Assembly: GCF_030252345.1 (NCBI RefSeq) | Contig: NZ_CP126980.1 | Span: 891,501-955,500, forward strand | DNA: 64,000 nucleotides | Direction of reading: 5' to 3' | Source of the DNA: Actinoplanes oblitus | GTDB taxonomy: Bacteria > Actinomycetota > Actinomycetes > Mycobacteriales > Micromonosporaceae | Shown: positions 1 to 64,000 of the stretch, piece by piece | Numbering within the stretch: the first letter of the stretch is position 1 | Layout: every line of letters begins with the position of its first letter | Translations under genes and position numbers: made by a program | The notes under the pieces: model-generated | The model's database searches: none | What the model was told of the DNA's origin: nothing | The model's input: the letters and a program-made list of their open reading frames with translations, nothing else

Positions 1-1034
1 TGCAGGCCGGGGATGATGAGGTCCGGCTCCTCCGGCAGCGACTCCGGCCGGGCGGTGCTCTCGGCGCGGGCCTCGGCCTCGGCTTCGGCGGCGGCGACCC
101 GGTCGGCGGTGGTCGGCCGGCCCAGCGGCCAGCGCGGCACCAGCCGGCCCCGGCGCAGCACCCGGGTGAGCAGCAGCAGGTCGAGGACGGCCACCACGGT
201 CAGCGCCATGCCCCAGCCGGCCGGGCTCTCGATCATCGGGTACGCCAGCAGGGGCGCGACCGGCTGGGTGGCGATCACCGTGGCGTACCGCGGGATGGCC
301 AGGCGGGTGGCGCCGGCGTACACGAAACTGGCGATCGCGGTGACCGCGAAGGTGATGCCCAGGTAGAGCGGGGTGGCCACGTCCGGGCCGCCGGCCAGCG
401 CGCTGCCGTGCAGCGTGTACAGCGTCATCGGCAGCAGGATCAGGCCGATCGCGGCGATCGTCTCGGCGGTCGAGGTGAGCGTGCGGCGGGCCACGCCGGG
501 TGCGACGGTCAGCGCGATCGCGGTGAACAGGGCCAGGATCGTCGCCCGGGCGACCGGGTTGGAGAAGGCCACCCCGGCGAACACCACGGCGGCCACGCCG
601 ATCAGCAGCGCGCCCAGGCCGAGCAGGAGGTTCTGCACCGACTTGGTGGACGCCTCGGGCGGGTGCTCCATCGGCGCCAGCGGCTCCCGGGGCGGGCGCC
701 GCTCGGCACCGGGCACGCCGGACCGGCCGGGCACGCCGAGGCGCCGGGCGCCGGCCGGCGGGGGTGGCGCCTCCTGCGGGCCGGTGGCCCGGGTGCCGGG
801 CGGTGGCGGGGGCGGGTAGTCCCCGGTGTCCGGCTGCGGGCGGCGCGCCTTGGTGCCGGCCTTCTGCTTCTGCGCGTGCGCCAGGATGTCGCGCTGGAAC
901 TGGGCAGCCTGGATCTTGCTGGCGATCTTGGTGCGGGTGGCGGCGGCATCCATGTCCTGCACCTTGAGCGCCGCTATCGAGGCGTCGATCCGAGCCAGTT
1001 CGTCCTGATAGTCAGGCTCGTCAGCCTTCGCCAC
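1..1034 (-). CDS. SCO7613-type large membrane protein (5' part; 3' end off the window)
   Basis: The reading frame is open from a GTG at 1034 leftward past base 1, so 344 codons are visible and the stop lies outside. A GAGGGGG ribosome-binding site sits about 5 nt before the GTG. The N-terminus (about residues 1-65) is charged and helical, probably coiled coil, and is followed by a Pro-rich linker. From about residue 125 there are hydrophobic helices beginning SVQNLLLGLGALLIGVA, a run typical of the actinobacterial SCO7613/DUF2157-like membrane family, whose members can exceed 1000 residues. Function is unknown for the family. It is divergent from the acyl-CoA dehydrogenase gene across about 200 bp. 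The family call is from pattern memory. Confidence 0.7.
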   Translation of the reverse strand, partial: MAKADEPDYQDELARIDASIAALKVQDMDAAATRTKIASKIQAAQFQRDILAHAQKQKAGTKARRPQPDTGDYPPPPPPGTRATGPQEAPPPPAGARRLGVPGRSGVPGAERRPPREPLAPMEHPPEASTKSVQNLLLGLGALLIGVAAVVFAGVAFSNPVARATILALFTAIALTVAPGVARRTLTSTAETIAAIGLILLPMTLYTLHGSALAGGPDVATPLYLGITFAVTAIASFVYAGATRLAIPRYATVIATQPVAPLLAYPMIESPAGWGMALTVVAVLDLLLLTRVLRRGRLVPRWPLGRPTTADRVAAAEAEAEARAESTARPESLPEEPDLIIPGL

Positions 1035-1240
1035 GGGACCCCCTCGCCAGCACTTCGCTCCGTAGTTAGAGCATGCCCGGTTGCGACACCATTAGAACAG
1101 TCTCAAGCGGGTCGAGATCTGTTGAAACGACCCCGAACCCGGCAGCGATATTCCGCACAGACCCGGTTCCGTTGCCCGCCGTGCGCTACGCGCCAGTAAC
1201 ATTGCGGCGGGTCCGTTGCTGAGGGAAGGTTAAGGCGAGC

Positions 1241-2395
1241 ATGACTGATTTCGATGTCTACCGGTTGCCGGAGGATCACGAGACCATCCGCGCCGCCGTG
1301 CGCGAGGTCTGTGACGCCCGGGTGGCTCCGAACGCCGCCGAGGCCGACGAGACCGGGGAGTTCCCCAAGGCGTCGTACGACGCCCTGCGCTCCTCCGACT
1401 TCCACGCCCCGCACATCCCGGTGGAGTACGGCGGCGCCGGCGCGGACGCCCTGGCGACCGCGATCGTGATCGAGGAGGTGGCCCGGGCCTGCGCGTCCTC
1501 GTCGCTGATCCCGGCGGTCAACAAGCTCGGTTCGCTGCCGCTGATCCTCTCGGCCTCCGAGGAGCTCAAGCAGAAGTACCTGTCGAAGGTCGCCGCGGGC
1601 GAGGGCATGTTCTCCTACTGCCTGTCCGAGCCGGAGGCCGGTTCCGACGCCGCGTCGATGACCACCCGCGCGGTGCGCGACGGTGACTTCTGGGTGCTCA
1701 ACGGCGTGAAGCGGTGGATCACCAACGCCGGGGTGTCGGAGTTCTACACGGTCTTCGCGGTCACCGACCCGACCGCCCGCTCGCGTGGCATCTCCGCGTT
1801 CGTGGTGGAGAAGTCGGACCCGGGCGTCAGCTTCGGCGCGCCGGAGAAGAAGCTGGGCATCAAGGGGTCGCCGACCCGCGAGGTGTACTTCGACAACGTA
1901 CGGATCCCGGCCGACCGGATGATCGGTGCCGAGGGCACCGGCTTCGCGACGGCGATGAAGACCCTGGACCACACCCGGGTCACCATCGCGGCGCAGGCGA
2001 TCGGCATCGCGCAGGGCGCGCTGGACTTCGCTTTGGCGTACGCCAAGGACCGCAAGCAGTTCGGCAAGTCGATCGCGGAGTTCCAGGGGCTGCAGTTCAT
2101 GCTCGCCGACATGGGCATGAAGCTGGAGGCCGCCCGGCAGCTGACGTACGCCGCGGCCGGCAAGAGCGAGCGCGGGGACGCGGACCTGACCTACTTCGGC
2201 GCGGCGGCGAAGTGCTTCGCGTCGGACGTGGCCATGGAGATCACCACGGACGCGGTCCAGATCCTCGGTGGGTACGGGTACACGCGCGACTACCCGGTCG
2301 AGCGGATGATGCGGGACGCCAAGATCACCCAGATCTACGAAGGCACCAACCAGGTGCAGCGCATCGTGATGGCGCGACAGCTTTTGAAGGACTGA
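1241..2395 (+). CDS. Acyl-CoA dehydrogenase
   Basis: 384 aa, the usual length for a soluble FAD-dependent acyl-CoA dehydrogenase that oxidises acyl-CoA to 2-enoyl-CoA in fatty-acid or branched-chain amino-acid catabolism. The N-terminal helical domain, the middle beta domain (YCLSEPEAGSDA, then WITNAG) and the C-terminal helical domain are all present. The motif QIYEGTNQVQR near the end carries the expected catalytic glutamate at residue 367. ATG at 1241 follows a purine-rich stretch (gggaaggttaaggcgag). A clear hairpin terminator follows the stop, so it is probably monocistronic. Short/branched-chain specificity is likely from overall resemblance but is not proven. It looks like core metabolism outside the stress island that starts downstream. 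Confidence 0.93.
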   Translation: MTDFDVYRLPEDHETIRAAVREVCDARVAPNAAEADETGEFPKASYDALRSSDFHAPHIPVEYGGAGADALATAIVIEEVARACASSSLIPAVNKLGSLPLILSASEELKQKYLSKVAAGEGMFSYCLSEPEAGSDAASMTTRAVRDGDFWVLNGVKRWITNAGVSEFYTVFAVTDPTARSRGISAFVVEKSDPGVSFGAPEKKLGIKGSPTREVYFDNVRIPADRMIGAEGTGFATAMKTLDHTRVTIAAQAIGIAQGALDFALAYAKDRKQFGKSIAEFQGLQFMLADMGMKLEAARQLTYAAAGKSERGDADLTYFGAAAKCFASDVAMEITTDAVQILGGYGYTRDYPVERMMRDAKITQIYEGTNQVQRIVMARQLLKD

Positions 2396-2422
2396 AAGAG
2401 CGCAAGTTTTAGCAGGTCAGAG

Positions 2423-2452
2423 CGGGGCTGACGGTCCGAGTCAGCCCCGTTT
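2423..2452 (+). terminator. Terminator after acyl-CoA dehydrogenase gene
   Basis: A 10-bp perfect inverted repeat, cggggctgac and gtcagccccg, with a 7-nt loop and followed by TTT, 28 bp after the stop codon. It marks the end of the acyl-CoA dehydrogenase transcript. Confidence 0.8.
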
Positions 2453-2918
2453 GCCATGACGAGTCCTCTCGTCGGGGTGGCGGCAAGACGCTTCCGAGGG
2501 CCGGTGAATCCGATGCTCGCTACGCTAAGTGATTTCTAGAGGGCTCCACCCCCGCGCGGGAAGGCGTTCAAGGCCGGTTGCGGTGAAGGGCCGGCCAGAT
2601 GGCTGCGGGGTTGATCTCGGCTTGCGGTCGTGACGATCCGTTACCGCAGGCCGTCGTGCGGAGTTCTGCTCCGCGCCTCGCTCCTGGGCGATGGGGCTAC
2701 GGCGCGCCAGCGATCGGCCTGGACCACTCCGCGAGGGAACGGGCGGCCACGCCGAGGTACTTCGTGCGGGATCCGGAGTATCGTGGAGAGGTCATCCCAC
2801 AACGCTCCGGACCCCGGCGTCCCTGCTGTTGTGAGGTCTGGGGGCCGGCCATGAGATCCTCGATCCCTGTCGCATCGCGCACCTTCATCCGTCAGCCTGT
2901 CGTCAGCGGGTGGTCGTG
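2453..2918. other. Intergenic region before hemerythrin gene
   Basis: About 470 bp with no convincing gene; the open frames here have poor composition and no ribosome-binding sites. The notable content is CGCTCCGGACCCCGGCG at 2803-2819, which matches the GACCCCGG block found upstream of other island genes. It also forms the palindrome-like CCGGAC-N6-GTCC. A possible -10 (TATCGT, 2779-2784) lies upstream, but at a different spacing from the other copies. Confidence 0.5.
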
Positions 2919-3362
2919 ATGGGCTACTCCGACGTGATCGACCTGCTGCTGGAGCAGCACGACGAGATCCGCCGGCTGTGTGCCGGTGTCGAGCGTTCCC
3001 GGGGTGCGGAACGAGAGCGTCGGTTCGCCGAGCTCGCCCACCTGGTTCACCTGCACGAGCGGGGCGCACGGGTGGTCGTCCATCCGGCCGTCCGCAACGG
3101 CACCGCCACCGCGGACATGGTCGGCGTCGCCCGCACGCTGGAAGGAGCCGCCATCGAGCGGTCCCTCGTGACCCTGCACGACCTCGGCACCCGCCACCCG
3201 GGTTTCGGAAGCGGGTTCGCAGCGCTGTACCGGGCGATCCTGGAGCACGCCACCCGTGAGGAACTGGACGAGTTCCCGATCCTGCGTGTCCAGGTGCCGG
3301 TCCAGCGCCTGCACATGATGGCCGGTGAGCTGAACGACGTGCAGGTCATGGATGCGGCTTGA
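2919..3362 (+). CDS. Hemerythrin HHE-domain protein
   Basis: 147 aa from ATG 2919 (in-frame GTGs at 2910 and 2916 are alternatives; the Shine-Dalgarno is weak). A four-helix hemerythrin-type cation-binding domain is suggested by LLLEQHDEIRRL near the N-terminus, a VHLHERGARVVVHPAV stretch carrying the H...H ligands, and a late HATREELDEFPIL segment carrying H and E/D ligands. Such proteins carry a di-iron centre that binds O2 or senses oxygen, NO or redox state, and are common in actinobacterial hypoxia clusters. It is the first gene of the stress island, convergent with the AI-2E-type permease gene 24 bp away. The upstream GACCCCGG block suggests co-regulation with other island genes. Confidence 0.8.
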   Translation: MGYSDVIDLLLEQHDEIRRLCAGVERSRGAERERRFAELAHLVHLHERGARVVVHPAVRNGTATADMVGVARTLEGAAIERSLVTLHDLGTRHPGFGSGFAALYRAILEHATREELDEFPILRVQVPVQRLHMMAGELNDVQVMDAA

Positions 3363-3386
3363 GCTCACGGAGGCATGCGTGGCGAC

Positions 3387-4739
3387 TCATCGTGACAGGT
3401 CGGTCTCCGTGGTACGCGGTTCCGGCACGGCCAATCTGTCACCGGCTGGTGTCGCCCCTCCGTCGTCCGGTCCCCGGTGGATGGTGTGCTGGAATGCTCT
3501 GTCGTCCGTCGATTCGGTCCCGGGCGGCTGACGGTCCGGGGTGGGTTCGCCGTGAGGATGGCTGAACAGGTATCGCACTGCGGTGTTGAGAACAGCGAGC
3601 AGCGGGACGGCGACCAGCCCGCCGATGATGCCGGCGGCGAGGACGCCGGTGGCGATGGTCAGGATCACGGCCAGGGGATGCAGGGCGACGGCCCGGCCCA
3701 TGATCAGCGGCTGCAGGACATGGCCCTCCAGTTGCTGTACGGCGATCACCACGCCCAGCAGGATCAAAGCCTTGACCAGTCCGACGGTGACGAGAGCGAC
3801 CAGGACGGCGACCGCGCCGGTGAGGGTGGCACCGATGACGGGAATGAAGCCGCCGAGAAAGACCAGCGCGGCCAGGGGCAGGACGAGTGGCACGCGCAGG
3901 ATCGCCAGCCCGATACCGATCCCGACCGCGTCGACGAAGGCGACCAGCACCGTGGCGCGCACATAGGAGACCAGAGTGTGCCACGAGTAGTGCCCGGCGC
4001 GGGCGACGGGCAGCCGGGCGTTGCGGGGCAGCAGGCGGCACAGGAAGGTCCAGATCTGACCGCCGTCGCGCAGGTAGAAGAAGAGCGTGAACAGCACCAG
4101 GAAGAAGCCGGCCACGAGTTCGCCTACGGTGCTGGCGGTGGTGAGTGCGCCGGAGGTGAGGGCGCCCTGGTTTTCGGTGATCGCCGTCCGCAGGCGGCCG
4201 GCGGCATCGTCGAGCTGGGTCTGCGACAGGTGTAGCGGACCCGTCGCGAGCCAGTTCTGCACTTCGTCGATGCCGTGACCGACCTGGGTGCTCAGATCGG
4301 CCAGCTGCGCGACGAAGGTCCGCACGATCAGCGTGAGCCCGCCGACGACCGCGGTCAGGCCGGTGACCAGTACCAGAACCGCGGCAAGGGAACGGTTCAC
4401 ACCCCGGTTGCGCAGAGCCGCGGCGACCGGCTCGAACATCGCGGCCAGCAGCAGGGCGACCACCACCGGGATGACCACCACGCGCAGGTCGCTGATCACC
4501 CGGATGATGAGGTAAGCCGCCGCGATGAACAGGATCAGGCGCCAGGCCCACGCGCCGGCGATGCGCACTCCGCGGGGCAGGCCGTCGTCGACGGACGGCG
4601 TTTGTTCGACCAGCATCAGGGGCGCCGGCACCGCACCGAGTTCGGGTGTGGCGGTGAATGGCGGTGGCGCCAGGGCGCGCTGCGCGGCCGCAAGCCGCCG
4701 CCGCGCCCGCTGACGGGCGGTGGTCACCCAGATGGGCAT
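3387..4739 (-). CDS. AI-2E family transporter (YdiK/TqsA-like permease)
   Basis: 450 aa from ATG 4739, chosen because of a strong GAGGAGG ribosome-binding site 5 nt upstream; the frame is open further upstream but composition there is non-coding. About eight hydrophobic segments are seen: a cluster after residue about 75 (LILFIAAAYLIIRVISDL), a central soluble stretch at about 150-210, then a dense C-terminal helix set with GGFIPVIGATLTGAVAVL and LQPLIMGRAVALHPLAVI, which match the AI-2E exporter family. The tail after about 400 is hydrophilic and Pro-rich. Members export autoinducer-2 or act as Na+(Li+)/H+ antiporters, so the substrate is not predictable here. It ends 24 bp from the hemerythrin stop (convergent). 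Confidence 0.85.
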   Translation of the reverse strand: MPIWVTTARQRARRRLAAAQRALAPPPFTATPELGAVPAPLMLVEQTPSVDDGLPRGVRIAGAWAWRLILFIAAAYLIIRVISDLRVVVIPVVVALLLAAMFEPVAAALRNRGVNRSLAAVLVLVTGLTAVVGGLTLIVRTFVAQLADLSTQVGHGIDEVQNWLATGPLHLSQTQLDDAAGRLRTAITENQGALTSGALTTASTVGELVAGFFLVLFTLFFYLRDGGQIWTFLCRLLPRNARLPVARAGHYSWHTLVSYVRATVLVAFVDAVGIGIGLAILRVPLVLPLAALVFLGGFIPVIGATLTGAVAVLVALVTVGLVKALILLGVVIAVQQLEGHVLQPLIMGRAVALHPLAVILTIATGVLAAGIIGGLVAVPLLAVLNTAVRYLFSHPHGEPTPDRQPPGTESTDDRAFQHTIHRGPDDGGATPAGDRLAVPEPRTTETDLSR

Positions 4740-5150
4740 GGGGCCTCCTCGGGTGTGTCCGGATGATTGCCGGACACCATGGATTCGAGGTTGCCGAAGA
4801 AATAGGGTGACCGGACCACGAACGATGTCGACCGGCTGCCCCGGCAGCCCCTTTCCGCTTCGGGCCTCGGCGGGGAGCCTTACGCCGGCCTGTCCGCTCG
4901 TGATCAGTCGAGTGGACGAAGGGCTGTCGGCTTCAGGCGCCACAGCGGGGCGGTGGGGAGTTACCAGGCCGCGGGGGCTGGACGGCCGCCGTAATCGGTC
5001 GTCTGCTGAGCAGCGACTACGACGTGAAAGATGTCATGGTGGTGATACCCCCCGAAACGGGGCACCAACCACTCGCTTCACCTTACTCCTCGACCGGTTA
5101 CCCGGCTCGCCGAAGGAGCCAGGGTGTGGTCGCTGGCCGCCTCACCTGAT

Positions 5151-6593
5151 TCAGTTGCCGAGGGTGGGGCAGTCGCGGAGGACGCTCCAGCCGAGTATTC
5201 CGGTGACTCGTCCCAGTTTGTCGCCCACGGTGAAGCCGTCGTCGGTGATGTGGCAGGCGTACATGCTGTGGTCGTGGCGGCTGCTGCGCATCTTCAGGAC
5301 GTTGAGGGCCCGGCCGATCTCGGTGCAGCGTTCGAGGTAGCGGAGCTGGATCACGTTGTCGAACAGATACATGAGTCCCACCAGGGGATCTTCCATGGGT
5401 CCGAACGTCGTCGTCTCGCTGGTGACCCAGAGGGAGGCGCCGGCGTCGCGGACGACGCCGAGCAGACTGCGCAGGTAGGCGGGGAACCGGTGCGCCTCGC
5501 GAGCGGCGTTGGTCATGGCGTCCAGGCTGTCGATCACGATCCGGGTGGTCGCGCCGTCCGCGATGTGGTGGCGGATCACGGACGCGAGCACATCGAGGTC
5601 GAGGCTGCCCATCGGCACGTGCGAGACGACCAGTTGGTCGGCGGCGCGGGCGGCTTCGAAGTCCCACCCGAACGTACCGGCCATGTAGATCAGTTGATCG
5701 ACGGTGTCCTGGAAGGTGATGTGGAGACTGCGCTCGCCTCGGGCCAGGCCTTCGGCGACGAATCGCAGAGAGCTGATGGTCTTGCCCACGCCACACGCTC
5801 CGAGCAGGAGGGTGGCGTCACCGTCGGGTATCCCACCGCCCATCAACGCGTCCAGCCCGGGAATCCCGGAGGGGATGCGCCCACTGCTAGGCGTCACTGT
5901 CTCGGGCAGGAACGACTCGACACGGGGATACACCTGGAAGCCGTCGGCGGTGATGTGCACGGCGTGCGTGCCGTTGAGGTGCGTGGCGGCACGCAGCTTC
6001 ACGACTCGCAGACCGCGTCGGTCGACCGGCTCGCGGGACTCGTGCGTCAGGTGGATGATGCCGTCCGCCAGGGCGAACTCCACCCCGGTCTGCATGTCCT
6101 CGGGGGTGTATTCGCCGAGCAGCAGCAGCACCGTTCCGCTGTGCGCGACGCGGCTGGTCAGGTCGTACAACGACATGCGGAGGGCATGGTCGCTGACGAA
6201 GTCCCGCAGCATCTTGGCGCTGTCGATCACCACCAGCGCCGGCTGGTCGTCGAGGGCTTTGCGGACCACCTCGTCGATCAACGCTTCGAGGTAGCTCTCG
6301 CCGGTGTCGCGAAGCATGTCACCCAGGTGCACGTATTCGACCTTCGGTCCCACAGCCTCCGGGTCGAAGAACGGAAACCTGCTCAGGTGCTCGACGAGTT
6401 TGGTGTGCGGCTCCGACAGGGTCGTGTAATAGACGGCCCTGTGCTCGACGGTGGCGTTGGCGAAGCAGATCTGCTGGGCCAGGATCGTCTTACCGGATCC
6501 GGGCGGCCCGGCCACGACGACCATCGAGCCGCGCTGCAGGCCGCCACCGAGGATCAGGTCCAGATCCGCCAGCCCGGTCGACAGCCGCTTCAC
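5151..6593 (-). CDS. Double-domain KaiC-like RecA-family ATPase
   Basis: 480 aa with two tandem KaiC/RadA-type domains. Walker A motifs are GPPGSGKT (residues 29-36) and GACGVGKT (265-272). Walker B-like strands are ALVVIDS in domain 1 and RIVIDSL in domain 2. The adjacent Glu pair (EE) of cyanobacterial KaiC is absent: domain 1 has TTLSEPHTKL and domain 2 has ITFQDTVDQL, so the catalysis may be altered. The start codon is GTG and overlaps the stop of the upstream response-regulator gene as GTGA, implying translational coupling. There is no KaiA or KaiB nearby, so a clock role is unlikely. Stand-alone KaiC-like ATPases paired with receiver proteins in actinobacteria are thought to be signalling switches. 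Confidence 0.85.
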   Translation of the reverse strand: MKRLSTGLADLDLILGGGLQRGSMVVVAGPPGSGKTILAQQICFANATVEHRAVYYTTLSEPHTKLVEHLSRFPFFDPEAVGPKVEYVHLGDMLRDTGESYLEALIDEVVRKALDDQPALVVIDSAKMLRDFVSDHALRMSLYDLTSRVAHSGTVLLLLGEYTPEDMQTGVEFALADGIIHLTHESREPVDRRGLRVVKLRAATHLNGTHAVHITADGFQVYPRVESFLPETVTPSSGRIPSGIPGLDALMGGGIPDGDATLLLGACGVGKTISSLRFVAEGLARGERSLHITFQDTVDQLIYMAGTFGWDFEAARAADQLVVSHVPMGSLDLDVLASVIRHHIADGATTRIVIDSLDAMTNAAREAHRFPAYLRSLLGVVRDAGASLWVTSETTTFGPMEDPLVGLMYLFDNVIQLRYLERCTEIGRALNVLKMRSSRHDHSMYACHITDDGFTVGDKLGRVTGILGWSVLRDCPTLGN

Positions 6594-6949
6594 TTCGCGC
6601 CACGTCCTTCCCGCAGTAGGCCTTCAGCCACCTCGAGAAGCTCAGCGCTTTGACACGGCTTGGCGAGAGCGGCGTCGGCGTCGACCGCCAAGTGCGCGTC
6701 GCCGCTGACCGCCAGGACCGGAATCGAGATGGTCGCCGGGTCGGACCGAAGCGCTCGGATCAGTTCGACACCGCCCATGATCGGCATCATCATGTCGGTC
6801 ACCACCAGATCCGGTGCCGACGTGTGCACCGAGACGAGAGCGGCGGCACCGTCACCGGCCTCACTGACCTCGTGGCCGGCACGGAGGAACACGCGGCGCA
6901 TCATGAATCGGAGGTCCGGCTCGTCATCGACCACCAGAATCCTGCCCAC
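6590..6949 (-). CDS. Stand-alone REC-domain response regulator
   Basis: A single CheY-like receiver domain with no output domain, 119 aa from GTG 6949. Upstream in-frame starts exist at TTG 6997 and GTG 6988, but the domain begins directly with GRILVVDDEPDLR, favouring 6949. Conserved residues are present: the acidic pair in VVDDEPD, the phospho-acceptor Asp in LVVTDMMMP, the Ser in AVSGD and the Lys in LAKPC. It overlaps the KaiC-like gene by 4 bp (GTGA), so the two probably form a signalling pair in which phosphorylation state is read by, or sets, the ATPase. No histidine kinase gene is nearby. Confidence 0.85.
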   Translation of the reverse strand: MGRILVVDDEPDLRFMMRRVFLRAGHEVSEAGDGAAALVSVHTSAPDLVVTDMMMPIMGGVELIRALRSDPATISIPVLAVSGDAHLAVDADAALAKPCQSAELLEVAEGLLREGRGAK

Positions 6950-7400
6950 CGAACCCGTCCGTTCACGAGGCAGCCTGCCAGCCCCCACCGTGATCAAGAT
7001 ACGCTGATCGGACCTGTGCGGTGGTGCATATCCAGCGATTGCGACAGGGCTTCAAGCGGCCGACATCTCCGGTGACTTCCGGTTCCCGAATGATCCGGGA
7101 GGCCCCGCATACGGCTGGCCGGACGATGTCGCGGGGCAGGTGCCGTCTCACTGTGGGCACGGTTGAGCTGGCTGCGCGTACAGTTGGGGTGACCGATGGC
7201 TCCGTCATCGGCGTCGGCCTCGGCGGCGTGCGGTCCGTCAGTCGGATGCCGCGCGGTTCACCGGACTCGGTGAACCTCATCATCGCCCGCGCAGCCGCCA
7301 CCCATGATCGGCAGCAGCACCCCGGCGTCGGATCGCCCGTGGCGCACCATGCTTACGGCCGCCGGACAACTTCCCGTGCGCAACGACCACGACGGACGGC
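6950..7400. other. Intergenic region between REC and YihY genes
   Basis: About 450 bp without a credible gene. It carries copy A of the duplicated promoter-leader element (7165-7287), oriented toward the YihY gene. The REC operon promoter must also lie here on the minus strand, but I could not assign it. Confidence 0.6.
7165..7287 (+). promoter_or_regulatory. Duplicated promoter-leader element, copy A (upstream of YihY gene)
   Basis: This 123-nt stretch matches 21430-21553 (copy B), with 44 of the first 48 positions identical and a few single-base indels after that. It contains a TACAGT -10-like hexamer (7179-7184). Nine nt later is a 7-bp hairpin: CCGATGG (7193-7199), loop CTCCG, TCATCGG (7205-7211). 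A second inverted repeat, GGTTCACCG/CGGTGAACC with a 4-nt loop, lies near 7256-7277. The indels shift any reading frame, so the conservation is not protein-coding. It lies 114-236 nt before the YihY start. Confidence 0.65.
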
Positions 7401-8606
7401 ATGATGGCGAGCGGCATGGTCGAGCGGACCGTTGCAGGGTGGCAGCGTGCGCGGCGCCGCCACCGCTGGCTGGATCACCTGGCGCGCGCGTTGGTGCGTT
7501 ACGACGAGGCCGATGGTGGCCGGCTCGCCGCCGCGCTCACGTACTACGCGTTCTTCGCGACATTCGCGTTTGCCTTGCTCGGCTTCGCGGCTTTCGGATT
7601 CGTGCTCGACAGGCCGGAGGTACAGCAGTCGTTGCAGCGGTATCTCGCCGAGAACCTGCCCAGTCTCGACGTGGAGCAACTGCGGGTGGCCCGCGGGACC
7701 ATCGGATTCGTCGCCTTTCTCGGCCTCCCGGTCACCGGATGGTTCTGGATCGACGCCATGCGCTCCTGCATCCGCAAGGTATGGCAGCTTCCCGAGTATC
7801 CGGGCCGCATCGGGCCGCGCCTACTCCTCGATCTGCTCGCCCTGGTGGGGCTCGGCCTGCTGCTGGCCGCCTCCCTCGTCATGGCGTTCCTCACCGTCGC
7901 CGTCGCCAATCGTCTGATCCAGCCGTCAGGCGCGAGCGCCGTCCAGGGCCGGTGGCTGCTCACCGCGGTCAGTTTCATGGTCAGCATCGGGGTGAACACC
8001 CTGCTGGCGACCGCGGTTCTGTCCGGCCTGCCCCGGTTGCGCATGCCACTGCGCCGCGTCGTCGTACCCGCGCTGATCGTGGCGCTCGGGCTGGAATTAC
8101 TCAAGACTGTCGGCCGCGTCTTCGTGCAGCACGTGGAGGCGAACCCGACGTACCAGGTCGTCGCCGGAACGGTCGGGTTGCTGTTCTCCCTCAATATCAT
8201 CAATCAATTGATCATGTTTGCCGCGGCACTCGCCGCGACCAGCAGCGCCGGTGACGTCACCGACCTGTCCGCCCGAGCCTCATCGCCAAGCCGTACCTCC
8301 GGTCGGAGCGATCACGCCGCACACCTGGCCGGGTCACCCGATGAACACGTCGGCGACGCCGGCTGGGCCGATCGCGGCGAGAGGCGCTCTGCCGGGCTCC
8401 GCGGTGAGGACACCGAGCAGCCCGGTCAGCTTCAGGACACGACGCACGATGCCTTGCGGGTCCTTGATCCGCAGTCGACAACCTGTGCGGGCGCCGACCT
8501 GGCGCGCGACGATCAGGGCGGTGAGTCCGCTGCAGTCCAGGAACGTGACCGCGGCGAGTTCGACGTCGATGCGGCGCGGGCGCAGCGCGAAAAGAACGGT
8601 GAGTAG
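7401..8606 (+). CDS. YihY/BrkB family inner-membrane protein with antisense-overlapping tail
   Basis: 401 aa from ATG 7401 (in-frame ATGs at 7404 and 7416). Residues about 25-285 form the YihY/virulence-factor BrkB domain with about six membrane helices, including AALTYYAFFATFAFALLGFAAFG near the N-terminus and FSLNIINQLIMFAAALAAT near the end of the domain. Molecular function is unknown for the family; it was once mis-assigned as RNase BN. The last 115 or so residues are hydrophilic and low in hydrophobic content, and 273 bp of the frame lies antisense within the STAS gene. The family normally ends near residue 290, so the ancestral stop may have been lost. Its leader is duplicated elsewhere in the window. 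Confidence 0.75.
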   Translation: MMASGMVERTVAGWQRARRRHRWLDHLARALVRYDEADGGRLAAALTYYAFFATFAFALLGFAAFGFVLDRPEVQQSLQRYLAENLPSLDVEQLRVARGTIGFVAFLGLPVTGWFWIDAMRSCIRKVWQLPEYPGRIGPRLLLDLLALVGLGLLLAASLVMAFLTVAVANRLIQPSGASAVQGRWLLTAVSFMVSIGVNTLLATAVLSGLPRLRMPLRRVVVPALIVALGLELLKTVGRVFVQHVEANPTYQVVAGTVGLLFSLNIINQLIMFAAALAATSSAGDVTDLSARASSPSRTSGRSDHAAHLAGSPDEHVGDAGWADRGERRSAGLRGEDTEQPGQLQDTTHDALRVLDPQSTTCAGADLARDDQGGESAAVQERDRGEFDVDAARAQREKNGE

Positions 8607-8741
8607 CTCCGCGTGCAGCATACCGACGGTCGCCAGGTCGATCTCGCCGATCATGACGACCCGGACGACGCCCGGTGACGGGCAACTGAGGTCGATACGC
8701 AACGGTGATGACAGGGCCACCGCGGGGCGACTGATGTCCAT
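8334..8741 (-). CDS. STAS-domain anti-sigma factor antagonist
   Basis: 135 aa from ATG 8741, preceded by a GGAGGG ribosome-binding site. The fold is SpoIIAA/RsbV-like: a first strand (VVRVVMIGEIDLAT), then VTFLDCSGLTAL, which contains the Ser phosphorylated by partner anti-sigma kinases, and a C-terminal helix. Proteins of this type release a sigma factor by binding its anti-sigma kinase when dephosphorylated. No cognate kinase or full sigma factor is adjacent, although a region-2-only sigma-like gene lies at 20.7-21.1 kb. A perfect GGGTCCGGACCC palindrome lies about 50 nt upstream (8793-8804). Its 3' part overlaps the tail of the convergent YihY gene. Confidence 0.85.
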   Translation of the reverse strand: MDISRPAVALSSPLRIDLSCPSPGVVRVVMIGEIDLATVGMLHAELLTVLFALRPRRIDVELAAVTFLDCSGLTALIVARQVGARTGCRLRIKDPQGIVRRVLKLTGLLGVLTAEPGRAPLAAIGPAGVADVFIG

Positions 8742-8792
8742 GGTCCCTCCAGCCAACGACCTTCGTCCGAAGAAATGCGTGGTGGGCGGGCA

Positions 8793-8804
8793 GGGTCCGG
8801 ACCC
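8793..8804. promoter_or_regulatory. Palindrome upstream of STAS gene
   Basis: A perfect 12-bp palindrome, GGGTCCGGACCC, in the 190-bp gap between the STAS start and the end of the ATPase-fragment gene. The position is compatible with an operator for the STAS promoter; the binding protein is unknown. Confidence 0.35.
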
Positions 8805-8930
8805 GGCGTCGAGAAGACGACAACCACGGGATCGCGGCCGTTGCCGGCTCGGCACGGTGCTTGCGTTGGTGAGGTGAAACACTGACGCTACTCGCCGGAC
8901 GTCTCGATCGGGTATCTCGCGGCACCGCAT

Positions 8931-9476
8931 TCAGTGGGCGTCTTCACCCGCCCTCGCGTCCGCATCCGGGTGCGGGTTTCTCGGCGACGGGTGGACACGC
9001 CGGTCGATGCGGATGGCGGCATATCCGAGCGTGGCGGCGGCCGCGACGATCAGCAAGTCGGTGCCGGTGACCGGTTCGGTACCGAGTAGCTGTCGTAGCG
9101 CCGGCGCGTAGATCGCGGCGAGTTGCAGCAGCAGCGCGGTGCCGACCGCGGCGAACAGCATCGGGTTGGCCCAGGTGCCGGGACGGGCGCGTGAGCCGAC
9201 GGCGACCGCGAGCTGGGTCAGGCCCCGGGCCAGGAAGGTCAGGGTCTGCCAGGGCCGGTCGGTGGCGTGCGCCCATACTCCGATGCTGATGGTGACGGCC
9301 GCGAGCAGGACCACCACCAGCGGGTCACGCAGCTGCGTGACGATCCTTCGCCACAGGGGTGTGGGCCGTGGCGACGGCAGCACGTTGCCGCCGTCGCGGG
9401 CCAGCCGCTGTGCGGCGTCACTCGACGACAGGCCGCCCGCGTCCGGCGCGGCCAGGCGAGCGGCGCCGGCCGTCAC
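8931..9476 (-). CDS. Internally deleted P-type cation ATPase (N-terminal plus C-terminal membrane parts only)
   Basis: 181 aa against about 850-900 for the family. The first 65 or so residues are a standard cation-ATPase N-terminal region (LSSSDAAQRLARDGGNVLP, then LRDPLVVVLLAAVTISIGV, the first membrane helix). The sequence then jumps to what looks like the C-terminal membrane domain (WQTLTFLARGLTQLAVAVGS, TWANPMLFAAVGTALLLQL). The actuator, phosphorylation (DKTGTLT) and nucleotide-binding domains are missing, so it cannot pump. The frame is intact, and the GTG start overlaps the nitroreductase stop (GTGA), so it is probably still translated. It is either a relic of a deletion or a small membrane protein kept for another role. 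A complete homologue is encoded at 15.4-18.1 kb. Confidence 0.75.
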   Translation of the reverse strand: MTAGAARLAAPDAGGLSSSDAAQRLARDGGNVLPSPRPTPLWRRIVTQLRDPLVVVLLAAVTISIGVWAHATDRPWQTLTFLARGLTQLAVAVGSRARPGTWANPMLFAAVGTALLLQLAAIYAPALRQLLGTEPVTGTDLLIVAAAATLGYAAIRIDRRVHPSPRNPHPDADARAGEDAH

Positions 9477-10480
9477 GGGTGACCGGGTGATATCCGATGC
9501 ATCCGGAGTGACCTGTCTTGATCCGCGAGGCGCCGTGGTGTGCGCGCTGCGGCGGTGCGGGCCGGCTCACCGGTGGTGAGGCGAAGCACGAGGTGCGGGT
9601 GGCCGAGGCCGGCGAGCAGGTGCCGGAGGCGGTTCCGGGTGACGGCCACTTCGATGGTCGCGCTCAGCGGCAGGACCGACATGCCGAGCTCGGTGGCAGT
9701 GAGCCAGACGGCCGACAGTGCTTCGCCGGCGCGAAGCCAGTCGGCCGCCCCGTCCTCGGGTCCGTAGAGGATTGCGAACGTGGCGGCGCTCTCGTGCGCT
9801 GCGGAGACGGGCAGGTCGCCGTGATGGCCGAAGTCGCTGCCCGGCACGGTCGTCCGGGTGGCTCGATCCGGAATGGCGGCGTCCGGGATGCCATGGCCCG
9901 GTGGCCGGGTGCCGCCGGGCCAGTAATTGACCTCCGTCTGCCAGGTGAGGTCCTCGTTCTCGGCGCGTTGTGCCTGGTCGGCGGCGCAGGCCAGCTCGAG
10001 CACCTGATCGGGGGGCAGTATGTGCAGGCCCGCGCCGGCGGATTTCACGACTCCGACGACCGCGGTCAACTCGTCGGCGTCTATCGGGGTGCTCCCGGTG
10101 GGCCGGCGGTCGGTGTGCCGCAGCCCGATGGTCTGCCGGTGGCGTCGCGCTTCGAGACTGACCGGGACCCGGCGGTCGAGACGCAACCGCGCGAGATGAT
10201 CGGGATGCTGGGGGTCCGGCATGCGCGCGAGAACGGTGTGCCAGCCGTCGGCGGCGAGGCTGACCAGGGCGTGGTGCAGTGCGGCGCCGCAGCTGAGAAT
10301 GGCGAGCCGGGAGTCGGGGTCGGTGACGTCGAATGCCCGGCTGCGATCGAGGTAGAGGTCGAGTTCGGCGCCGCTGACACGCCAGCGCCACGGTTGCGTG
10401 TGGTGAATCGAGGGGGCGTGGACCGCCATGGTGGCGGCGTCGGACAACGCCTTGGCCTGCCCGCGAGCAACGGTGGTCAT
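9473..10480 (-). CDS. Acg-family nitroreductase-like protein
   Basis: 335 aa from ATG 10480, preceded by a GAAGG ribosome-binding site. Upstream in-frame sequence overlaps the phosphoketolase gene and is not coding. The protein resembles the duplicated nitroreductase fold of the mycobacterial Acg/Rv2032 family: AATMAVHAPSIHHTQPWRW near the N-terminus (an FMN-phosphate region in true nitroreductases) and GEALSAVWLTATELGMSVLP near the C-terminus. Acg proteins belong to the DosR dormancy regulon and may sequester FMN rather than reduce nitro groups. It lies 32 bp after the phosphoketolase gene and is translationally coupled to the ATPase fragment gene downstream. Confidence 0.85.
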   Translation of the reverse strand: MTTVARGQAKALSDAATMAVHAPSIHHTQPWRWRVSGAELDLYLDRSRAFDVTDPDSRLAILSCGAALHHALVSLAADGWHTVLARMPDPQHPDHLARLRLDRRVPVSLEARRHRQTIGLRHTDRRPTGSTPIDADELTAVVGVVKSAGAGLHILPPDQVLELACAADQAQRAENEDLTWQTEVNYWPGGTRPPGHGIPDAAIPDRATRTTVPGSDFGHHGDLPVSAAHESAATFAILYGPEDGAADWLRAGEALSAVWLTATELGMSVLPLSATIEVAVTRNRLRHLLAGLGHPHLVLRLTTGEPARTAAARTPRRLADQDRSLRMHRISPGHP

Positions 10481-10512
10481 GGTGGTGCCTTCCTGAAGAG
10501 CATCAGGGCCGG

Positions 10513-12888
10513 TCAGGGCGTGTGCGGCCAGGTCCAGTCGCGGATCTCGGGCAGGTCTTCGCCGGTGCGGCGTACGTAAGCGCGGTGTTCGGCGCGTTTG
10601 TCGGCCATCTGCTGGCGCAGGACGGCGGCTTTGCGGGCGAGGCCGGGGACCCGGTCGATGACGTCGATGACGAGGTGGAAGCGGTCCATGTCGTTGACGA
10701 CGAGCATGTCGAATGGTGTGGTGGTGGTGCCTTCCTCTTTGTAGCCGCGGACGTGCAGGTTGTGGTGGTTGGCGCGGCGGTAGGTCAGGCGGTGGATCAA
10801 CCACGGGTAGCCGTGGTAGGCCATGATGATCGGCCGGTCGGTGGTGAAGATGGCGTCGAACTCGGGGTCGGGCAGGCCGTGCGGGTGTTCCGAGTCCGGT
10901 TGCAGGCGCATCAGGTCGACGACGTTGACCACCCGGACCTTGAGGTCGGGCAGGTGCTGTCGGAGCAGGTCGGTGGCGGCGAGGATTTCCAGGGTGGGTA
11001 CGTCGCCGGCGGCGGCCAGGACGACGTCGGGGTTGCCGTCGTCGTTGCTGGCCCAGTCCCAGATGCCGAGGCCGCGGGTGCAGTGCAGGGCGGCGTCGTC
11101 GATGTCGAGCCAGGTCGGTGCGGGTTGTTTGCCGGCGACGATGACGTTGATGTAGTCGCGACTGCGCAGGCAGTGGTCGGCGACCGAGAGCAGGGTGTTG
11201 GCGTCCGGCGGCAGGTAGACCCGGACGACTTCGGCCTTCTTGTTGACGACGTGGTCGATGAAGCCGGGGTCCTGGTGGGAGGTGCCGTTGTGGTCCTGGC
11301 GCCAGACATGTGAGGTGAGCAGGTAGTTCAGCGACGGGACGGGGTTGCGCCAGCCGAGGTGCCGGGTCGTCTTCAACCATTTGGCGTGCTGGTTGACCAT
11401 CGAGTCGACGATGTGAACGAAGGCCTCGTAGCAGGAGAAAAGGCCGTGCCGGCCGGTCAGCAGGTAGCCCTCCAGCCAGCCCTGGCAGGTGGTCTCGGAC
11501 AGGATCTCCATGACCCGGCCGTGCCGGTCCAGGTGCTGATCCACGTCGTCGACCCGGGCCTGCCACGCCTTACCGGTGGTGTCGAGGACCGCGCCGAGCC
11601 GGTTCGACTCGGTCTCGTCCGGTCCGACCAGCCGGAAGTTGCGGTACCCGGCGTTCGCGGTCAGCACGTCGCGTAGCCAGCCGCCGAGCACCCTGGTCGC
11701 CTCGGCGGTCTCGCCGGCCTTGACCGCGTAGTCGCGGAACGCGGGCAATTCCAGATCACGAGGGAATCGGCCGCCGTTGGCGTGCGGGTTCGCCGACATC
11801 CGCAGATCGCCGTGGGGCAGCCAGTCCGTGATCCATGATTGCGGGGCACCGTGGTCGTCGAACAGCTCGTCAGGCCGGTAGGAGGACATCCAGGCGTGCA
11901 GGGCATCCAGGTGAGCGATGTCGTCGCGGGCCGCGGTCAGCGGGACCTGGTGGGCTCGCCAGGTGCCCTCCACCTGCAGGCCGTCGACGATCTTCGGTCC
12001 GGTCCAGCCCTTGGGGGTCCGCAGTACGATCATCGGCCAGCGCGGACGGTCGGTGACGCCGTCCTCGCGGGCGGCCCGCTGGATCTCGGTGATCTCGTCG
12101 AAGACCGTGTCGAGGGTCGCGGCGAGAAGTTGGTGCACGGTGTCCGGGTCGTCGCCGTCGACGAGGTACGGCTGGTGGCCGTACCCCTGGAGAAGTGCCG
12201 TGAGCTCGGCGTCGCCGATGCGCGCGAGCACGGTCGGGTTGGCGATCTTGTAGCCGTTGAGGTGCAGGATCGGCAGGACCGCGCCGTCGCCGACCGGGTC
12301 GAGGAACTTGGTGGAGTGCCAGGACGCCGCGAGGGGCCCAGTCTCGGCCTCACCGTCGCCTATCACGCACGCCACGACCAGGTCCGGGTTGTCCAGGGCG
12401 GCGCCGTAGGCGTGCGCCAGCGAATAGCCCAGCTCGCCGCCCTCGTGGATCGACCCAGGGGTCTCCGGGGCCACGTGGGACGGGATGCCGCCGGGGAACG
12501 AGAACTGGGTGAACAGCCGCTGCATGCCGACCGTGTCCCGGGAGATCCGCGGATAGATCTCGGAGTAGGTACCTTCCAGCCAGGTGTTCGCGACCAGCCC
12601 GGGCCCGCCGTGGCCCGGGCCGGTCACGTAGATGACCTCCCGGCCGCGGGCCGCGATGATCCGCGACAGGTGGGCGTAGAGCAGGTTCAGGCCGGGGGTG
12701 GTGCCCCAGTGCCCGAGTAGCCGCGGCTTGACCTGGGCCGGTTGCAGCGGCTCGCGCAGCAACGGGTTGCCCATCAGGTAGATCTGTCCGACGGACAGAT
12801 AGTTCGCGGCCCGCCAGTACCCGTCGACGCGGTGCAACTCGTCGGCGCCCAACGGCTCACCCCGTGCCACGGAGAGGACGCCGGACAT
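10513..12888 (-). CDS. xfp: Xylulose-5-phosphate/fructose-6-phosphate phosphoketolase
   Basis: 791 aa, full length for the family. It is a cytosolic thiamine-diphosphate enzyme that cleaves xylulose 5-P or fructose 6-P with phosphate to acetyl-phosphate plus a triose or tetrose phosphate. Motifs include HWGTTPGLN and [11 protein letters not shown] in the N-terminal domain, [17 protein letters not shown] in the thiamine-diphosphate site, and [12 protein letters not shown] with [10 protein letters not shown] in the later domains. The ATG overlaps the slipin stop (TGATG), so translation is coupled. In this context it would give acetyl-phosphate, and thus ATP through acetate kinase, without NADH production. 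That suits an oxygen-limited state. Confidence 0.95.
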
Positions 12889-13715
12889 CAGCGGGCCGTC
12901 GTGGGCAGTGCGTTGCCGTTGATCGCAGTCGCCGCGGGTACGGTGGCCGCCGCGCTGTTCTCCCGGGCCAGGAACGTGCCCAATTCGCCGATGGTGCTCA
13001 TCAGCGGCGCCGGGAACACGACGGTGCTGTTCTTGTCCACGCCGAGCTCGACCAAAGTCTGCAGGTTGCGCAGCTGCAGGGCGAGGGGGTGGGCCATCAT
13101 GATGTCGGCGGCGGACCCGAGCGCGTCGGCGGCGAGGGCCTCACCCTCGGCGGCGATGATCTTCGCGCGCTTCTCCCGCTCGGCCTCGGCCTGCCGGGCC
13201 ATGGCCCGTTTCATGCTCTCGGGCAGCTGGATGTCCTTGAGCTCGACCAGGGTGACCTCGACACCCCAGTCCTCGGTGGCGACGTCCAGGATCGTCTTGA
13301 TGTCGATGTTGATCCGGTCGGTCTCGGACAGGGTTTCGTCGAGGGTGTGCTGACCGACGACCTTCCGCAGGGTGGTCTGGGCGATCTGGTTGATCGCCGC
13401 GCCGACGTTCTCGATCGCGACGACCGACTTCTGCGCGTCGACGACCCGGTAGTAGGCGACGGCGGAGACGTCGACGCTGACGTTGTCGCGGGTGATGATG
13501 CCCTGCGACTGGATCGGCATGGTGATGATCCGCAGGCTCACCCGGTTCAGCACGTCGACGAACGGGATGATCAGGGTGAGGCCGGCCTGCCGGACGGCGA
13601 TGACTTTGCCGAGCCGGAACAGCACTCCCTGTTCGTACTGCTTGACGACCTTCACCGACAGAGCGGCCAGAACGAGGATCAAGAACACGATCAGGGTGAT
13701 CCACAGGTACGACAT
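12888..13715 (-). CDS. Slipin/stomatin-like SPFH protein
   Basis: 275 aa from ATG 13715. One N-terminal membrane helix ([19 protein letters not shown]) is followed by the SPFH/band-7 domain ([15 protein letters not shown], then [14 protein letters not shown] and [12 protein letters not shown]) and a helical [17 protein letters not shown] coiled-coil segment. This is the p-stomatin/slipin-type architecture. These proteins form membrane microdomain scaffolds and often pair with NfeD, which is absent here. It is first in a chain with phosphoketolase, nitroreductase and ATPase-fragment genes, with overlapping or tight junctions. Its leader carries the left arm of the inverted promoter repeat at 13837-13978. 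Confidence 0.9.
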
Positions 13716-14163
13716 GGTGGGATCCAGACTCCGGCCGCGGCCGGATATTCGAGCTAGAGAACAGTTTGCGTACGAAACGCACCTGATCGCTGCGGAGGCG
13801 AAGAAACGCCGGACACTCACAGCGGCCAACTACCGGGCCACCGGGGTCTCGGGCGACAGCTCAACCGTACGCCTGTTCACGACATCCAGCGGCGCGTGCC
13901 GTCCGGCAGACCGGACCGGCTCGGCAGGCCTGGCGAAATGCGCGTACGGTCGAGGTGTCGCCCGAGACCCCGGTGGCCGTTGAGCCCGCTGATGCCGCGA
14001 CATCTCCCACCATTCGTGGAACCTGCCGTGGCTGGCCCCGGAGTCCGTACGGGAGCACGGCTGCCGCCCTGAGCGGGCGGCGCCGCACTCCGATCGATCC
14101 GTTGAGCGCGCTGGACGTGCCGCGGACCATGTGCCACGAACAAGCCGAAGGAATGTGAGTGCG
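13716..14163. other. Divergent intergenic region, slipin versus DoxX genes
   Basis: About 450 bp between divergent operons, with no gene. It holds a 37-bp inverted repeat (arms 13837-13873 and 13942-13978), so that both operons have the same -10 and leader motif facing outward. The remainder shows no terminator or other gene. Confidence 0.6.
13837..13978. promoter_or_regulatory. Inverted-repeat twin promoter (slipin and DoxX operons)
   Basis: Arms of 37 bp are identical at 35 positions, separated by 68 bp. Each arm, read outward, has GCGTACGGT (a TACGGT -10-like hexamer at 13945-13950 on plus and 13865-13870 on minus). Fifteen nt later comes GACCCCGG, within the block TGTCGCCCGAGACCCCGGTGG. 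The same architecture recurs before the glycosyltransferase and desaturase genes. No good -35 is visible, so an activator may be needed. Confidence 0.65.
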
Positions 14164-14781
14164 ATGGTCAACATCGCCGACAACCACGAAACGTCTGCTC
14201 ACCGCACTCCCCGGGCCACCACTGGACGGCCGGACCGGGGCGCACGGCACCAGGCTCCGGTGCCGGACACCGCGCTTCCGATCACCGGCAGGACGGTCAC
14301 CGCGACGCGATACCTGATGGCCGGCATCCGGCTCGCCCTGGGCTGGGTCTTCCTGTGGGCGTTCCTCGACAAGTTGTTCGGTCTGGGACGCAGTACTCCC
14401 GCCGCGCATGCGTGGCTGAAGGGCGGCAGCCCCACCGCCGGATTCCTCGGCAAGGCCGCGACCGGCCCGTTCACCGACCTCTACCATTCGATCGCCGGGA
14501 ACACTGCCATCGACGTGCTGTTCATGGCGGCTCTGCTGGGTATCGGCATCGCGCTGATCCTCGGCATCGGCATGCGTATCGCCGCGTCCGCCGGGGCTCT
14601 GCTGACCGTCCTGATGTGGACCGTGGTGCTCCCGCCGGAAACCAACCCGTTCATGGACGAGCACCTCATCCACGCTGCCGTCCTGGTCCTGCTCGCCGTG
14701 CTCGGAGCCGGAACCACCTGGGGCTTCGGTCGACGATGGGCGGCGACCACGCTCGTGCGACGCAGCACCTGGCTGATCTAG
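14164..14781 (+). CDS. DoxX/DoxD-like membrane protein
   Basis: 205 aa from ATG 14164 (GTG 14155 is possible; an AAGGA lies upstream of both). Residues 1-45 are polar. Four membrane helices follow, including AGIRLALGWVFLWAFLDKLFGL and IDVLFMAALLGIGIALILGIGM. The C-terminal NPFMDEHLIHAAVLVLLAVLG segment is typical of the DoxX/DoxD family (quinone-linked thiosulfate dehydrogenase large subunit in archaea; redox homeostasis in mycobacteria). The actual substrate is unknown. It is probably co-transcribed with the USP and P-type ATPase genes (gaps of 85 and 56 bp). Confidence 0.8.
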   Translation: MVNIADNHETSAHRTPRATTGRPDRGARHQAPVPDTALPITGRTVTATRYLMAGIRLALGWVFLWAFLDKLFGLGRSTPAAHAWLKGGSPTAGFLGKAATGPFTDLYHSIAGNTAIDVLFMAALLGIGIALILGIGMRIAASAGALLTVLMWTVVLPPETNPFMDEHLIHAAVLVLLAVLGAGTTWGFGRRWAATTLVRRSTWLI

Positions 14782-14866
14782 GCCGGACCGCGTTTCGTTG
14801 CCCGCCCGCCGTGTTCATCGAGCCCACCCGCGTCTGGTGGTGGGCCTCTCATCCCAGGAGATCTTC

Positions 14867-15334
14867 ATGATCCGTCAGGAACAGGTACCGGACCATCGCA
14901 TCGTCGTCGGCGTCGACAATTCCGAGGGCGCGGCGGAAGCGCTGCGCTGGGCACTCGCCCACGCGCGGCTGACCGGCGCCACCGTCGAAGCCGTCACCGC
15001 GTGGCAGGTGCCACCCATGTACGCCTACGCCTATGGCTGGACACCGACCGGCATCGATGACGCCGGCATCATCAGATATGCCGAGAAGACCCTGACCGAG
15101 ATAGTGGAGCAGGCGCAGGCCGGGGATGACCAGCCCGTAGCCGTCACCACCCGGGTCACGGAAGGGCCTACGGCACGGGTCCTGCTGGCCGCCGGAAAAG
15201 GCGCCGACCTGCTGGTGCTCGGCAGCCGCGGTAACGGCGCCTTCGCCGGGATGTTGCTCGGCTCGGTCAGTCAGCACTGCGTCCAGCACGCCACCTGCCC
15301 CACGGTGGTCGTCCCGGAACAGACCGGGCCGTAG
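14867..15334 (+). CDS. Universal stress protein (UspA family)
   Basis: 155 aa from ATG 14867, preceded by an AGGAG ribosome-binding site 6 nt upstream. A single USP domain: the [20 protein letters not shown] first strand and helix, and the ATP-binding signature G-x2-G-x9-G-S seen in [20 protein letters not shown]. It is therefore an ATP-binding type USP. It is a cytosolic stress protein, abundant in mycobacterial DosR regulons. It is the middle gene of the DoxX-USP-ATPase set, reading toward the P-type ATPase, which it could regulate; that link is inference. Confidence 0.93.
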
Positions 15335-15390
15335 GCGCACGGCCGCCGCGTCAGCATGGTTCGCCAACCGCAGATGAAGAGGCCCCGAGG

Positions 15391-18096
15391 ATGACCACAG
15401 GAACCAAGAGCCCCGACGGCGTCGTCACTGCCGGCAACGCCGATACCGAGGTGAACGCCCGGGAGCCACTCGCCGAGCTGTATCGAGACCTGCGCACCTC
15501 ACCGCACGGGCTGGCCGGCCGCGAGGCCGCCCGGCGGTTGATCGTGTACGGAGCGAACGAGCTGACCCGGCACACCGGCCGGCGCTGGCCCAGCGAGCTG
15601 CTGTCGCAGTTCACCCAACCGCTGGCCATCCTGCTCGCGGTCGCCGCCGGTCTCGCCTGGGCCGGCGGCACCCCGGCACTCGCCATAGCGGTGGTCGCGG
15701 TGATCCTGCTCAACGCCGGTTTCGCGTTCGTCCAGGAGATGCAGGCCGAACACGCCGTCGACGCCCTCGCCGCGTTCCTGCCCGCGACAGCCTGGGTGGT
15801 CCGCGACGGCGTACGCGCGGAGATCCCCGCCCGTGACCTCGTACCCGGTGATGTTCTGATCGTCGTCGAGGGCGGCCGGGTCAGCGCTGACGCCCGCATC
15901 ATCGACGGCGACGTCACCGTCGATCTGTCCGCCCTGACCGGCGAGTCAGTGCCCGCCGACCGCAGCGCCGGGCCCACCGTGGTCACCGGCTCGCTGCTGG
16001 ACGCTCACGACCTCGTGTTCAGCGGCACCACCTGCACCGGCGGCGAAGCCACCACCGTCGTGACCCGCACCGGCATGCATACCGAACTCGGTCGCATCGC
16101 CGCCCTGTCCCAACGTGGGGCCGCCCAGCCCAGCCCGCTGGAGACCCAGGTACGCCGGGCGACGTGGATCATCGCGGTCGTCGCCGTCACCGTCGGGGTG
16201 GCGTTCCTGCCTGTCGGCGTCTGGGCCGGCCTCGGCTGGAGCGCCGCGATCAGCTTCTCCATCGGGCTGATCGTCGCGAACGTCCCCGAAGGCCTGCTGC
16301 CCATCATCACCCTCGCCCTGGCCGTCGGCGTCCGCGAACTCGCCCGCAAGGGCGCCGTCGTCAAACGCCTCTCCGCCGTCGAGACCCTCGGCTCCACCAC
16401 CGTCATCTGCACCGACAAGACCGGCACTCTCACCGAGAACCGGATGACCGTCACCCGGATGTGGCTGCCCGGAGCCGAAATCGACGCCACCGGCCGGGCC
16501 GACGACCGACGTGCCGTGATCCTCGCCGCAGCCGCGGCCGCCTGCACCAGCGCACACCCGCCGACCGACGTCGAACCCGCCGGCAGCGGTGATCCCACCG
16601 AATTGGCCCTGTTGCGCCTGGCCGCACACCAGGACGCGGCGGTGCAACCGGCATTGCGCGACGCCAACCGCCTGGCGATCTTCCACTTCGACGCCCATCT
16701 CAAACGCATGACCAGCGTCGACGACACGGCCGCAGGCGTGGCCGTGCACACCAAAGGCGCACCCGAGACGGTGCTGCCCTGCTGCACCGGGCTCGACGAA
16801 CCGACCCGCCGCGACCTGCAACAAACCATCGACCGGTACGCGGCTGGCGGCCTGCGCGTCATCGCCGTAGCGCACCGCGTCCTCGCCGCAGGCGAAATCG
16901 CTCCGGTACGACGCGACGACGCCGAGACGGGCCTTACCCTGCTCGGCCTGGTCGCGATGGTGGACCCGGCCCGTGCCGGCGTGGCCGACGCGGTCGCCAG
17001 CGCCCACCGGGCCGGTATCCGCATCCACGTCATCACCGGCGACTACGGGCCTACCGCCGCCGCTATCGCCCACCAGGTCGGCATCGGCCGCACTGCCGGC
17101 CGCACTGTCACCGGCGACGACCTTGACCGGCTCAGCGACGCCGACCTCGACCACCTCGTCGCCGGCGACGACGAGATCGTGTTCGCCCGCGCCTCGCCCG
17201 AGGCGAAACTGCGGATCTGCGAGGCCCTGCGTGCCTGCGGGAACATCGTGGCGATGACCGGCGACGGCGTCAACGACGCCCCGGCGCTGCGCCACGCTGA
17301 CATCGGTGTGGCGATGGGCCGATCCGGCACCGATGTCGCCCGGGAAGCCGCGACCATGGTGCTCACCGACGACAACTTCGCCACCATCGTCACCGCCGTC
17401 GACGCCGGCCGCCGGGTCTTCGCCAACGTCCGCAAATTCGTGCTCTACATCTTCGCCCACGCCGTACCCGAAGTCGTCCCGTTCTTGATCTTCGCCTTGT
17501 CCGGCGGAGCCATCCCGCTGCCACTGACCGTGCTGCAGATTCTCGCCATCGACCTCGGCACCGAGACACTGCCCGCCCTCGCCCTGGGCCGCGAACCCGC
17601 TGAACCCGGCCTGATGGACCGACCGCCCCGGTCCCGCCGCACCGGCGTGATCGACCGCAAACTGCTGCTACGAGCCTGGCTGCTGCTCGGCGGAGTGTCC
17701 GCTCTGCTCGTCATGGGCGGCTACCTCTACACCCTCACACGTGCCGGCTGGCATCCCGGCGACCCCACCGGACCTGGTACCGCCCTGCACCAGGCCTACC
17801 TGCAAGCCACCACCATCACCTTCGCCGGCATCGTCGCCTGCCAGATCGGCACCGCTTTCGCCGCTCGCACCGATCGGGCCGCCCTGTTCACCATCGGCGT
17901 GTTCAGCAACCGGCTCCTGCTCTGGGGAATCCTGTTCGAACTCGTCTTCACCGCCGCCGTCATCTACACACCGTGGCTGCAGCACATCTTCGGCACCACG
18001 GCACTCAACGCAGCGCAGCTCGCGGTCATCGTCCCGTTCCCGTTCATCGTCTGGGGCGTCGACGAAGCGGCACGCCGGGTGGCCCGGCGCCGGTGA
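15391..18096 (+). CDS. P2-type cation-transporting ATPase
   Basis: 901 aa and complete: N-terminal cation-ATPase domain; TGES actuator loop (183-186); helix-4 motif [17 protein letters not shown] (PEGL at 299-302); DKTGTLT with phospho-Asp 342; N-domain [11 protein letters not shown]; and hinge GDGVNDAP (624-631). The C-terminal membrane domain has about six helices. The PEGLLP sequence resembles Na+/K+-ATPase-like (type IIC) or bacterial Ca2+/Mg2+ pumps more than SERCA (PEGLPA), so the ion is uncertain. It is downstream of DoxX and USP genes, probably in one operon. Mycobacterial CtpF, a Ca2+-type P2 ATPase, is a DosR-regulon parallel. An internally deleted paralogue lies at 8931-9476. Confidence 0.92.
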
Positions 18097-18162
18097 ATGC
18101 CACCCAGATCAGGTAATCCGAGATCGGCGCTCGGGCTGTCCGAGGAAGGACCTCGACAGGCG

Positions 18163-18192
18163 TAGTCTGTCAACTGTCGCTCCAGACCCCGG
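18163..18192 (+). promoter_or_regulatory. Island promoter motif upstream of glycosyltransferase gene
   Basis: TAGTCT (18163-18168), 16 nt, then GACCCCGG (18185-18192), within TGTCGCTCCAGACCCCGGCGG. The spacing and sequence match the DoxX/slipin and desaturase leaders. A hairpin CGGCGGCT/AGCCGCCG (18190-18210) overlaps its end. Confidence 0.55.
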
Positions 18193-18234
18193 CGGCTCGA
18201 CCAGCCGCCGACGAGTGATCTGGAAAGAGCGACG

Positions 18235-19374
18235 ATGATCATCACGTATGGATTTCTCAGCACTCACCCGCCCACCCGGTGCGGCCTGGCAACCTTCAAC
18301 GCCGCACTCGCGGGCCACCTGGGTGCGGCCGGTGGCCCGAGCGGCATTGTGCGAGTCGCCGAGGCCGGCGACGACCTCACGCCGACGCCGGGTGTGGTCC
18401 ACACCTGGGTCGGGGGCGCGCCGTCCGGCTGGCGCGACAGCGCCGACGTGCTGAACACCTTCGACGTCGCCGTCGTCCAGCACGAGTACGGCATCTATCC
18501 CGGCCGCGACGGGGGAGAGGTCCTGTCCGTGCTACGCCGGCTCACCGTGCCGAGCATCGTCGTCCTGCACACCGTGCCGGCCGCACCCACCCCACGGCAG
18601 AAGTCGCTGCTCGAACAGATCGCCGCCGTCGCCGGCGCGGTCGTCACCCTCACCAGGTCCGCGCGCGACCGGCTTCTTCTCGGCTATGCCGTCGACGCCG
18701 CGAAAGTCTCCGTGATCCCGCACGGCGCCTCCGACTTCGCCGGGGAGCCGGCCCGCCGGAATGCCCGGCCACACCTGTTGACCTGGGGACTACTGGGCCC
18801 GGGAAAAGGGATCGAATGGGCGCTGGGTGCCCTCGCCCGGCTGCAGAAAGTCAAACCCGCACCGGTCTACACCGTGGCCGGCCGGACCCATCCCAAGGTC
18901 GCCGAGTTGCACGGCGAGGCGTACCGGGCCAGTCTGCACCAGCTCGGTGCGGCCCTCGGCGTCGGTCGCGACGTGCACTACGAGTCGTCCTACCTCGACC
19001 AGGCCGCACTCGGCGAGTTGATCCGCTCCGCCGACGTCGTCGTGCTGCCCTACGACTCCACCGACCAGGTCACCTCGGGTGTGCTCGTGGAGGCGGTGGC
19101 GGCCCGGATCCCGGTCGTCGCGACCACCTTCCCGCACGCGGTGGAAGTGCTCACCGACGGACCCGGCCTGCTCGTGCCGCACAAGAACCCGGCAGCCCTG
19201 GCGACCGCCATCAGGAAGATCCTCACCAGACCCGCCCTGGCCGCCGCCCTGCGGGAACGCCACGGCCACACCGAACCGGCACTGCGGTGGCCCGCCGTCG
19301 CCCAGCGGTATCAGGAACTCGCCGCGACACTCGTCACCGCCGGCTCCCGCCCGGTCCCCGTGGCGGGCAGGTGA
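18235..19374 (+). CDS. GT4-type glycosyltransferase
   Basis: 379 aa, GT-B fold, retaining GT4/GT1 superfamily. The N-terminal Rossmann half begins YGFLSTHPPTRCGLATFNAAL and has VVQHEYGIYPG. The C-terminal half has LLTWGLLGPGKGIEWAL and the donor-binding SADVVVLPYDSTDQVTSGVLVEAVAA segment, with the acidic residue in the usual E-x7-E position less clear. The acceptor is unknown. Its stop overlaps the GTG of the following toroid protein gene (GTGA), so the two enzymes probably act together, for example in making and trimming a storage or cell-surface glycan. The leader carries the island promoter motif. Confidence 0.85.
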   Translation: MIITYGFLSTHPPTRCGLATFNAALAGHLGAAGGPSGIVRVAEAGDDLTPTPGVVHTWVGGAPSGWRDSADVLNTFDVAVVQHEYGIYPGRDGGEVLSVLRRLTVPSIVVLHTVPAAPTPRQKSLLEQIAAVAGAVVTLTRSARDRLLLGYAVDAAKVSVIPHGASDFAGEPARRNARPHLLTWGLLGPGKGIEWALGALARLQKVKPAPVYTVAGRTHPKVAELHGEAYRASLHQLGAALGVGRDVHYESSYLDQAALGELIRSADVVVLPYDSTDQVTSGVLVEAVAARIPVVATTFPHAVEVLTDGPGLLVPHKNPAALATAIRKILTRPALAAALRERHGHTEPALRWPAVAQRYQELAATLVTAGSRPVPVAGR

Positions 19375-20411
19375 CCGGCAGCACCACCGCCACGGCGCCG
19401 AGGCCCGGCCAGGAGAATCCCGTTCCCCCTTTCACACACCTGATGCGGCTCACCGACGACACGGGACTCTTCGAACATGCCCGGCACGCCATCGTCCGCC
19501 GCGAACACGGTTACTGCACCGACGACGTCGCCCGTGGTCTCGTTGTCACCTGTCGCGAGCCCGACCCGCCCACCGAGATCGTCCAGCTCGCGGAACGCTA
19601 TCTGGCGTTCCTCGCCCACGCGCAGGACACCGGAGGAGCCTTTCGCAACCGGCTCGGATTCGACCGGGTCTGGACCGACCAGCCAGGGCTCGGGGACTGG
19701 TGGGGGCGTGCGCTCTGGGGCCTGGGGACCGCCGCCGCGCGCTCCCCGGTCCCGTGGATCCGGCGGGAATCGTTGTTCGCCTTCACCCGGGGAGCCTCCC
19801 GCCGGGCCGCCGACCCGCGGGCGATGGCCTTCGCCGCGCTCGGCGCCGCCGAGCTGCTCCGAGCGGATCCCGGCAACGCGGCCGCCGCGGAACTCATGGC
19901 CGACGCCGCGGTCGTCATCGGCACTCCGGGTCCTGATCCGCGCTGGCCCTGGCCGCAGGAGCGGCTCACATACGCCAACGCCGCCCTGGCCGAGGCCCTC
20001 ATCGCCGCCGGCGACCTCCTCGGCGCCCCGCGGGTCCTGGCCGCTGGTCTGCGGATGCTGACGTGGCTGCTGGAGATTCAGGTCAGCCAGGGCCATCTGT
20101 CCGTCATCGCCTCGGCAGGCTGGGAACGCGGCGGTCCTCGGCTCCGGCACGACCAGCAACCCATCGAGGTGTCGACGCTGGCGGACGCCTGCGCCACCGC
20201 CGCCGCCATCACCGGCGATCAGATCTGGTACGCCGGAGTGCGCCAGTGCGTCGCCTGGTTCCTCGGTGACAACGATGTCGACCAGCTCATGTGGGATCCG
20301 GCGACCGGCGGCGGCTACGACGGGCTGACGCCGCACGGGCCCAACCTGAACCAGGGTGCCGAGTCCACCCTCGCCCTCATTTCCACACTCCAACATCGCA
20401 CCTCTGGGTGA
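19371..20411 (+). CDS. Alpha/alpha-toroid (six-hairpin glycosidase-like) protein
   Basis: 346 aa from GTG 19371, overlapping the glycosyltransferase stop by 4 bp. The sequence is almost all helical, with repeated Trp/Gly-rich helix-end segments such as DQPGLGDWWGRALWGLGTAAA, RWPWPQERLTYANAALAEALI and RHDQQPIEVSTLADACATAAAI. This pattern is typical of (alpha/alpha)6 barrel enzymes acting on sugars. No signal peptide is visible, so it is cytosolic. Similar proteins next to GT4 enzymes are often just called glycosyltransferase-associated. I cannot name catalytic residues. It could be a phosphorylase, hydrolase or epimerase-like partner. Confidence 0.7.
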   Translation: MTGSTTATAPRPGQENPVPPFTHLMRLTDDTGLFEHARHAIVRREHGYCTDDVARGLVVTCREPDPPTEIVQLAERYLAFLAHAQDTGGAFRNRLGFDRVWTDQPGLGDWWGRALWGLGTAAARSPVPWIRRESLFAFTRGASRRAADPRAMAFAALGAAELLRADPGNAAAAELMADAAVVIGTPGPDPRWPWPQERLTYANAALAEALIAAGDLLGAPRVLAAGLRMLTWLLEIQVSQGHLSVIASAGWERGGPRLRHDQQPIEVSTLADACATAAAITGDQIWYAGVRQCVAWFLGDNDVDQLMWDPATGGGYDGLTPHGPNLNQGAESTLALISTLQHRTSG

Positions 20412-20671
20412 GTTCGGGCCCGCGACCTCGGTCGCCAGCGCTCACCAGGCACTCGACGAGCCCGCTGCCCGCACGATCGGACGACTCGCCAGCAGCAGCT
20501 GACCGTGTTCGTCAGGGCCGTGCCGCGCTTGGTGGAGGCCCATCGCCATGCCGTAACCGTTAGTCCAGCATCGTTCGCGCCGATCGGCGATGAGACGGCA
20601 CCGCCCGGTGACTCGGGACGGTATGTCAACCGGCCGCCGGCCGCCCCGTGGAAGTGGACCGGGTGCACCTT

Positions 20672-21109
20672 TCAGAGCGGCCAGAGGTCTTCGATCGGCC
20701 GGCCCAGCAGCTCCGCCAGCTCGTGCTCCGCGCGGGAGAGCCCTGATTCGTGGTGAGGCGGGACTGCGGGGTCCCGGCGCCAATCCGCGATCCGTCGGTC
20801 CATGATCCGATTGATCCACTGTGCGGTGTCGGATTCCGCGTCGCTTCGGCAGCCGGCGAGCCACCACAGCTCGACGTAGGTGGCGGCGAGGATCGCGATC
20901 CGCTGCCGTGGCTCCGGAAGGCGTGCCGTGAGGTCCGCGGCGAGGTCCTTGGCCGTGCGGTCGAAGAGTGCGGCGAACGCTTCGTGACTGCCGCGCGAGA
21001 TCGCCTCCAGGGCCGCCGATTCGAGGTGTTTCCCCGCCGATGGTGCAGTGCTGGCCGGGCGTACGGCAGGCGTTACCGGACGGGCAGTGTTGCGGGCGAA
21101 GATGTGCAT
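20672..21109 (-). CDS. Sigma-factor region-2-like protein lacking region 4
   Basis: 145 aa from ATG 21109, with GGAG 6 nt upstream. The middle (about 40-120) resembles region 2 of ECF sigma factors of the SigK type: SRGSHEAFAALFDRTAKDL matches the region 2.1 start, TYVELWWLAG the 2.2 core-binding helix, and TAQWINRIMDRRIADWRRD the 2.3-2.4 stretch. After that only about 30 residues remain (LSRAEHELAELLGRPIEDLW), so the -35-binding region 4 is missing. It may be a decayed sigma factor or a small protein that touches RNA polymerase core or an anti-sigma factor. It has its own promoter region, divergent from copy B of the leader repeat. Confidence 0.55.
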   Translation of the reverse strand: MHIFARNTARPVTPAVRPASTAPSAGKHLESAALEAISRGSHEAFAALFDRTAKDLAADLTARLPEPRQRIAILAATYVELWWLAGCRSDAESDTAQWINRIMDRRIADWRRDPAVPPHHESGLSRAEHELAELLGRPIEDLWPL

Positions 21110-21610
21110 GGGTGCTCCAGGCTGGGGTCGAGCTGCCGCCGGGGTCTGGAGCGACCTGCTGGGTTTCGTCGGGTTCGGTGCCGCCTGATCGCGGACTGCC
21201 GCACCGCTGTGTTCACTTGATCGAGGTACCACGTCCGGGCGGTACCGGCGCCCGGCGAATCCGTGCCGATGGCGCCGTCGGCCAGGCGGCTCTCCGGGCA
21301 GCTGGAACGTGTCTCAGCCGAGCCGCACTACCCTGCGGCCGGGGGCGTTCTGACTCATGACAGCGCGCCTTTCCGTGGACGGCGCCCGTGCCGTTCGAGG
21401 GCTGGCGCCGCTTCACCGTACGCGCATATGAGCTGGCTGCGCGTACACTTGGGGGTGACCGATGGCTCCGCCGTCGGTGCCGGCCCCGGCCGGTGCGCGG
21501 CTCGCCTTTCGGATGTCGCGCGTTTCACCGGACTTGTGGACCTCGTCCTCGCCTGTTGTCTTCGGGTTGGGCCCCGCGCCTGCGTCGGTCCTGGACGATG
21601 GGATCTGGTC
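21110..21610. other. Divergent intergenic region with leader repeat copy B
   Basis: About 500 bp between the sigma-like gene and the DUF5994 gene. A frame in line with DUF5994 is open through part of it, but the aligned copy A has frame-shifting indels, so the conserved part is not coding. The only structured content seen is copy B (21430-21553). Confidence 0.55.
21430..21553 (+). promoter_or_regulatory. Duplicated promoter-leader element, copy B (upstream of DUF5994 operon)
   Basis: Partner of 7165-7287. It has a TACACT -10-like hexamer (21444-21449). The hairpin CCGATGG (21459-21465), loop CTCCG, CCGTCGG (21471-21477) is kept relative to copy A by two structure-preserving changes: a T-A pair becomes T-G, and a G-T pair becomes G-C. 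It ends about 57 nt before the DUF5994 start. Confidence 0.65.
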
Positions 21611-22057
21611 ATGGCTCTATTCATCCGGCACCCCGAATTTCTGTCTCCGGCCGAGCGCCTCCGGGCGCGGGAGCCGGTGCGGTCCGATCACACCGCGTTC
21701 GACGGAAGCTGGTGGCCCGATTCAACCGATCTCGACATCGAGCTGGGCGTTCTCCTGCCTCTTCTCGATCACGTCCGCGGACCGGTGCGACGGCTGGTGA
21801 TGAGCGCCGAGGACTGGCCGGCCGGGCCGGATCGGATCGTGACGGATCTGCGTACGGTCGGCGTCGACTATCTGACCGGCCAGTCGCGGTGGACGATGAC
21901 CGTCGTCTGCGTCGACGGGGGCACCTTCACGATGCGAGTGGTGCCGCCCGGCCCGAGTCCCGCGGCGCCGGACGGTTCGGAGGCAGGGCGCGACGCGGAT
22001 GTCTGGGAGGGCGAAGGCGGTGGGCTGGGCCTGCCGCTTCAGCGAGCGGCCCGATGA
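21611..22057 (+). CDS. DUF5994 family protein (first copy)
   Basis: 148 aa from ATG 21611. The family signature is clear: a basic/polar start, then TAFDGSWWPDSTDLDIELGVLLPLLDHVRGPVRRLVMS, with the DGxWWP-S-D-x2-E-L pattern that also occurs in the second copy at 25.1-25.6 kb (LDGGWWPRSSDAGAELPALI). Function is unknown; such proteins occur with GAF/ANTAR and USP genes in actinobacteria. The C-terminal 40 residues are Pro/Gly/Asp-rich. It lies 13 bp before a GAF-ANTAR gene and is likely in the same operon, driven by leader copy B. Confidence 0.75.
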   Translation: MALFIRHPEFLSPAERLRAREPVRSDHTAFDGSWWPDSTDLDIELGVLLPLLDHVRGPVRRLVMSAEDWPAGPDRIVTDLRTVGVDYLTGQSRWTMTVVCVDGGTFTMRVVPPGPSPAAPDGSEAGRDADVWEGEGGGLGLPLQRAAR

Positions 22058-22070
22058 CCCGGTGGGCATC

Positions 22071-22796
22071 ATGGATGACCGGACCAGGATGATCCGCGGT
22101 CTCATCGCCGCTCAGCCCGCCCACACCGGCGGGCTTGTCGATCGCCTGCGGTGTGTCTGCCAGGCCGCGACGGGAGCGTTGTCGGCCTCCGGTACCGGGA
22201 TCAGTGTGCTCACCGACGACGGGACCCGTGGCGTGTACGCCGCGTCCGACCCGCTCAGCGAGCACGTGGAGGAACTCCAGTTCCTCCTCGGCGAAGGCCC
22301 GTGCCTGGATGCTTTCGAACGCCGCCGGCCGGTGTTGATCGCCGATCTCGCCGAGGAGGCGATGTCGCGGTGGCCGATATACGCATCGGAGGCCCACGAC
22401 CGCGGGGTCCGTGCCGTTTTCGCGTTCCCCCTGCAGGTCGGCGCGGCCCGGCTCGGTGTCCTCGACGTGTTCCGCGACCGCGCCGGCCGGCTTTCCGAGC
22501 AGCACCTGGCCGACGCCCTCTGCTTCGCGGACGTCGCGGTCGAGGCGCTGCTCGACCGGCAGAGCGACGACACCTCCGCAACCGACGGGCCGGCACCGGA
22601 CAGCGTGACCGACGCGATCGGGAACAGAGCAGAATTGTTCCAGGCCCAGGGCATGGTCATGGTCCAGATCCGGGGCAGCATCGCCGACGCCGCGGCCCGT
22701 ATCCGGGCGTACGCCTACGCTGAGAACCGCAGCCTCGGCGAGGTCGCCCACGCTATCGTCGCCGGTGACCTGCGCTTCGAAGCGGACCGCCGATGA
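22071..22796 (+). CDS. GAF-ANTAR RNA-binding regulator 1
   Basis: 241 aa from ATG 22071. A GAF domain at about 20-165 (SVLTDDGTRGVYAASDP, then GEGPCLDAFERRRPVLIADL and AFPLQVGAARLGVLDVF) is followed by an ANTAR domain at about 180-235 (NRAELFQAQGMVMVQIRGSIADAAARIRAYAYAENRSLGEVA). ANTAR domains bind dual-hairpin RNA and prevent transcription termination. The GAF domain would sense a ligand or redox state. It lies between the DUF5994 gene and a second GAF-ANTAR gene 37 bp downstream. Its RNA target is unknown. The duplicated hairpin leader is a candidate, although its loops do not match the ANTAR hexaloop consensus. Confidence 0.88.
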   Translation: MDDRTRMIRGLIAAQPAHTGGLVDRLRCVCQAATGALSASGTGISVLTDDGTRGVYAASDPLSEHVEELQFLLGEGPCLDAFERRRPVLIADLAEEAMSRWPIYASEAHDRGVRAVFAFPLQVGAARLGVLDVFRDRAGRLSEQHLADALCFADVAVEALLDRQSDDTSATDGPAPDSVTDAIGNRAELFQAQGMVMVQIRGSIADAAARIRAYAYAENRSLGEVAHAIVAGDLRFEADRR

Positions 22797-22833
22797 CCGT
22801 GCCACCGCACCGCCCAGCAGCCAGGAGCCAGGG

Positions 22834-23565
22834 ATGACCACCGTTTCCGCGCAACGGCTAGCGTCGATCTTCGTCGAGGTCGCCGACACCCTCGTCGAAG
22901 AGTTCGACCTGATCGACTTTCTGCAGATGCTCACCGACCGCACCGCGGACCTGGTCGGTGCGGCCGCCGTCGGGCTGATGCTCGCCGACGGGCGCGGCAA
23001 CCTCGAGTTCATGGCCGGATCCAACGAGAACGTCAAACTGCTGGAGCTGTTCCAGCTGCAAGCCCGGGAGGGCCCGTGCCTTGAGGCGTACCGCACCGGG
23101 CAGCCGGTCATCAACGTCGACCTGGGCGCCGCTGCCTCCCGGTGGCCGCGGTTCGCGCCGCGGGCGGCCGTCTCCGGGTTCCAGTCCGTGCATGCCTTTC
23201 CGCTGCGACTGCGCAGCCAAGTCATCGGCGCGTTGAACGTGTTCGGCGACACCAAGGGCGGCGACTTCAGCGGGGCCGACATACCGATCGTGCAGTCCCT
23301 GGCGGACGTGGCTGCCATCGCGCTGCTGCAGGAGCGTGCGCTGCGCCGCGGCGAAGCGCTGACCGAGCAACTTCAGGGCGCGCTCAACACCCGGATCGTC
23401 ATCGAACAGGCGAAGGGCGCGGTCGCCTATGGCCAGGATGTCAGCGTCGACGAGGCGTTCACCCGGATCCGCCGTTACGCCCGCGATCACAACCGGAAGC
23501 TGACCGATGTCGCCTGGGCCATCGTCCACGACCGGACCATCTCACCGGAGCTCCGTCCGAGTTAG
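22834..23565 (+). CDS. GAF-ANTAR RNA-binding regulator 2
   Basis: 243 aa from ATG 22834, chosen for the AGGAG site 7 nt upstream. GAF domain at about 25-165 (GLMLADGRGNLEFMAGSNEN, EGPCLEAYRTGQPVINVDL, VHAFPLRLRSQVIGALNVF) and ANTAR at about 180-235 (LNTRIVIEQAKGAVAYGQDV, then FTRIRRYARDHNRKLTDVAW). It is closer to the ANTAR consensus than regulator 1. The tandem pair with similar architecture suggests duplication and possible hetero-dimerisation. It is last in the DUF5994 operon, with a 154-bp gap before the desaturase gene, which has its own island promoter motif. Confidence 0.9.
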   Translation: MTTVSAQRLASIFVEVADTLVEEFDLIDFLQMLTDRTADLVGAAAVGLMLADGRGNLEFMAGSNENVKLLELFQLQAREGPCLEAYRTGQPVINVDLGAAASRWPRFAPRAAVSGFQSVHAFPLRLRSQVIGALNVFGDTKGGDFSGADIPIVQSLADVAAIALLQERALRRGEALTEQLQGALNTRIVIEQAKGAVAYGQDVSVDEAFTRIRRYARDHNRKLTDVAWAIVHDRTISPELRPS

Positions 23566-23651
23566 GCCGCCGAGTGGCGTCAAGCGCTGCCGTGGGCCGA
23601 GTGAGTCACCGAATCCCCGATGCTTTCGGTTTAGCGGGCTCCTGCCCGGGT

Positions 23652-23681
23652 AGTAAATCCGAAGTCGCCCTGGACCCCGGC
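23652..23681 (+). promoter_or_regulatory. Island promoter motif upstream of desaturase gene
   Basis: TAGTAA (23652-23657), 16 nt, then GACCCCGG (23674-23681), within AGTCGCCCTGGACCCCGGCGG. This is the same layout as the glycosyltransferase and DoxX/slipin copies. A GTTT 16 nt upstream of GGGTAG would also fit a SigB/SigF-type promoter. Confidence 0.55.
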
Positions 23682-23719
23682 GGTCGCCCGACATTGTCAG
23701 CGTCGCCGAGGGAGCCAGC

Positions 23720-24781
23720 ATGACCGCCACCGACACGCCAACCGGTGGGCAAGCGCATCCGGCTGATGCCCTATCGACGGTATCCCGGGGCAGCGCGTAC
23801 GCGCAGCTGTCTCGGCAGATCAAGCAAGCCGGCCTTCTCGACCGACGGCTCGGCTATTACACCGGTCAGGCCGCTCTCGTCCTGACCCTGGTGATCGCGG
23901 GCGTCGCGGCCCTGGTGGTGATCGGTGACTCCTGGTGGCAGCTGGCCGTGGCCGCGTACTTCGCGGTGCTCTCCACCCAGCTCGGTTTCCTCGGCCACGA
24001 CGCGGGGCACCGTCAGATCTTCCGGTCCGCGCGCGGCAACTACGGATTCGGTGTCGTGCTGGCCAATCTCGGTGTCGGTTTCAGCTATGGCTGGTGGGTC
24101 GACAAGCACAGCCGGCACCACGCGCACCCGAACGACGAGGACAAGGACCCGGACATCGGCGCCGGTGCGCTGATCTTCACCACCGGGCAGGCGCAGGCCA
24201 GCGGGCGGATCGCCCGGGTCTTCTACCGCTGGCAGGCGTGGACGTTCTTCCCGCTGCTGATGCTGGAAGCGGTCAATTTGCGAGTGTCCAGCGTGCGATA
24301 CCTGCTCGCCGGCCGGGGCCGCTCCGGAATCCGTGAGATCATGCTGATCGGCCTGCACGTCGTGGTTTACCTGACGGCCGTTTTCATGGTCCTCCCGCCC
24401 GGCAAGGCGCTGGCCTTCGTAGGGATTCACCAGGCTCTGTTCGGCTTGTATCTGGGCTGCTCGTTCGCCCCCAACCACAAGGGCATGCCGCCACTGAGCG
24501 ACGCGGACAACGCCGACTACCTGCGCCGGCAGGTTCTCACCTCGCGCAACGTGCGCGGACACTGGCTTACCGACTTCGCCCTCGGCGGCCTCAACTACCA
24601 GATCGAACACCACCTGTTCCCGTCGATGCCGCGCGGCAACCTGCGCCGCGCGCAGCGACTGGTCAAGCAGTTCTGCGCCGACCAGCAGGTTTCCTATCTC
24701 GAGACCGGTTTGATCTCGTCGTACGCCCAGGCGCTCCGGCACCTCGACACGATCGGCCGGGTGGCCGCGCCCGCCGGTTAG
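23720..24781 (+). CDS. Membrane fatty acid (acyl-CoA) desaturase
   Basis: 353 aa from ATG 23720, with GAGGGAG upstream. A membrane-bound di-iron desaturase with the three histidine boxes: LGHDAGHRQ (HxxxH), KHSRHHAHPN (HxxHH) and YQIEHHLFPSMPR (QxxHH). The Q-I-E-H-H box resembles front-end/linoleoyl-CoA-type enzymes and mycobacterial DesA3. Hydrophobic helices surround boxes 1 and 3. It introduces double bonds into acyl chains, so it would adjust membrane fluidity. It needs O2, which is notable in a cluster otherwise suited to oxygen limitation. It is convergent with the 48-aa small-protein gene. Confidence 0.92.
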   Translation: MTATDTPTGGQAHPADALSTVSRGSAYAQLSRQIKQAGLLDRRLGYYTGQAALVLTLVIAGVAALVVIGDSWWQLAVAAYFAVLSTQLGFLGHDAGHRQIFRSARGNYGFGVVLANLGVGFSYGWWVDKHSRHHAHPNDEDKDPDIGAGALIFTTGQAQASGRIARVFYRWQAWTFFPLLMLEAVNLRVSSVRYLLAGRGRSGIREIMLIGLHVVVYLTAVFMVLPPGKALAFVGIHQALFGLYLGCSFAPNHKGMPPLSDADNADYLRRQVLTSRNVRGHWLTDFALGGLNYQIEHHLFPSMPRGNLRRAQRLVKQFCADQQVSYLETGLISSYAQALRHLDTIGRVAAPAG

Positions 24782-24821
24782 CCGCCGGTGCCGCTCCACC
24801 GGTCGGCCATGGGTGCTGTGA

Positions 24822-24968
24822 TCACCGTTTCCGGTTGAACCTGTTGGCAAGCTCCCGGAGTTTGCGCTGAGTCTGCGGCTTGGCCAACTCCTGACGTCCC
24901 CGCTTGACCATACGCTGCCCTCCAGGGCCCGCCAGGAAGGTCTTGATCCGCTGCGCCACTGATGTCAT
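24822..24968 (-). CDS. Small basic protein (48 aa)
   Basis: An open frame of 49 codons, ATG 24968 to TGA 24822, with AGAGG 6 nt before the start. The protein begins MTSVAQRIKTFLAGPGGQRM and then carries alternating basic and polar residues (VKRGRQELAKPQTQRKL, ending NRFNRKR). It has 13 Lys/Arg, no Cys and one amphipathic helix. I do not recognise a family, though similar short basic proteins are often seen near actinobacterial stress genes. A CCGGAC-N6-GTCCGG palindrome lies 41-58 nt upstream of the start, at a position suited to an operator. Coding is supported by ribosome-binding site, composition and position. Confidence 0.6.
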   Translation of the reverse strand: MTSVAQRIKTFLAGPGGQRMVKRGRQELAKPQTQRKLRELANRFNRKR

Positions 24969-25008
24969 TTCTTGCCTCTTCTGTCGTCGTGTGTCGTCGA
25001 TACATGTC

Positions 25009-25026
25009 CCGGACAGGGGCGTCCGG
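25009..25026. promoter_or_regulatory. CCGGAC-N6-GTCCGG palindrome upstream of small basic protein gene
   Basis: A perfect 6+6 inverted repeat with a 6-nt centre, 41 nt before the small-gene start. A related CCGGAC-N6-GTCC occurs in the hemerythrin leader (2807-2822). Possibly an operator; the binding protein is unknown. Confidence 0.35.
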
Positions 25027-25097
25027 ATGATCGAACGCTGGCTCGGGGCGGCGCCGTGTCGGCCGGTGGCCGGGGACCCGGTGTCGGGCTGACGGCG

Positions 25098-25553
25098 TTA
25101 TCCGCGGTCGATCCGCTCATTCATGTCGGTAAGCATTCCTAGGGTGCGCCGCAGGTTGCCTGTGGCGGCGGCGCCGTTCATCGCTGTCTCCGCGCCGGTC
25201 GCTGTGGCGTTTGCCGGCACGACGAGCAGGTCGAAGCGGTCTCGGCCGAACTCGCAGATCAGGGTCAGCAGACCGGCCGGTTGGGAGGTGTACCAGCCCA
25301 GCCGGACGGTTCGGCCGTTGACGGTGATCTGAGGCTGGTGTGGCAGGTCCCATTGGCCGACGTTCAACAGCACGTGACTGATGGGACCGTGCCGACTGTC
25401 CAGCGTCGCGATCAGCGCGGGAAGTTCCGCGCCGGCGTCGCTGGACCGCGGCCACCATCCTCCATCGAGCAGCGTGGTGCGTGAGGATGTCGGCTCCAGT
25501 GTCAGTCGCGGCGACGGTGATGCGTTCACGGGCGGAAATGCGGTGATGGACAC
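25098..25553 (-). CDS. DUF5994 family protein (second copy)
   Basis: 151 aa from GTG 25553, chosen because GGAAGGA lies 9 nt upstream; a longer GTG start at 25598 is possible. It has the family core LDGGWWPRSSDAGAELPALIATLDSRHGPISHVLLN and a strand-rich middle (VRLGWYTSQPAGLLTLICEF). The tail is Ala/Thr-rich (ATATGAETAMNGAAATG) and ends in a short helix. Function is unknown. It is a paralogue of the protein at 21.6-22.1 kb but not in the same operon, so the two probably arose by duplication within the island. Confidence 0.75.
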   Translation of the reverse strand: MSITAFPPVNASPSPRLTLEPTSSRTTLLDGGWWPRSSDAGAELPALIATLDSRHGPISHVLLNVGQWDLPHQPQITVNGRTVRLGWYTSQPAGLLTLICEFGRDRFDLLVVPANATATGAETAMNGAAATGNLRRTLGMLTDMNERIDRG

Positions 25554-25673
25554 GGTCGTGGTTCCTTCCCGGTCAGTAGGCCCAGACTTGCCGGACACCT
25601 ACGCGAATGTCATAGGCAGGGCCGGCTCGGCGGCTCTGGCGGAACCGGCTTACCGATCTCGGCTATCCGCGGA

Positions 25674-26030
25674 TCAGCGGCGGCGGGAGAGCCGCCGCAA
25701 TTGAGCGATGCGCGCTGTAGCGAAAGCCGCGGTGGCGATCCCGAAGCCGGTTGCGGCGATCGTCAGGGCCAGCGCCAAGGGCACGCTGCCGTGCATCCAC
25801 AGGAAGGTCACTTCAACCTTGCGGGTGTTCTGCAGCATGAAAACGATGAGAACCACCAGCAACAGGGTGGCTGTGCAAATAGCGGTCCAGGTGGCTCCGA
25901 TCCTGGTGGAGGGCACCTGAAGTTGCGACGGCTGCCGTGACGGGGATGCGCCTTGAGCATCTGTCGACCGGTCGGCCGGGTCTGCGGCACCGATGGCGCC
26001 TGGAGTGGTGGGAGAACGCGGAGCGGACAT
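25674..26030 (-). CDS. LapA-domain (DUF1049) small membrane protein
   Basis: 118 aa from ATG 26030, with AGGGGA upstream. The N-terminal 45 residues are polar. Two membrane helices follow (TWTAICTATLLLVVLIVFMLQNT and VPLALALTIAATGFGIATAAF), linked by the family signature QNTRKVEVTFLWMHGSVPL. The C-terminus is a basic RIAQLRRLSRRR. LapA-like proteins are implicated in envelope assembly in proteobacteria, but the actinobacterial role is not known. The gene follows the antiporter gene in the same direction, 179 bp downstream. Confidence 0.82.
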   Translation of the reverse strand: MSAPRSPTTPGAIGAADPADRSTDAQGASPSRQPSQLQVPSTRIGATWTAICTATLLLVVLIVFMLQNTRKVEVTFLWMHGSVPLALALTIAATGFGIATAAFATARIAQLRRLSRRR

Positions 26031-26209
26031 GACATCCCCTGAATGGAGCCGGTGTGGCGCACCTCAGGTGGGATGCCGTCGATTCCGGGATGTCCCAACC
26101 GTACTCCTGTTCGGCCTGCCGAAACGAGTTCGTGGCCGACCGATATCACCAGGGCGGCAGCTACTCCCACGCTGTCCGGGAGCCAGAGCGGCGGTGTCGC
26201 CAGATCGGC

Positions 26210-27916
26210 TCAGGTACGTTCTCGCCGGCGTACCGGCCGGTCGGGCAGGAGTCCTTCCTCGTGATCGAGTTCGCGTTCCAGCACCCGCAGCCCCACATCG
26301 GGCAGCCGACCGGCATCGCGCCACCGCAGCAGCTCCTCCCGCTGAGCATCGATCGCCACCCGGCGGACATGGAGGGCCGCCTCGTACCCCGGCGACACCG
26401 GCAGACACGTCGAGTCACTTTCCCGCAGCAGGGTGAGCCGGCCCTGGTAACGGGTCATCCGAGTGCCGAGTTGCCCGCGCATCGTCTCGATCACATGGGC
26501 GTGGATGTCATCGTGCTCCTGTGTCTCCAACTCGTCGAGCGCGGCGAGAGCGGCCTGCACAGAGGCCGAACGCGCCTCGTTGCGAAGGCGGGCCTGGTCT
26601 TTCTCGCCGGCGTGGAGCCCGAGTGCCCGGACAATCGGCGCGAAGGTGAGTCCTTGACCGACCAGGGTGACGAATACGACAACGAAGGTGCAGAACACCA
26701 ACAGGTCACGAGCGGGGAAGGGCACGCCGCCGTCGGTGACCAGCGGAATGGTGGAGATCGCCGCAAGGCTGATCACTCCGCGGGTTCCCGACCAGCTCAG
26801 AGCGACGACCTCACGGCGGGTCAGTCGCTGGTCGCGCCGTCGGTCAGCCGGCGACAGCCTCGTACCGTCCGCGTCGTCACCGGTGTCCCGGTCCGACCGG
26901 TCACCGCCCAGCCAGGTGTGCAGTGAGCGCGGCATCGACTGGGTGAGGACCAGCCACACCGGTCGCAGCACGAGGACGATACCGAGGCTGATCGTGACGG
27001 CGATGACGATGGTGGTGGTGTCGTACCGCGTCAGCCCCTGTACGACGTCGGGCAGTTGCTGGCCGATCAGCAGGAACACGCATCCTTCGAGTAGGAAGTC
27101 GACCAGCCGCCACACCGCGCTGGTCTGTAGTCGGCCCGCGCCCGAGGCCGACCGAGGCGAGTGATGCCCGACGACGAGCCCGGCGATGACCACCGCCAGC
27201 ACGCCGGACACGTGAACGTTCTCCCCGATCAGGTAGGCGCCGAACGGGGTGGCCAGCGAGACCGCGTTGGCCATCATCGGATCGCTGGCCAGCGGCCGGG
27301 ACAGAAGACGGACGGCGAAGGCGACCAGCACGCCCACGGCCACCCCGCCGGCCGCCGCGATCAGGAACCGGCCCAGTGCGGACGGCAACGAGAAGTCGTC
27401 ACCCGTGGCCGCGGCGACGGCGACGCTCAGGATGGTGAGGGCGGTCGCGTCGTTGAGCAGCCCCTCACCCTGAATCAGCGTGACGATTTTCGGGGGCAGC
27501 CCTACCCGCCGCCCGACCGCCAGGGCGGCCACCGGGTCCGGCGGTGCCACCGCCGCACCGATCGCGATACCGGCGGCCAGGGTCGCGCCGGTGACGAACC
27601 AAGCGAAGCAGAAGCCGATCGCCAGCGCCGTCAGCAGAACCAGGATCACCGACAGGCTCATCACCGTACGCAGGTTGCGGCGGATCCCGTGCAGGGACGA
27701 GTCCAGGGCCGCGCTGTACAGCAGCGGTGGCAACAGCAGCGTCAGCACGATGTCCGGGTCCAGCGACATATTGGGCCCCGGCAGCAACGCGTAGCCGACA
27801 CCGATGATCGGCAGCAGCGCCGCCGCGGGCAACCCGGTCCGATTGGCGATCCACCGCACCACCACGACCACTGCGACCGCGGCCAGGACGAACACCAGGG
27901 ACGATTCGACGCTCAC
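26210..27916 (-). CDS. CPA1-family Na+(K+)/H+ antiporter
   Basis: 568 aa from GTG 27916, chosen for the GGGAGG site 8 nt upstream; the open frame extends to 28000 without support. It has 11-12 membrane helices with the CPA1 motifs APPDPVAALAV (ion-binding Asp), QGEGLLNDATAL and SWSGTRGVISLAA. The C-terminal cytosolic tail of about 150 residues is helical and charged (NEARSASVQAALAALDELETQEHDDIH), probably a regulatory domain. It exchanges Na+ or K+ for H+ and so sets cytosolic pH. It is the last gene of the stress island, with the LapA-like gene behind it and the AraC gene divergent. Confidence 0.92.
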   Translation of the reverse strand: MSVESSLVFVLAAVAVVVVVRWIANRTGLPAAALLPIIGVGYALLPGPNMSLDPDIVLTLLLPPLLYSAALDSSLHGIRRNLRTVMSLSVILVLLTALAIGFCFAWFVTGATLAAGIAIGAAVAPPDPVAALAVGRRVGLPPKIVTLIQGEGLLNDATALTILSVAVAAATGDDFSLPSALGRFLIAAAGGVAVGVLVAFAVRLLSRPLASDPMMANAVSLATPFGAYLIGENVHVSGVLAVVIAGLVVGHHSPRSASGAGRLQTSAVWRLVDFLLEGCVFLLIGQQLPDVVQGLTRYDTTTIVIAVTISLGIVLVLRPVWLVLTQSMPRSLHTWLGGDRSDRDTGDDADGTRLSPADRRRDQRLTRREVVALSWSGTRGVISLAAISTIPLVTDGGVPFPARDLLVFCTFVVVFVTLVGQGLTFAPIVRALGLHAGEKDQARLRNEARSASVQAALAALDELETQEHDDIHAHVIETMRGQLGTRMTRYQGRLTLLRESDSTCLPVSPGYEAALHVRRVAIDAQREELLRWRDAGRLPDVGLRVLERELDHEEGLLPDRPVRRRERT

Positions 27917-28134
27917 CGTCCCATCCTCCCGGATCACCCGCCGCCGCCCCGGAAGAATGGGTGCGAGGTCAGCGTGGACGGCCCGTGTCCGAGCGTGCAC
28001 AGCCCGCGCTGCGGAGGCTTGTCGTGCTGGTTGCTGTCGTCGCCTCGATCCGTGTCGGATCGCCGCCCATCCGACGCAACGTGGCGAGGGCTTCCCTGAC
28101 GTTTTCAGCGCCTATGGTTAGGAAACCTTCCAAC

Positions 28135-28148
28135 TAGACTGATCGGCA
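28135..28148 (+). promoter_or_regulatory. Candidate promoter -10 for AraC gene (leaderless)
   Basis: TAGACT (28135-28140) lies 7 nt before the ATG at 28148, so a transcript would begin at or next to the start codon. No Shine-Dalgarno is present. A GGAA-N3-TTCC repeat lies immediately upstream, where a repressor could sit. Confidence 0.4.
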
Positions 28149-29020
28149 TGCGTCGATGGGCTGACCCCCTGCCGCGACATGACCTCGAGGTGCCCGACCC
28201 CGAGGTCCTCCCGTTCGCCATCGGCACGTTCGACCGGATCGGCCCGCTCGCGCACGCCGACTTCGCGCACCGGCACACGTTCTACGAGATCGACTTCGTC
28301 ACCGGTGGCCACGGGGCCCATGTGGTGGACCTCGCCGAGCGGGCGCTGTGCCCGCCGCACCTCTGCTTCGTCACCCCGGGCCAGATCCACTACTGGCGGG
28401 CTTCCGGGCTGCGAGGCCACGTCGTCCTCTGCACCGACGACTTCCTGCTCGCCCACCCCGGCGACCGGGAGGCGCTGCACCTGCTCGCCGCCCTGCCGTG
28501 GCGGCGGTTGGATCCGGCGGAGGCCGGGCGCATCCGGTGGCTGATCCGGCAGATGGAGCGGGAGCGTCACGCCCGGGAGGCCGGCTTCGCGACGGCCCTG
28601 CAGTCGTACCTGCACCTGCTGATCGTCGAGGCCGGCCGCCTGCACCGGGGCCGGCCGCCGGGCGGCGGGGAGCCGGCCGCCAGTCTGGTCCGGCGGTTCC
28701 GGGAGTTGCTCGCCGACGAGGATTTCGGCGAGTGGACGGTCGCCGCCTACGCCGCCCGGCTCGGGGTCTCGGCGAGCGCTCTGAACGAGACGGTCCGGCA
28801 GGCCATGGGCGCCACGCCCGGTCAGGTGATCCGCCGGCTGCGCACGCTGGAGGCGAAGCGGCTGCTGGCGGGCGCGGAGCTCTCCGTCACCCAGGTGGCG
28901 CGGCGGCTCGGCTTCGCCGATCCGGCCTACTTCTGCCGCTTCTTCCGGCGGGAGACGGGGCGCACGCCGGGTGGTTTCCGCGATGGCGTACGCGAAAAGC
29001 ACCAGCATCCCGGCGTCTAG
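28148..29020 (+). CDS. AraC-family transcriptional regulator
   Basis: 290 aa. The N-terminal cupin-like sensor domain (about 20-110) contains HADFAHRHTFYEIDFVTGG and PPHLCFVTPGQIHYW. The C-terminal AraC DNA-binding domain (about 185-285) has both helix-turn-helix units, TVAAYAARLGVSASALNETV and SVTQVARRLGFADPAYFCRF, followed by FRRETGRTPGGFR. The ATG at 28148 has no ribosome-binding site and probably starts a leaderless message. It lies 73 bp upstream of the dioxygenase gene in the same direction, so regulation of that gene by an aromatic or related effector is a reasonable inference. It may also affect the divergent antiporter. Confidence 0.92.
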   Translation: MRRWADPLPRHDLEVPDPEVLPFAIGTFDRIGPLAHADFAHRHTFYEIDFVTGGHGAHVVDLAERALCPPHLCFVTPGQIHYWRASGLRGHVVLCTDDFLLAHPGDREALHLLAALPWRRLDPAEAGRIRWLIRQMERERHAREAGFATALQSYLHLLIVEAGRLHRGRPPGGGEPAASLVRRFRELLADEDFGEWTVAAYAARLGVSASALNETVRQAMGATPGQVIRRLRTLEAKRLLAGAELSVTQVARRLGFADPAYFCRFFRRETGRTPGGFRDGVREKHQHPGV

Positions 29021-29093
29021 TCCATCGCCGTAGATCAATGGCGTTCGTAGTGTCGAGCCGATCCCATCCAGCGTGGACCAGAGGAGATCTGAC

Positions 29094-29894
29094 ATGCCCG
29101 AACCGTCAGGCATCAGCCGCAAGAGTCTGCTGAAGGCGGCGGCGCTCGCCGTCCCGGCACCGCTGCTGATGGCCGGTGCCGCCCGCGCGATGACCGGCGA
29201 CCGGCTGGAACCGACCCCGTTCTGCGACGACGGCGACGATCCCACGCCGCCGCAGATCGAAGGCCCCTACTTCAAGCCGTCGTCACCGCAGCGCGGCTCG
29301 CTGCTCGAGCCCGGCATGGCCGGCACCCGCCTGACCGTCACCGGGTACGTCTTCGGTACCGGCTGCCAGCCCCTGGGCAACGTCCTGCTGGATTTCTGGC
29401 AGGCCGACGACAACGGGGCGTACGACAACGCGGGCTTCCGCCTGCGCGGCCACCAGTACACCAACGCGCAGGGTGCCTTCACCCTGACCACCATCGTGCC
29501 CGGGCTCTACCCCGGACGCACCCGGCACATCCACGTCAAGGCGCAGGCGCCGAACCGCCCGGTGCTCACCACGCAGCTGTACTTCCCGAACGAGCCGCGG
29601 AACACCACCGACACGCTGTTCGACCCGCGCCTGCTCATGACGGTACGCCCGGTCGGCAGCGCCAAGGAGGCGTCCTTCGACTTCGTCCTGAGTGTCGCGC
29701 CGTCGCCCGGAACGCCGTCGCCGAGCGGGTCGAGCCGGCCGCCGCAGCCGGGCGGCACCTGGGCGCCGGACATCGCGTACGCGATCGGCGCGCAGGTCAC
29801 CTACGCCGGCGTGACGTACCGCTGCCTGCAGGGGCACACCTCGATGGCCGGCTGGGAGCCGCCGAACGTGCCGGCCCTGTGGCAGCGCGTCTGA
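29094..29894 (+). CDS. Secreted intradiol ring-cleavage dioxygenase fused to a CBM5/12 module
   Basis: 266 aa from ATG 29094 (GGAG 9 nt upstream). The signal region ISRKSLLKAAALAVPAPLL is Tat-like but has RK rather than RR. The catalytic domain (about 40-200) holds IEGPYFKPSSP, WQADDNGAYDN and GLYPGRTRHIHVKA, which carries the Tyr-His-x-His iron ligands. After a Pro/Ser linker, the last 45 residues (TWAPDIAYAIGAQVTYAGVTYRCLQ) match a CBM5/12 chitin/cellulose-binding module. A similar fusion has been characterised in a cellulolytic Streptomyces, acting on catechol-type lignin fragments. It is probably exported to work on phenolics bound to plant or fungal polymer. A good terminator follows. 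Confidence 0.88.
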   Translation: MPEPSGISRKSLLKAAALAVPAPLLMAGAARAMTGDRLEPTPFCDDGDDPTPPQIEGPYFKPSSPQRGSLLEPGMAGTRLTVTGYVFGTGCQPLGNVLLDFWQADDNGAYDNAGFRLRGHQYTNAQGAFTLTTIVPGLYPGRTRHIHVKAQAPNRPVLTTQLYFPNEPRNTTDTLFDPRLLMTVRPVGSAKEASFDFVLSVAPSPGTPSPSGSSRPPQPGGTWAPDIAYAIGAQVTYAGVTYRCLQGHTSMAGWEPPNVPALWQRV

Positions 29895-29905
29895 GAGTCC
29901 CGAAC

Positions 29906-29940
29906 GTCCCCGTGGGTGCATGGCCCGCGGGGACGTTTTC
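29906..29940 (+). terminator. Terminator after dioxygenase gene
   Basis: A GC-rich hairpin (cgtccccg...cggggacg, extended by further pairs) with an 8-nt loop and followed by TTTTC, 12 bp after the stop. A standard intrinsic terminator. Confidence 0.85.
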
Positions 29941-30220
29941 GTTCGGTGCGCCCGCCGTTTACAGCTTGTCCGGAAGCGCTTACGGTGATCGCAATCGATC
30001 AAGATCACACGGGGGATCGTTCCATGTCGAGCGCGCACCGGCGTTCCAAAAGAGTGGCTTGTCAAGCTTCACCCATCTTGTGACGCCCGAAGAGCAGCCG
30101 TCCGGCGGATGACCGCCTGAAACTCCTCCTCGCCGACCCCGGCGCCACAGCGGTGTGGGCAGCCGTGGGTGACCCCTGCGCGGGAACCCCCCCCGTTCAT
30201 ACCCCTGGGAGAAGTCCACT
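29941..30220. other. Promoter and leader region of first Rhs gene
   Basis: Between the dioxygenase terminator and the first Rhs gene, without a gene. It contains the promoter at 29959-29987, about 225 nt of probable 5' UTR, a C8 homopolymer near 30189, and a GGGAG ribosome-binding site before the ATG. Confidence 0.5.
29959..29987 (+). promoter_or_regulatory. Promoter of first Rhs gene
   Basis: TTTACA (29959-29964), a 17-nt spacer and TACGGT (29982-29987). This is a good housekeeping-type actinobacterial promoter. The second Rhs gene has a near-matching one (TTTACT-N17-TAGCAT), which suggests shared regulation. Confidence 0.6.
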
Positions 30221-33200
30221 ATGAGTCGTGCACGTCCTCCGTCGGGCGTACCCGCACGGAGACCCGCCCGCCGGCGTTGGCAGGCGCGGATCGCCGTCGT
30301 CGCGCTGGGCCTGCTGGTCCTGCCGACGATGGCGATCCAGCCGGCGAATGCCGCGAAGCCCCGTCCGGTGCCGCTGACCCCGCAGGTGGAGAAGCTGGAC
30401 AAGGTCGGTGGCGAGGCCGCGGGACTGCCCCGCGAGCGGGTCGTCCCGCCGTCCGCGAAGCTGCCCGCGCCGGTGTGGCCGGCGGCCGACGCGCCCGTTC
30501 CGGTCCGCTGGGCGAAGGCACCGCAGGGCGCGGGCGCACGCACCCTGGCACCGGATGCCGCCGGGACGGCGGCGACCGGTGCGGTGAGCGCGAAGGTCGT
30601 CGACCGCGCCCGGCTGCCGCAGCGGTGGCGTGCCGGGATGGTCACCCGGGTGACCGGACCGGCCGCCGGTACCGCGTCGCTGAGCCTGGACTACTCCTCC
30701 TTCCGGTACGCGTACGGCGCCGACTGGTCGTCGCGGCTGCGCGCCTGGCGTATCCCCGAGTGCGCCCTGACCACGCCGGACCAGGCCGGTTGTGCGGCCA
30801 CGCCGCTGGCGTCACGCAACGACCCGGCGCAGCAGAAGGTGACAGCGGAGGTGCCGGTCTCCGCCACGGCGAGCACCCTGGTGGCGCTGGCGGCCGAGCC
30901 CTCCGGCGACTCCGGTGACTTCACCGCCACCTCGCTGGCCTCCTCCTCCACCTGGTCGGCGGGCGGCTCGACCGGCGACTTCACCTGGAGCTATCCGGTA
31001 CGCACGCCGCCCGGCATCGGCGGCACCCCGCCGTCGATCTCCCTCGGCTACTCCTCGGGCAGCGTGGACGGGCGCTCGTCGGCCTCGAACAACCAGCCGT
31101 CCTGGATCGGTGAGGGCTTCGGCTACTCGCCCGGGTTCATCGAGCGGTCCTACGTGTCGTGCAACGACGACAAGGCCGGTGACGACAACAACCCCACCTA
31201 CAGCGGTGACCTGTGCTGGCGGTCCAGCAACGCGACGATGTCGCTGGGCAGCACCAGTACGGAGCTGATCTACGAGTCGGGCAAGGGCTGGCACGGCCGT
31301 GCCGAGGACGGTTCGAAGGTCGAGCAGCTGACCGGCACGAGCAACGACGACGACAACGGCGAGTACTGGAAGATCACCACGACCGACGGCACCCAGTACT
31401 TCTTCGGCCTCAACAAGCTGCCGGGGGAGACCTCCACGACCAACTCGGCGTGGACGGTGCCGGTCTACGGCAACCACGCGGGCGAGCCGGGGCACGCCGA
31501 CACGTTCGCCGGGTCGCGGCTGACCCAGGCGTGGCGGTGGAACCTGGACTACTCGATCGACGTGCACGGCAACACCACGTCGTACTGGTACGACACGGAG
31601 ACCAACCAGTACGCGGCGGAGGGCACCAAGTCCAAGAACGTGTCGTACGTGCGGGGCGGCAACCTGGCCCGCATCGACTACGGCACCTGGGACCGGAGCA
31701 GCACCGACCGGTCGGTCGCCGCGCTGGCACAGGTGAACTTCACGACCGCGGACCGGTGCCTGTCGGACTGCTCGACCCACGACGGCGCGCACTGGCCGGA
31801 CACCCCGTGGGACCAGGAGTGCAAGGCCGGCGCGACGTCGTGTGAGGGCTTCTCGCCGACGTTCTGGACCACCAAGCGGCTGGCGAAGATCACCACCCGG
31901 ATCTGGGACACCACGAAGGCGACGCCGGCGTGGCAGGACGTCGACTCGTACACCCTGACGCACACGTTCCCGTCGCCGGGCGACGGGCAACGGCCGGGCC
32001 TGTGGCTGGACTCCATCGTGCACGCCGGTCTGGTGGGCGGCACGGTGGCCACCCCGCCGGTGTCGTTCGACCCGGTGGCGATGCCGAACCGGGTGCTGAC
32101 CAAGACGAACACCACCAACAACTGGCAGCGGATGGCCGCCATCCACACCGAGACCGGTGCCGTCATCCAGGTGACGTACTCGCTGCCGGAGTGTTCCAGC
32201 GGGAACCTGCCTGACTCGCCGCAGAACAACACCAAGCTGTGCTACCCCGTGGTCGGCCCGGACCCCTACTCCACCGACGGCGGCAGCATCACCGAGTGGT
32301 GGCACAAGTACGTGGTGCGGCAGGTGACCGAGACCGATGTGCAGTTGCAGGACGGGCACCAGGCGCCGGTGAAGAACACCTATTACACGTACGAGGGTGC
32401 GCCGGCCTGGCATTACGCCGATGACGACGGGTTGAGCAAGCCGAAGTACAAGACGTGGAACCAGTTCCGTGGGTTCGCCAGTGTGCTGACCCAGGTCGGT
32501 GACAGCGACAAGACGCTGAAGAAGACCACCTACCTGCGGGGCATGCACGGTGACAAGCTGGCGCCGTCGGGTGGTACCCGCAGCGTGACCGTGCCGGCGT
32601 CGCTGGGCTCGGAGACGGTGTACGACGAGGACGAGTTCGCCGGCATGATCCGGGAGGAGGTGGTCTACAACGGGACCACCGACAAGCCGGTGTCCAAGAC
32701 GGTGAACGTGCCGTGGCGTTCGCCGGCGCTGGCCTCGCGCACCATCAACGGCGACACCGCCGAGGCCCGGTACACCGGGATCAAGACCACCTACACCGGT
32801 ACGGCGCTCGGCGTCGACGGGGCGCGGGGCTGGCGGGTCACCAGCCAGGTCAGCACCTTCGACGACACCTACGGCACGGTGCAGACCCTGCAGGACAGCG
32901 GCGACCTGGCCAAGTCCGGTGACGAGAAGTGCACCACCACCGTCTACCACCGCAACACCGCCAAGAACCTGGTTAAGCTGGCCGGCCGGGTCACCGTCAC
33001 CACCCTGGTGTGCGGCACCGCGCCGTCGAGCCCGGACCACCTGGTCTCCGACACGCAGTACTTCTACGACAAGGCGACCAGCGCGAGCACCGCGCCGGTA
33101 CGGGGTGACGTCACCCGCACCGACGTACTCAAGGACTGGGTGGCCGGGTCCGGTACCACGTGGCTGACCTCGACGCAGGCGAGCTTCGACGACTTCGGCC

Positions 33201-36200
33201 GCACCATCGGGTCCTCGGACACCCGGGGCAACACCACCTCCACCGAGTTCAGCCCGGCCAACTCGCTGATCACCAGCCGGGTCGACAAGAACGCGCTGGG
33301 CTGGGCGACCACCACCGTGGTCAACCCGGCGTGGGGCAGCACCGCCAAGGTCACCGACATGAACGGCCGGGTCAGCGAGGGCGACTACGACGCGCTGGGC
33401 CGGACCACGAACGTGTGGAACGTCCGGTGGAGCCGGGCCGACCACCCGACGCAGCCCGCCCTGCGCTTCACCTACTACTACAGCCAGAACCGCAGCGGAT
33501 ATCCGTACGTCAAGACCGAGGCGCTGAACGCGGGCGGCGGGATCGACGTCAGCTACGAGATCTTCGACGGTCTGCTGCGGTCGCGGCAGACGCAGAAGGC
33601 CGCGGTCGGCGGTGGCCGGGTGGTCACCGACAAGCTGTACGACGCGCACGGCCGGGTGGCGATGGAGTACGCCGCGCACGCCGAGCCGGGCGATCCGTCG
33701 GGCACCCTGTGGTGGGAGCCGGAGTGGTCGGTGCCGGCGCAGACGGTGAACGTCTACGACCGGGCGGACCGGGTCACCGACGCGATCTTCCGGTCCGGTG
33801 ACGGCGTGACCAACATGGTGGAGAAGTGGCGCACCAGGACCAGCTACGAGGGTGACCGGACCACGGTGATCCCGCCGGCCGGGGGCACGCCGCAGACCAC
33901 CGTTTCCGACGCCAAGGGCCGTACCGTCGAGCTGCGGCAATACACCGCGGCGTCCGGCACGGCCGGGGCATTCGACACCATGAAGTACGTGTACGACAGC
34001 CGGGACCGGTTGAGCACGGTCACCGATTCGTCGAACAACCAGTGGAAGTACACGTACGACATCCGGGGCCGCAAGATCGAGGTCCGTGACCCGGACAAGG
34101 GCGTCACGAAGTCCTGGTACAACGACAGCGACGACCTGATCAAGACGACCGACGCCCGGGACGAGACGCTCGCGTACGCGTACGACATCCTGGGTCGCAA
34201 GACCGCCCTCTACGACGACGCGGTGGCCGACGCGAACAAGCGGGCCGAGTGGAAGTACGACAAGCTGTACACCGGCGTCACGGTCAAGGGCCAGCTGACC
34301 GAGAAGATCCGGTACGACAACGGCAACGCGTACAAGTGGCAGGCCCGCGGCTTCACCGGCGACTACAAGGTCTCCGGGGAGCAGTGGGTGATCCCGGCGG
34401 CGGAGACCGGGCTGGCCGGCACGTACATCTACGGGCACTCCTACTCGCCGTTCGACGGCTCGGAGACCAGCGTCAGCTACCCGTCGGCCGGTGGGATCGT
34501 CGACGAGCAGGTGACCACCGCGTACGACAAGACGTCCGGCCTGGCCACCTCGCTGACCTCGGCGTGGTCGGCGGTGGGCAGCTACGTGGCCGGTCAGGCG
34601 TACAGCGCGTACGGCGAGCCGACGGTGACCACCATGAAGATCGCCGGTGGGGTGTACACCCAGCAGGCGATCGCCTACGAGCTGGACACCCGGCGGACGC
34701 AGCAGATCAAGGTCAAGCCGGAGACCGCCACCGGTACCGTCGCCGAGCGCGGCTACACCTGGGACCCGGCCGGGAACCTGACCTCGATCGCCGACGCGCC
34801 GCAGGTCGGGCCGGCCGACACGCAGTGCTTCGGGTACGACGCGCTGCGCCGGCTGACCTCGGCGTGGACGCCGAAGGCCGGCGTGACCTGCGGCAGCACG
34901 CCGTCGGTTGCCGACCTGGGCGGGGCGGCGCCGTACTGGCTGGAGTGGTCGTTCGACAGCCTCGGCAACCGCACCCGGGAGGTGTCGCACTCCAGCGTGG
35001 GTGACACCGTGCGGGACTACACGATCCCGCCGTCCGGCACCGACGCGGTACGCCCGCACGCGGTGACCGCGATGAAGACGACCGGGCCGGCCGGCACCAG
35101 CACGATCAACTACGACTACGACAACACCGGCAACATGAAGGCCCGCGGTGCTCAGGCGCTGACCTGGGACGCCGAGGGCAAGCTGGCGACCACTGCCGAG
35201 AACGGGCAGACCACCACCAGCCTGTACGACGCCGACGGCACCCGGCTGCTGCGCCGCGACGCCGGCGGCACCACCCTGTTCCTGCCGAACAACGAGGTAC
35301 GCAAGAGCGCCGCCGGGATCAGCGGCACGCGGTACTACACCTTCAACGGCAAGACCGTCGCCTCACGTACCAACGTGGCGCAGAGCCTGACCTGGCTCTT
35401 CGACGACCACCAGGGCACCCAGCAGGTGGCCGTCAACGCGTACACCCAGAAGGTCGACATCCGCCGGCAGACGCCGTACGGCGAGGCGCGGGGCACCAAC
35501 CCGGCCTGGCCGAACGCCAAGGGCTTCGTCGGCGGCGACAACGATCCCACCGGCCTGGTCCACATCGGCGCCCGCGAGTACGACCCGGCCCTCGGCCGGT
35601 TCATCTCGGTCGACCCGGTGCAGGACCTCAACGATCCGCAGCAGTGGAACGGGTACGCGTACGCCCACAACAACCCGACCACCTCGGCCGACCCGACCGG
35701 TCTGTGGGACAACCCGTGGGCCATCATCGGGGCGATCATCATCGGGGTCGGTGCGGCCCTCGGGGCTGCTGCCGGTTCCACCGGTGGGTCGGGCTCCGGC
35801 TCCGGGTCCGGCTCGGGTTCCGGCTCGGGTTCCGGCTCCGGCTCGGGTGGCAAGGGTGGCGGCGGATCCGGCGGCGGGATAGCCGGCTTCGTGGTCAACA
35901 AGTTCGCCAACATGATGAAACAGAGCGTCAACTGCTTCATGGGTATCTGCGGCCCGGTGGGCGATTACGTCTCCGGCGAGGTGAACGGCGTCCAGCAGCG
36001 GCTCCAGGACGCCTGGGACGGTGCGCAGAACTGGGTGGACCAGAACGTCTTCAAGCCGGCGCAGGACGCCCTCACGTGGGCGAACACCAAGATCAACAGC
36101 CTGGAGTCGAAGATGTTCGGGCTGGGTATCGCCGGTGTGGTCATCGCGATGGGCGGATCCTGCGATCGGAAGCACGGGATGACCGTCTGCAAGGAGAACT

Positions 36201-36586
36201 CCTTGTTCTCCGGAGTCCGCAAGCTGGTCCAGAACAACAAGTGGGCGCAGGATCACCTCGGCGTGCCCTCGTACGACGACGCTCCGGGCGGCATCTTCGG
36301 CATGAACGGCGGCACCACCTACGGCGGCACGTTCGTGGGCACCACCGAGACCGACTGGGACGACCCGCAGCTCTGGGTGCACGAGAAATGGCACCGTGAT
36401 CACCAGTGGGAGAAGTACGGCCTCAGGTTCGGCTACATGTACCTGAAGGAGGAGTTCACCCGGGACAAGGGCCCGAACTCCTGCAACCGGTACGAGGTCG
36501 AGGCGGAGAAGCACAGCGTCGAGGGCAACCAGACGTACACGGGTACCAACGGCGGTGGCGGCTACAACTGCACCGGATCGATGTAG
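30221..36586 (+). CDS. Secreted Rhs/YD-repeat polymorphic toxin with HExxH C-terminal domain
   Basis: 2121 aa, SD GGAG. A Sec-type signal peptide (RIAVVALGLLVLPTMAIQPANA) is followed by an N-terminal beta-rich region with conserved SYVSCNDDKAG and ELIYESGKGWHGR. A YD-repeat barrel runs at about 950-1780 and closes with the Rhs core end GAREYDPALGRFISVDPVQD and DPTGLW (about 1826). Next come a hydrophobic helix (AIIGAIIIGVGAALGAAAG), a (GS)n linker, and a 240-aa variable tip. The tip contains HEKWH (2054-2058) and, 33 residues on, YEVEAE (2091-2096), a pattern expected of a zinc metallopeptidase. Such proteins present a cleaved C-terminal effector to neighbouring cells. It is followed by a very stable hairpin and a lipoprotein gene that may provide immunity. 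It is paralogous to the 43.0-50.0 kb protein. Confidence 0.88.
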   Translation: MSRARPPSGVPARRPARRRWQARIAVVALGLLVLPTMAIQPANAAKPRPVPLTPQVEKLDKVGGEAAGLPRERVVPPSAKLPAPVWPAADAPVPVRWAKAPQGAGARTLAPDAAGTAATGAVSAKVVDRARLPQRWRAGMVTRVTGPAAGTASLSLDYSSFRYAYGADWSSRLRAWRIPECALTTPDQAGCAATPLASRNDPAQQKVTAEVPVSATASTLVALAAEPSGDSGDFTATSLASSSTWSAGGSTGDFTWSYPVRTPPGIGGTPPSISLGYSSGSVDGRSSASNNQPSWIGEGFGYSPGFIERSYVSCNDDKAGDDNNPTYSGDLCWRSSNATMSLGSTSTELIYESGKGWHGRAEDGSKVEQLTGTSNDDDNGEYWKITTTDGTQYFFGLNKLPGETSTTNSAWTVPVYGNHAGEPGHADTFAGSRLTQAWRWNLDYSIDVHGNTTSYWYDTETNQYAAEGTKSKNVSYVRGGNLARIDYGTWDRSSTDRSVAALAQVNFTTADRCLSDCSTHDGAHWPDTPWDQECKAGATSCEGFSPTFWTTKRLAKITTRIWDTTKATPAWQDVDSYTLTHTFPSPGDGQRPGLWLDSIVHAGLVGGTVATPPVSFDPVAMPNRVLTKTNTTNNWQRMAAIHTETGAVIQVTYSLPECSSGNLPDSPQNNTKLCYPVVGPDPYSTDGGSITEWWHKYVVRQVTETDVQLQDGHQAPVKNTYYTYEGAPAWHYADDDGLSKPKYKTWNQFRGFASVLTQVGDSDKTLKKTTYLRGMHGDKLAPSGGTRSVTVPASLGSETVYDEDEFAGMIREEVVYNGTTDKPVSKTVNVPWRSPALASRTINGDTAEARYTGIKTTYTGTALGVDGARGWRVTSQVSTFDDTYGTVQTLQDSGDLAKSGDEKCTTTVYHRNTAKNLVKLAGRVTVTTLVCGTAPSSPDHLVSDTQYFYDKATSASTAPVRGDVTRTDVLKDWVAGSGTTWLTSTQASFDDFGRTIGSSDTRGNTTSTEFSPANSLITSRVDKNALGWATTTVVNPAWGSTAKVTDMNGRVSEGDYDALGRTTNVWNVRWSRADHPTQPALRFTYYYSQNRSGYPYVKTEALNAGGGIDVSYEIFDGLLRSRQTQKAAVGGGRVVTDKLYDAHGRVAMEYAAHAEPGDPSGTLWWEPEWSVPAQTVNVYDRADRVTDAIFRSGDGVTNMVEKWRTRTSYEGDRTTVIPPAGGTPQTTVSDAKGRTVELRQYTAASGTAGAFDTMKYVYDSRDRLSTVTDSSNNQWKYTYDIRGRKIEVRDPDKGVTKSWYNDSDDLIKTTDARDETLAYAYDILGRKTALYDDAVADANKRAEWKYDKLYTGVTVKGQLTEKIRYDNGNAYKWQARGFTGDYKVSGEQWVIPAAETGLAGTYIYGHSYSPFDGSETSVSYPSAGGIVDEQVTTAYDKTSGLATSLTSAWSAVGSYVAGQAYSAYGEPTVTTMKIAGGVYTQQAIAYELDTRRTQQIKVKPETATGTVAERGYTWDPAGNLTSIADAPQVGPADTQCFGYDALRRLTSAWTPKAGVTCGSTPSVADLGGAAPYWLEWSFDSLGNRTREVSHSSVGDTVRDYTIPPSGTDAVRPHAVTAMKTTGPAGTSTINYDYDNTGNMKARGAQALTWDAEGKLATTAENGQTTTSLYDADGTRLLRRDAGGTTLFLPNNEVRKSAAGISGTRYYTFNGKTVASRTNVAQSLTWLFDDHQGTQQVAVNAYTQKVDIRRQTPYGEARGTNPAWPNAKGFVGGDNDPTGLVHIGAREYDPALGRFISVDPVQDLNDPQQWNGYAYAHNNPTTSADPTGLWDNPWAIIGAIIIGVGAALGAAAGSTGGSGSGSGSGSGSGSGSGSGSGGKGGGGSGGGIAGFVVNKFANMMKQSVNCFMGICGPVGDYVSGEVNGVQQRLQDAWDGAQNWVDQNVFKPAQDALTWANTKINSLESKMFGLGIAGVVIAMGGSCDRKHGMTVCKENSLFSGVRKLVQNNKWAQDHLGVPSYDDAPGGIFGMNGGTTYGGTFVGTTETDWDDPQLWVHEKWHRDHQWEKYGLRFGYMYLKEEFTRDKGPNSCNRYEVEAEKHSVEGNQTYTGTNGGGGYNCTGSM
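35789..35853 (+). repeat. (GlySer)n-coding simple repeat in first Rhs gene
   Basis: About 65 bp of imperfect ggctccgg/ggttccgg hexamer repeats encode a Gly-Ser linker between the membrane-prone helix and the toxin tip. It is prone to slippage in multiples of 6 nt, which would keep the frame. Confidence 0.8.
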
Positions 36587-36594
36587 TGGAATAC

Positions 36595-36638
36595 CCGCGC
36601 GGGCGGCGCCGGCCGAGATGCCGGCGCCGCCCGCGCGG
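36595..36638 (+). terminator. Large hairpin after first Rhs gene
   Basis: A perfect 19-bp stem (36595-36613 with 36620-36638), loop cgagat, all G/C, 9 bp after the Rhs stop. There is no U tract, so it may act as an attenuator or 3'-end stabiliser rather than a classical intrinsic terminator. Confidence 0.65.
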
Positions 36639-36677
36639 CACCGAGTACGGATGACGGCAAGGCATGGAAGGCGAGCA

Positions 36678-37784
36678 GTGGCACACATCGGATCGACCCC
36701 GCGGCGAGTACCTGGTGTGGTGACGGTGCTCGCCGTCCTCGCTCTGCTCGCCGGTTGTATCGCGGCGCCGACCGAGCCGGTGCGGCACTACCGGCTCGGC
36801 ATCGCGAAGATCGGCGAGACGTACCACGTATTCGTCCCGCAATGCCCCGGCGAGAAGGTGGCCGACCTGCAGGCCGGCGACGAACAGACGTGGTGGCGCG
36901 CGGCGGGACCGCGATCGGTCACCGGACCGGGGGAGTTCCTGACCCTGGGCGTGGACGACCCGTTCGCGGAGGTCGTCGTGCGGGCCGGCAGCAATCCGGC
37001 GCTGCCCACGCCGCCGGCGCGTCTGTCGGTGCGCGCCTTCTTCGTCGGCCTGAACGGCGAGACGAAGTCCCTGATCGAGAAGTTCGACACCGGCGCGGTG
37101 CCGGCCCAGCCGGCCGGCACGGATCCGCAGACGGCGCGATACGCGGTGCGCGGCGACGACGAACCCGTGACAGCCGACGAGATCCGCCGCAGTGCGGGCT
37201 GCCCCCTGGGCTCGTCACCGGGCACCGGACCGGTCCCCGGCCAGCAGCCGGCCTCGGCGATCGCCAAGGACGCCGCGGACCGGGTGAAGCGCTCGCTGCT
37301 GGATCCGGCCGGCGTCGCCGGTCTCGGGCCGTGGACGTTGTACTCGCCGTACACCGAGGACGTCGCCTCGCACGTCTGCCGGAACAGCACCGCCATGGGT
37401 GCTGTCAGCAGCGCGTACGGTCAGCAGCGGACCTGGCACGACAAGACGCGGAGCGCCGAGCAGTTCGCCGGGGCGTTCGGCGCGATCCCGGCGGCCGATG
37501 CCGTGGCCCAGGTGGACGCCGCTCTCACCTGCACCGGATACGACTACCTCTACGCGTACCGCGACATCCGCCGGATGCCCCTTCCGCGGCTGCCACGGGT
37601 GGACCGGCAGCTGATGTTCTGTGCGCTGCGCGACGGCTCGGCCCACGTCTGCACCGTGCTGCTGGCCCGGGGCGACATGCTCACCCGTCTGCTCACCGTG
37701 GGGAAGACCCGGCAGGCCGCCGTCGGCCTGGCCGAGGAGATCGCCCCGCAGGCGGCCGATCGGCTCGCGGCGGGGACCGCCTAG
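36678..37784 (+). CDS. Putative lipoprotein downstream of Rhs toxin
   Basis: 368 aa from GTG 36678, chosen for GGAAGG about 7 nt upstream; ATG 36651 in frame is the alternative. The signal peptide ends in a lipobox, LAVLALLAGC, so the protein should be lipid-anchored outside the cytoplasmic membrane. The mature part has two likely domains: about 35-135 (strand-rich, HYRLGIAKIGETYHVFVP) and about 185-360 (helical, with four Cys in CRNST, LTCTG, MFCALRD and HVCTV that could form disulfides). I do not recognise a family. Its position directly after a toxin gene makes it a candidate immunity or accessory protein, but separate function is equally possible. Confidence 0.7.
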   Translation: MAHIGSTPRRVPGVVTVLAVLALLAGCIAAPTEPVRHYRLGIAKIGETYHVFVPQCPGEKVADLQAGDEQTWWRAAGPRSVTGPGEFLTLGVDDPFAEVVVRAGSNPALPTPPARLSVRAFFVGLNGETKSLIEKFDTGAVPAQPAGTDPQTARYAVRGDDEPVTADEIRRSAGCPLGSSPGTGPVPGQQPASAIAKDAADRVKRSLLDPAGVAGLGPWTLYSPYTEDVASHVCRNSTAMGAVSSAYGQQRTWHDKTRSAEQFAGAFGAIPAADAVAQVDAALTCTGYDYLYAYRDIRRMPLPRLPRVDRQLMFCALRDGSAHVCTVLLARGDMLTRLLTVGKTRQAAVGLAEEIAPQAADRLAAGTA

Positions 37785-37936
37785 CCACGTGGACTGCCGA
37801 CAATCCCCAAGTCAGGGGGAAGCCGGGGCAGCCGGAAGGCGACCTTCCAAATAGAGTGCTGTCGTTCGTTTCTTGATCGACTCCGCTGCGGGTCCGATCG
37901 GGTCACGGCATGCCACAGCTACTCGGGGAGTCCACA

Positions 37937-40900
37937 TTGGCTATACATCCCATATCCAGAAAGCGGATACGCGTCGTGGCCTGCGCCGCGGCCGTGAGCA
38001 CCTCGGCTCTGGTGCTGTCCGCGCCGGCCGCCGCCCAGGCCGCTCCGAAGGGACCGGCTGCCGCTCCGGCGTCCGCGCCCTCCGAGGCCTCGGCGGTTCA
38101 GGCGGCGAAGAAGTACGGCAAGCGGGTCGAGGTCATGTCCGCCCGGACCGAGTCCAGCCAGATCTTCGCGGAGCCGACCGGGCGCCTCGTCTACGAGGCC
38201 ACGGCGGTCCCGCAGCGGGTCAAGAACGCCGACGGCAGCTGGTCCGACATCGACCTGAACCTGGCCAAGGGCTCGGACGGATCGCTCGCGCCGGCCACCT
38301 CGACCTCCGACGTGCGGTTCTCCACCGGGGGCCCCGGGCCGCTGGTCACGCTGGTCCAGAACGGCAAGAAGTTCACCCTCACCTGGCCGCTGGGTGCCCT
38401 GCCGGCACCGAGCGTCTCCGGTGACGCGGCCACCTACGCCGAGGTACGTCCGGGGGTGGACCTGGTGGTGCACGCCACCGCCACCGGCTTCAGCCACGTC
38501 GTGGTGGTCAAGAACGCCACCGCCGCGGCCGACCCGGCGATCCGCGACCTGCGGTTCGACCTGGGCGGCGACGCCACCGTCACCCGGCTGCCGGACGGCA
38601 CGCTGCGCGCCGCGGCCGGCTCCGAGGTGCTGGCCACCGCGCCCGAGCCGCAGATGTGGGACTCCACGACGACCGCCCCGGCCCCGGTCGCGTCTCCGTC
38701 GGCGGCAGCGGCTCCGTCCGCACGGTCGGCGGCACCGGCGGCGGACACCCGCAGCAACACGCGCTCGAGCCACGCCGGGCCGGGTGACGCGGCCCGCACC
38801 GCGGACATGGCGACCGAGATCAAGGACCGGCGTCACCTGATCCTGCACCCGGACACCAAGCTGATCGGGCTGACCACGAAGTTCCCGGTCTACCTCGACC
38901 CGCTGTGGAGCACCGGCAAGACCCGGTGGGCGTACGCCACCAACAACAACAGCAACAACACCGACACCTCGGTCGCCCGGGTCGGGTCGGACCCGGACAG
39001 CGGCAAGATCTACCGGTCGTTCTTCGAGTTCCCCACCACCGCCATCAAGGGCAAGTTCGTGCGCACCGCGTACGTTCAAATGGTTGTCGACCACACCTGG
39101 TCGTGCACCAAGACGCCGACCACGATGTGGACGGGCGGGTCGATCACCACGCCGCGTACGCCGTGGAGCACCGCGCTCGGCACGTACCTCTGGGCGGCCA
39201 GCTCGAACGCGAACGAGGGCAGCGGCTGCAGCGACTCGCCGCAGCCGGACATGACTGTCAACTTCGGCAACGACAGCGGGACCACGGCGGTGAGCAACTG
39301 GCTCAACACCGCGGCGGGCAAGGGCTCGGCGTCGGTCACCGTCGGGTTCAGCGCCCGTGACTCGGACAAGACCTCGGAGAGCGACCAGACCCGCTGGAAG
39401 AAGTTCTTCCCGTCCAAGGCGAAGCTGATCGCCGACGTGGACGCGAAGCCGGGTCAGCCGACCAGCCTCCAGGTCAGCGGCACCGCGTGCAACTCGACGC
39501 TGACCATCGGCACCACCACGCCGTACTTCGCGGCGGTCCTGCCGGACGCGGACGGCACGACGCAGACGCTGAAGGCCACCTGGGAGCTCTACAAGGCGCC
39601 GGTGGGCCAGGCGTTCACCGCGATCACCGCTCCGGCGCAGACCTCGACGGGTGGTGGCAAACAGACCCAGAGCGCCAAGACGTCGGCGCTGACCAACGGA
39701 CTCCGGTACGCCTTCCGGGTCTACTCGACAGATCAGGCGCCCTACAACGTCAAGAGCCCGGTCTCGGAGTACTGCTTCTTCTGGGTCGACACCTCGGTGC
39801 CGAACGTCTCGATCACCCGGGTCACGCCGGACGCCGACCTGCTGCCCGGCAAGCCGGTCAAGTTCACCCTGTCCTCCACCTCGACGAATGTGAAGGGCTT
39901 CAACTACGGCTGGACCGAGGCGGCCACCTCGTCGGTGGTGCCGACCACCGCTAACGGCGTCACCTCGGCGACGGTCACGCTGAGCATCCCGAAGTACGGC
40001 ACCAACATCCTGTACGTCCAGGCCGTCAACACCGCCGGATCCAAGGGGTACGGCTCCGCCGACTTCACCGCGCTGCGCCCGTCCCCGTCGGTGGCCCGCT
40101 GGCCGCTGGAGATCGGCGGCCCGGTCGACGCGACCAGCGCCGTCATCGACCAGCAGCCCAGCCTGGCCGGCGACAACCAGCTCACCCTGAGCGGTACCAC
40201 CTGGGCCGACAAGGGCCGGGTGATCGGCGCGCAGAACCTCGCCTTCAACGGCTCCGGGGTGGTCACCACGCCGAAGTTCCTGGACACCACGTCGAGTTTC
40301 TCGGTGGGCGCCTGGGTCCGGCTGGAGAACGTGACCAACTACCAGACCTTCATCTCCGAGGACGGCACCGGCACGGCGAACTTCCAGCTGCAGTTCCGGC
40401 CGGACGACACGAACGGGGACGGCGCCGCGGACAAGTCGTGGTGCTTCGGCCTGCGGCCGACGGACACCTCGGCGACCACCGCCTTCAACTTGGCGTGCTC
40501 CACCAACACCGCGGTGCTGAACCGGTGGACGCATGTGGCAGGCGTCTACGACGCGGCGACCAAGAAGGTGAGCGTCTGGGTGGACGGCGTGATGCGAGCC
40601 GAGGCCGCCGCACCGGCGACGGCGTGGCAGTCGACCGGCCCGCTGCGCATCGGTAACCGCAAGTACTCCACCACCCAGTACGTCGACGCGCTCTACGGCA
40701 GCGTGGCCGACGTGCAGGTCTTCAACCGGGCCCTGGTCGCGAACGACTTCAGCGGCAAGATGGCCTCGGAGCCGGACTCCGGTGGCTTCGACGAGCCGGG
40801 GATCGTGGCGCCGACCCGGGTCGGCAAGTGGGACTTCGAGAGCGCCAACCCCTGTTACGAGGCGGCCAACGAGACCGGGCTCTGCGACGCGCCGGACGCG

Positions 40901-42898
40901 GGCAGCGGCTGGAACCAGCGGATCAACCTCACCCCCGGCTCGTACGTCGGTCCCGGTAACCAGAGCACCGGCCTGAGCCTGGACGACCAGCACTGGATCG
41001 ACGACCCGTCCGACCCGCACTACCACCAGGCCACCCGTGAGTATGGCGTGGTCCAGCGCAACACGGCCCCGGCCGGCACCACGGAGAACTGGAAGGACAC
41101 CCCGGTGCTGCGCACCGACCAGTCGTTCAGCGTCTCGGTGTGGGTGCAGCCGGCCAAGCTGGAGAACACCATGACGGCGATCTCCCAGCGGGGCACCTAC
41201 CAGGCGCCGTTCTACCTGCAGACGCGCAAGTCGACGGTGGACGGCGTGACCGGCATGCGGTTCGAGGTCATGACGGTCAGCGCCGACCAGACCGAGAACG
41301 AGGTCTACAACCACCTGATCGCTCCGCGGGTGCTCACCGAGGACGACACCAACGACTGGTTCAACCTCGTCTTCGTCTACAACGCGGCCAGCTCCAACCA
41401 GCTGCGGCTCTACGTGAACGGCAACCTGGAGGGCACCGCGCCCGGCGTGCTGTGGAACGCTGCCGGGTCGATGACGGTCGGCGGCGCCTGGTGGTCCGGG
41501 GACCCGACCACCGGCGCGATGTGCGACCAGTGGTACGGCGGCATCGACGACCTGGAGATCTTCCAGGGTGCGCTGACCAGCGGCGGCGTGCAGGCGCTCG
41601 CCGCCGAAGAGGGCGAGCACACGCCGCCGGCCGCGGCGTGGAGCCTCGGCGACGGGTCGGGCACCACCGCCGCGGACACCAGCCCGTCGGCGGCGAACCC
41701 GGCGACGCTGACGAACGTGAGCTGGGGAGCCGGCCGGCTGCCCGGTACGCAGGCCGCCACGTTCAACGGGTCGAGCAGCTACGCGACCTCGCCGTACCAC
41801 CTGAACACCAGCGACAGCTTCACGGTGTCGGCGTGGGCGCGGCTGACCGCCAAGGGTGCCGACCGCACCATCGTCACCCAGGACGCCAGCGGGTACAGCT
41901 CGCTGTATCTGCAGTACCAGGCGTCCAGTGACCGGTGGATCGCGCAGATGCCGTCCGCGACCTCCGGAAGCGTGACGTGGTCGACGGCGAAGTCGACGAA
42001 AGCGCCGGTGCTCGGCAAGTGGACCCATGTGGCGGCGGTGTTCAACGACCACTTGAAGACGCTGACGCTGTACATCAACGGCGTGGCGCAGTCCACCGTC
42101 TCGAACGTCAACTCGTTCTACGACCCGAACGGGGCGACCTGGATCGGCCGCAGTGGCACCACCTGGTTCCAGGGCGACCTGGCCGACGTGGCCATGTGGG
42201 ACCGCCCGGTCACCGCGGGCGAGATCGGTGAGCTGGCGGCGCCGACCGAGGTCGCGTACTGGGCGTTGGACGAGACGACCGGCACTGTCACGGTGGACGG
42301 CTCCCCGCGGCAGGCTGCCGGCACGGTGCTGGGCGGCGTCACCCACACGACGCCGGGCTACCGGGCGAGCGACCCGGGCGCGTACAACTTCAACGGCACC
42401 GACGCGGTGGTGACGGCGGGCAAGCCGTTGGTGCGCACCGATCAGTCGTTCACCGTGGCGGCCTGGGTGCGGGTGACCAGCAACGCCCACTTCTCCACGG
42501 CGATCAGCCAGGACGGGGCCCACTCGACCGGGTTCCAGCTGCAGTGGGGCGGCAACTGCAAGTGTTGGGAGTTCGCCATGCCGAACTCGGACGCGGTCAA
42601 TCCCGGTCAGGTCTCGGTGCTGGCGCCGGGCACCGCGCCGCTGAACACCTGGACGCATCTGGCCGGTGTCTACGACGCGGCGACCGCTACCGCGACGCTG
42701 TACGTCAACGGGGAGGCGGTGGCCACTCAGGCGGCCCCGGCCGCGCCGTGGAACGCGACAGGCCCGCTCACGGTGGGTAAGACCAAGTGGAACGACGTCG
42801 ACAGCGACTGGTTCGCCGGCGACATCGACGACGTCCATATCTACCAGGGCGCCCTCTCCAAGGCGAGCATCGTCGCGCTGGCGGATCCGACCGTCTGA
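37937..42898 (+). CDS. Giant secreted DNRLRE/LamG-repeat protein
   Basis: 1653 aa from TTG 37937, chosen because GGGGAG lies 6 nt upstream and the signal peptide (IRVVACAAAVSTSALVLSAPAAAQA) then has a normal length; ATG 37910 has no ribosome-binding site. Residues about 45-310 form an N-terminal region with repeated Gly/Asp strands. A DNRLRE-like beta domain follows at about 310-500 (TSVARVGSDPDSGKIYRSFF), then Fn3/Ig-like segments. Four LamG/concanavalin-like domains start near 717 (ARWPLEIGG), 962 (GKWDFESAN), 1232 (AAWSLGDGSG) and 1438 (AYWALDETTG). It has no catalytic motif or LPxTG. Proteins like this lie next to Rhs genes in many actinobacteria, probably as surface adhesin or carrier. 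A 20-bp-stem terminator follows. Confidence 0.88.
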   Translation: MAIHPISRKRIRVVACAAAVSTSALVLSAPAAAQAAPKGPAAAPASAPSEASAVQAAKKYGKRVEVMSARTESSQIFAEPTGRLVYEATAVPQRVKNADGSWSDIDLNLAKGSDGSLAPATSTSDVRFSTGGPGPLVTLVQNGKKFTLTWPLGALPAPSVSGDAATYAEVRPGVDLVVHATATGFSHVVVVKNATAAADPAIRDLRFDLGGDATVTRLPDGTLRAAAGSEVLATAPEPQMWDSTTTAPAPVASPSAAAAPSARSAAPAADTRSNTRSSHAGPGDAARTADMATEIKDRRHLILHPDTKLIGLTTKFPVYLDPLWSTGKTRWAYATNNNSNNTDTSVARVGSDPDSGKIYRSFFEFPTTAIKGKFVRTAYVQMVVDHTWSCTKTPTTMWTGGSITTPRTPWSTALGTYLWAASSNANEGSGCSDSPQPDMTVNFGNDSGTTAVSNWLNTAAGKGSASVTVGFSARDSDKTSESDQTRWKKFFPSKAKLIADVDAKPGQPTSLQVSGTACNSTLTIGTTTPYFAAVLPDADGTTQTLKATWELYKAPVGQAFTAITAPAQTSTGGGKQTQSAKTSALTNGLRYAFRVYSTDQAPYNVKSPVSEYCFFWVDTSVPNVSITRVTPDADLLPGKPVKFTLSSTSTNVKGFNYGWTEAATSSVVPTTANGVTSATVTLSIPKYGTNILYVQAVNTAGSKGYGSADFTALRPSPSVARWPLEIGGPVDATSAVIDQQPSLAGDNQLTLSGTTWADKGRVIGAQNLAFNGSGVVTTPKFLDTTSSFSVGAWVRLENVTNYQTFISEDGTGTANFQLQFRPDDTNGDGAADKSWCFGLRPTDTSATTAFNLACSTNTAVLNRWTHVAGVYDAATKKVSVWVDGVMRAEAAAPATAWQSTGPLRIGNRKYSTTQYVDALYGSVADVQVFNRALVANDFSGKMASEPDSGGFDEPGIVAPTRVGKWDFESANPCYEAANETGLCDAPDAGSGWNQRINLTPGSYVGPGNQSTGLSLDDQHWIDDPSDPHYHQATREYGVVQRNTAPAGTTENWKDTPVLRTDQSFSVSVWVQPAKLENTMTAISQRGTYQAPFYLQTRKSTVDGVTGMRFEVMTVSADQTENEVYNHLIAPRVLTEDDTNDWFNLVFVYNAASSNQLRLYVNGNLEGTAPGVLWNAAGSMTVGGAWWSGDPTTGAMCDQWYGGIDDLEIFQGALTSGGVQALAAEEGEHTPPAAAWSLGDGSGTTAADTSPSAANPATLTNVSWGAGRLPGTQAATFNGSSSYATSPYHLNTSDSFTVSAWARLTAKGADRTIVTQDASGYSSLYLQYQASSDRWIAQMPSATSGSVTWSTAKSTKAPVLGKWTHVAAVFNDHLKTLTLYINGVAQSTVSNVNSFYDPNGATWIGRSGTTWFQGDLADVAMWDRPVTAGEIGELAAPTEVAYWALDETTGTVTVDGSPRQAAGTVLGGVTHTTPGYRASDPGAYNFNGTDAVVTAGKPLVRTDQSFTVAAWVRVTSNAHFSTAISQDGAHSTGFQLQWGGNCKCWEFAMPNSDAVNPGQVSVLAPGTAPLNTWTHLAGVYDAATATATLYVNGEAVATQAAPAAPWNATGPLTVGKTKWNDVDSDWFAGDIDDVHIYQGALSKASIVALADPTV

Positions 42899-42908
42899 CG
42901 GTAAGCCG

Positions 42909-42961
42909 GACCCGCCGGTGCCGATCACCCAGTGTGATCGGCACCGGCGGGTCTCTTTATT
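42909..42961 (+). terminator. Strong terminator after LamG gene
   Basis: A perfect 20-bp stem (42909-42928 with 42934-42953), 5-nt loop, then TCTTTATTT. An intrinsic terminator that separates the LamG gene from the second Rhs gene. Confidence 0.92.
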
Positions 42962-42981
42962 TACTGATTCGCACTCATGCA

Positions 42982-43010
42982 TTTACTTCCCGATCGAGTG
43001 GATCTAGCAT
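42982..43010 (+). promoter_or_regulatory. Promoter of second Rhs gene
   Basis: TTTACT (42982-42987), a 17-nt spacer and TAGCAT (43005-43010), giving a start near 43017 and a leader of about 30 nt. It closely resembles the first Rhs promoter (TTTACA-N17-TACGGT). Confidence 0.6.
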
Positions 43011-43047
43011 CGCAGCGATTGATCGCGGCTGCGCGGGGGAGTGCATG

Positions 43048-46000
43048 ATGGTCGGCCACGAACGGCGGGCGCGGTATGCCCATTTCGGGTCCATCTTGGA
43101 TGGTCGGTTTCCGCGCGGCGGGTTCGTGATCGGGCGTCTGGCTCGGGCGTCGCGGTCGCGGTGGTCGTTGGCGGTGGTGGCGGCCGCGGCGGTGACGGCG
43201 TCGATGATGTCGGTTCCCGCGCTGGCCGCGGAGAGGCCCGCGCCGTTGAAGGCGCAGGCCGAGAAGCTCGATCACGACGGCGGTGAGGTGGCCGGCCGTG
43301 GCTGGGCGGAGCATCCGGGTAAGCAGGTGGACCTGCCGGCTCCGGTGTGGCCGGCGGCGGGGTCGGCCGTACGCGTGACGCCGAAGGCGGGTCTGGCCCG
43401 CAGCGCGGCCGTGGCCTCGGGGATGACCGCGGCGGTGGTCGATCGCGGTGCGGTGCCGGCGCGCTGGCGGCGGGGCGTGGTGGTCAAGGTGTCGGCGCAG
43501 GCCGCGGGCACGGCCAGGGTGGCGATGAACTACGACAAGTTCCGGTACGCCTATGGCGGGAACTGGTCGTCGCGGCTGCGGTGGTGGCGGCTGCCGGATT
43601 GTGCGCTGAGCACACCTGACAGGGCGGGTTGTTCGCCGACCCTGCTGCCGTCGGGCAACGATGTGAGCAGCACGACGGTGACCGGTGAGGTGCCGGTGGC
43701 GGCGGCGAGGACGGCGATGGTCGCGCTGGCGGCGGCGCCGTCGGGTGACTCGGGGGATTTCGGTGCCACGCCGCTGTCGTCGTCGTCGACCTGGTCGGCC
43801 GGTGGTGCTACCGGTGACTTCACTTGGTCGTACCCGATGCGCGCGCCGAATGGGAACAACGGCCCGCAGCCGGGTCTGTCGTTGTCGTATTCGTCGTCAA
43901 GTGTGGACGGCCGGTCGTCGGCCACGAACAACCAGCCGTCGTGGATCGGTGAGGGTTTCGAGTTCTCGCCGGGTTCGGTGGAGCGGCGTTACGTGTCGTG
44001 TGATGACGACAAGTCGGGGTCGCCGAACAATCCGGCGCATTCGTTCGAGCAGTGCTGGCGGTCGAACAACGCGACGTTGTCGCTGGGTGGCAGCAGCACC
44101 GAGCTGATCTACGAGGCGGGTAAGGGCTGGCACGGCCGGTCGGAGAACGGTTCGAAGGTCGAGTTGCTGACCGGTGCGGATAACGGCGACGACAACGGTG
44201 AGTACTGGAAGGTCACCACCAACGACGGTATCCAGTACTTCTTCGGGCTGAACAAGCTGGCCGGGCAGAGCGATGCCACGAATTCGGCGTGGACCGCGCC
44301 GGTCTACGGCAACCACGAGGGCGAGCCGTGTCACAAGAGCGCGTTCGCCGACTCGGACTGCAAGCAGGCGTGGCGGTGGAACCTCGACTACGCGATCGAC
44401 ACGCACGGCAACACGATCTCGTACTGGTACGGCACCGAGTCGAACAAGTACGCGCAGGAGGGGTCGGCGTCCAAGACGGTGTCGTACATCCGGGGCGGTT
44501 ATCTGAGCCGGATCGATTACGGCACCTGGGATCGGGGTGCCGGTGACCGGTCGGTGGCGGCGCTGGCGCAGGTGAACTTCGAGGTCGGTGACAGGTGTCT
44601 GGCCGACTGCTCGACGCATGACGGCGGCCACTGGCCGGACACGCCGTGGGATCAGGAGTGCAAGGCCGACGCGGCGACGTGTGACGAGTACTCGCCGACG
44701 TTCTGGACCACCAAGCGGCTGACGAAGATCAGTACTCGGGTGTACGACACGTCGAAGGCGGGCGGCGCGGGCTGGCAGGACGTCGACTCGTGGACGCTGG
44801 AGCACAGTTTTCCGTCGCCGGGTGACGGGCAGAAGGGTGGCCTGTGGCTCAAGTCGGTGACGCACACCGGCCTGGTCGGTGGCACCGCGGCGATGCCGGC
44901 GGTGACCTTCGACCCGGTCGCCAAGCCGAACCGGGTGCTGACCAAGACGAACACCACCAACAACTGGCTGCGGATGGCGGCCGTGCACACCGAGACCGGC
45001 GCGATCCTGCAGGTCAGTTACTCGCAGCCGGAGTGCTCGGCGGGCAACCTGCCGTCCTCGCCGCAGAACAACACCAAGCTGTGCTACCCGGTGATCGGCC
45101 CGGACCCGTACAGCACCTCGGGCGCGGACATCACCGAGTGGTGGCACAAGTACGTGGTCACCCAGATCACCGAGATGGACGTGCAGCTGGCCGACGGGCA
45201 TCAGGCGCCGGCGAAGAACACCTATTACACGTACGAGGGTGACCCGGCCTGGCACTACGCCGACGACGACGGGCTGAGCAAGCCGAAGTACAAGACGTGG
45301 GACCAGTTCCGTGGCTACAAGACGGTGTCGACGCGGGTCGGTGACACGAACCAGACGCTGACCCGGACCACCTATTTCCGGGGCATGCACGGTGACAAGC
45401 TCGCGCCCTCCGGCGGCACCCGCAGCGTGACAGTGCCGGCGTCGCTGGGCTCGGAGACGGTGTACGACGAGGACCAGTTCGCCGGCATGGTCCGTGAGCA
45501 GGTCGTCTACAACGGTACCGAGGACAAGCCGGTCTCCAAGACGGTGAACGTGCCGTGGCTGTCGGCGCCGACCGCGTCGCGGACGATCAACGGGGACACG
45601 GCCACCGCCCGTTACGTGAACACCGCGAAGGTGTACACCGGTACGGCGCTGGGTGTGAACGGCTCGCGCGGCTGGCGGGTCAACAGCACCTCGACGACGT
45701 TCGACTCCTACGGCATGCCGGTCGCGGTGCAGGACAACGGTGACGACGCCAGGTCCGGTGACGAGAAGTGCACCACCACGACGTACAACCGGAACACCGC
45801 GAGCAACCTGCTGTCGCTGCCGAGCCGGGTGACCACCACGGCGCTGGCCTGCGGGGTCAAGCCGACCAGCCAGGACCAGATGGTCGACGACGCGGTGACC
45901 TTCTACGACGGCGCCACCAGCGCGAGCACCGCGCCGGTGCTGGGCGACCTGACCCGTACCGATCTGATGAAGGACTGGACGCCGGCCGGTGGCACGGTGT

Positions 46001-49000
46001 GGCTGACCAGCGGTCAGGCGACGTTCGACAAGTTCGGCCGGCAGGCGACCGAGACCGACGCCCGCGGGCTGACCGTCACCAGCACGTACACCCCGGCCGC
46101 CGGGCTGCTCACCCAGAAGACCGAGACCAGCGGCATGGGCTGGGTCACCACCACCAAGCTGAACCCGGCGTGGTCGTCGGTGGTGCAGATCTCGGATGTC
46201 AACAAGCGGATCACCGACGTCGCGTACGACCCGCTCGGGCGCACCACGAAGACCTGGGACGCCGGCTGGACCAAGGCGGACCACCCGTCCCAGCCGGTCG
46301 CGGCGTACACCTACCACTTCGACGCGAACCGCAGCAGCTACCCGTGGGTGAAGTCGACGACGCTGAACGCGGCGGGCGGCACCAACGACTCGTACACCAT
46401 CTACGACGGGTTCCTGCGCTCGCGCCAGACCCAGCGGATCGCGGTGGGCGGCGGCCGGGTGGTCGCCGACACCCTGTACGACCAGTACGGTCAGGCGTAC
46501 CTGGCGTTCGGCGCGCACGCCGAGCCGGGCAGCCCGTCCGGCACGCTGTGGTGGGAGCCGGAGTGGTCGGTGCCCACCCAGACGCTCACCGAGTACGACC
46601 GGGCCGGCCGGGCCACCGCCAGCGTGTTCCGTTCCGGTGACGGCGTCACCAACATCGTCGACAAGTGGCGGACCACCACCAGTTACGAGGGCGACCGGGT
46701 CACGGTGGTGCCGCCGGCCGGCAGCACGCCCAAGACCACGGTCAGCGACGTGCAGGGCCGCACCGTCGAGCTGTGGCAGTACAACACCGCGGCGGGTGTC
46801 GCCGGTGGGCACGACACGGTCAAGTACGGCTACGACGCGAAGAACCGGATGACCTCGGCGGCCGACGCGGCCGGCGACACCTGGACCTACAAGTACGACC
46901 TGCTCGGCCGCCAGATCGAGACCGTCGACCCGGACAAGGGCAAGACCACCTCGACCTACAACGACCTCGGTGACCTGCTCACCACCACCGACGCCCGCAA
47001 CCAGGTGCTGGCCTACAGCTACGACTCGCTGGGCCGCCAGACCGGCGTCTACGACGGCAGCGTCGCCGACGCGAACAAGCGGGTCGAGCTCAAGTACGAC
47101 AAGCTCGCCAACGGCCTGACGCTGAAGGGCCAGGTCACCGAGAAGACCCGGTACGAGACGGCGGCGGACGGCACCCGCCAGCCGTACACCTGGCGCGCCA
47201 CCAACTTCACCCAGCGCAACCAGGTCAGCGGCGAGCAGTGGATCATCCCGGCGGCGGAGACCGGGCTGGGCGGAACGTATGTGTACAGCCACTCCTACTC
47301 GCCCTACACCGGCGCGCCGACCAGCCTGACCTATCCGGCCGCGTCCACGCTGCCCAGCGAGGGCGTCGAGACCGCGTACGACAAGACGACGGGCCTGCCG
47401 ACCACCCTGACCTCGCTGTGGTCGACCGTCGGCACGTACGTGGCCGGGCAGGACTACAGCGCGTACGGCGAGCCGACCTCCACCATGCTCAAGATCACCG
47501 GTGGGGTGTACGCGCAGCAGACCCTCGCCTACGAGCTGGACACCCGCCGGGTGCACCAGGTGCGGGTCAAGCCGGAGACCGCCACCGGCACGGTGGCCGA
47601 CCGTACCTACAGCTACGACGCGTCCGGCAACATCCAGCAGGTCACCGACGCCCCGCAGGTGGGCCAGACCGACATCCAGTGCTTCGTCTACGACTCGCTG
47701 ATCCGGCTCACCTCGGCGTGGACGCCGAAGGCCGGCGTCGACTGCAAGACGACGGCGCCGTCGCTGGACAACCTGGGCGGACCCGCGCCGTACTGGATCG
47801 ACTGGACCCTCGACGCGCTGGGCAACCGCACCAAGGAGGTCTCGCACAGCGCCGCCGGTGACACCACGCGCGGCTACACGGTGCCCACCGCGGGCAAGGA
47901 CGTCATCCGCCCGCACGCGGTCACCGGCATGACCACGACCAGCCCGGACCAGAGCAGCGTCACCGTCGGCTACGGCTACGACGCGGCCGGGAACATGACC
48001 AGCCGGCCCGGTGACACCGGCACCCAGACCATCACCTGGGACGCCGAGGGCCACGCGGTCAAGACGGTCGAGGGCACCAAGGTCGCCACGAACCTCTTCG
48101 ACGCCGACGGGACCCGGCTGATCCGGCGCGACAGCACCGGCACCACACTGTTCCTGCCCGGCCAGGAGATCCGCCGCAACGGGGCCAGCACCACCGCCAA
48201 CGACGCGACCCGCTACTACAGCTTCGGCGGCACGGTGGTCGCCTCCCGCACGGTCGCGGCGCAGAGCCTGACCTGGCTGTTCAGCGACCACCAGGGCACC
48301 CAGTCGACGGCTGTCAACGCGTACACCCAACAGGTCAGCATCCGCCGGCAGACGCCCTACGGCGCGCCGCGCGGCACCAACCCCGCGTGGGTCAACGGCA
48401 AGGGCTTCGTCGGCGGCGACATCGACGCCACCGGACTGACCCACCTCGGCGCCCGCGAATACGACCCATCACTGGGCCGATTCATCTCGGTCGACCCGGT
48501 GCAGGACCTGACCGATCCACAGCAGTGGAACGCGTACTCGTACTGCGGCAACAACCCGATCACCCAGGCCGACCCCACCGGCATGCGCGGCGACGACCTG
48601 TTCTACGGAACGGCCGGTGCCGCCAAGCGGGAGAGCAACGACTACACCAAGGACCCGACCAGCGGCGGCGCCGGTGACGGCAACGACGGCGGCGGCAACA
48701 ACGGTGGCGACAACAACGGCGGCGGTAGTTCCTCGGGCGACGGTGGCGGCGGCAACGGCGGCAGCGGAAGCCACAACCAGCCCAAGCCCAAGAAGAAGGC
48801 CTGGTGGCAGCGCGGCATCGACTGGGTCGCCGAGAACAAGAACACCCTGGCGGGTGCGGCAGTCGGCATCACCACGTTCGTCGGCTGTGAGGCGCTCACC
48901 GCGGGTACCGGAACCGTCGGATGCATGATGGCGGCCGGAGCCGCGGGCAAGATGACGACCGACGCCTTGGACGGCAACATCCACGGGGTCGGCGATGCCA

Positions 49001-49986
49001 TCAACTCCTTCAACACCGGTGCGGTCGAAGGCCTGCTGGCCGTCCCGCTGGCCGCCGCCGACCTGGTCAGCCAGGCTGGCAACATCGCCGGCGACATCAA
49101 GGAAGGCGACTGGGCCGGCGCGACGGGGCACAGCGCGCTGGCGGCACTGGACGTCCTGACCGTGGTGGACGGGGTCAAAGGCCCCGGCAAGTGCATGCAC
49201 AGCTTCACCGCCGTCACGCCGGTGCTGCTCGCGAACGGCGACAGCAAGCCCATCGGCGACATCGAGGTGGGCGACGAGGTCCTCGCGACCGACCCGCAGA
49301 CCGGCCAGAACGCCGCCGAACAGGTCGAGGTCCTGCACGACAACGTCGATGAGGACTTCGCCGACCTGACGGTCCAGCTCACCGACGGCACCTCGTCGGT
49401 CATCAACACGACCGCGCATCACCCCTTCTGGGATGAGACCGACCAGAAATGGACCAACGCCGCCGACCTACCGACCGGCCACCACCTGCGCGACCAGGCC
49501 GGCCACGACGCGGCGACGGTCACCAACGTGTACGCCTACCCCGGCGCGCACCACATGCACAACCTCACGGTCGCCAATCTGCACACGTACTACGTGCTCG
49601 CCGGTGACACGCCGGTGTTGGTGCACAACTGTGGTGATACTCCCGCACCGGCGATGGCGGATAAGCCTCTCGGGCCGAAGACCGCTAGGGAGACTACCGA
49701 GTCCCTCGCCGGGCAGTTAGGGGATGCCTTGGGTGTTCCGGTCAAACCCGCCAAGGGCGATGGTTTCACCATGTCGATTCCCAACAAGCCCCGGAATCTA
49801 GTGCTCCGGGTGATGCATGCCGGAAGTGGTGGACGCGAGTTTCCGTACTGGAGGCTCTCGGTTGAAGGTAAGGAGTCGTTCACGCGGACGGGGGAGCGTT
49901 CGAACGATCCCAAGCAGATACATGTCGACATCGACGGAGACTCGTTCCAGACGATAATGGGTATCGTTAATGGGGTCAGGCGATGA
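43048..49986 (+). CDS. Secreted Rhs/YD-repeat polymorphic toxin with HINT pre-toxin domain and novel tip
   Basis: 2312 aa from ATG 43048 (GGGGGAG 6 nt upstream; ATG 43045 is adjacent). The signal peptide (SLAVVAAAAVTASMMSVPALAA), N-terminal region and YD barrel are paralogous to the first Rhs. The core ends at GAREYDPSLGRFISVDPVQD and DPTGM (about 1842). Then come a Gly/Asn linker, a hydrophobic patch and a HINT autoprocessing domain from Cys2049 (CMHSFTAVTPVLLANG) through TAHHPFWD to LVHNC (2192-2195). The last 117 residues (for example PNKPRNLVLRVMHAGSGGRE) are an unrecognised tip, presumably released by HINT cleavage. By hand count, 49681-49980 is 58% GC against about 70% for the body, a sign of tip replacement. 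The stop overlaps the immunity candidate (ATGA). Confidence 0.9.
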   Translation: MVGHERRARYAHFGSILDGRFPRGGFVIGRLARASRSRWSLAVVAAAAVTASMMSVPALAAERPAPLKAQAEKLDHDGGEVAGRGWAEHPGKQVDLPAPVWPAAGSAVRVTPKAGLARSAAVASGMTAAVVDRGAVPARWRRGVVVKVSAQAAGTARVAMNYDKFRYAYGGNWSSRLRWWRLPDCALSTPDRAGCSPTLLPSGNDVSSTTVTGEVPVAAARTAMVALAAAPSGDSGDFGATPLSSSSTWSAGGATGDFTWSYPMRAPNGNNGPQPGLSLSYSSSSVDGRSSATNNQPSWIGEGFEFSPGSVERRYVSCDDDKSGSPNNPAHSFEQCWRSNNATLSLGGSSTELIYEAGKGWHGRSENGSKVELLTGADNGDDNGEYWKVTTNDGIQYFFGLNKLAGQSDATNSAWTAPVYGNHEGEPCHKSAFADSDCKQAWRWNLDYAIDTHGNTISYWYGTESNKYAQEGSASKTVSYIRGGYLSRIDYGTWDRGAGDRSVAALAQVNFEVGDRCLADCSTHDGGHWPDTPWDQECKADAATCDEYSPTFWTTKRLTKISTRVYDTSKAGGAGWQDVDSWTLEHSFPSPGDGQKGGLWLKSVTHTGLVGGTAAMPAVTFDPVAKPNRVLTKTNTTNNWLRMAAVHTETGAILQVSYSQPECSAGNLPSSPQNNTKLCYPVIGPDPYSTSGADITEWWHKYVVTQITEMDVQLADGHQAPAKNTYYTYEGDPAWHYADDDGLSKPKYKTWDQFRGYKTVSTRVGDTNQTLTRTTYFRGMHGDKLAPSGGTRSVTVPASLGSETVYDEDQFAGMVREQVVYNGTEDKPVSKTVNVPWLSAPTASRTINGDTATARYVNTAKVYTGTALGVNGSRGWRVNSTSTTFDSYGMPVAVQDNGDDARSGDEKCTTTTYNRNTASNLLSLPSRVTTTALACGVKPTSQDQMVDDAVTFYDGATSASTAPVLGDLTRTDLMKDWTPAGGTVWLTSGQATFDKFGRQATETDARGLTVTSTYTPAAGLLTQKTETSGMGWVTTTKLNPAWSSVVQISDVNKRITDVAYDPLGRTTKTWDAGWTKADHPSQPVAAYTYHFDANRSSYPWVKSTTLNAAGGTNDSYTIYDGFLRSRQTQRIAVGGGRVVADTLYDQYGQAYLAFGAHAEPGSPSGTLWWEPEWSVPTQTLTEYDRAGRATASVFRSGDGVTNIVDKWRTTTSYEGDRVTVVPPAGSTPKTTVSDVQGRTVELWQYNTAAGVAGGHDTVKYGYDAKNRMTSAADAAGDTWTYKYDLLGRQIETVDPDKGKTTSTYNDLGDLLTTTDARNQVLAYSYDSLGRQTGVYDGSVADANKRVELKYDKLANGLTLKGQVTEKTRYETAADGTRQPYTWRATNFTQRNQVSGEQWIIPAAETGLGGTYVYSHSYSPYTGAPTSLTYPAASTLPSEGVETAYDKTTGLPTTLTSLWSTVGTYVAGQDYSAYGEPTSTMLKITGGVYAQQTLAYELDTRRVHQVRVKPETATGTVADRTYSYDASGNIQQVTDAPQVGQTDIQCFVYDSLIRLTSAWTPKAGVDCKTTAPSLDNLGGPAPYWIDWTLDALGNRTKEVSHSAAGDTTRGYTVPTAGKDVIRPHAVTGMTTTSPDQSSVTVGYGYDAAGNMTSRPGDTGTQTITWDAEGHAVKTVEGTKVATNLFDADGTRLIRRDSTGTTLFLPGQEIRRNGASTTANDATRYYSFGGTVVASRTVAAQSLTWLFSDHQGTQSTAVNAYTQQVSIRRQTPYGAPRGTNPAWVNGKGFVGGDIDATGLTHLGAREYDPSLGRFISVDPVQDLTDPQQWNAYSYCGNNPITQADPTGMRGDDLFYGTAGAAKRESNDYTKDPTSGGAGDGNDGGGNNGGDNNGGGSSSGDGGGGNGGSGSHNQPKPKKKAWWQRGIDWVAENKNTLAGAAVGITTFVGCEALTAGTGTVGCMMAAGAAGKMTTDALDGNIHGVGDAINSFNTGAVEGLLAVPLAAADLVSQAGNIAGDIKEGDWAGATGHSALAALDVLTVVDGVKGPGKCMHSFTAVTPVLLANGDSKPIGDIEVGDEVLATDPQTGQNAAEQVEVLHDNVDEDFADLTVQLTDGTSSVINTTAHHPFWDETDQKWTNAADLPTGHHLRDQAGHDAATVTNVYAYPGAHHMHNLTVANLHTYYVLAGDTPVLVHNCGDTPAPAMADKPLGPKTARETTESLAGQLGDALGVPVKPAKGDGFTMSIPNKPRNLVLRVMHAGSGGREFPYWRLSVEGKESFTRTGERSNDPKQIHVDIDGDSFQTIMGIVNGVRR

Positions 49987-50309
49987 ACAGCGACATTCTT
50001 GTCGACCGGCTTTGGGGTGGCAAACTTGAGTCCACCTGGTTCGATGTGGCGGCCGGGCGGGCGGATCTCGTGATCTCGACCACCAGTGACGACGATGTCC
50101 GTCGATTCCGGGTCGTGGCTGACTCGTTGCGCGAATTCCGTTTCGAGACGGACGGAGGAGGGCGGCCGTGGTTCTATGCGGAGGTGACTTCCGCCTTCAT
50201 TGAGGAAGTGGCGGAGGGGTTGGTTCGCCTGACCTTGGTCCTGTGGTCAGAGGCTCACGAAATGGTGATATCGGCGAAGTCGATCACGATCGAGGAAATG
50301 CTGACGTAG
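49983..50309 (+). CDS. Candidate immunity protein for second Rhs toxin
   Basis: 108 aa, acidic, no signal peptide or membrane helix, so cytosolic. It begins MNSDILVDRLWGGKLESTWF and has alternating strands (LVISTTSDDDVRRFRVVADS, LVRLTLVLWSEAHEMVISA), an alpha/beta pattern common in immunity proteins. I recognise no named family. The ATG overlaps the toxin stop by 4 bp, and GC is about 61% by hand count (49981-50280), as low as the toxin tip. Both facts argue that toxin tip and immunity gene moved in as a unit. A GC-rich hairpin follows (50332-50360, no U tract). Confidence 0.75.
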   Translation: MNSDILVDRLWGGKLESTWFDVAAGRADLVISTTSDDDVRRFRVVADSLREFRFETDGGGRPWFYAEVTSAFIEEVAEGLVRLTLVLWSEAHEMVISAKSITIEEMLT

Positions 50310-50639
50310 CGAAGCGCACGGGTTATGTTCCCCCGGTCGGGTCGGCAGCTCGGCCGGGGAGCGCCCGTCAGGGCGGCGGCTGTGGCGCCGCCCGGCCACA
50401 CCCGCCGTTCTGGTGGCAGCCGGGATCACCGGCGCCGGCGGTCACCGGCGTCCCGCCGCTCCGATCACATGCGGGCAAGATCGTATAGAGCGCGGCCCGG
50501 CTTATGATCCAACAAAATCGAACATTACCGGCCGCATATTGACTGTTTCGATCAGGGCGGCGTAACTTCCGAAACATCAATGACTCGACGTATGTCGATG
50601 TCCTCAGCTCCGTCCGCCACCGATGGGAGCACCCTCAGC
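50310..50639. other. Intergenic region before GH54 gene
   Basis: 330 bp with no gene. It contains GC hairpins at 50332-50360 and 50372-50394 (GGGCGGCG/CGCCGCCC) that may end the toxin-immunity transcript, an AT-richer stretch at about 50505-50580, and the GH54 promoter with its flanking inverted repeat. Confidence 0.6.
50539..50576 (+). promoter_or_regulatory. GH54 promoter with LacI-like operator
   Basis: TTGACT (50539-50544), an 18-nt spacer and TAACTT (50563-50568). The 7-bp inverted repeat TGTTTCG (50544-50550) and CGAAACA (50570-50576) brackets the -10. CGAAAC-type half-sites are typical of LacI-family sugar repressors, fitting arabinose-dependent control. Confidence 0.5.
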
Positions 50640-52460
50640 ATGTCCAGAAAACGCTCTCTGATCGTCGCGGCGATCAGCCTGGTCGTCGGGCTGATCGCCG
50701 CACCGAGTCCGGCGAACGCCGCCGGAACACTGCCGTGCGACATCTACGCCTCGGCGGGCACGCCCTGCGTGGCCGCGCACAGCACCACCCGCGCCCTGTT
50801 CGGCGCCTACAGCGGCCGGCTCTATCAGGTCACCCGGGCCTCCGACGGGGCCACCCACGACGTCGGCACGCTGGCCGCCGGCGGCTACGCCAACGCCGGC
50901 GACCAGGACGCCTTCTGCGACGGGAGCACCTGCCGGATCACCAAGATCTGGGACCAGACCAGCCGGCACAACGACCTGTCCGTCGCGCCCGACGGCGGGG
51001 CCGGCAGCGGCGACCGCGGTGCCGGCGCCGGCGTGATCGCGGTGACGGCCGGCGGCCACAAGGTGTACGGCATCTGGGGCACCCCGGGCGTCGGCTACCG
51101 CTACACCGGCGTAGCGTCCGGCGTCGCCGTCAACGGCCAGCCCGAGGGCGTCTACATGGTCGCCAGCGGCACCCACGTCGGCTCCGACTGCTGCTTCGAC
51201 TACGGCAACGCCGAGTCCACCCCGTACGACACCGGCAACGGGCACATGGACGCCGTCAGCATCGCCACCACCTGCTACTTCGCGCCGTGCCAGGGTTCCG
51301 GCCCGTGGATCGAGGCGGACCTGGAGAACGGCATGTTCCAGGGCGCCAACGGCTCGAACCCGAATCCCGGCAACAACTCGGCCTTCGTCACCGCGGTGCT
51401 GAAGAACAACGGCCAGACGACGTACGCGCTCAAGGGCGGCAACGCGCAGTCCGGCGGCTTGACCACCTGGTGGAACGGCTCGCTGCCCACCGACAAGCCG
51501 GGCTACAAGCCGATGCACCAGGAGGGCGGCATCATCCTGGCGATCGGTGGCGACAACTCCAACCGCAACCGGGGCACCTGGTTCGAGGGCGCGATGGTCT
51601 ACGGCTACCCGAGCGACGCGGCGGAGAACGCCGTGCAGGCCAACGTGGTCGGCGTCGGTTACGCCGGGCAGACCCACATCCCGAACGGACCGCAGGGCAC
51701 CGTCACCGGCCCCGGCGCCAAGTGCGTGGACGTGGCGGCCGACGACACCGGGGCCAACGGCGCCGCCGTCCAGCTCTGGGACTGCCAGACGTACGCCGAG
51801 GACCAGCACCTGACGCACTTCGCCGACGGCTCGCTGCGCACGCTGAACCGCTGCGTCGACGCGACCGGCAACGGGACCGCCAACGGCACCCTGATCCAGC
51901 TGTGGGACTGCAACGGCGGCGGTGCCCAGAAGTGGATCCAGCAGGCCGACGGCTCGCTGCGCAACCCGCAGTCCGGCCGCTGCCTGGACTCGCCGAACGG
52001 CAACACCGGCAACGGCTCCCGGCTGCGGCTCTGGGACTGCAACGGCGCGGCGGCGCAGAAGTTCGCGGTCAACGCCGGCGGCGTCGTGGGCACGCCCGGC
52101 GGCAAGTGCACCGACGTCGCCGGGGACGACACCGGCGGGAACGGTACGGCAGTGCAGATCTGGGACTGTCAGTCGTACGCCGTCGACCAGCACTGGTTCC
52201 ACCATTCGAACGGGGCGCTGCGCACGCTCGGCCGCTGCCTCGACATCGTCGGCAACGGCACGGCCAACGGCACCCAGGTCGAACTCTGGGACTGCAACGG
52301 CGTCGGCGGCCAGGTCTGGCAGCAGCAGGCCGACGGCTCGCTGCGCAACCCGCAGTCCGGCCGCTGCCTGGACGCGCCGAGCGGCGCCACCGGCAACGGG
52401 ACCCGGTTGCGGATCTGGGACTGCAACGGCAGCGCGGCGCAGAGGTTCGCCCTGACCTGA
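50640..52460 (+). CDS. Secreted GH54 alpha-L-arabinofuranosidase with two ricin-type lectin domains
   Basis: 606 aa from ATG 50640 (GGGAG 11 nt upstream). A signal peptide (LIVAAISLVVGLIAAPSPANA) is followed by the GH54 catalytic domain at about 28-360. Its start LPCDIYASAGTPCVAAHSTT closely follows fungal AbfB, as do GPWIEADLEN (nucleophile Glu, about residue 229) and IGGDNSN (acid Asp, about 305). Two ricin B-like beta-trefoils follow (about 365-490 and 490-606) with repeated LWDCNG and QxW units. Fungal AbfB instead carries CBM42. The enzyme removes arabinofuranose side chains from arabinoxylan, pectin or arabinan outside the cell. Its promoter has a LacI-like inverted repeat. Confidence 0.92.
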   Translation: MSRKRSLIVAAISLVVGLIAAPSPANAAGTLPCDIYASAGTPCVAAHSTTRALFGAYSGRLYQVTRASDGATHDVGTLAAGGYANAGDQDAFCDGSTCRITKIWDQTSRHNDLSVAPDGGAGSGDRGAGAGVIAVTAGGHKVYGIWGTPGVGYRYTGVASGVAVNGQPEGVYMVASGTHVGSDCCFDYGNAESTPYDTGNGHMDAVSIATTCYFAPCQGSGPWIEADLENGMFQGANGSNPNPGNNSAFVTAVLKNNGQTTYALKGGNAQSGGLTTWWNGSLPTDKPGYKPMHQEGGIILAIGGDNSNRNRGTWFEGAMVYGYPSDAAENAVQANVVGVGYAGQTHIPNGPQGTVTGPGAKCVDVAADDTGANGAAVQLWDCQTYAEDQHLTHFADGSLRTLNRCVDATGNGTANGTLIQLWDCNGGGAQKWIQQADGSLRNPQSGRCLDSPNGNTGNGSRLRLWDCNGAAAQKFAVNAGGVVGTPGGKCTDVAGDDTGGNGTAVQIWDCQSYAVDQHWFHHSNGALRTLGRCLDIVGNGTANGTQVELWDCNGVGGQVWQQQADGSLRNPQSGRCLDAPSGATGNGTRLRIWDCNGSAAQRFALT

Positions 52461-52469
52461 CGGATCGGC

Positions 52470-52522
52470 AAACCGCTTTCCGGTACGCACGGAACCGCTC
52501 CGGGCGTACCGGAAAGCGGTTT
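52470..52522. terminator. Bidirectional terminator between GH54 and hydrolase genes
   Basis: A 19-bp inverted repeat (52470-52488 and 52504-52522) with AAA on one side and TTT on the other, lying between convergent stops at 52460 and 52523. It can serve both strands. Confidence 0.85.
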
Positions 52523-53326
52523 TCAGATCAGGGTGAGAAGGCGGCCGGCGACGTGCTCGGCGCCGGAACCGAGCAGGATCGTGTAGTGGTTGACGTCCGG
52601 CACGAGTTCGGCGTCGACGCCGGTGAGCTGCTCGGCGCGGTACAGGCCGGTCTCCTCGTCCATCAGCCCGCGCGGCGCCCAGAGCAGCGGGAACGGTGCC
52701 GGACGCGGGTGGCGCAGCATGTCGGCGGCGTCGCCGCGGATCGCCTCGATGCGGCAGGACGAGCCGCTGCCGGTGAAGTCGCGCAGGAGGTACGCCTCCA
52801 GGTCCGGACCCCAGTAGCGGCCGAGCGCCGGGTTCTGCCGGAAGTAGGCCAGGTACTCGGCGGCCGACCCGAAGGTCATGGCGAGCCGCCGCATGGCCGG
52901 GCCGATCACCGCCTCCAGCGCCACGTCCACGTCGACGTCCGCGGGCACCCCGAGGCCGATCCCGCCGTCGACCATCAGCACCGGCCCGGTCCGGTCCGGG
53001 TGCCGCGCCGCGGTGGCCGCCACCACGAACGCGCCCATCGAGTGCCCGACCAGCGGCGCCTTCCCGACGCCGAAGTGACTGGCGACAGCGATCAGGTCGT
53101 CGGCGTGTGTGTCCATCCCATACGGTCCCGGCAAACCCGCGGAAAACGCCCGGCCGCGCAGGTCCGGCGCGACCAGGTGCACCTTGCCCGCGCAGGCGCG
53201 GGCGACGGCGGCCCAGGAGAGCGCGTTCGCGGTGATCCCGTGCGCGGCGATCACCACCGGTCCGTCGGCCGGCCAGCTCAGCACCCGCAGCGTGCCACCG
53301 GCCACCGCTACGTCGATCTCCTCCAC
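52523..53326 (-). CDS. Alpha/beta-fold hydrolase
   Basis: 267 aa. A classical alpha/beta hydrolase: oxyanion region VVIAAHGITAN, nucleophile elbow VGHSMGAF (Ser), a late Asp in the LWAPRGLMDEETG region, and His in VPDVNHYTILLG. No signal peptide, so cytosolic. It lies 18 bp downstream of the 3-hydroxybutyrate dehydrogenase gene in the same direction, probably in one operon. A role on short hydroxyacyl esters or 3-hydroxybutyrate oligomers is suggested only by that neighbour. Haloperoxidase-like or lactonase activity is also possible. Confidence 0.85.
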   Translation of the reverse strand: MEEIDVAVAGGTLRVLSWPADGPVVIAAHGITANALSWAAVARACAGKVHLVAPDLRGRAFSAGLPGPYGMDTHADDLIAVASHFGVGKAPLVGHSMGAFVVAATAARHPDRTGPVLMVDGGIGLGVPADVDVDVALEAVIGPAMRRLAMTFGSAAEYLAYFRQNPALGRYWGPDLEAYLLRDFTGSGSSCRIEAIRGDAADMLRHPRPAPFPLLWAPRGLMDEETGLYRAEQLTGVDAELVPDVNHYTILLGSGAEHVAGRLLTLI

Positions 53327-53344
53327 GGAACACCACCTCCCAGG

Positions 53345-54112
53345 TCAGTGCGCGGTCCAGCCGCCGTCGATGATGATCGACGAGCCGGTGATGAACGAGG
53401 CCGGGGGACTGCACAGGTAGGCGACCATCTCGGCCACCTGCTCCGGCTCGATCAGCTTCTTGATCGCGGCCCGCTTCAGCATGATCTTCTCGACCACCTC
53501 GGCCTCGGCGATCCCGTTGACCGCGGCCTGGTCGGCGATCTGCTTGTCGACCAGCGGGGTCCGCACGAACGCCGGGTTCACGCAGTTCGCTGTCACCCCG
53601 TGCTCGGCGCCCTCCAACGCGGTGACCTTGGAGAGCCCCTCCAGGCCGTGCTTGGCGGTCACGTAGGCGGCCTTGTACGGCGAGGCGATCACCCCGTGCA
53701 CCGAGGAGATGTTGACGATCCGGCCCCAGCCGCTGTCGTACATGTGCGGCAGCACCAGGCGGATCAGCCGGAACGGCGCCTCCACCATCACCCGCTGGAT
53801 CAGCGCGAACCGGTCCGTGGGGAACTCCGGCAGCGGCGCCACGACCTGCAGGCCGGCGTTGTTCACCAGTACGTCGACGTGTGCCGGGAACGCGTCGACG
53901 GCGTCCAGGTCGGCGAGGTCGGCGGCGATCGCCCGGCCGCCGATGGCGGTGGCCACCTCCTTCGCCGCGTGCTCGTCGATGTCCACGGCCAGCACCTCGG
54001 CGCCCGCCGCGGCCAGTCGTTCGGCGCAGGCGCGCCCGATGCCGCTGCCGGCGCCGGTCACCAGCGCGGTACGTCCCGTCAGGTCGAGGTCGACCACCCG
54101 TGCCGTCGTCAT
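53345..54112 (-). CDS. bdhA: 3-hydroxybutyrate dehydrogenase (SDR family)
   Basis: 255 aa from ATG 54112; the frame is open to 54178 but without a start signal. Short-chain dehydrogenase with the NAD-binding TGAGSGIG motif, VLVNNAGLQ, catalytic Ser in NISSVHG, and Y-x3-K in YVTAK. The SVHGVIASPYKAAYVTAKHG and FVRTPLVDKQI segments are characteristic of D-3-hydroxybutyrate dehydrogenase, which oxidises (R)-3-hydroxybutyrate to acetoacetate with NAD+. Length is normal. It is coupled downstream to an alpha/beta hydrolase gene, and divergent from a branched-chain-type ABC transporter operon across about 150 bp. Confidence 0.87.
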   Translation of the reverse strand: MTTARVVDLDLTGRTALVTGAGSGIGRACAERLAAAGAEVLAVDIDEHAAKEVATAIGGRAIAADLADLDAVDAFPAHVDVLVNNAGLQVVAPLPEFPTDRFALIQRVMVEAPFRLIRLVLPHMYDSGWGRIVNISSVHGVIASPYKAAYVTAKHGLEGLSKVTALEGAEHGVTANCVNPAFVRTPLVDKQIADQAAVNGIAEAEVVEKIMLKRAAIKKLIEPEQVAEMVAYLCSPPASFITGSSIIIDGGWTAH

Positions 54113-54264
54113 GGCGGTGACCGTACGGACCAGCGACGGCGGCGAATATGTGCGCGACCCACACAAGGGCAAGTCCATCGATGTGCATGACGACGGTGGC
54201 CTGCGTCACTCGCCGCCTCCTACCGTGTGGCCACACCGAAAGTCTTATTAACGGAAGGCGTCCG

Positions 54265-55452
54265 ATGAGGGGCTTGACGACAACCCGGCGCACACTCTTG
54301 GGCGCCGCGCTGACAGCCGTCGTGGTGACCGCGAGCGGCTGCGGCAGTCCGCGGGGATCCGCCGGGGACGATGCCGCGATCGATGTCGGGGTGGTCTACT
54401 CCCAGTCCGGCCCGCTCGCCAGTTACGGCGCGCAGTACGCCGAGGGGTTCAAGGCCGGCCTGGCGTACGCGACGAACGGCACCGGCAAGATCGGTGACCG
54501 GGCGATCAACGTGACCTGGACCGACGACGCCGGCGACCCGGTCAAGGCGGTCTCCGCCGCGAAGGACCTGATCGGCAAGGGCTATCGGGTGCTCGCCGGC
54601 TCGACCAGCTCCGGCGTCGCGCTGCAGGTCGCGCCGCTGGCCGCGGAGAACAAGGTGCTCTTCGTCTCCGGTCCGGCGGCGACCGACGGGATCACCGGGG
54701 CCAACAGGTACACCTTCCGCTCCGGTCGCCAGTCGTACCAGGACGTGCTGACCGCCAAGGCGTTCCTCGGCGAGGGCAGGAAGGTCACCGTCTTCGCCCC
54801 GGACTCGGCGTTCGGCAAGTCGAACGTCGACGCCGTCACCAAGGTGCTCGGCGGCGCGGGCGCGACGGTGACCAGCATCGCGGTGCCGGCCGGCGCCACC
54901 GACTTCACCCCGTTCGCCAGCCAGATCAAGGCCGCCGAGCCGGACCTGGTCTTCGTCGCCTGGGCCGGGACCACGGCCGGGGCCATGTGGCAGGCGCTCG
55001 ACCAGCAGGGCGTGCTGGCCGGCACCAAGGTGGTCACCGGCCTGGACATCCGGGCCTCGTGGGCCGGCTTCGGGGCCGGCGGCGCGAAACTGAACCTGCT
55101 CGCCCACTACTTCGACGGCGCCGTGGACAACCCGGCCTACCAGGCGCTCAAGGGCGCGGTACCGGGCGGCAGGACCGACCTGTTCCACCCGGACGGCTTC
55201 GCCGCCGCGCAGATGATCGTGCACGCGCTGACCGCCGGCCCGGACGACGTGGACAAGATGGTCGGCGCGCTGGAGGGCTACCGCTTCGACTCGGTCAAGG
55301 GCGAACTCACCGTCCGGGCCGAGGACCACGCGCTGCTCCAGCCGATGTTCCAGGCCAAGCTGACCGGCACCGGCGACGCGGCCACCGCGACGCTGACCGG
55401 CACCGTCGACGCCGAGGCCGCCGCACCGCCGGTCGCCGCGATGAAGGGCTGA
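54265..55452 (+). CDS. ABC transporter substrate-binding lipoprotein (branched-chain amino-acid type)
   Basis: 395 aa from ATG 54265 (GGAAGG upstream). The N-terminus has TTRRTLLGAALTAVVVTASGC, a lipoprotein signal (lipobox ASGC) with a twin Arg. The mature part is a type-I periplasmic-binding/LivJ fold: DVGVVYSQSGPLASYGAQYA, then AAKDLIGKGYRVLAGSTSSG and FAPDSAFGKSNVDAV. It is the first gene of a complete five-gene transporter. The natural ligand may be an amino acid, amide or small carboxylate. The divergent bdhA raises a hydroxybutyrate-type ligand as an option. Confidence 0.9.
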   Translation: MRGLTTTRRTLLGAALTAVVVTASGCGSPRGSAGDDAAIDVGVVYSQSGPLASYGAQYAEGFKAGLAYATNGTGKIGDRAINVTWTDDAGDPVKAVSAAKDLIGKGYRVLAGSTSSGVALQVAPLAAENKVLFVSGPAATDGITGANRYTFRSGRQSYQDVLTAKAFLGEGRKVTVFAPDSAFGKSNVDAVTKVLGGAGATVTSIAVPAGATDFTPFASQIKAAEPDLVFVAWAGTTAGAMWQALDQQGVLAGTKVVTGLDIRASWAGFGAGGAKLNLLAHYFDGAVDNPAYQALKGAVPGGRTDLFHPDGFAAAQMIVHALTAGPDDVDKMVGALEGYRFDSVKGELTVRAEDHALLQPMFQAKLTGTGDAATATLTGTVDAEAAAPPVAAMKG

Positions 55453-55457
55453 GACGG

Positions 55458-56204
55458 ATGACGGCCCTCGCCGTCGAGGGGGTGTCGTGGCGGATCGGCG
55501 CGGTGCCGATCGTCGACGACGTGACGCTGGAGCTGGCGCCGGACGAGTTCGTCGCGCTGATCGGACCGAACGGCGCCGGTAAGACGTCGCTGTTCAACCT
55601 GATCAGCGGGCTGCGCCGGCCCAGCGCCGGCCGGATCCGGCTCGCCGGGGACGACGTGACAGCGCTCGCGCCGTACCGTCGGGCCCGGCGCGGCCTGGGT
55701 CGTACCTTTCAGACCTCGGCGGTCTTCGGTTCGCTGACCGTCGCCGAGAACGTCGCGCTCGCCGTGCAGGCGCGGCGCGGCGGCGCGATGCGCGCCTGGA
55801 GCCGCCGCGCGGACCGGGAGGTCACCGCCCGTGCCGCCGAGATCCTCGCCGAGGTGCACCTGGAGCACCGCGCCGGGCGGGACGCCGGATCGCTGGCGCA
55901 CGGCGAGAAACGCAAGCTGGAGATCGCGCTGCTGCTGGCCGGCGAACCGCGGGTGGTGCTGCTGGACGAGCCGATGGCTGGGGTGAGCACCGAGGAGGTG
56001 CCGACCCTGGTCGAGGTGATCCGCGGACTCACCGCCGGCACCGGTCGCAGCGTGCTGATGGTCGAGCACCACATGGACGTGGTGCTCGACCTCGCCGACC
56101 GGGTCGCCGTGCTGCACCACGGCGCGCTGCTCGCCTGCGACAGCCCGGACGCCGTGATGGCCGACGCGTTCGTGCAGCGGGCCTATCTGGGGGAGGGATG
56201 GTGA
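55458..56204 (+). CDS. livG: ABC transporter ATP-binding protein (LivG type)
   Basis: 248 aa from ATG 55458, 6 bp after the binding-protein stop. Walker A GPNGAGKT, the Q-loop region GRTFQTSAVFGSLTVAENV, a signature-like LAHGEKRKLEIALLL (variant of LSxG), and Walker B VVLLDEPMAG. A late VLMVEHHMDVVLDLADRV and a C-terminal RAYLGEGW are typical of LivG. One of two cytosolic ATPases that drive the transporter. Its stop overlaps the next ATPase start. Confidence 0.92.
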   Translation: MTALAVEGVSWRIGAVPIVDDVTLELAPDEFVALIGPNGAGKTSLFNLISGLRRPSAGRIRLAGDDVTALAPYRRARRGLGRTFQTSAVFGSLTVAENVALAVQARRGGAMRAWSRRADREVTARAAEILAEVHLEHRAGRDAGSLAHGEKRKLEIALLLAGEPRVVLLDEPMAGVSTEEVPTLVEVIRGLTAGTGRSVLMVEHHMDVVLDLADRVAVLHHGALLACDSPDAVMADAFVQRAYLGEGW

Positions 56205-56902
56205 GCGCGCCGATCCTGCGGGTCACCGGGCTCTCGGTACGCCTGGGCGGCTCGCACATCCTGCGCGGCGTCACCTTCGACGTCGCCCCGGCCGGGGTCA
56301 CCGCCCTGCTCGGCCGCAACGGCGTGGGCAAGACCACCACGTTGCGCGCGATCCTCGGCGAGGTGCCGGCCGAGGGCTCGGTGGCGTTCGGCGGCCGGTC
56401 GATCCAGGGCCGGCCCACCCACCGGCTGGTCCGCGACGGCCTGGCCTACGTGCCCGAGGACCGCTGCGTCTTCGCCGGCCTGACCGTTGCCGAGAACCTG
56501 CGCCTGGCCGAACGGGTCCCGGACCCCGACTACGCACTGGTCCACGAGCTCTTCCCGGAGCTGGAACAGCGCGCCCAGCAGCGGGCCGGCACCCTCTCCG
56601 GCGGTCAGCAGCAGATGGTGGCGATCGCCCGGGTGCTGCTCAACCCGAACCGGCTGCTGCTCGTCGACGAGCCCACCAAGGGTCTCGCGCCGGCGGTGGT
56701 CACCTCGGTGGCGACCGTGCTCGGCCGGGTCGCCGAGCGGGTGCCGGTGCTGCTCGTCGAACAGAACCTCGCGGTGGTCCGCAAGCTCGCCACCGACGCC
56801 GTGGTGATCGAGACCGGGCGGGTCGCCTGGCGTGGCCCGGCCACCGACCTGCTCGCGGACGGCGACGCGACGCGATCCCTGCTCGGCGTCGGGAGGCACT
56901 GA
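56198..56902 (+). CDS. livF: ABC transporter ATP-binding protein (LivF type)
   Basis: 234 aa from ATG 56198 (or GTG 56201), overlapping livG. Walker A GRNGVGKT, signature LSGGQQQMVAIARVLL, Walker B LLLVDEPTKGLAP, and a H-loop position occupied in VLLVEQNLAVV by Gln-Asn, as usual for LivF. Partner of LivG in the heteromeric ATPase. It is followed immediately by the LivH gene. Confidence 0.92.
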   Translation: MVSAPILRVTGLSVRLGGSHILRGVTFDVAPAGVTALLGRNGVGKTTTLRAILGEVPAEGSVAFGGRSIQGRPTHRLVRDGLAYVPEDRCVFAGLTVAENLRLAERVPDPDYALVHELFPELEQRAQQRAGTLSGGQQQMVAIARVLLNPNRLLLVDEPTKGLAPAVVTSVATVLGRVAERVPVLLVEQNLAVVRKLATDAVVIETGRVAWRGPATDLLADGDATRSLLGVGRH

Positions 56903-56903
56903 C

Positions 56904-57770
56904 TTGTCCACTGTGGTTCTGCTGGCCCTGACCGGGCTCGGCCTGGCGGCGCTCTACTTCCTGATCGCCTCCGGCCTGTCCCTGGTTTTCGGCCTGGCCG
57001 GGGTGCTCAACTTCGCGCACGGCCTGTTCCTCTCGGTCGGCGCGTACGTCACCTGGTGGTCCGCCCCGCACCTGGGCCTGCCCCTGGCCGTGGTGGCCGG
57101 CGTCGTCGCGGCGGCGGCCACCGGCGCGCTGGTCGAGCTGGCGATGATCCGCCCGCTCTACGCCCGGCACACCGAGCAGGTGCTGGTCACCGTCGGGTTG
57201 TCGCTGGCCGGGGTGGCGCTGCTCCAGTCGATCTGGGGCGCCGACGCCCGGGTGTTCCCGGCCTTCGCGTTCACCGGGAACGTCACCACGGTGCTCGGCG
57301 CCCAGGTGCCGGACGACCGGTTCCTGCTGATCGGCGCCGCCGTCCTGGTGCTGGCCGGCCTGCTCGCCTTCCTCCGCTTCACCCGGTACGGCCTGGTGAT
57401 CCGGGCCGGCGTGGAGAACCGGACGATGGTCAAGGCGCTCGGCATCGACGTCCGCAACGCGTTCACGCTGGTCTTCGCGATCGGCGGCGCGCTGGCCGGG
57501 CTGGCCGGGATCCTCGGCGGGATGTACTTCACCTCGATCTCGCCGGGTCAGGGCGGCTCGCTGCTGATCTTCGCGTTCATCGTGGTGGTGATCGGCGGGC
57601 TCGGCTCGGTCACCGGTTCGGCCGTCGCCGCGGTGGTGGTCGGCCTCCTCCAGCAGTTCGTGAACTACTACGGCGCGTCAGGTGCCGGCGACGTCAGCGT
57701 GGTGGCCCTGCTCGCCATCGTGCTGCTGCTGCGCCCGGCCGGGATCGCCGGAAAGGCGGCGACCGCGTGA
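56904..57770 (+). CDS. livH: Branched-chain amino-acid-type ABC permease (LivH)
   Basis: 288 aa from TTG 56904, selected because GGGAGG lies 7 nt upstream and the TTG is 1 nt after the livF stop; GTG 56913 is the alternative. About eight membrane helices. LivH signatures are AALYFLIASGLSLVFGLAGVLNFAHG and VKALGIDVRNAFTLVFAIGGALAGLAG. It forms the channel with LivM. Its stop overlaps the LivM start (GTGA). Confidence 0.92.
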   Translation: MSTVVLLALTGLGLAALYFLIASGLSLVFGLAGVLNFAHGLFLSVGAYVTWWSAPHLGLPLAVVAGVVAAAATGALVELAMIRPLYARHTEQVLVTVGLSLAGVALLQSIWGADARVFPAFAFTGNVTTVLGAQVPDDRFLLIGAAVLVLAGLLAFLRFTRYGLVIRAGVENRTMVKALGIDVRNAFTLVFAIGGALAGLAGILGGMYFTSISPGQGGSLLIFAFIVVVIGGLGSVTGSAVAAVVVGLLQQFVNYYGASGAGDVSVVALLAIVLLLRPAGIAGKAATA

Positions 57771-58783
57771 AAAGGTCAGTGCCCCTCGTGTTGTTGCTGG
57801 CGGCGATCGTGCTGCCGTGGTCGGCGCTGTCCGTGCCGGGCCTGTTCGACGGCCCGCTCAACTCGCCCGGCACACTGCAGCTGCTCGCCGTCTGCCTGGT
57901 CTTCGGTGGCCTGGCCCTCGGCTACGACCTGCTGTTCGGCCGGGCCGGCCTGCTCTCCTTCGGGCACGCGCTGCACATCGCCGGCGGCGCGTACGGGGTC
58001 GACATCCTGGTCAGCCACTACGGCTGGCCACTGTGGACCGCCATCGCGGTGACGGTGCCGGCCGTCGCGACGCTGGCCGCGCTGCTCGGCTCGGTGGCGC
58101 TGAAGACCTCCGGGATCGCGTTCTCGATGGTCACGCTCGCCTTCGCGCAGGTCGGCCACATCCTGGTGAACCGGGACCCGGGCGGGCTCACCGGCGGCGA
58201 GGAGGGCCTGCCGCTGGCCACGGCGGGGCTGCCCGGCGGCCTGGTCGGGGTGGTCAACACGGTGAACCTGTACTGGTTCGCGCTGGCGTTCCTGGTGGTC
58301 ACCGTGCTGGTGGTGCACGCCGTCGACCGGGCGCCGCTGGGCCGGACCCTGATCGGCCTGCGCGACGACGAGCGGCGGATCGCTGTGGTCGGGCTGTCGC
58401 CGTACCGGTTGAAGCTGCTCGCCTTCGTCGTCTCCGGCGCCCTGGCCGCGCTCGGCGGCGCCGTCTACGTCCTGGTGGCCGGCGGTGCGTCACCGCACGT
58501 GGCGTCCTCCGAGTTCACCCTCGCGCTGATCGTGATGGCGGTTCTCGGCGGCGCCGGCACCCGCTGGGGCGCCGTCGCCGGCGGCATCCTCTACGCGTTC
58601 CTGGACCAGCGCCTGGCCCACCTCGGCGGTCGGCTGCCCGGCCCGCTCGGGCAGCCGCTCTTCGTCCTCGGCACGCTGTTCATCCTGGCCGTCTACTTCG
58701 TCCCGGGTGGCCTGGCCGGCCTGCGCGCCCGCGTCGAACCGATCCGCCGCGCCCTGCGCCGCCCCGCCGAGGCCGCCTCCTGA
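57767..58783 (+). CDS. livM: Branched-chain amino-acid-type ABC permease (LivM)
   Basis: 338 aa from GTG 57767, overlapping livH by 4 bp. About ten membrane helices with the LivM motifs GYDLLFGRAGLLSFGHAL, ALKTSGIAFSMVTLAFAQ, and LGRTLIGLRDDERRIAVVGLSPYRLKL (cytoplasmic EAA-like loop). The gene ends the five-gene transporter operon. A hairpin terminator lies downstream. Confidence 0.92.
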   Translation: MKRSVPLVLLLAAIVLPWSALSVPGLFDGPLNSPGTLQLLAVCLVFGGLALGYDLLFGRAGLLSFGHALHIAGGAYGVDILVSHYGWPLWTAIAVTVPAVATLAALLGSVALKTSGIAFSMVTLAFAQVGHILVNRDPGGLTGGEEGLPLATAGLPGGLVGVVNTVNLYWFALAFLVVTVLVVHAVDRAPLGRTLIGLRDDERRIAVVGLSPYRLKLLAFVVSGALAALGGAVYVLVAGGASPHVASSEFTLALIVMAVLGGAGTRWGAVAGGILYAFLDQRLAHLGGRLPGPLGQPLFVLGTLFILAVYFVPGGLAGLRARVEPIRRALRRPAEAAS

Positions 58784-58920
58784 CCTCGCCCGAAACCCCC
58801 ATCCGGTACGGCTGGGCGAAGTCCCGTGGCTCGACGCGATGTCCGCTCCGGGTCACGGCCGCGAGGCACCGCCGGGCTGAGTCCCGGTGCCGGGAGCGGG
58901 TGCCGCTGTGGCGGTGACGA

Positions 58921-58956
58921 CGAGAGGCCGGCGCCACCACGGGCGCCGGCCTCTCG
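58921..58956. terminator. Hairpin between convergent livM and secreted-protein genes
   Basis: A 15-bp perfect stem (58921-58935 and 58942-58956), 6-nt loop, no U tract. It sits between the livM stop and the stop of the convergent gene. Confidence 0.7.
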
Positions 58957-58978
58957 CGTACCGTAAATCGGGTCCGGG

Positions 58979-59971
58979 TTATTTCTTGGTGACGACGACC
59001 TTCTTGCCGGACGCCTTGATCGTGTAGGCGACCTTGACGCCGGTCCACGGGTTGCGGGCGCTGATCCGGACACCGCCGGTGACGGTGGTGACCGCCACGA
59101 CCTTGACCTTGGCATCCTGGTTGAACCTGGTGACGTCCCGCTTGACCACCTTGCGCAGCACCGAGACGCGCACGGTGTGCTTGTTCGCCGCGACGCGCAC
59201 GTCGGCGGCGCTCTTCTTGGCGAGCTTCCGCACGTCGGTGCCGAGGTCGAGGTATGCCAGACCCTTGTCCAGGGTGGCGCTGCCGATCGTCTGCGCGGTG
59301 GTCGGCAGGGTGACGTGCTGGGCGCCGTAACGCCAGGTGAAGGCGACGGTCATGTAGCTCGAGTAGCTGATCTTCGCGCTGGTCAGCACCCCGGCCGCGG
59401 ACACCTCGTAGGTGTAGGCGCCCTCGTCGTCGTCGTCGAACCGGTAGGTGGCCGAGTTGTCGGTGTGGGTGACCTTGGTGCCGGCGTACTCGGTGTCGTC
59501 GGTCAGCACGGTCGACGGGTCGGCGCTGTTGTCCCTGGTCCACGACGTGATGTTCAGCGACGGCCGGGCGGCGAACACGTACTTCACCGAGGGCCGGCGC
59601 ATCATCTTGACGGCGGCCTTCTCCCGGGCCGTGCTCAGCGACGTGTAGACGCCCTTCCGGGCGACCGCGTACTGGGTCTCGTGCTGGTAGGGCACGTCGA
59701 TCCGGGTGTACGCGCGGCCGCCGGCCGGGTCGGTGACGAACGTGCCGCTGCCCGAGCCCTGCCGCTCGCTGGTCATCCGGAACGAACCGGCCCAGCCCTT
59801 GGCGGCCGAGGCGCCGGTGGAGCCGGCCACGGTCTTGAGCGCCGCGGACATCTGGGAGGCGGTCAGCTGCGTGGTGGTGTCGGCCGCGAAGGCGGCGGCC
59901 GGGGCGGTCAGCAGGCCGGCCGTCACCGACGCGGTGGCCAGCAGCAGAGCGGGCCGGAGAGTGCGGAGCAC
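58979..59971 (-). CDS. Secreted protein of unknown function
   Basis: 330 aa from GTG 59971, preceded by AAAGGA. A signal peptide (RPALLLATASVTAGLLTAPAAAFA) is followed by a beta-rich, Thr/Val/Lys-rich mature protein. The region at about 35-250 has alternating strands like LolA/LppX-type lipid carriers (GWAGSFRMTSERQGSGSGTF, YTRIDVPYQHETQYAV). The C-terminal 65 residues form a separate basic segment (VRVSVLRKVVKRDVTRFNQ, ending KKVVVTKK). There is no lipobox or cell-wall anchor. I do not recognise a named family. It is monocistronic and divergent from the TrmH-type methyltransferase gene. Confidence 0.75.
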   Translation of the reverse strand: MLRTLRPALLLATASVTAGLLTAPAAAFAADTTTQLTASQMSAALKTVAGSTGASAAKGWAGSFRMTSERQGSGSGTFVTDPAGGRAYTRIDVPYQHETQYAVARKGVYTSLSTAREKAAVKMMRRPSVKYVFAARPSLNITSWTRDNSADPSTVLTDDTEYAGTKVTHTDNSATYRFDDDDEGAYTYEVSAAGVLTSAKISYSSYMTVAFTWRYGAQHVTLPTTAQTIGSATLDKGLAYLDLGTDVRKLAKKSAADVRVAANKHTVRVSVLRKVVKRDVTRFNQDAKVKVVAVTTVTGGVRISARNPWTGVKVAYTIKASGKKVVVTKK

Positions 59972-60337
59972 CAGGTGGTCCTTTCGGGGTGTCCGTGGAT
60001 CGGAGGTTCGGACGATACGTCATCGTCACGGCGTCCGGCAGGGGCGTTTCGGCCCTTTTTGATCACCGAGTGGGGTGGATCGCGGCGCTGGTCATCGCCG
60101 GCTGCCGAGCCGCGGGGCCGGAGGCAGCAGTCCCGGCGCCCCAGCGTTCCCCCGACCCGATCCGGCACCTGACGTCCGCCATCACCCCGTCCCGCCAGGG
60201 ATGGATCGCCTCCTCGACCCCGTCCAGGTCCACCGGCAGCCCGGGGTGACCGGGTACTCGTCCCGGAACAGCGACCACCGCGCGGCCGGGGTCACCCGGG
60301 GCGCGACGACCGGTCCCGGACTGCTTGGATAGTGGGA
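59972..60337. other. Divergent intergenic region, secreted protein versus SpoU methyltransferase
   Basis: 366 bp between divergent genes. I see no gene, terminator or clear repeat. Short open frames on both strands lack ribosome-binding sites. Confidence 0.5.
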
Positions 60338-61168
60338 ATGTCCAGGACACTGCGCATCAGCACCCGGAACGCGACCTTCCAGCAGTGGCAGGCGCTGCTC
60401 ACCAACCGCACCAAGCGGCACCGGGCCGGCGAGTTCCTGGTGCAGGGCGTCCGGCCGATCACGCTCGCCGTGGAGCACGGCTGGCCGATCCACGCCGTCC
60501 TGTTCGACGACACCCGGCGGCCCTCCCAGTGGAGCCGCGACGTCCTCGACCGGACCTCCGGGGTGGCCCGGTTCGCGCTGGCCGAGGACCTGATGCGCGA
60601 GCTGGGCGGCAAGGACGACGAGTCCCCGGAGCTGCTCGCCGTGGTCGGGATGCCGGCCGACGAGCTGTCCCGGATCCCCACCGGGCCGGACATGCTCACC
60701 CTGGTCTTCGACCGGCCGACCACCCCGGCCAACGTCGGCGCGCTGGTCCGGTCCGCCGACGCGTTCGGCGCCTCCGGCCTGGTGATCACCGGGCACGCCG
60801 CTGACCCGTACGACCCGAAGGCCGTCCGGGCCAGCACCGGTTCGCTGTTCGCCCTGCCCGTGGTGCAGGTGTCCAGCCACCGGGAGGTGGTCGACGAGGT
60901 GGTCGCGCTGCGCCGCGGCGGGCTCCCGGTGGAGATCCTCGGCAGCGACGAGGGCGGCGACGTGGACCTCGCCGACCACGATCTCACCGGTCCGAAAGTG
61001 ATCGCGATCGGCAACGAGACCCGGGGTTTGAGCGGCGCGTGGCGGGCCGCCTGCGACCACATCCTGCGCATCCCGATGGCGGGCGCGGCCAGCTCGCTGA
61101 ACGCGGCCGCGGCCGGCTCGGTCGTCCTCTACGAGGCCGCCCGCCAGCGCCGCCCCCGCGCCGCCTGA
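60338..61168 (+). CDS. SpoU/TrmH-family RNA 2'-O-methyltransferase
   Basis: 276 aa from ATG 60338 (GTG 60332 also in frame). The N-terminal substrate-binding segment (RNATFQQWQALLTNRTKRHR) precedes the SPOUT knot. Motif 1 is RPTTPANVGALVRSADAFGA, motif 2 is AIGNETRGLSGAW, and motif 3 is IPMAGAASSLNAAAAGSVVLYE, which together bind SAM in the trefoil knot. It methylates 2'-O of a nucleotide in rRNA or tRNA. Related actinobacterial enzymes include antibiotic-resistance (TsnR-like) types, but the target cannot be read from sequence. It is followed by the 61-bp tandem repeats. Confidence 0.9.
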   Translation: MSRTLRISTRNATFQQWQALLTNRTKRHRAGEFLVQGVRPITLAVEHGWPIHAVLFDDTRRPSQWSRDVLDRTSGVARFALAEDLMRELGGKDDESPELLAVVGMPADELSRIPTGPDMLTLVFDRPTTPANVGALVRSADAFGASGLVITGHAADPYDPKAVRASTGSLFALPVVQVSSHREVVDEVVALRRGGLPVEILGSDEGGDVDLADHDLTGPKVIAIGNETRGLSGAWRAACDHILRIPMAGAASSLNAAAAGSVVLYEAARQRRPRAA

Positions 61169-61194
61169 CCCGTCCGCCCGCCCGCACTTCGCCG

Positions 61195-61377
61195 GGCTGG
61201 TCGTGGTGGTGGTCTCCGGGGGTGGGATACCACCGTGGCGGCCAGCCGGTTTTGTGGCTGGTCGTGGTGGTGGTCTCTGGGGGTGGGATACCACCGTGGC
61301 GGCCAGCCGGTTTTGTGGCTGGTCGTGGTGGTGGTCTCCGGGCGTGCGACACCACCGTGGCGGCCAGCCGGGTCAGA
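61195..61377. repeat. Three tandem copies of a 61-bp repeat
   Basis: Units begin at 61195, 61256 and 61317. The first two are almost identical and the third diverges near its middle and end. Each begins GGCTGGTCGTGGTGGTGG and ends ACCACCGTGGCGGCCAGCC, so each can fold as a hairpin with GGCTGG/CCAGCC at the base and GGTGGT/ACCACC inside. Units 1 and 2 are followed by GGTTTTGT. It lies between convergent genes, so it could act as a multiple terminator. The last bases abut the oxidoreductase stop (61373). Confidence 0.88.
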
Positions 61378-62458
61378 CCGTGGCGGCGGCGCGCAGGGTC
61401 TCCAGGACGTGCTCCAGGTGGAAGTTCGCCTTGATCTGGGCGGTCACCTCGGCGCCGAGCAGGCCCGCGCCCACGTCGTAGGTGACGCCGCCGGACGGGC
61501 CGAGGGGCAGCACGATCCCGTCCGGCATGGGCTCGTAGCTGGTCAGTGGACCGCCTTCGATCAGGGCGCGGATGTTGGCGGCGACCACGGCGCCGTGCTG
61601 GCCGGCGGCCCGGGCCATCTTGAGCTCCGGGGTGTCGGCCAGGTCGCCGATGGCGAAGACCCGGTCGTGGCCGGGGACGCGCAGGTGTTCGGTGACCGCC
61701 AGGCGGCCGTTCGACCGGCGGGCCGCGGCCAGCTCGGCGCCGAGGTAGTCGCTGCGGACCCCGGTGCCGTAGGCCGGGAACCACAGGTCGGCCGCGATGA
61801 TCTCGCCGGTGCCGGTGGCCACCGTGAACGGGCGTACCGTGCCGGGATCCGGGTCGGGCGTCGCGGTCAGGGTGGTGCCGAGCAGCACCCGGATGCCGAG
61901 CGCGTCCAGCTGCCGGGCCAGCTCGACCCGGAACCCGTCGGGGAACCGGCCGGCGACCAGTGCCGGGCCGCGCTCCACGACGGTCACCCGCTTCTCCGGC
62001 CAGGCCGCCGCGATCTCGCCGGCGAACTCCAGGCCGATCGGGCCGGCGCCGAGCAGCAGCACGTGCGAGGCCCGGTCCAGCACGTCACGCACGTCGTGCA
62101 GCCGGGCCCGGGCCGCGTCCCGGCCGGTCACGTCGATCCGGGACGGGAACGGGCTGCTCGAGCCGGTGGCCAGGACCAGGTAGTCGGCGTCCAGCCGGGT
62201 GCCGGCGGCCAGTTCCACGTGACCGGGCGTCACCAGGGTCGCCCGGTCCCGGACCACCCGGCCGCGGGAGAGCAGGTCGTCGTACGGAAGAAAGATCTTG
62301 TCGGCCCAGGCCGAGTCGACGGCGGCGCGCAGCGCGGCGACATTGTGGAAGAACGTCTCGCGCGGCTCGATCAGGGTCACGTCGGCGACGTCGTCCAGGG
62401 CACCCGCCGCCGCGATGCCGCCGTAACCGCCACCCACCACCACAACTCTCGGTTTCAT
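61373..62458 (-). CDS. FAD/NAD(P)-dependent oxidoreductase (NDH-2/AIF-like)
   Basis: 361 aa. Two-dinucleotide-binding-domain flavoprotein: FAD-binding GGGYGGIAAA at the N-terminus, NAD-binding LLLGAGPIGLEFAGEIAA mid-protein, and a second FAD contact VFAIGDLADTPELKM near the end. The order and LVLATGSSSPFPSR segment resemble the AIF/AMID (FSP1-like) and NDH-2 group that pass electrons from NAD(P)H to quinones. No membrane anchor is visible. It is divergent from an XRE-type regulator gene across about 100 bp, an arrangement in which the regulator often controls the oxidoreductase. Confidence 0.87.
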   Translation of the reverse strand: MKPRVVVVGGGYGGIAAAGALDDVADVTLIEPRETFFHNVAALRAAVDSAWADKIFLPYDDLLSRGRVVRDRATLVTPGHVELAAGTRLDADYLVLATGSSSPFPSRIDVTGRDAARARLHDVRDVLDRASHVLLLGAGPIGLEFAGEIAAAWPEKRVTVVERGPALVAGRFPDGFRVELARQLDALGIRVLLGTTLTATPDPDPGTVRPFTVATGTGEIIAADLWFPAYGTGVRSDYLGAELAAARRSNGRLAVTEHLRVPGHDRVFAIGDLADTPELKMARAAGQHGAVVAANIRALIEGGPLTSYEPMPDGIVLPLGPSGGVTYDVGAGLLGAEVTAQIKANFHLEHVLETLRAAATV

Positions 62459-62558
62459 GCCTCGACTCTCGATCGATCCGCGGACCGTAGGGAGACCGCG
62501 CTCAGGGTGGTAGTGGCGGGGACACCCTGAGCGGACGCCGCCGGGTTACCGTCGATCG

Positions 62559-63383
62559 GTGAGCGACAACGAGCTGGGCACGTTCCTGCGCAACCGCCGT
62601 TCCGAGGTGACGCCGGCCGAGGTCGGGCTGCCGCCCGGGCAGCGGCGGCGCACGCCCGGACTGCGCCGGTCCGAGGTCGCGATGCTGGCCGGGGTGAGCG
62701 TGGAGTACCTGATCCGCCTGGAACAGGGCCGGGACCGGCACCCCTCGGCACAGGTCCTCGCGGCGCTGGCCGGGCCGCTGCGGCTGACCAGCGCCGAGCG
62801 GGCCCATCTCTACCGGCTCACCAAGGTGGCGAGCGGGTTCCGCTGCGGCGCTGCCGAGCGGCCGCCGGTGCGGGACGTCCGGCCCGGCCTGCGCGCCGTG
62901 CTCGACCAGCTGGAACCGGCCGCCGCGGCGCTGGTCAACCAGGTCGGTGACGTGCTGGCGCACACCGCCGGGTTCCGCCGGCTGGCCGGGCCGATCGGGC
63001 TGTTCGACGGCGACCGGCCCAATCTGGTGCGGTACGTGTTCACCGACCCGCGCGCCCGGGACGCGTACCCGGACTGGGCGCACGTCGCGGACGAGCAGGT
63101 GGCGGCGCTGAAGAGCGGCCCGCCGCGGCCGGAATTCACCGATGAGCTGACCCTGCTTGCCGGTGCGGAGTTCACCGAGCGGGCCGCGCGGGTGCCCGGG
63201 GTGCCCCGGCCGCACGGGGTGCTGCGGCTGACGCATCCGGAGGCCGGGCCGGTGCGGCTGGCCTACGAGACGATGGAACTGCCCGGCGACGACGGGCTCA
63301 AGCTGCTGGTCCAGCTGCCGGCCGACGAGGCGAGCGCGGAGGCGCTGCGCGGGATCTCGCCGCTGCGGCTGGTCGCGAGCTGA
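62559..63383 (+). CDS. XRE-family regulator with MmyB-like ligand-binding domain
   Basis: 274 aa from GTG 62559. The N-terminal helix-turn-helix (about 5-75) has LGTFLRNRRSEVTPAEVGLP and RRTPGLRRSEVAMLAGVSVEYLIRLEQGRD, typical of the helix-turn-helix plus MmyB regulators. The C-terminal MmyB/PAS-like domain (about 105-270) contains VGDVLAHTAGFRRLAGP and RYVFTDPRARDAYPDWA. Family members bind fatty-acid-like ligands and repress a divergent redox gene, here the flavoprotein. Its last 121 bp overlap the convergent hydrolase gene. Confidence 0.9.
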   Translation: MSDNELGTFLRNRRSEVTPAEVGLPPGQRRRTPGLRRSEVAMLAGVSVEYLIRLEQGRDRHPSAQVLAALAGPLRLTSAERAHLYRLTKVASGFRCGAAERPPVRDVRPGLRAVLDQLEPAAAALVNQVGDVLAHTAGFRRLAGPIGLFDGDRPNLVRYVFTDPRARDAYPDWAHVADEQVAALKSGPPRPEFTDELTLLAGAEFTERAARVPGVPRPHGVLRLTHPEAGPVRLAYETMELPGDDGLKLLVQLPADEASAEALRGISPLRLVAS

Positions 63384-64000
63384 GCGATCGCCCGCAGGGT
63401 GGAGGTGCCCGTCGCGAAGTAGCCGTCGTGGCCGGTCACGTCGTCGGCCGGCAGCGGCAGCGCGCCGAAGGCCGGGTCGATCGGCAGCCGCCCGTGGCCG
63501 AGGCCGAACACCCGGATCCCGGGCAGCTTGCGGGTCCAGTCGTCGGGGGCGCTGCCGGCCCAGATCCGGGCGGTCCCGCCCAGCGCGGCGCGGTCGGCGA
63601 CGCCCATCCCCGGGCTGCCGAGCACCGCGATGTCGGTGACCTGCGCCGGCAGGTACGCGGCGGCGCGACCGGCCACGATGGACCCGTAGCTGTGGCCGAC
63701 CAGCACGATCCGCTGGTCCGGTCGCTGGGCGACGAGGCCGTCGACGAAGCGTCGCAGGGCCAGCGCGCCGGCCGCGGCCCGGTCCTCGCGGAGTGCGGCG
63801 CGGCGGATGCCCTCCGGCGGGTCGTATCCCAGCCAGGCGATGACGGCGGTGTCCCCGGGCAACTCGTGGTGGAGCTGCCGGGCCTGCCAGGCGGGGGCGC
63901 GGCGCTCGACGCCACCGAGGCCGGTGTCGAAGTTCGCCAGCGTGGTGTCGACGCCGGGGATCAGGATGACCACCCGGGAGGCGGTCGCCAGGTCGCCGAG
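63263..64000 (-). CDS. Alpha/beta hydrolase, DUF1023 type (3' part; 5' end off the window)
   Basis: 246 codons are visible and the frame continues past base 64000. The core has VVILIPGVDTTLANFD, VIAWLGYDPPEG, nucleophile elbow VLVGHSYGSIVAG (Ser), VLGSPGMGV, and a His in GHDGYFATG, all as in DUF1023 esterase-like proteins of actinobacteria. Substrate is unknown. The last 40 residues (SRSGEIPRSASALASSAGS) are low-complexity and antisense to the XRE gene, so the original stop may have been nearer residue GTSTLRAIAQLAT. Confidence 0.8.
   Translation of the reverse strand, partial: LGDLATASRVVILIPGVDTTLANFDTGLGGVERRAPAWQARQLHHELPGDTAVIAWLGYDPPEGIRRAALREDRAAAGALALRRFVDGLVAQRPDQRIVLVGHSYGSIVAGRAAAYLPAQVTDIAVLGSPGMGVADRAALGGTARIWAGSAPDDWTRKLPGIRVFGLGHGRLPIDPAFGALPLPADDVTGHDGYFATGTSTLRAIAQLATSRSGEIPRSASALASSAGSWTSSLSPSSPGSSIVS

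Follow-up and report, generated by a model that had tools for sequence, protein, structure and literature searches.

The C-terminal tip of a large Rhs protein of Actinoplanes oblitus and the 108-residue protein encoded immediately downstream are predicted, with considerable confidence, to constitute an effector-immunity pair. The genes lie in a 64,000-nucleotide stretch of genomic DNA, hereafter called the window, whose coordinates are used throughout. A preliminary description of this DNA had put the two proteins forward as an effector-immunity candidate, and the proposal is supported by the recurrence of the pairing, by the composition of the cassette and by a predicted fold of the small protein that is similar to that of a solved immunity protein. 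Because relatives of the tip and of the small protein adjoin on another Rhs gene, their association appears to be more than chance, and the product of the 108-aa gene very probably guards the producer. Both proteins are new to the libraries searched; they are of a known kind, polymorphic toxins, and do not make up a categorically new system.

Architecture of the Rhs locus

The open frame at 42787-49986 (+) codes for an Rhs protein in which RHS repeats and an Rhs core precede a linker, a hydrophobic stretch, the PT-HINT domain and finally a tip of 117 residues. The Rhs/YD repeats and the Rhs core upstream of the tip matched PF05593 and TIGR03696 in the Pfam and NCBIfam collections. As the database entry corresponding to the window's own protein (P0003) has 2270 residues, the coding start is probably at 43174, later than the 43048 of the preliminary description, and we therefore delimit this Rhs/YD-repeat polymorphic toxin protein as 43174..49986 (+). 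With residues numbered from 43048, the positions given earlier are correct, with Cys2049 at base 49192, Cys2195 at base 49630 and residues 2196-2312 making up the 117-aa tip. By eye, the translated N-terminus shows a basic and then hydrophobic, signal-like stretch. Between the Rhs core and the HINT domain (48571..49191, +), the translation comprises a Gly/Asn-rich linker followed by a hydrophobic stretch.

The PT-HINT autoprocessing domain occupies 49192..49629 (+), from its first Cys to the last Asn of the VHN motif. It is matched by PF07591 (E 4.3e-16) and by the TIGR01443 intein C-terminal motif (0.0022 with the whole protein and 0.00045 with the C-terminal piece, both above the cut-off of the model). 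The domain edges read from the translation are in place, with Cys at 49192, a His-Asn end whose Asn codon is 49627-49629, and a Cys codon directly thereafter at 49630. A HINT domain had indeed been proposed ahead of the tip, from Cys2049 to the LVHNC motif, and both the profile match and these end residues bear this out. HINT autopeptidases located directly before the tip are thought to free it; they have been reported in association with several export routes but never with T6SS or PVC (PMC3482391).

The C-terminal tip, a predicted toxin domain, extends over 49630..49986 (+) and includes the Cys+1 residue and 117 aa, with the stop codon at 49984-49986. The acidic ORF coding for the predicted cognate immunity protein, with a PIM7-like fold, follows at 49983..50309 (+). 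As previously noted, its start overlaps the Rhs stop codon by 4 bp, in an ATGA sequence at 49983..49986 (+). A scan of 49600-50700 revealed two promoter-like sites and no terminator-like site. The next downstream gene (50580-52460, +) codes for an alpha-L-arabinofuranosidase with ricin-type lectin domains, which is apparently unrelated.

This architecture suggests a sequence of events in which the Rhs protein would be exported and displayed, and PT-HINT would cut at the Asn-Cys junction (49629/49630), freeing the 117-aa tip. The released tip would enter a neighbouring cell and poison it. In the producing cell and in kin cells, the 108-aa protein, presumably translated across the four-base ATGA overlap, would bind the tip via its acidic, PIM7-like beta fold.

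Other putative toxin genes are present in this genome. A first Rhs protein of 2121 residues is encoded upstream in the window (30221-36586, +); it has no HINT match, and its tip, to which no family could be assigned, harbours an HEKWH stretch, which we take to resemble a zinc metallopeptidase motif. A candidate immunity gene for it is the frame that follows (36555-37784), which contains a lipoprotein-like start. A gene separating the two Rhs genes (37910-42898, +) codes for a 1662-residue protein with four stretches of Laminin_G_3 domains and has a 1687-aa frame on its antisense strand. Outside of the window, four other loci of the genome carry a related HINT domain (L040 to L043), and tips were read at three of them, by eye in the case of L043, L040 having no motif match. 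The tip at L042 (contig C1 at 1294001) corresponds to Tox-SHH and that at L043 (C1 at 8234634) to a Ribonuclease family; no match was obtained for the tip at L041 (C1 at 4216693), which may be one more unclassified toxin.

Composition and recurrence of the cassette

The tip and the immunity gene together form a cassette with low third-position GC content (49630..50309, +). The GC contents announced in the preliminary description (58%, about 61% and about 70%) are close to our recounts, 58.3% for 49681-49980, 60.3% for 49981-50280 and 68.9% for the Rhs body. At third positions, GC is 93.6% in the body, 89.5% in the pre-HINT region and 93.8% in the HINT domain, as against 67.8% over the tip and 75.2% over the small ORF, and the lowest value among 118-codon segments off the tip is 81%. 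The best single composition breakpoint in 43174-49983 is codon 49630, that of the Cys right after the HINT Asn, with a log-likelihood gain of 30.9; when 20-codon blocks were shuffled 200 times, the gain never exceeded 18.0.

Sequence comparisons likewise support a cassette. A second Rhs protein collected from the protein database (P0004) is 75% identical to the window protein over the tip, whereas identity is 49% at the N-terminus, 40% over the Rhs repeats, 33.5% in the pre-HINT region and 49% in the HINT domain. Its tip and a small protein (P0007), 77% identical to the 108-aa protein, align end to end with both window frames. P0004 and P0007 are inferred to be neighbours, since their longest contigs have the same length (14866); adjacency was established base by base in the window and in genome G989.

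G989 belongs to another family of the same class as the window genome. A relative of the tip forms the end of a 1762-aa Rhs protein devoid of a HINT domain (E 1.8e-21, 79 bits, with a profile that had no G989 member), and a relative of the small protein was identified with a profile built without it (E 2.6e-17). The frame of the latter opens right after the stop codon of the tip, with the nearest ATG 3 bases on, giving a protein of 103 aa. The small partner proteins of the tips are acidic, with pI values of 4.5-4.6. Nothing speaks more strongly for a functional pair than the detection of both relatives at one place by separate profiles, on a HINT-less carrier.

The G989 pairing and the contrast between tip and repeat identities in P0004 argue that the tip and the small gene move as one cassette, as had been proposed from GC content. 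Given the 75% identity of the tips as opposed to 40% for the Rhs part, the occurrence of a tip on the HINT-less Rhs protein of G989 and the composition break at the HINT junction, the tip appears to be swapped independently of its carrier. The idea that it is a non-toxin end, with a role in adhesion or assembly and an unrelated downstream ORF, is extremely improbable, because the two families are again paired on a different carrier and the predicted fold of the small protein is that of an immunity protein.

Distribution of tip and small-protein relatives

Relatives of the tip are scarce. The genome searches described below used overlapping draws, so that their counts are not additive, and profiles that differed from one search to the next. 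Among 40 related genomes, 24 of them of the genus, the tip was found in 1, its own. It was found in 2 of 397 genomes of the order, its own and G152, where the match is a cut-off fragment, in 1 of 22 genomes of the family of G989, G989 itself, and in 1 of 326 of the phylum, again its own. In the class, 22 of 394 genomes gave matches with E values not above 0.05; the window genome and G989 were kept. The other 20, together with a second match in the window genome (0.02), were dropped, as they scored 14 to 21 bits versus 79 for G989; the alignments viewed for six dropped class matches and part of a seventh looked like chance. In the protein database, where only long proteins were searched, two carry the tip, the window protein and P0004. 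In a search of long proteins with the G989 tip, not one of 244 candidates qualified at E 0.01; even the window protein, a known relative, was missed, so this search says little about rarity.

The small gene is not widespread; the preliminary description had named wide occurrence without the tip as a counter-argument. Within the genus, 2 of 67 genomes carry it, the window genome and, with a truncated gene, G064. It was found in 1 of 396 of the phylum (its own) and, with a widened profile, in 5 of 335 of the class (its own, G989 and weak matches in G904, G1035 and G1118), and the protein database contains seven relatives including itself. No relative was confirmed among the 57 and 45 pattern-matching stretches obtained by scanning species genome contigs with profiles A1 and A2, respectively, nor among the 68 and 108 such stretches from two scans of viral contigs. 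Plasmid searches gave no match for the window and G989 small proteins. Two plasmid matches of the tips were taken as chance, one of the window tip in Rhizobium (E 0.4, 15.3 bits in a 512-aa frame, in a record with one annotated feature overall) and one of the G989 tip in Spirosoma (E 0.9). Among the matches listed in literature searches on HINT/Rhs toxins and Actinoplanes, nothing was recognised as this pair in the titles and abstract openings.

Partial copies were also identified. The G064 relative of the small gene is truncated, covering profile positions 34-101 only, and lies beside a DUF6924 gene, with no tip relative in the surrounding 17 kb. Together with another small frame for which Pfam has no match, these G064 genes (L004, 9647-11163) give the impression of clustered orphan immunity genes. 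In G152 the tip fragment (L005) is cut short, downstream of another Rhs end, which bears a different tip (L005, 1-900). For the three distant small-protein relatives, found in G1118, G904 and G1035 (1.2e-6 to 1.3e-4), scans of 1.8-3.3 kb showed no relative of the tip, and the G1035 gene may be broken, since its match consists of two pieces in different frames, the second at 7.5 bits. Turnover at polymorphic-toxin loci should leave such debris as in G064 and G152, which also indicates that the pairing is not universal. Co-occurrence of the two families, suggested earlier as a check, thus gave recurrence on a different Rhs carrier in G989, and a truncated, tip-less gene in G064 that formally speaks against strict pairing.

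The same debris would fit a degenerate or inactive tip, the pair being a remnant kept by hitch-hiking. We consider this very improbable, as the window frames align end to end with the P0004 tip and P0007 and the HINT end residues are in place.

Possible activity of the tip and comparison with known systems

The tip reached no Pfam, NCBIfam or PADLOC family above cut-off, in agreement with the initial statement that it could not be placed in a family. The best Pfam value was 0.036 for DUF3117, in one of four rows of the tip alignment, not that of the window, and was taken as chance. Searches against families and PDB sequences gave nothing relevant, and the profile and fold searches advocated earlier revealed no confident match to a non-toxin domain. 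The window tip has a pI of 9.16, and net charges are only mildly basic (+2.0 for the window tip, +0.9 for that of P0004). The aligned tips share Lys, Arg, Thr, Ser and Tyr residues, one His and one Asp, and just one acidic position is common to the three full-length tips. The structural model is weak (pLDDT 73.4, pTM 0.60, from four sequences including one fragment); it predicts a helix, five strands and a helix, and gave no significant match in a fold search, so that a nuclease gains no support from structure.

The 108-aa protein, with a pI of 4.46, similarly reached no Pfam, NCBIfam or PADLOC family; DUF1719, at 0.038 in one of nine profile rows and below the cut-off, was taken as chance. 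Its predicted structure is good, unlike that of the tip, and PIM7 (8OWU) is one of its two best fold matches, the PIM7-type fold covering most of the domain. PIM7 did not appear in the PDB sequence matches listed for either the protein itself (E up to 5) or its profile (E up to 10). No signal-like stretch was seen by eye, suggesting that it protects the cytoplasm.

Our preferred, if tentative, guess is that the tip is a small nuclease, specifically a metal-independent RNase. It is motivated by the acidic partners, by the shared Lys, Arg, Thr, Ser, Tyr, His and Asp residues and by the tips at two other HINT loci of the genome, which match nuclease models. A target other than nucleic acid, with the tip of the same pair acting as a peptidase, a transferase or on membranes, would agree with the absence of a match to nuclease models and with the weak fold model. 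We hold this to be rather unlikely, given that the 108-aa protein has no signal-like stretch and that two of the three tips read at the other HINT loci match nuclease models.

Somewhat less likely still is a DNase of the PT7 kind, an idea that stems from the PIM7 fold of the immunity protein and from the description of PT7, in PMC9990079, as a non-specific DNase unlike known nucleases. PIM7 does rank in the top two when the fold of the 108-aa protein is matched; however, the toxin chain of 8OWU appeared for the weak tip model neither in the best 50 of 150 matches nor in the best 50 of 339, and a single acidic position common to the three full-length tips is few for a metal-dependent enzyme. 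A metal-independent RNase is the more probable activity for the predicted toxin.

A PIM7-like immunity fold beside a tip that is not recognisably PT7 would be the surprising part of this prediction, which sets one good model next to a weak one. It is conceivable, though doubtful, that the tip represents a toxin family not seen before, whose nuclease fold (a helix, five strands and a helix) would be undescribed, and that the PIM7 scaffold is reused for immunity, being matched to unrelated toxins in Bacillus and in high-GC, probably actinobacterial, genomes. The analysis adds a compact effector-immunity pair, linked by a predicted structure to an immunity protein solved with its polymorphic toxin, that can reveal whether one immunity scaffold serves unrelated toxins. 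The proteins are small, at 117 and 108 residues, which brings experiments on toxicity, rescue and HINT cleavage, as well as a co-structure, within direct reach.

In its general organization, the locus resembles the Rhs/PT-HINT polymorphic toxins as presented by Zhang et al. 2012 (PMC3482391), with a common Rhs stalk, a HINT domain before a variable tip and then an immunity gene, and it differs from them in that its tip and small protein are below all Pfam and NCBIfam cut-offs. The BECR-fold RNase toxins, which according to PMC9990079 include barnase, EndoU, colicins D and E5 and RelE, provide a possible parallel for the tip, as its weak model starts with a helix followed by strands and the shared residues are basic and His-containing; on the other side, no sequence or fold match was found, and the same weak model has an extra C-terminal helix. 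With the weak tip model, no resemblance to PT7(Bc) was established. The 108-aa protein is 12% identical to 5V77, an uncharacterised Neisseria gonorrhoeae protein whose PDB entry title gives no function. With PIM7(Bc), the immunity protein of the polymorphic toxin PT7(Bc) (PDB 8OWU), it has 14% identity, which sequence searches did not detect, and a shared predicted fold.
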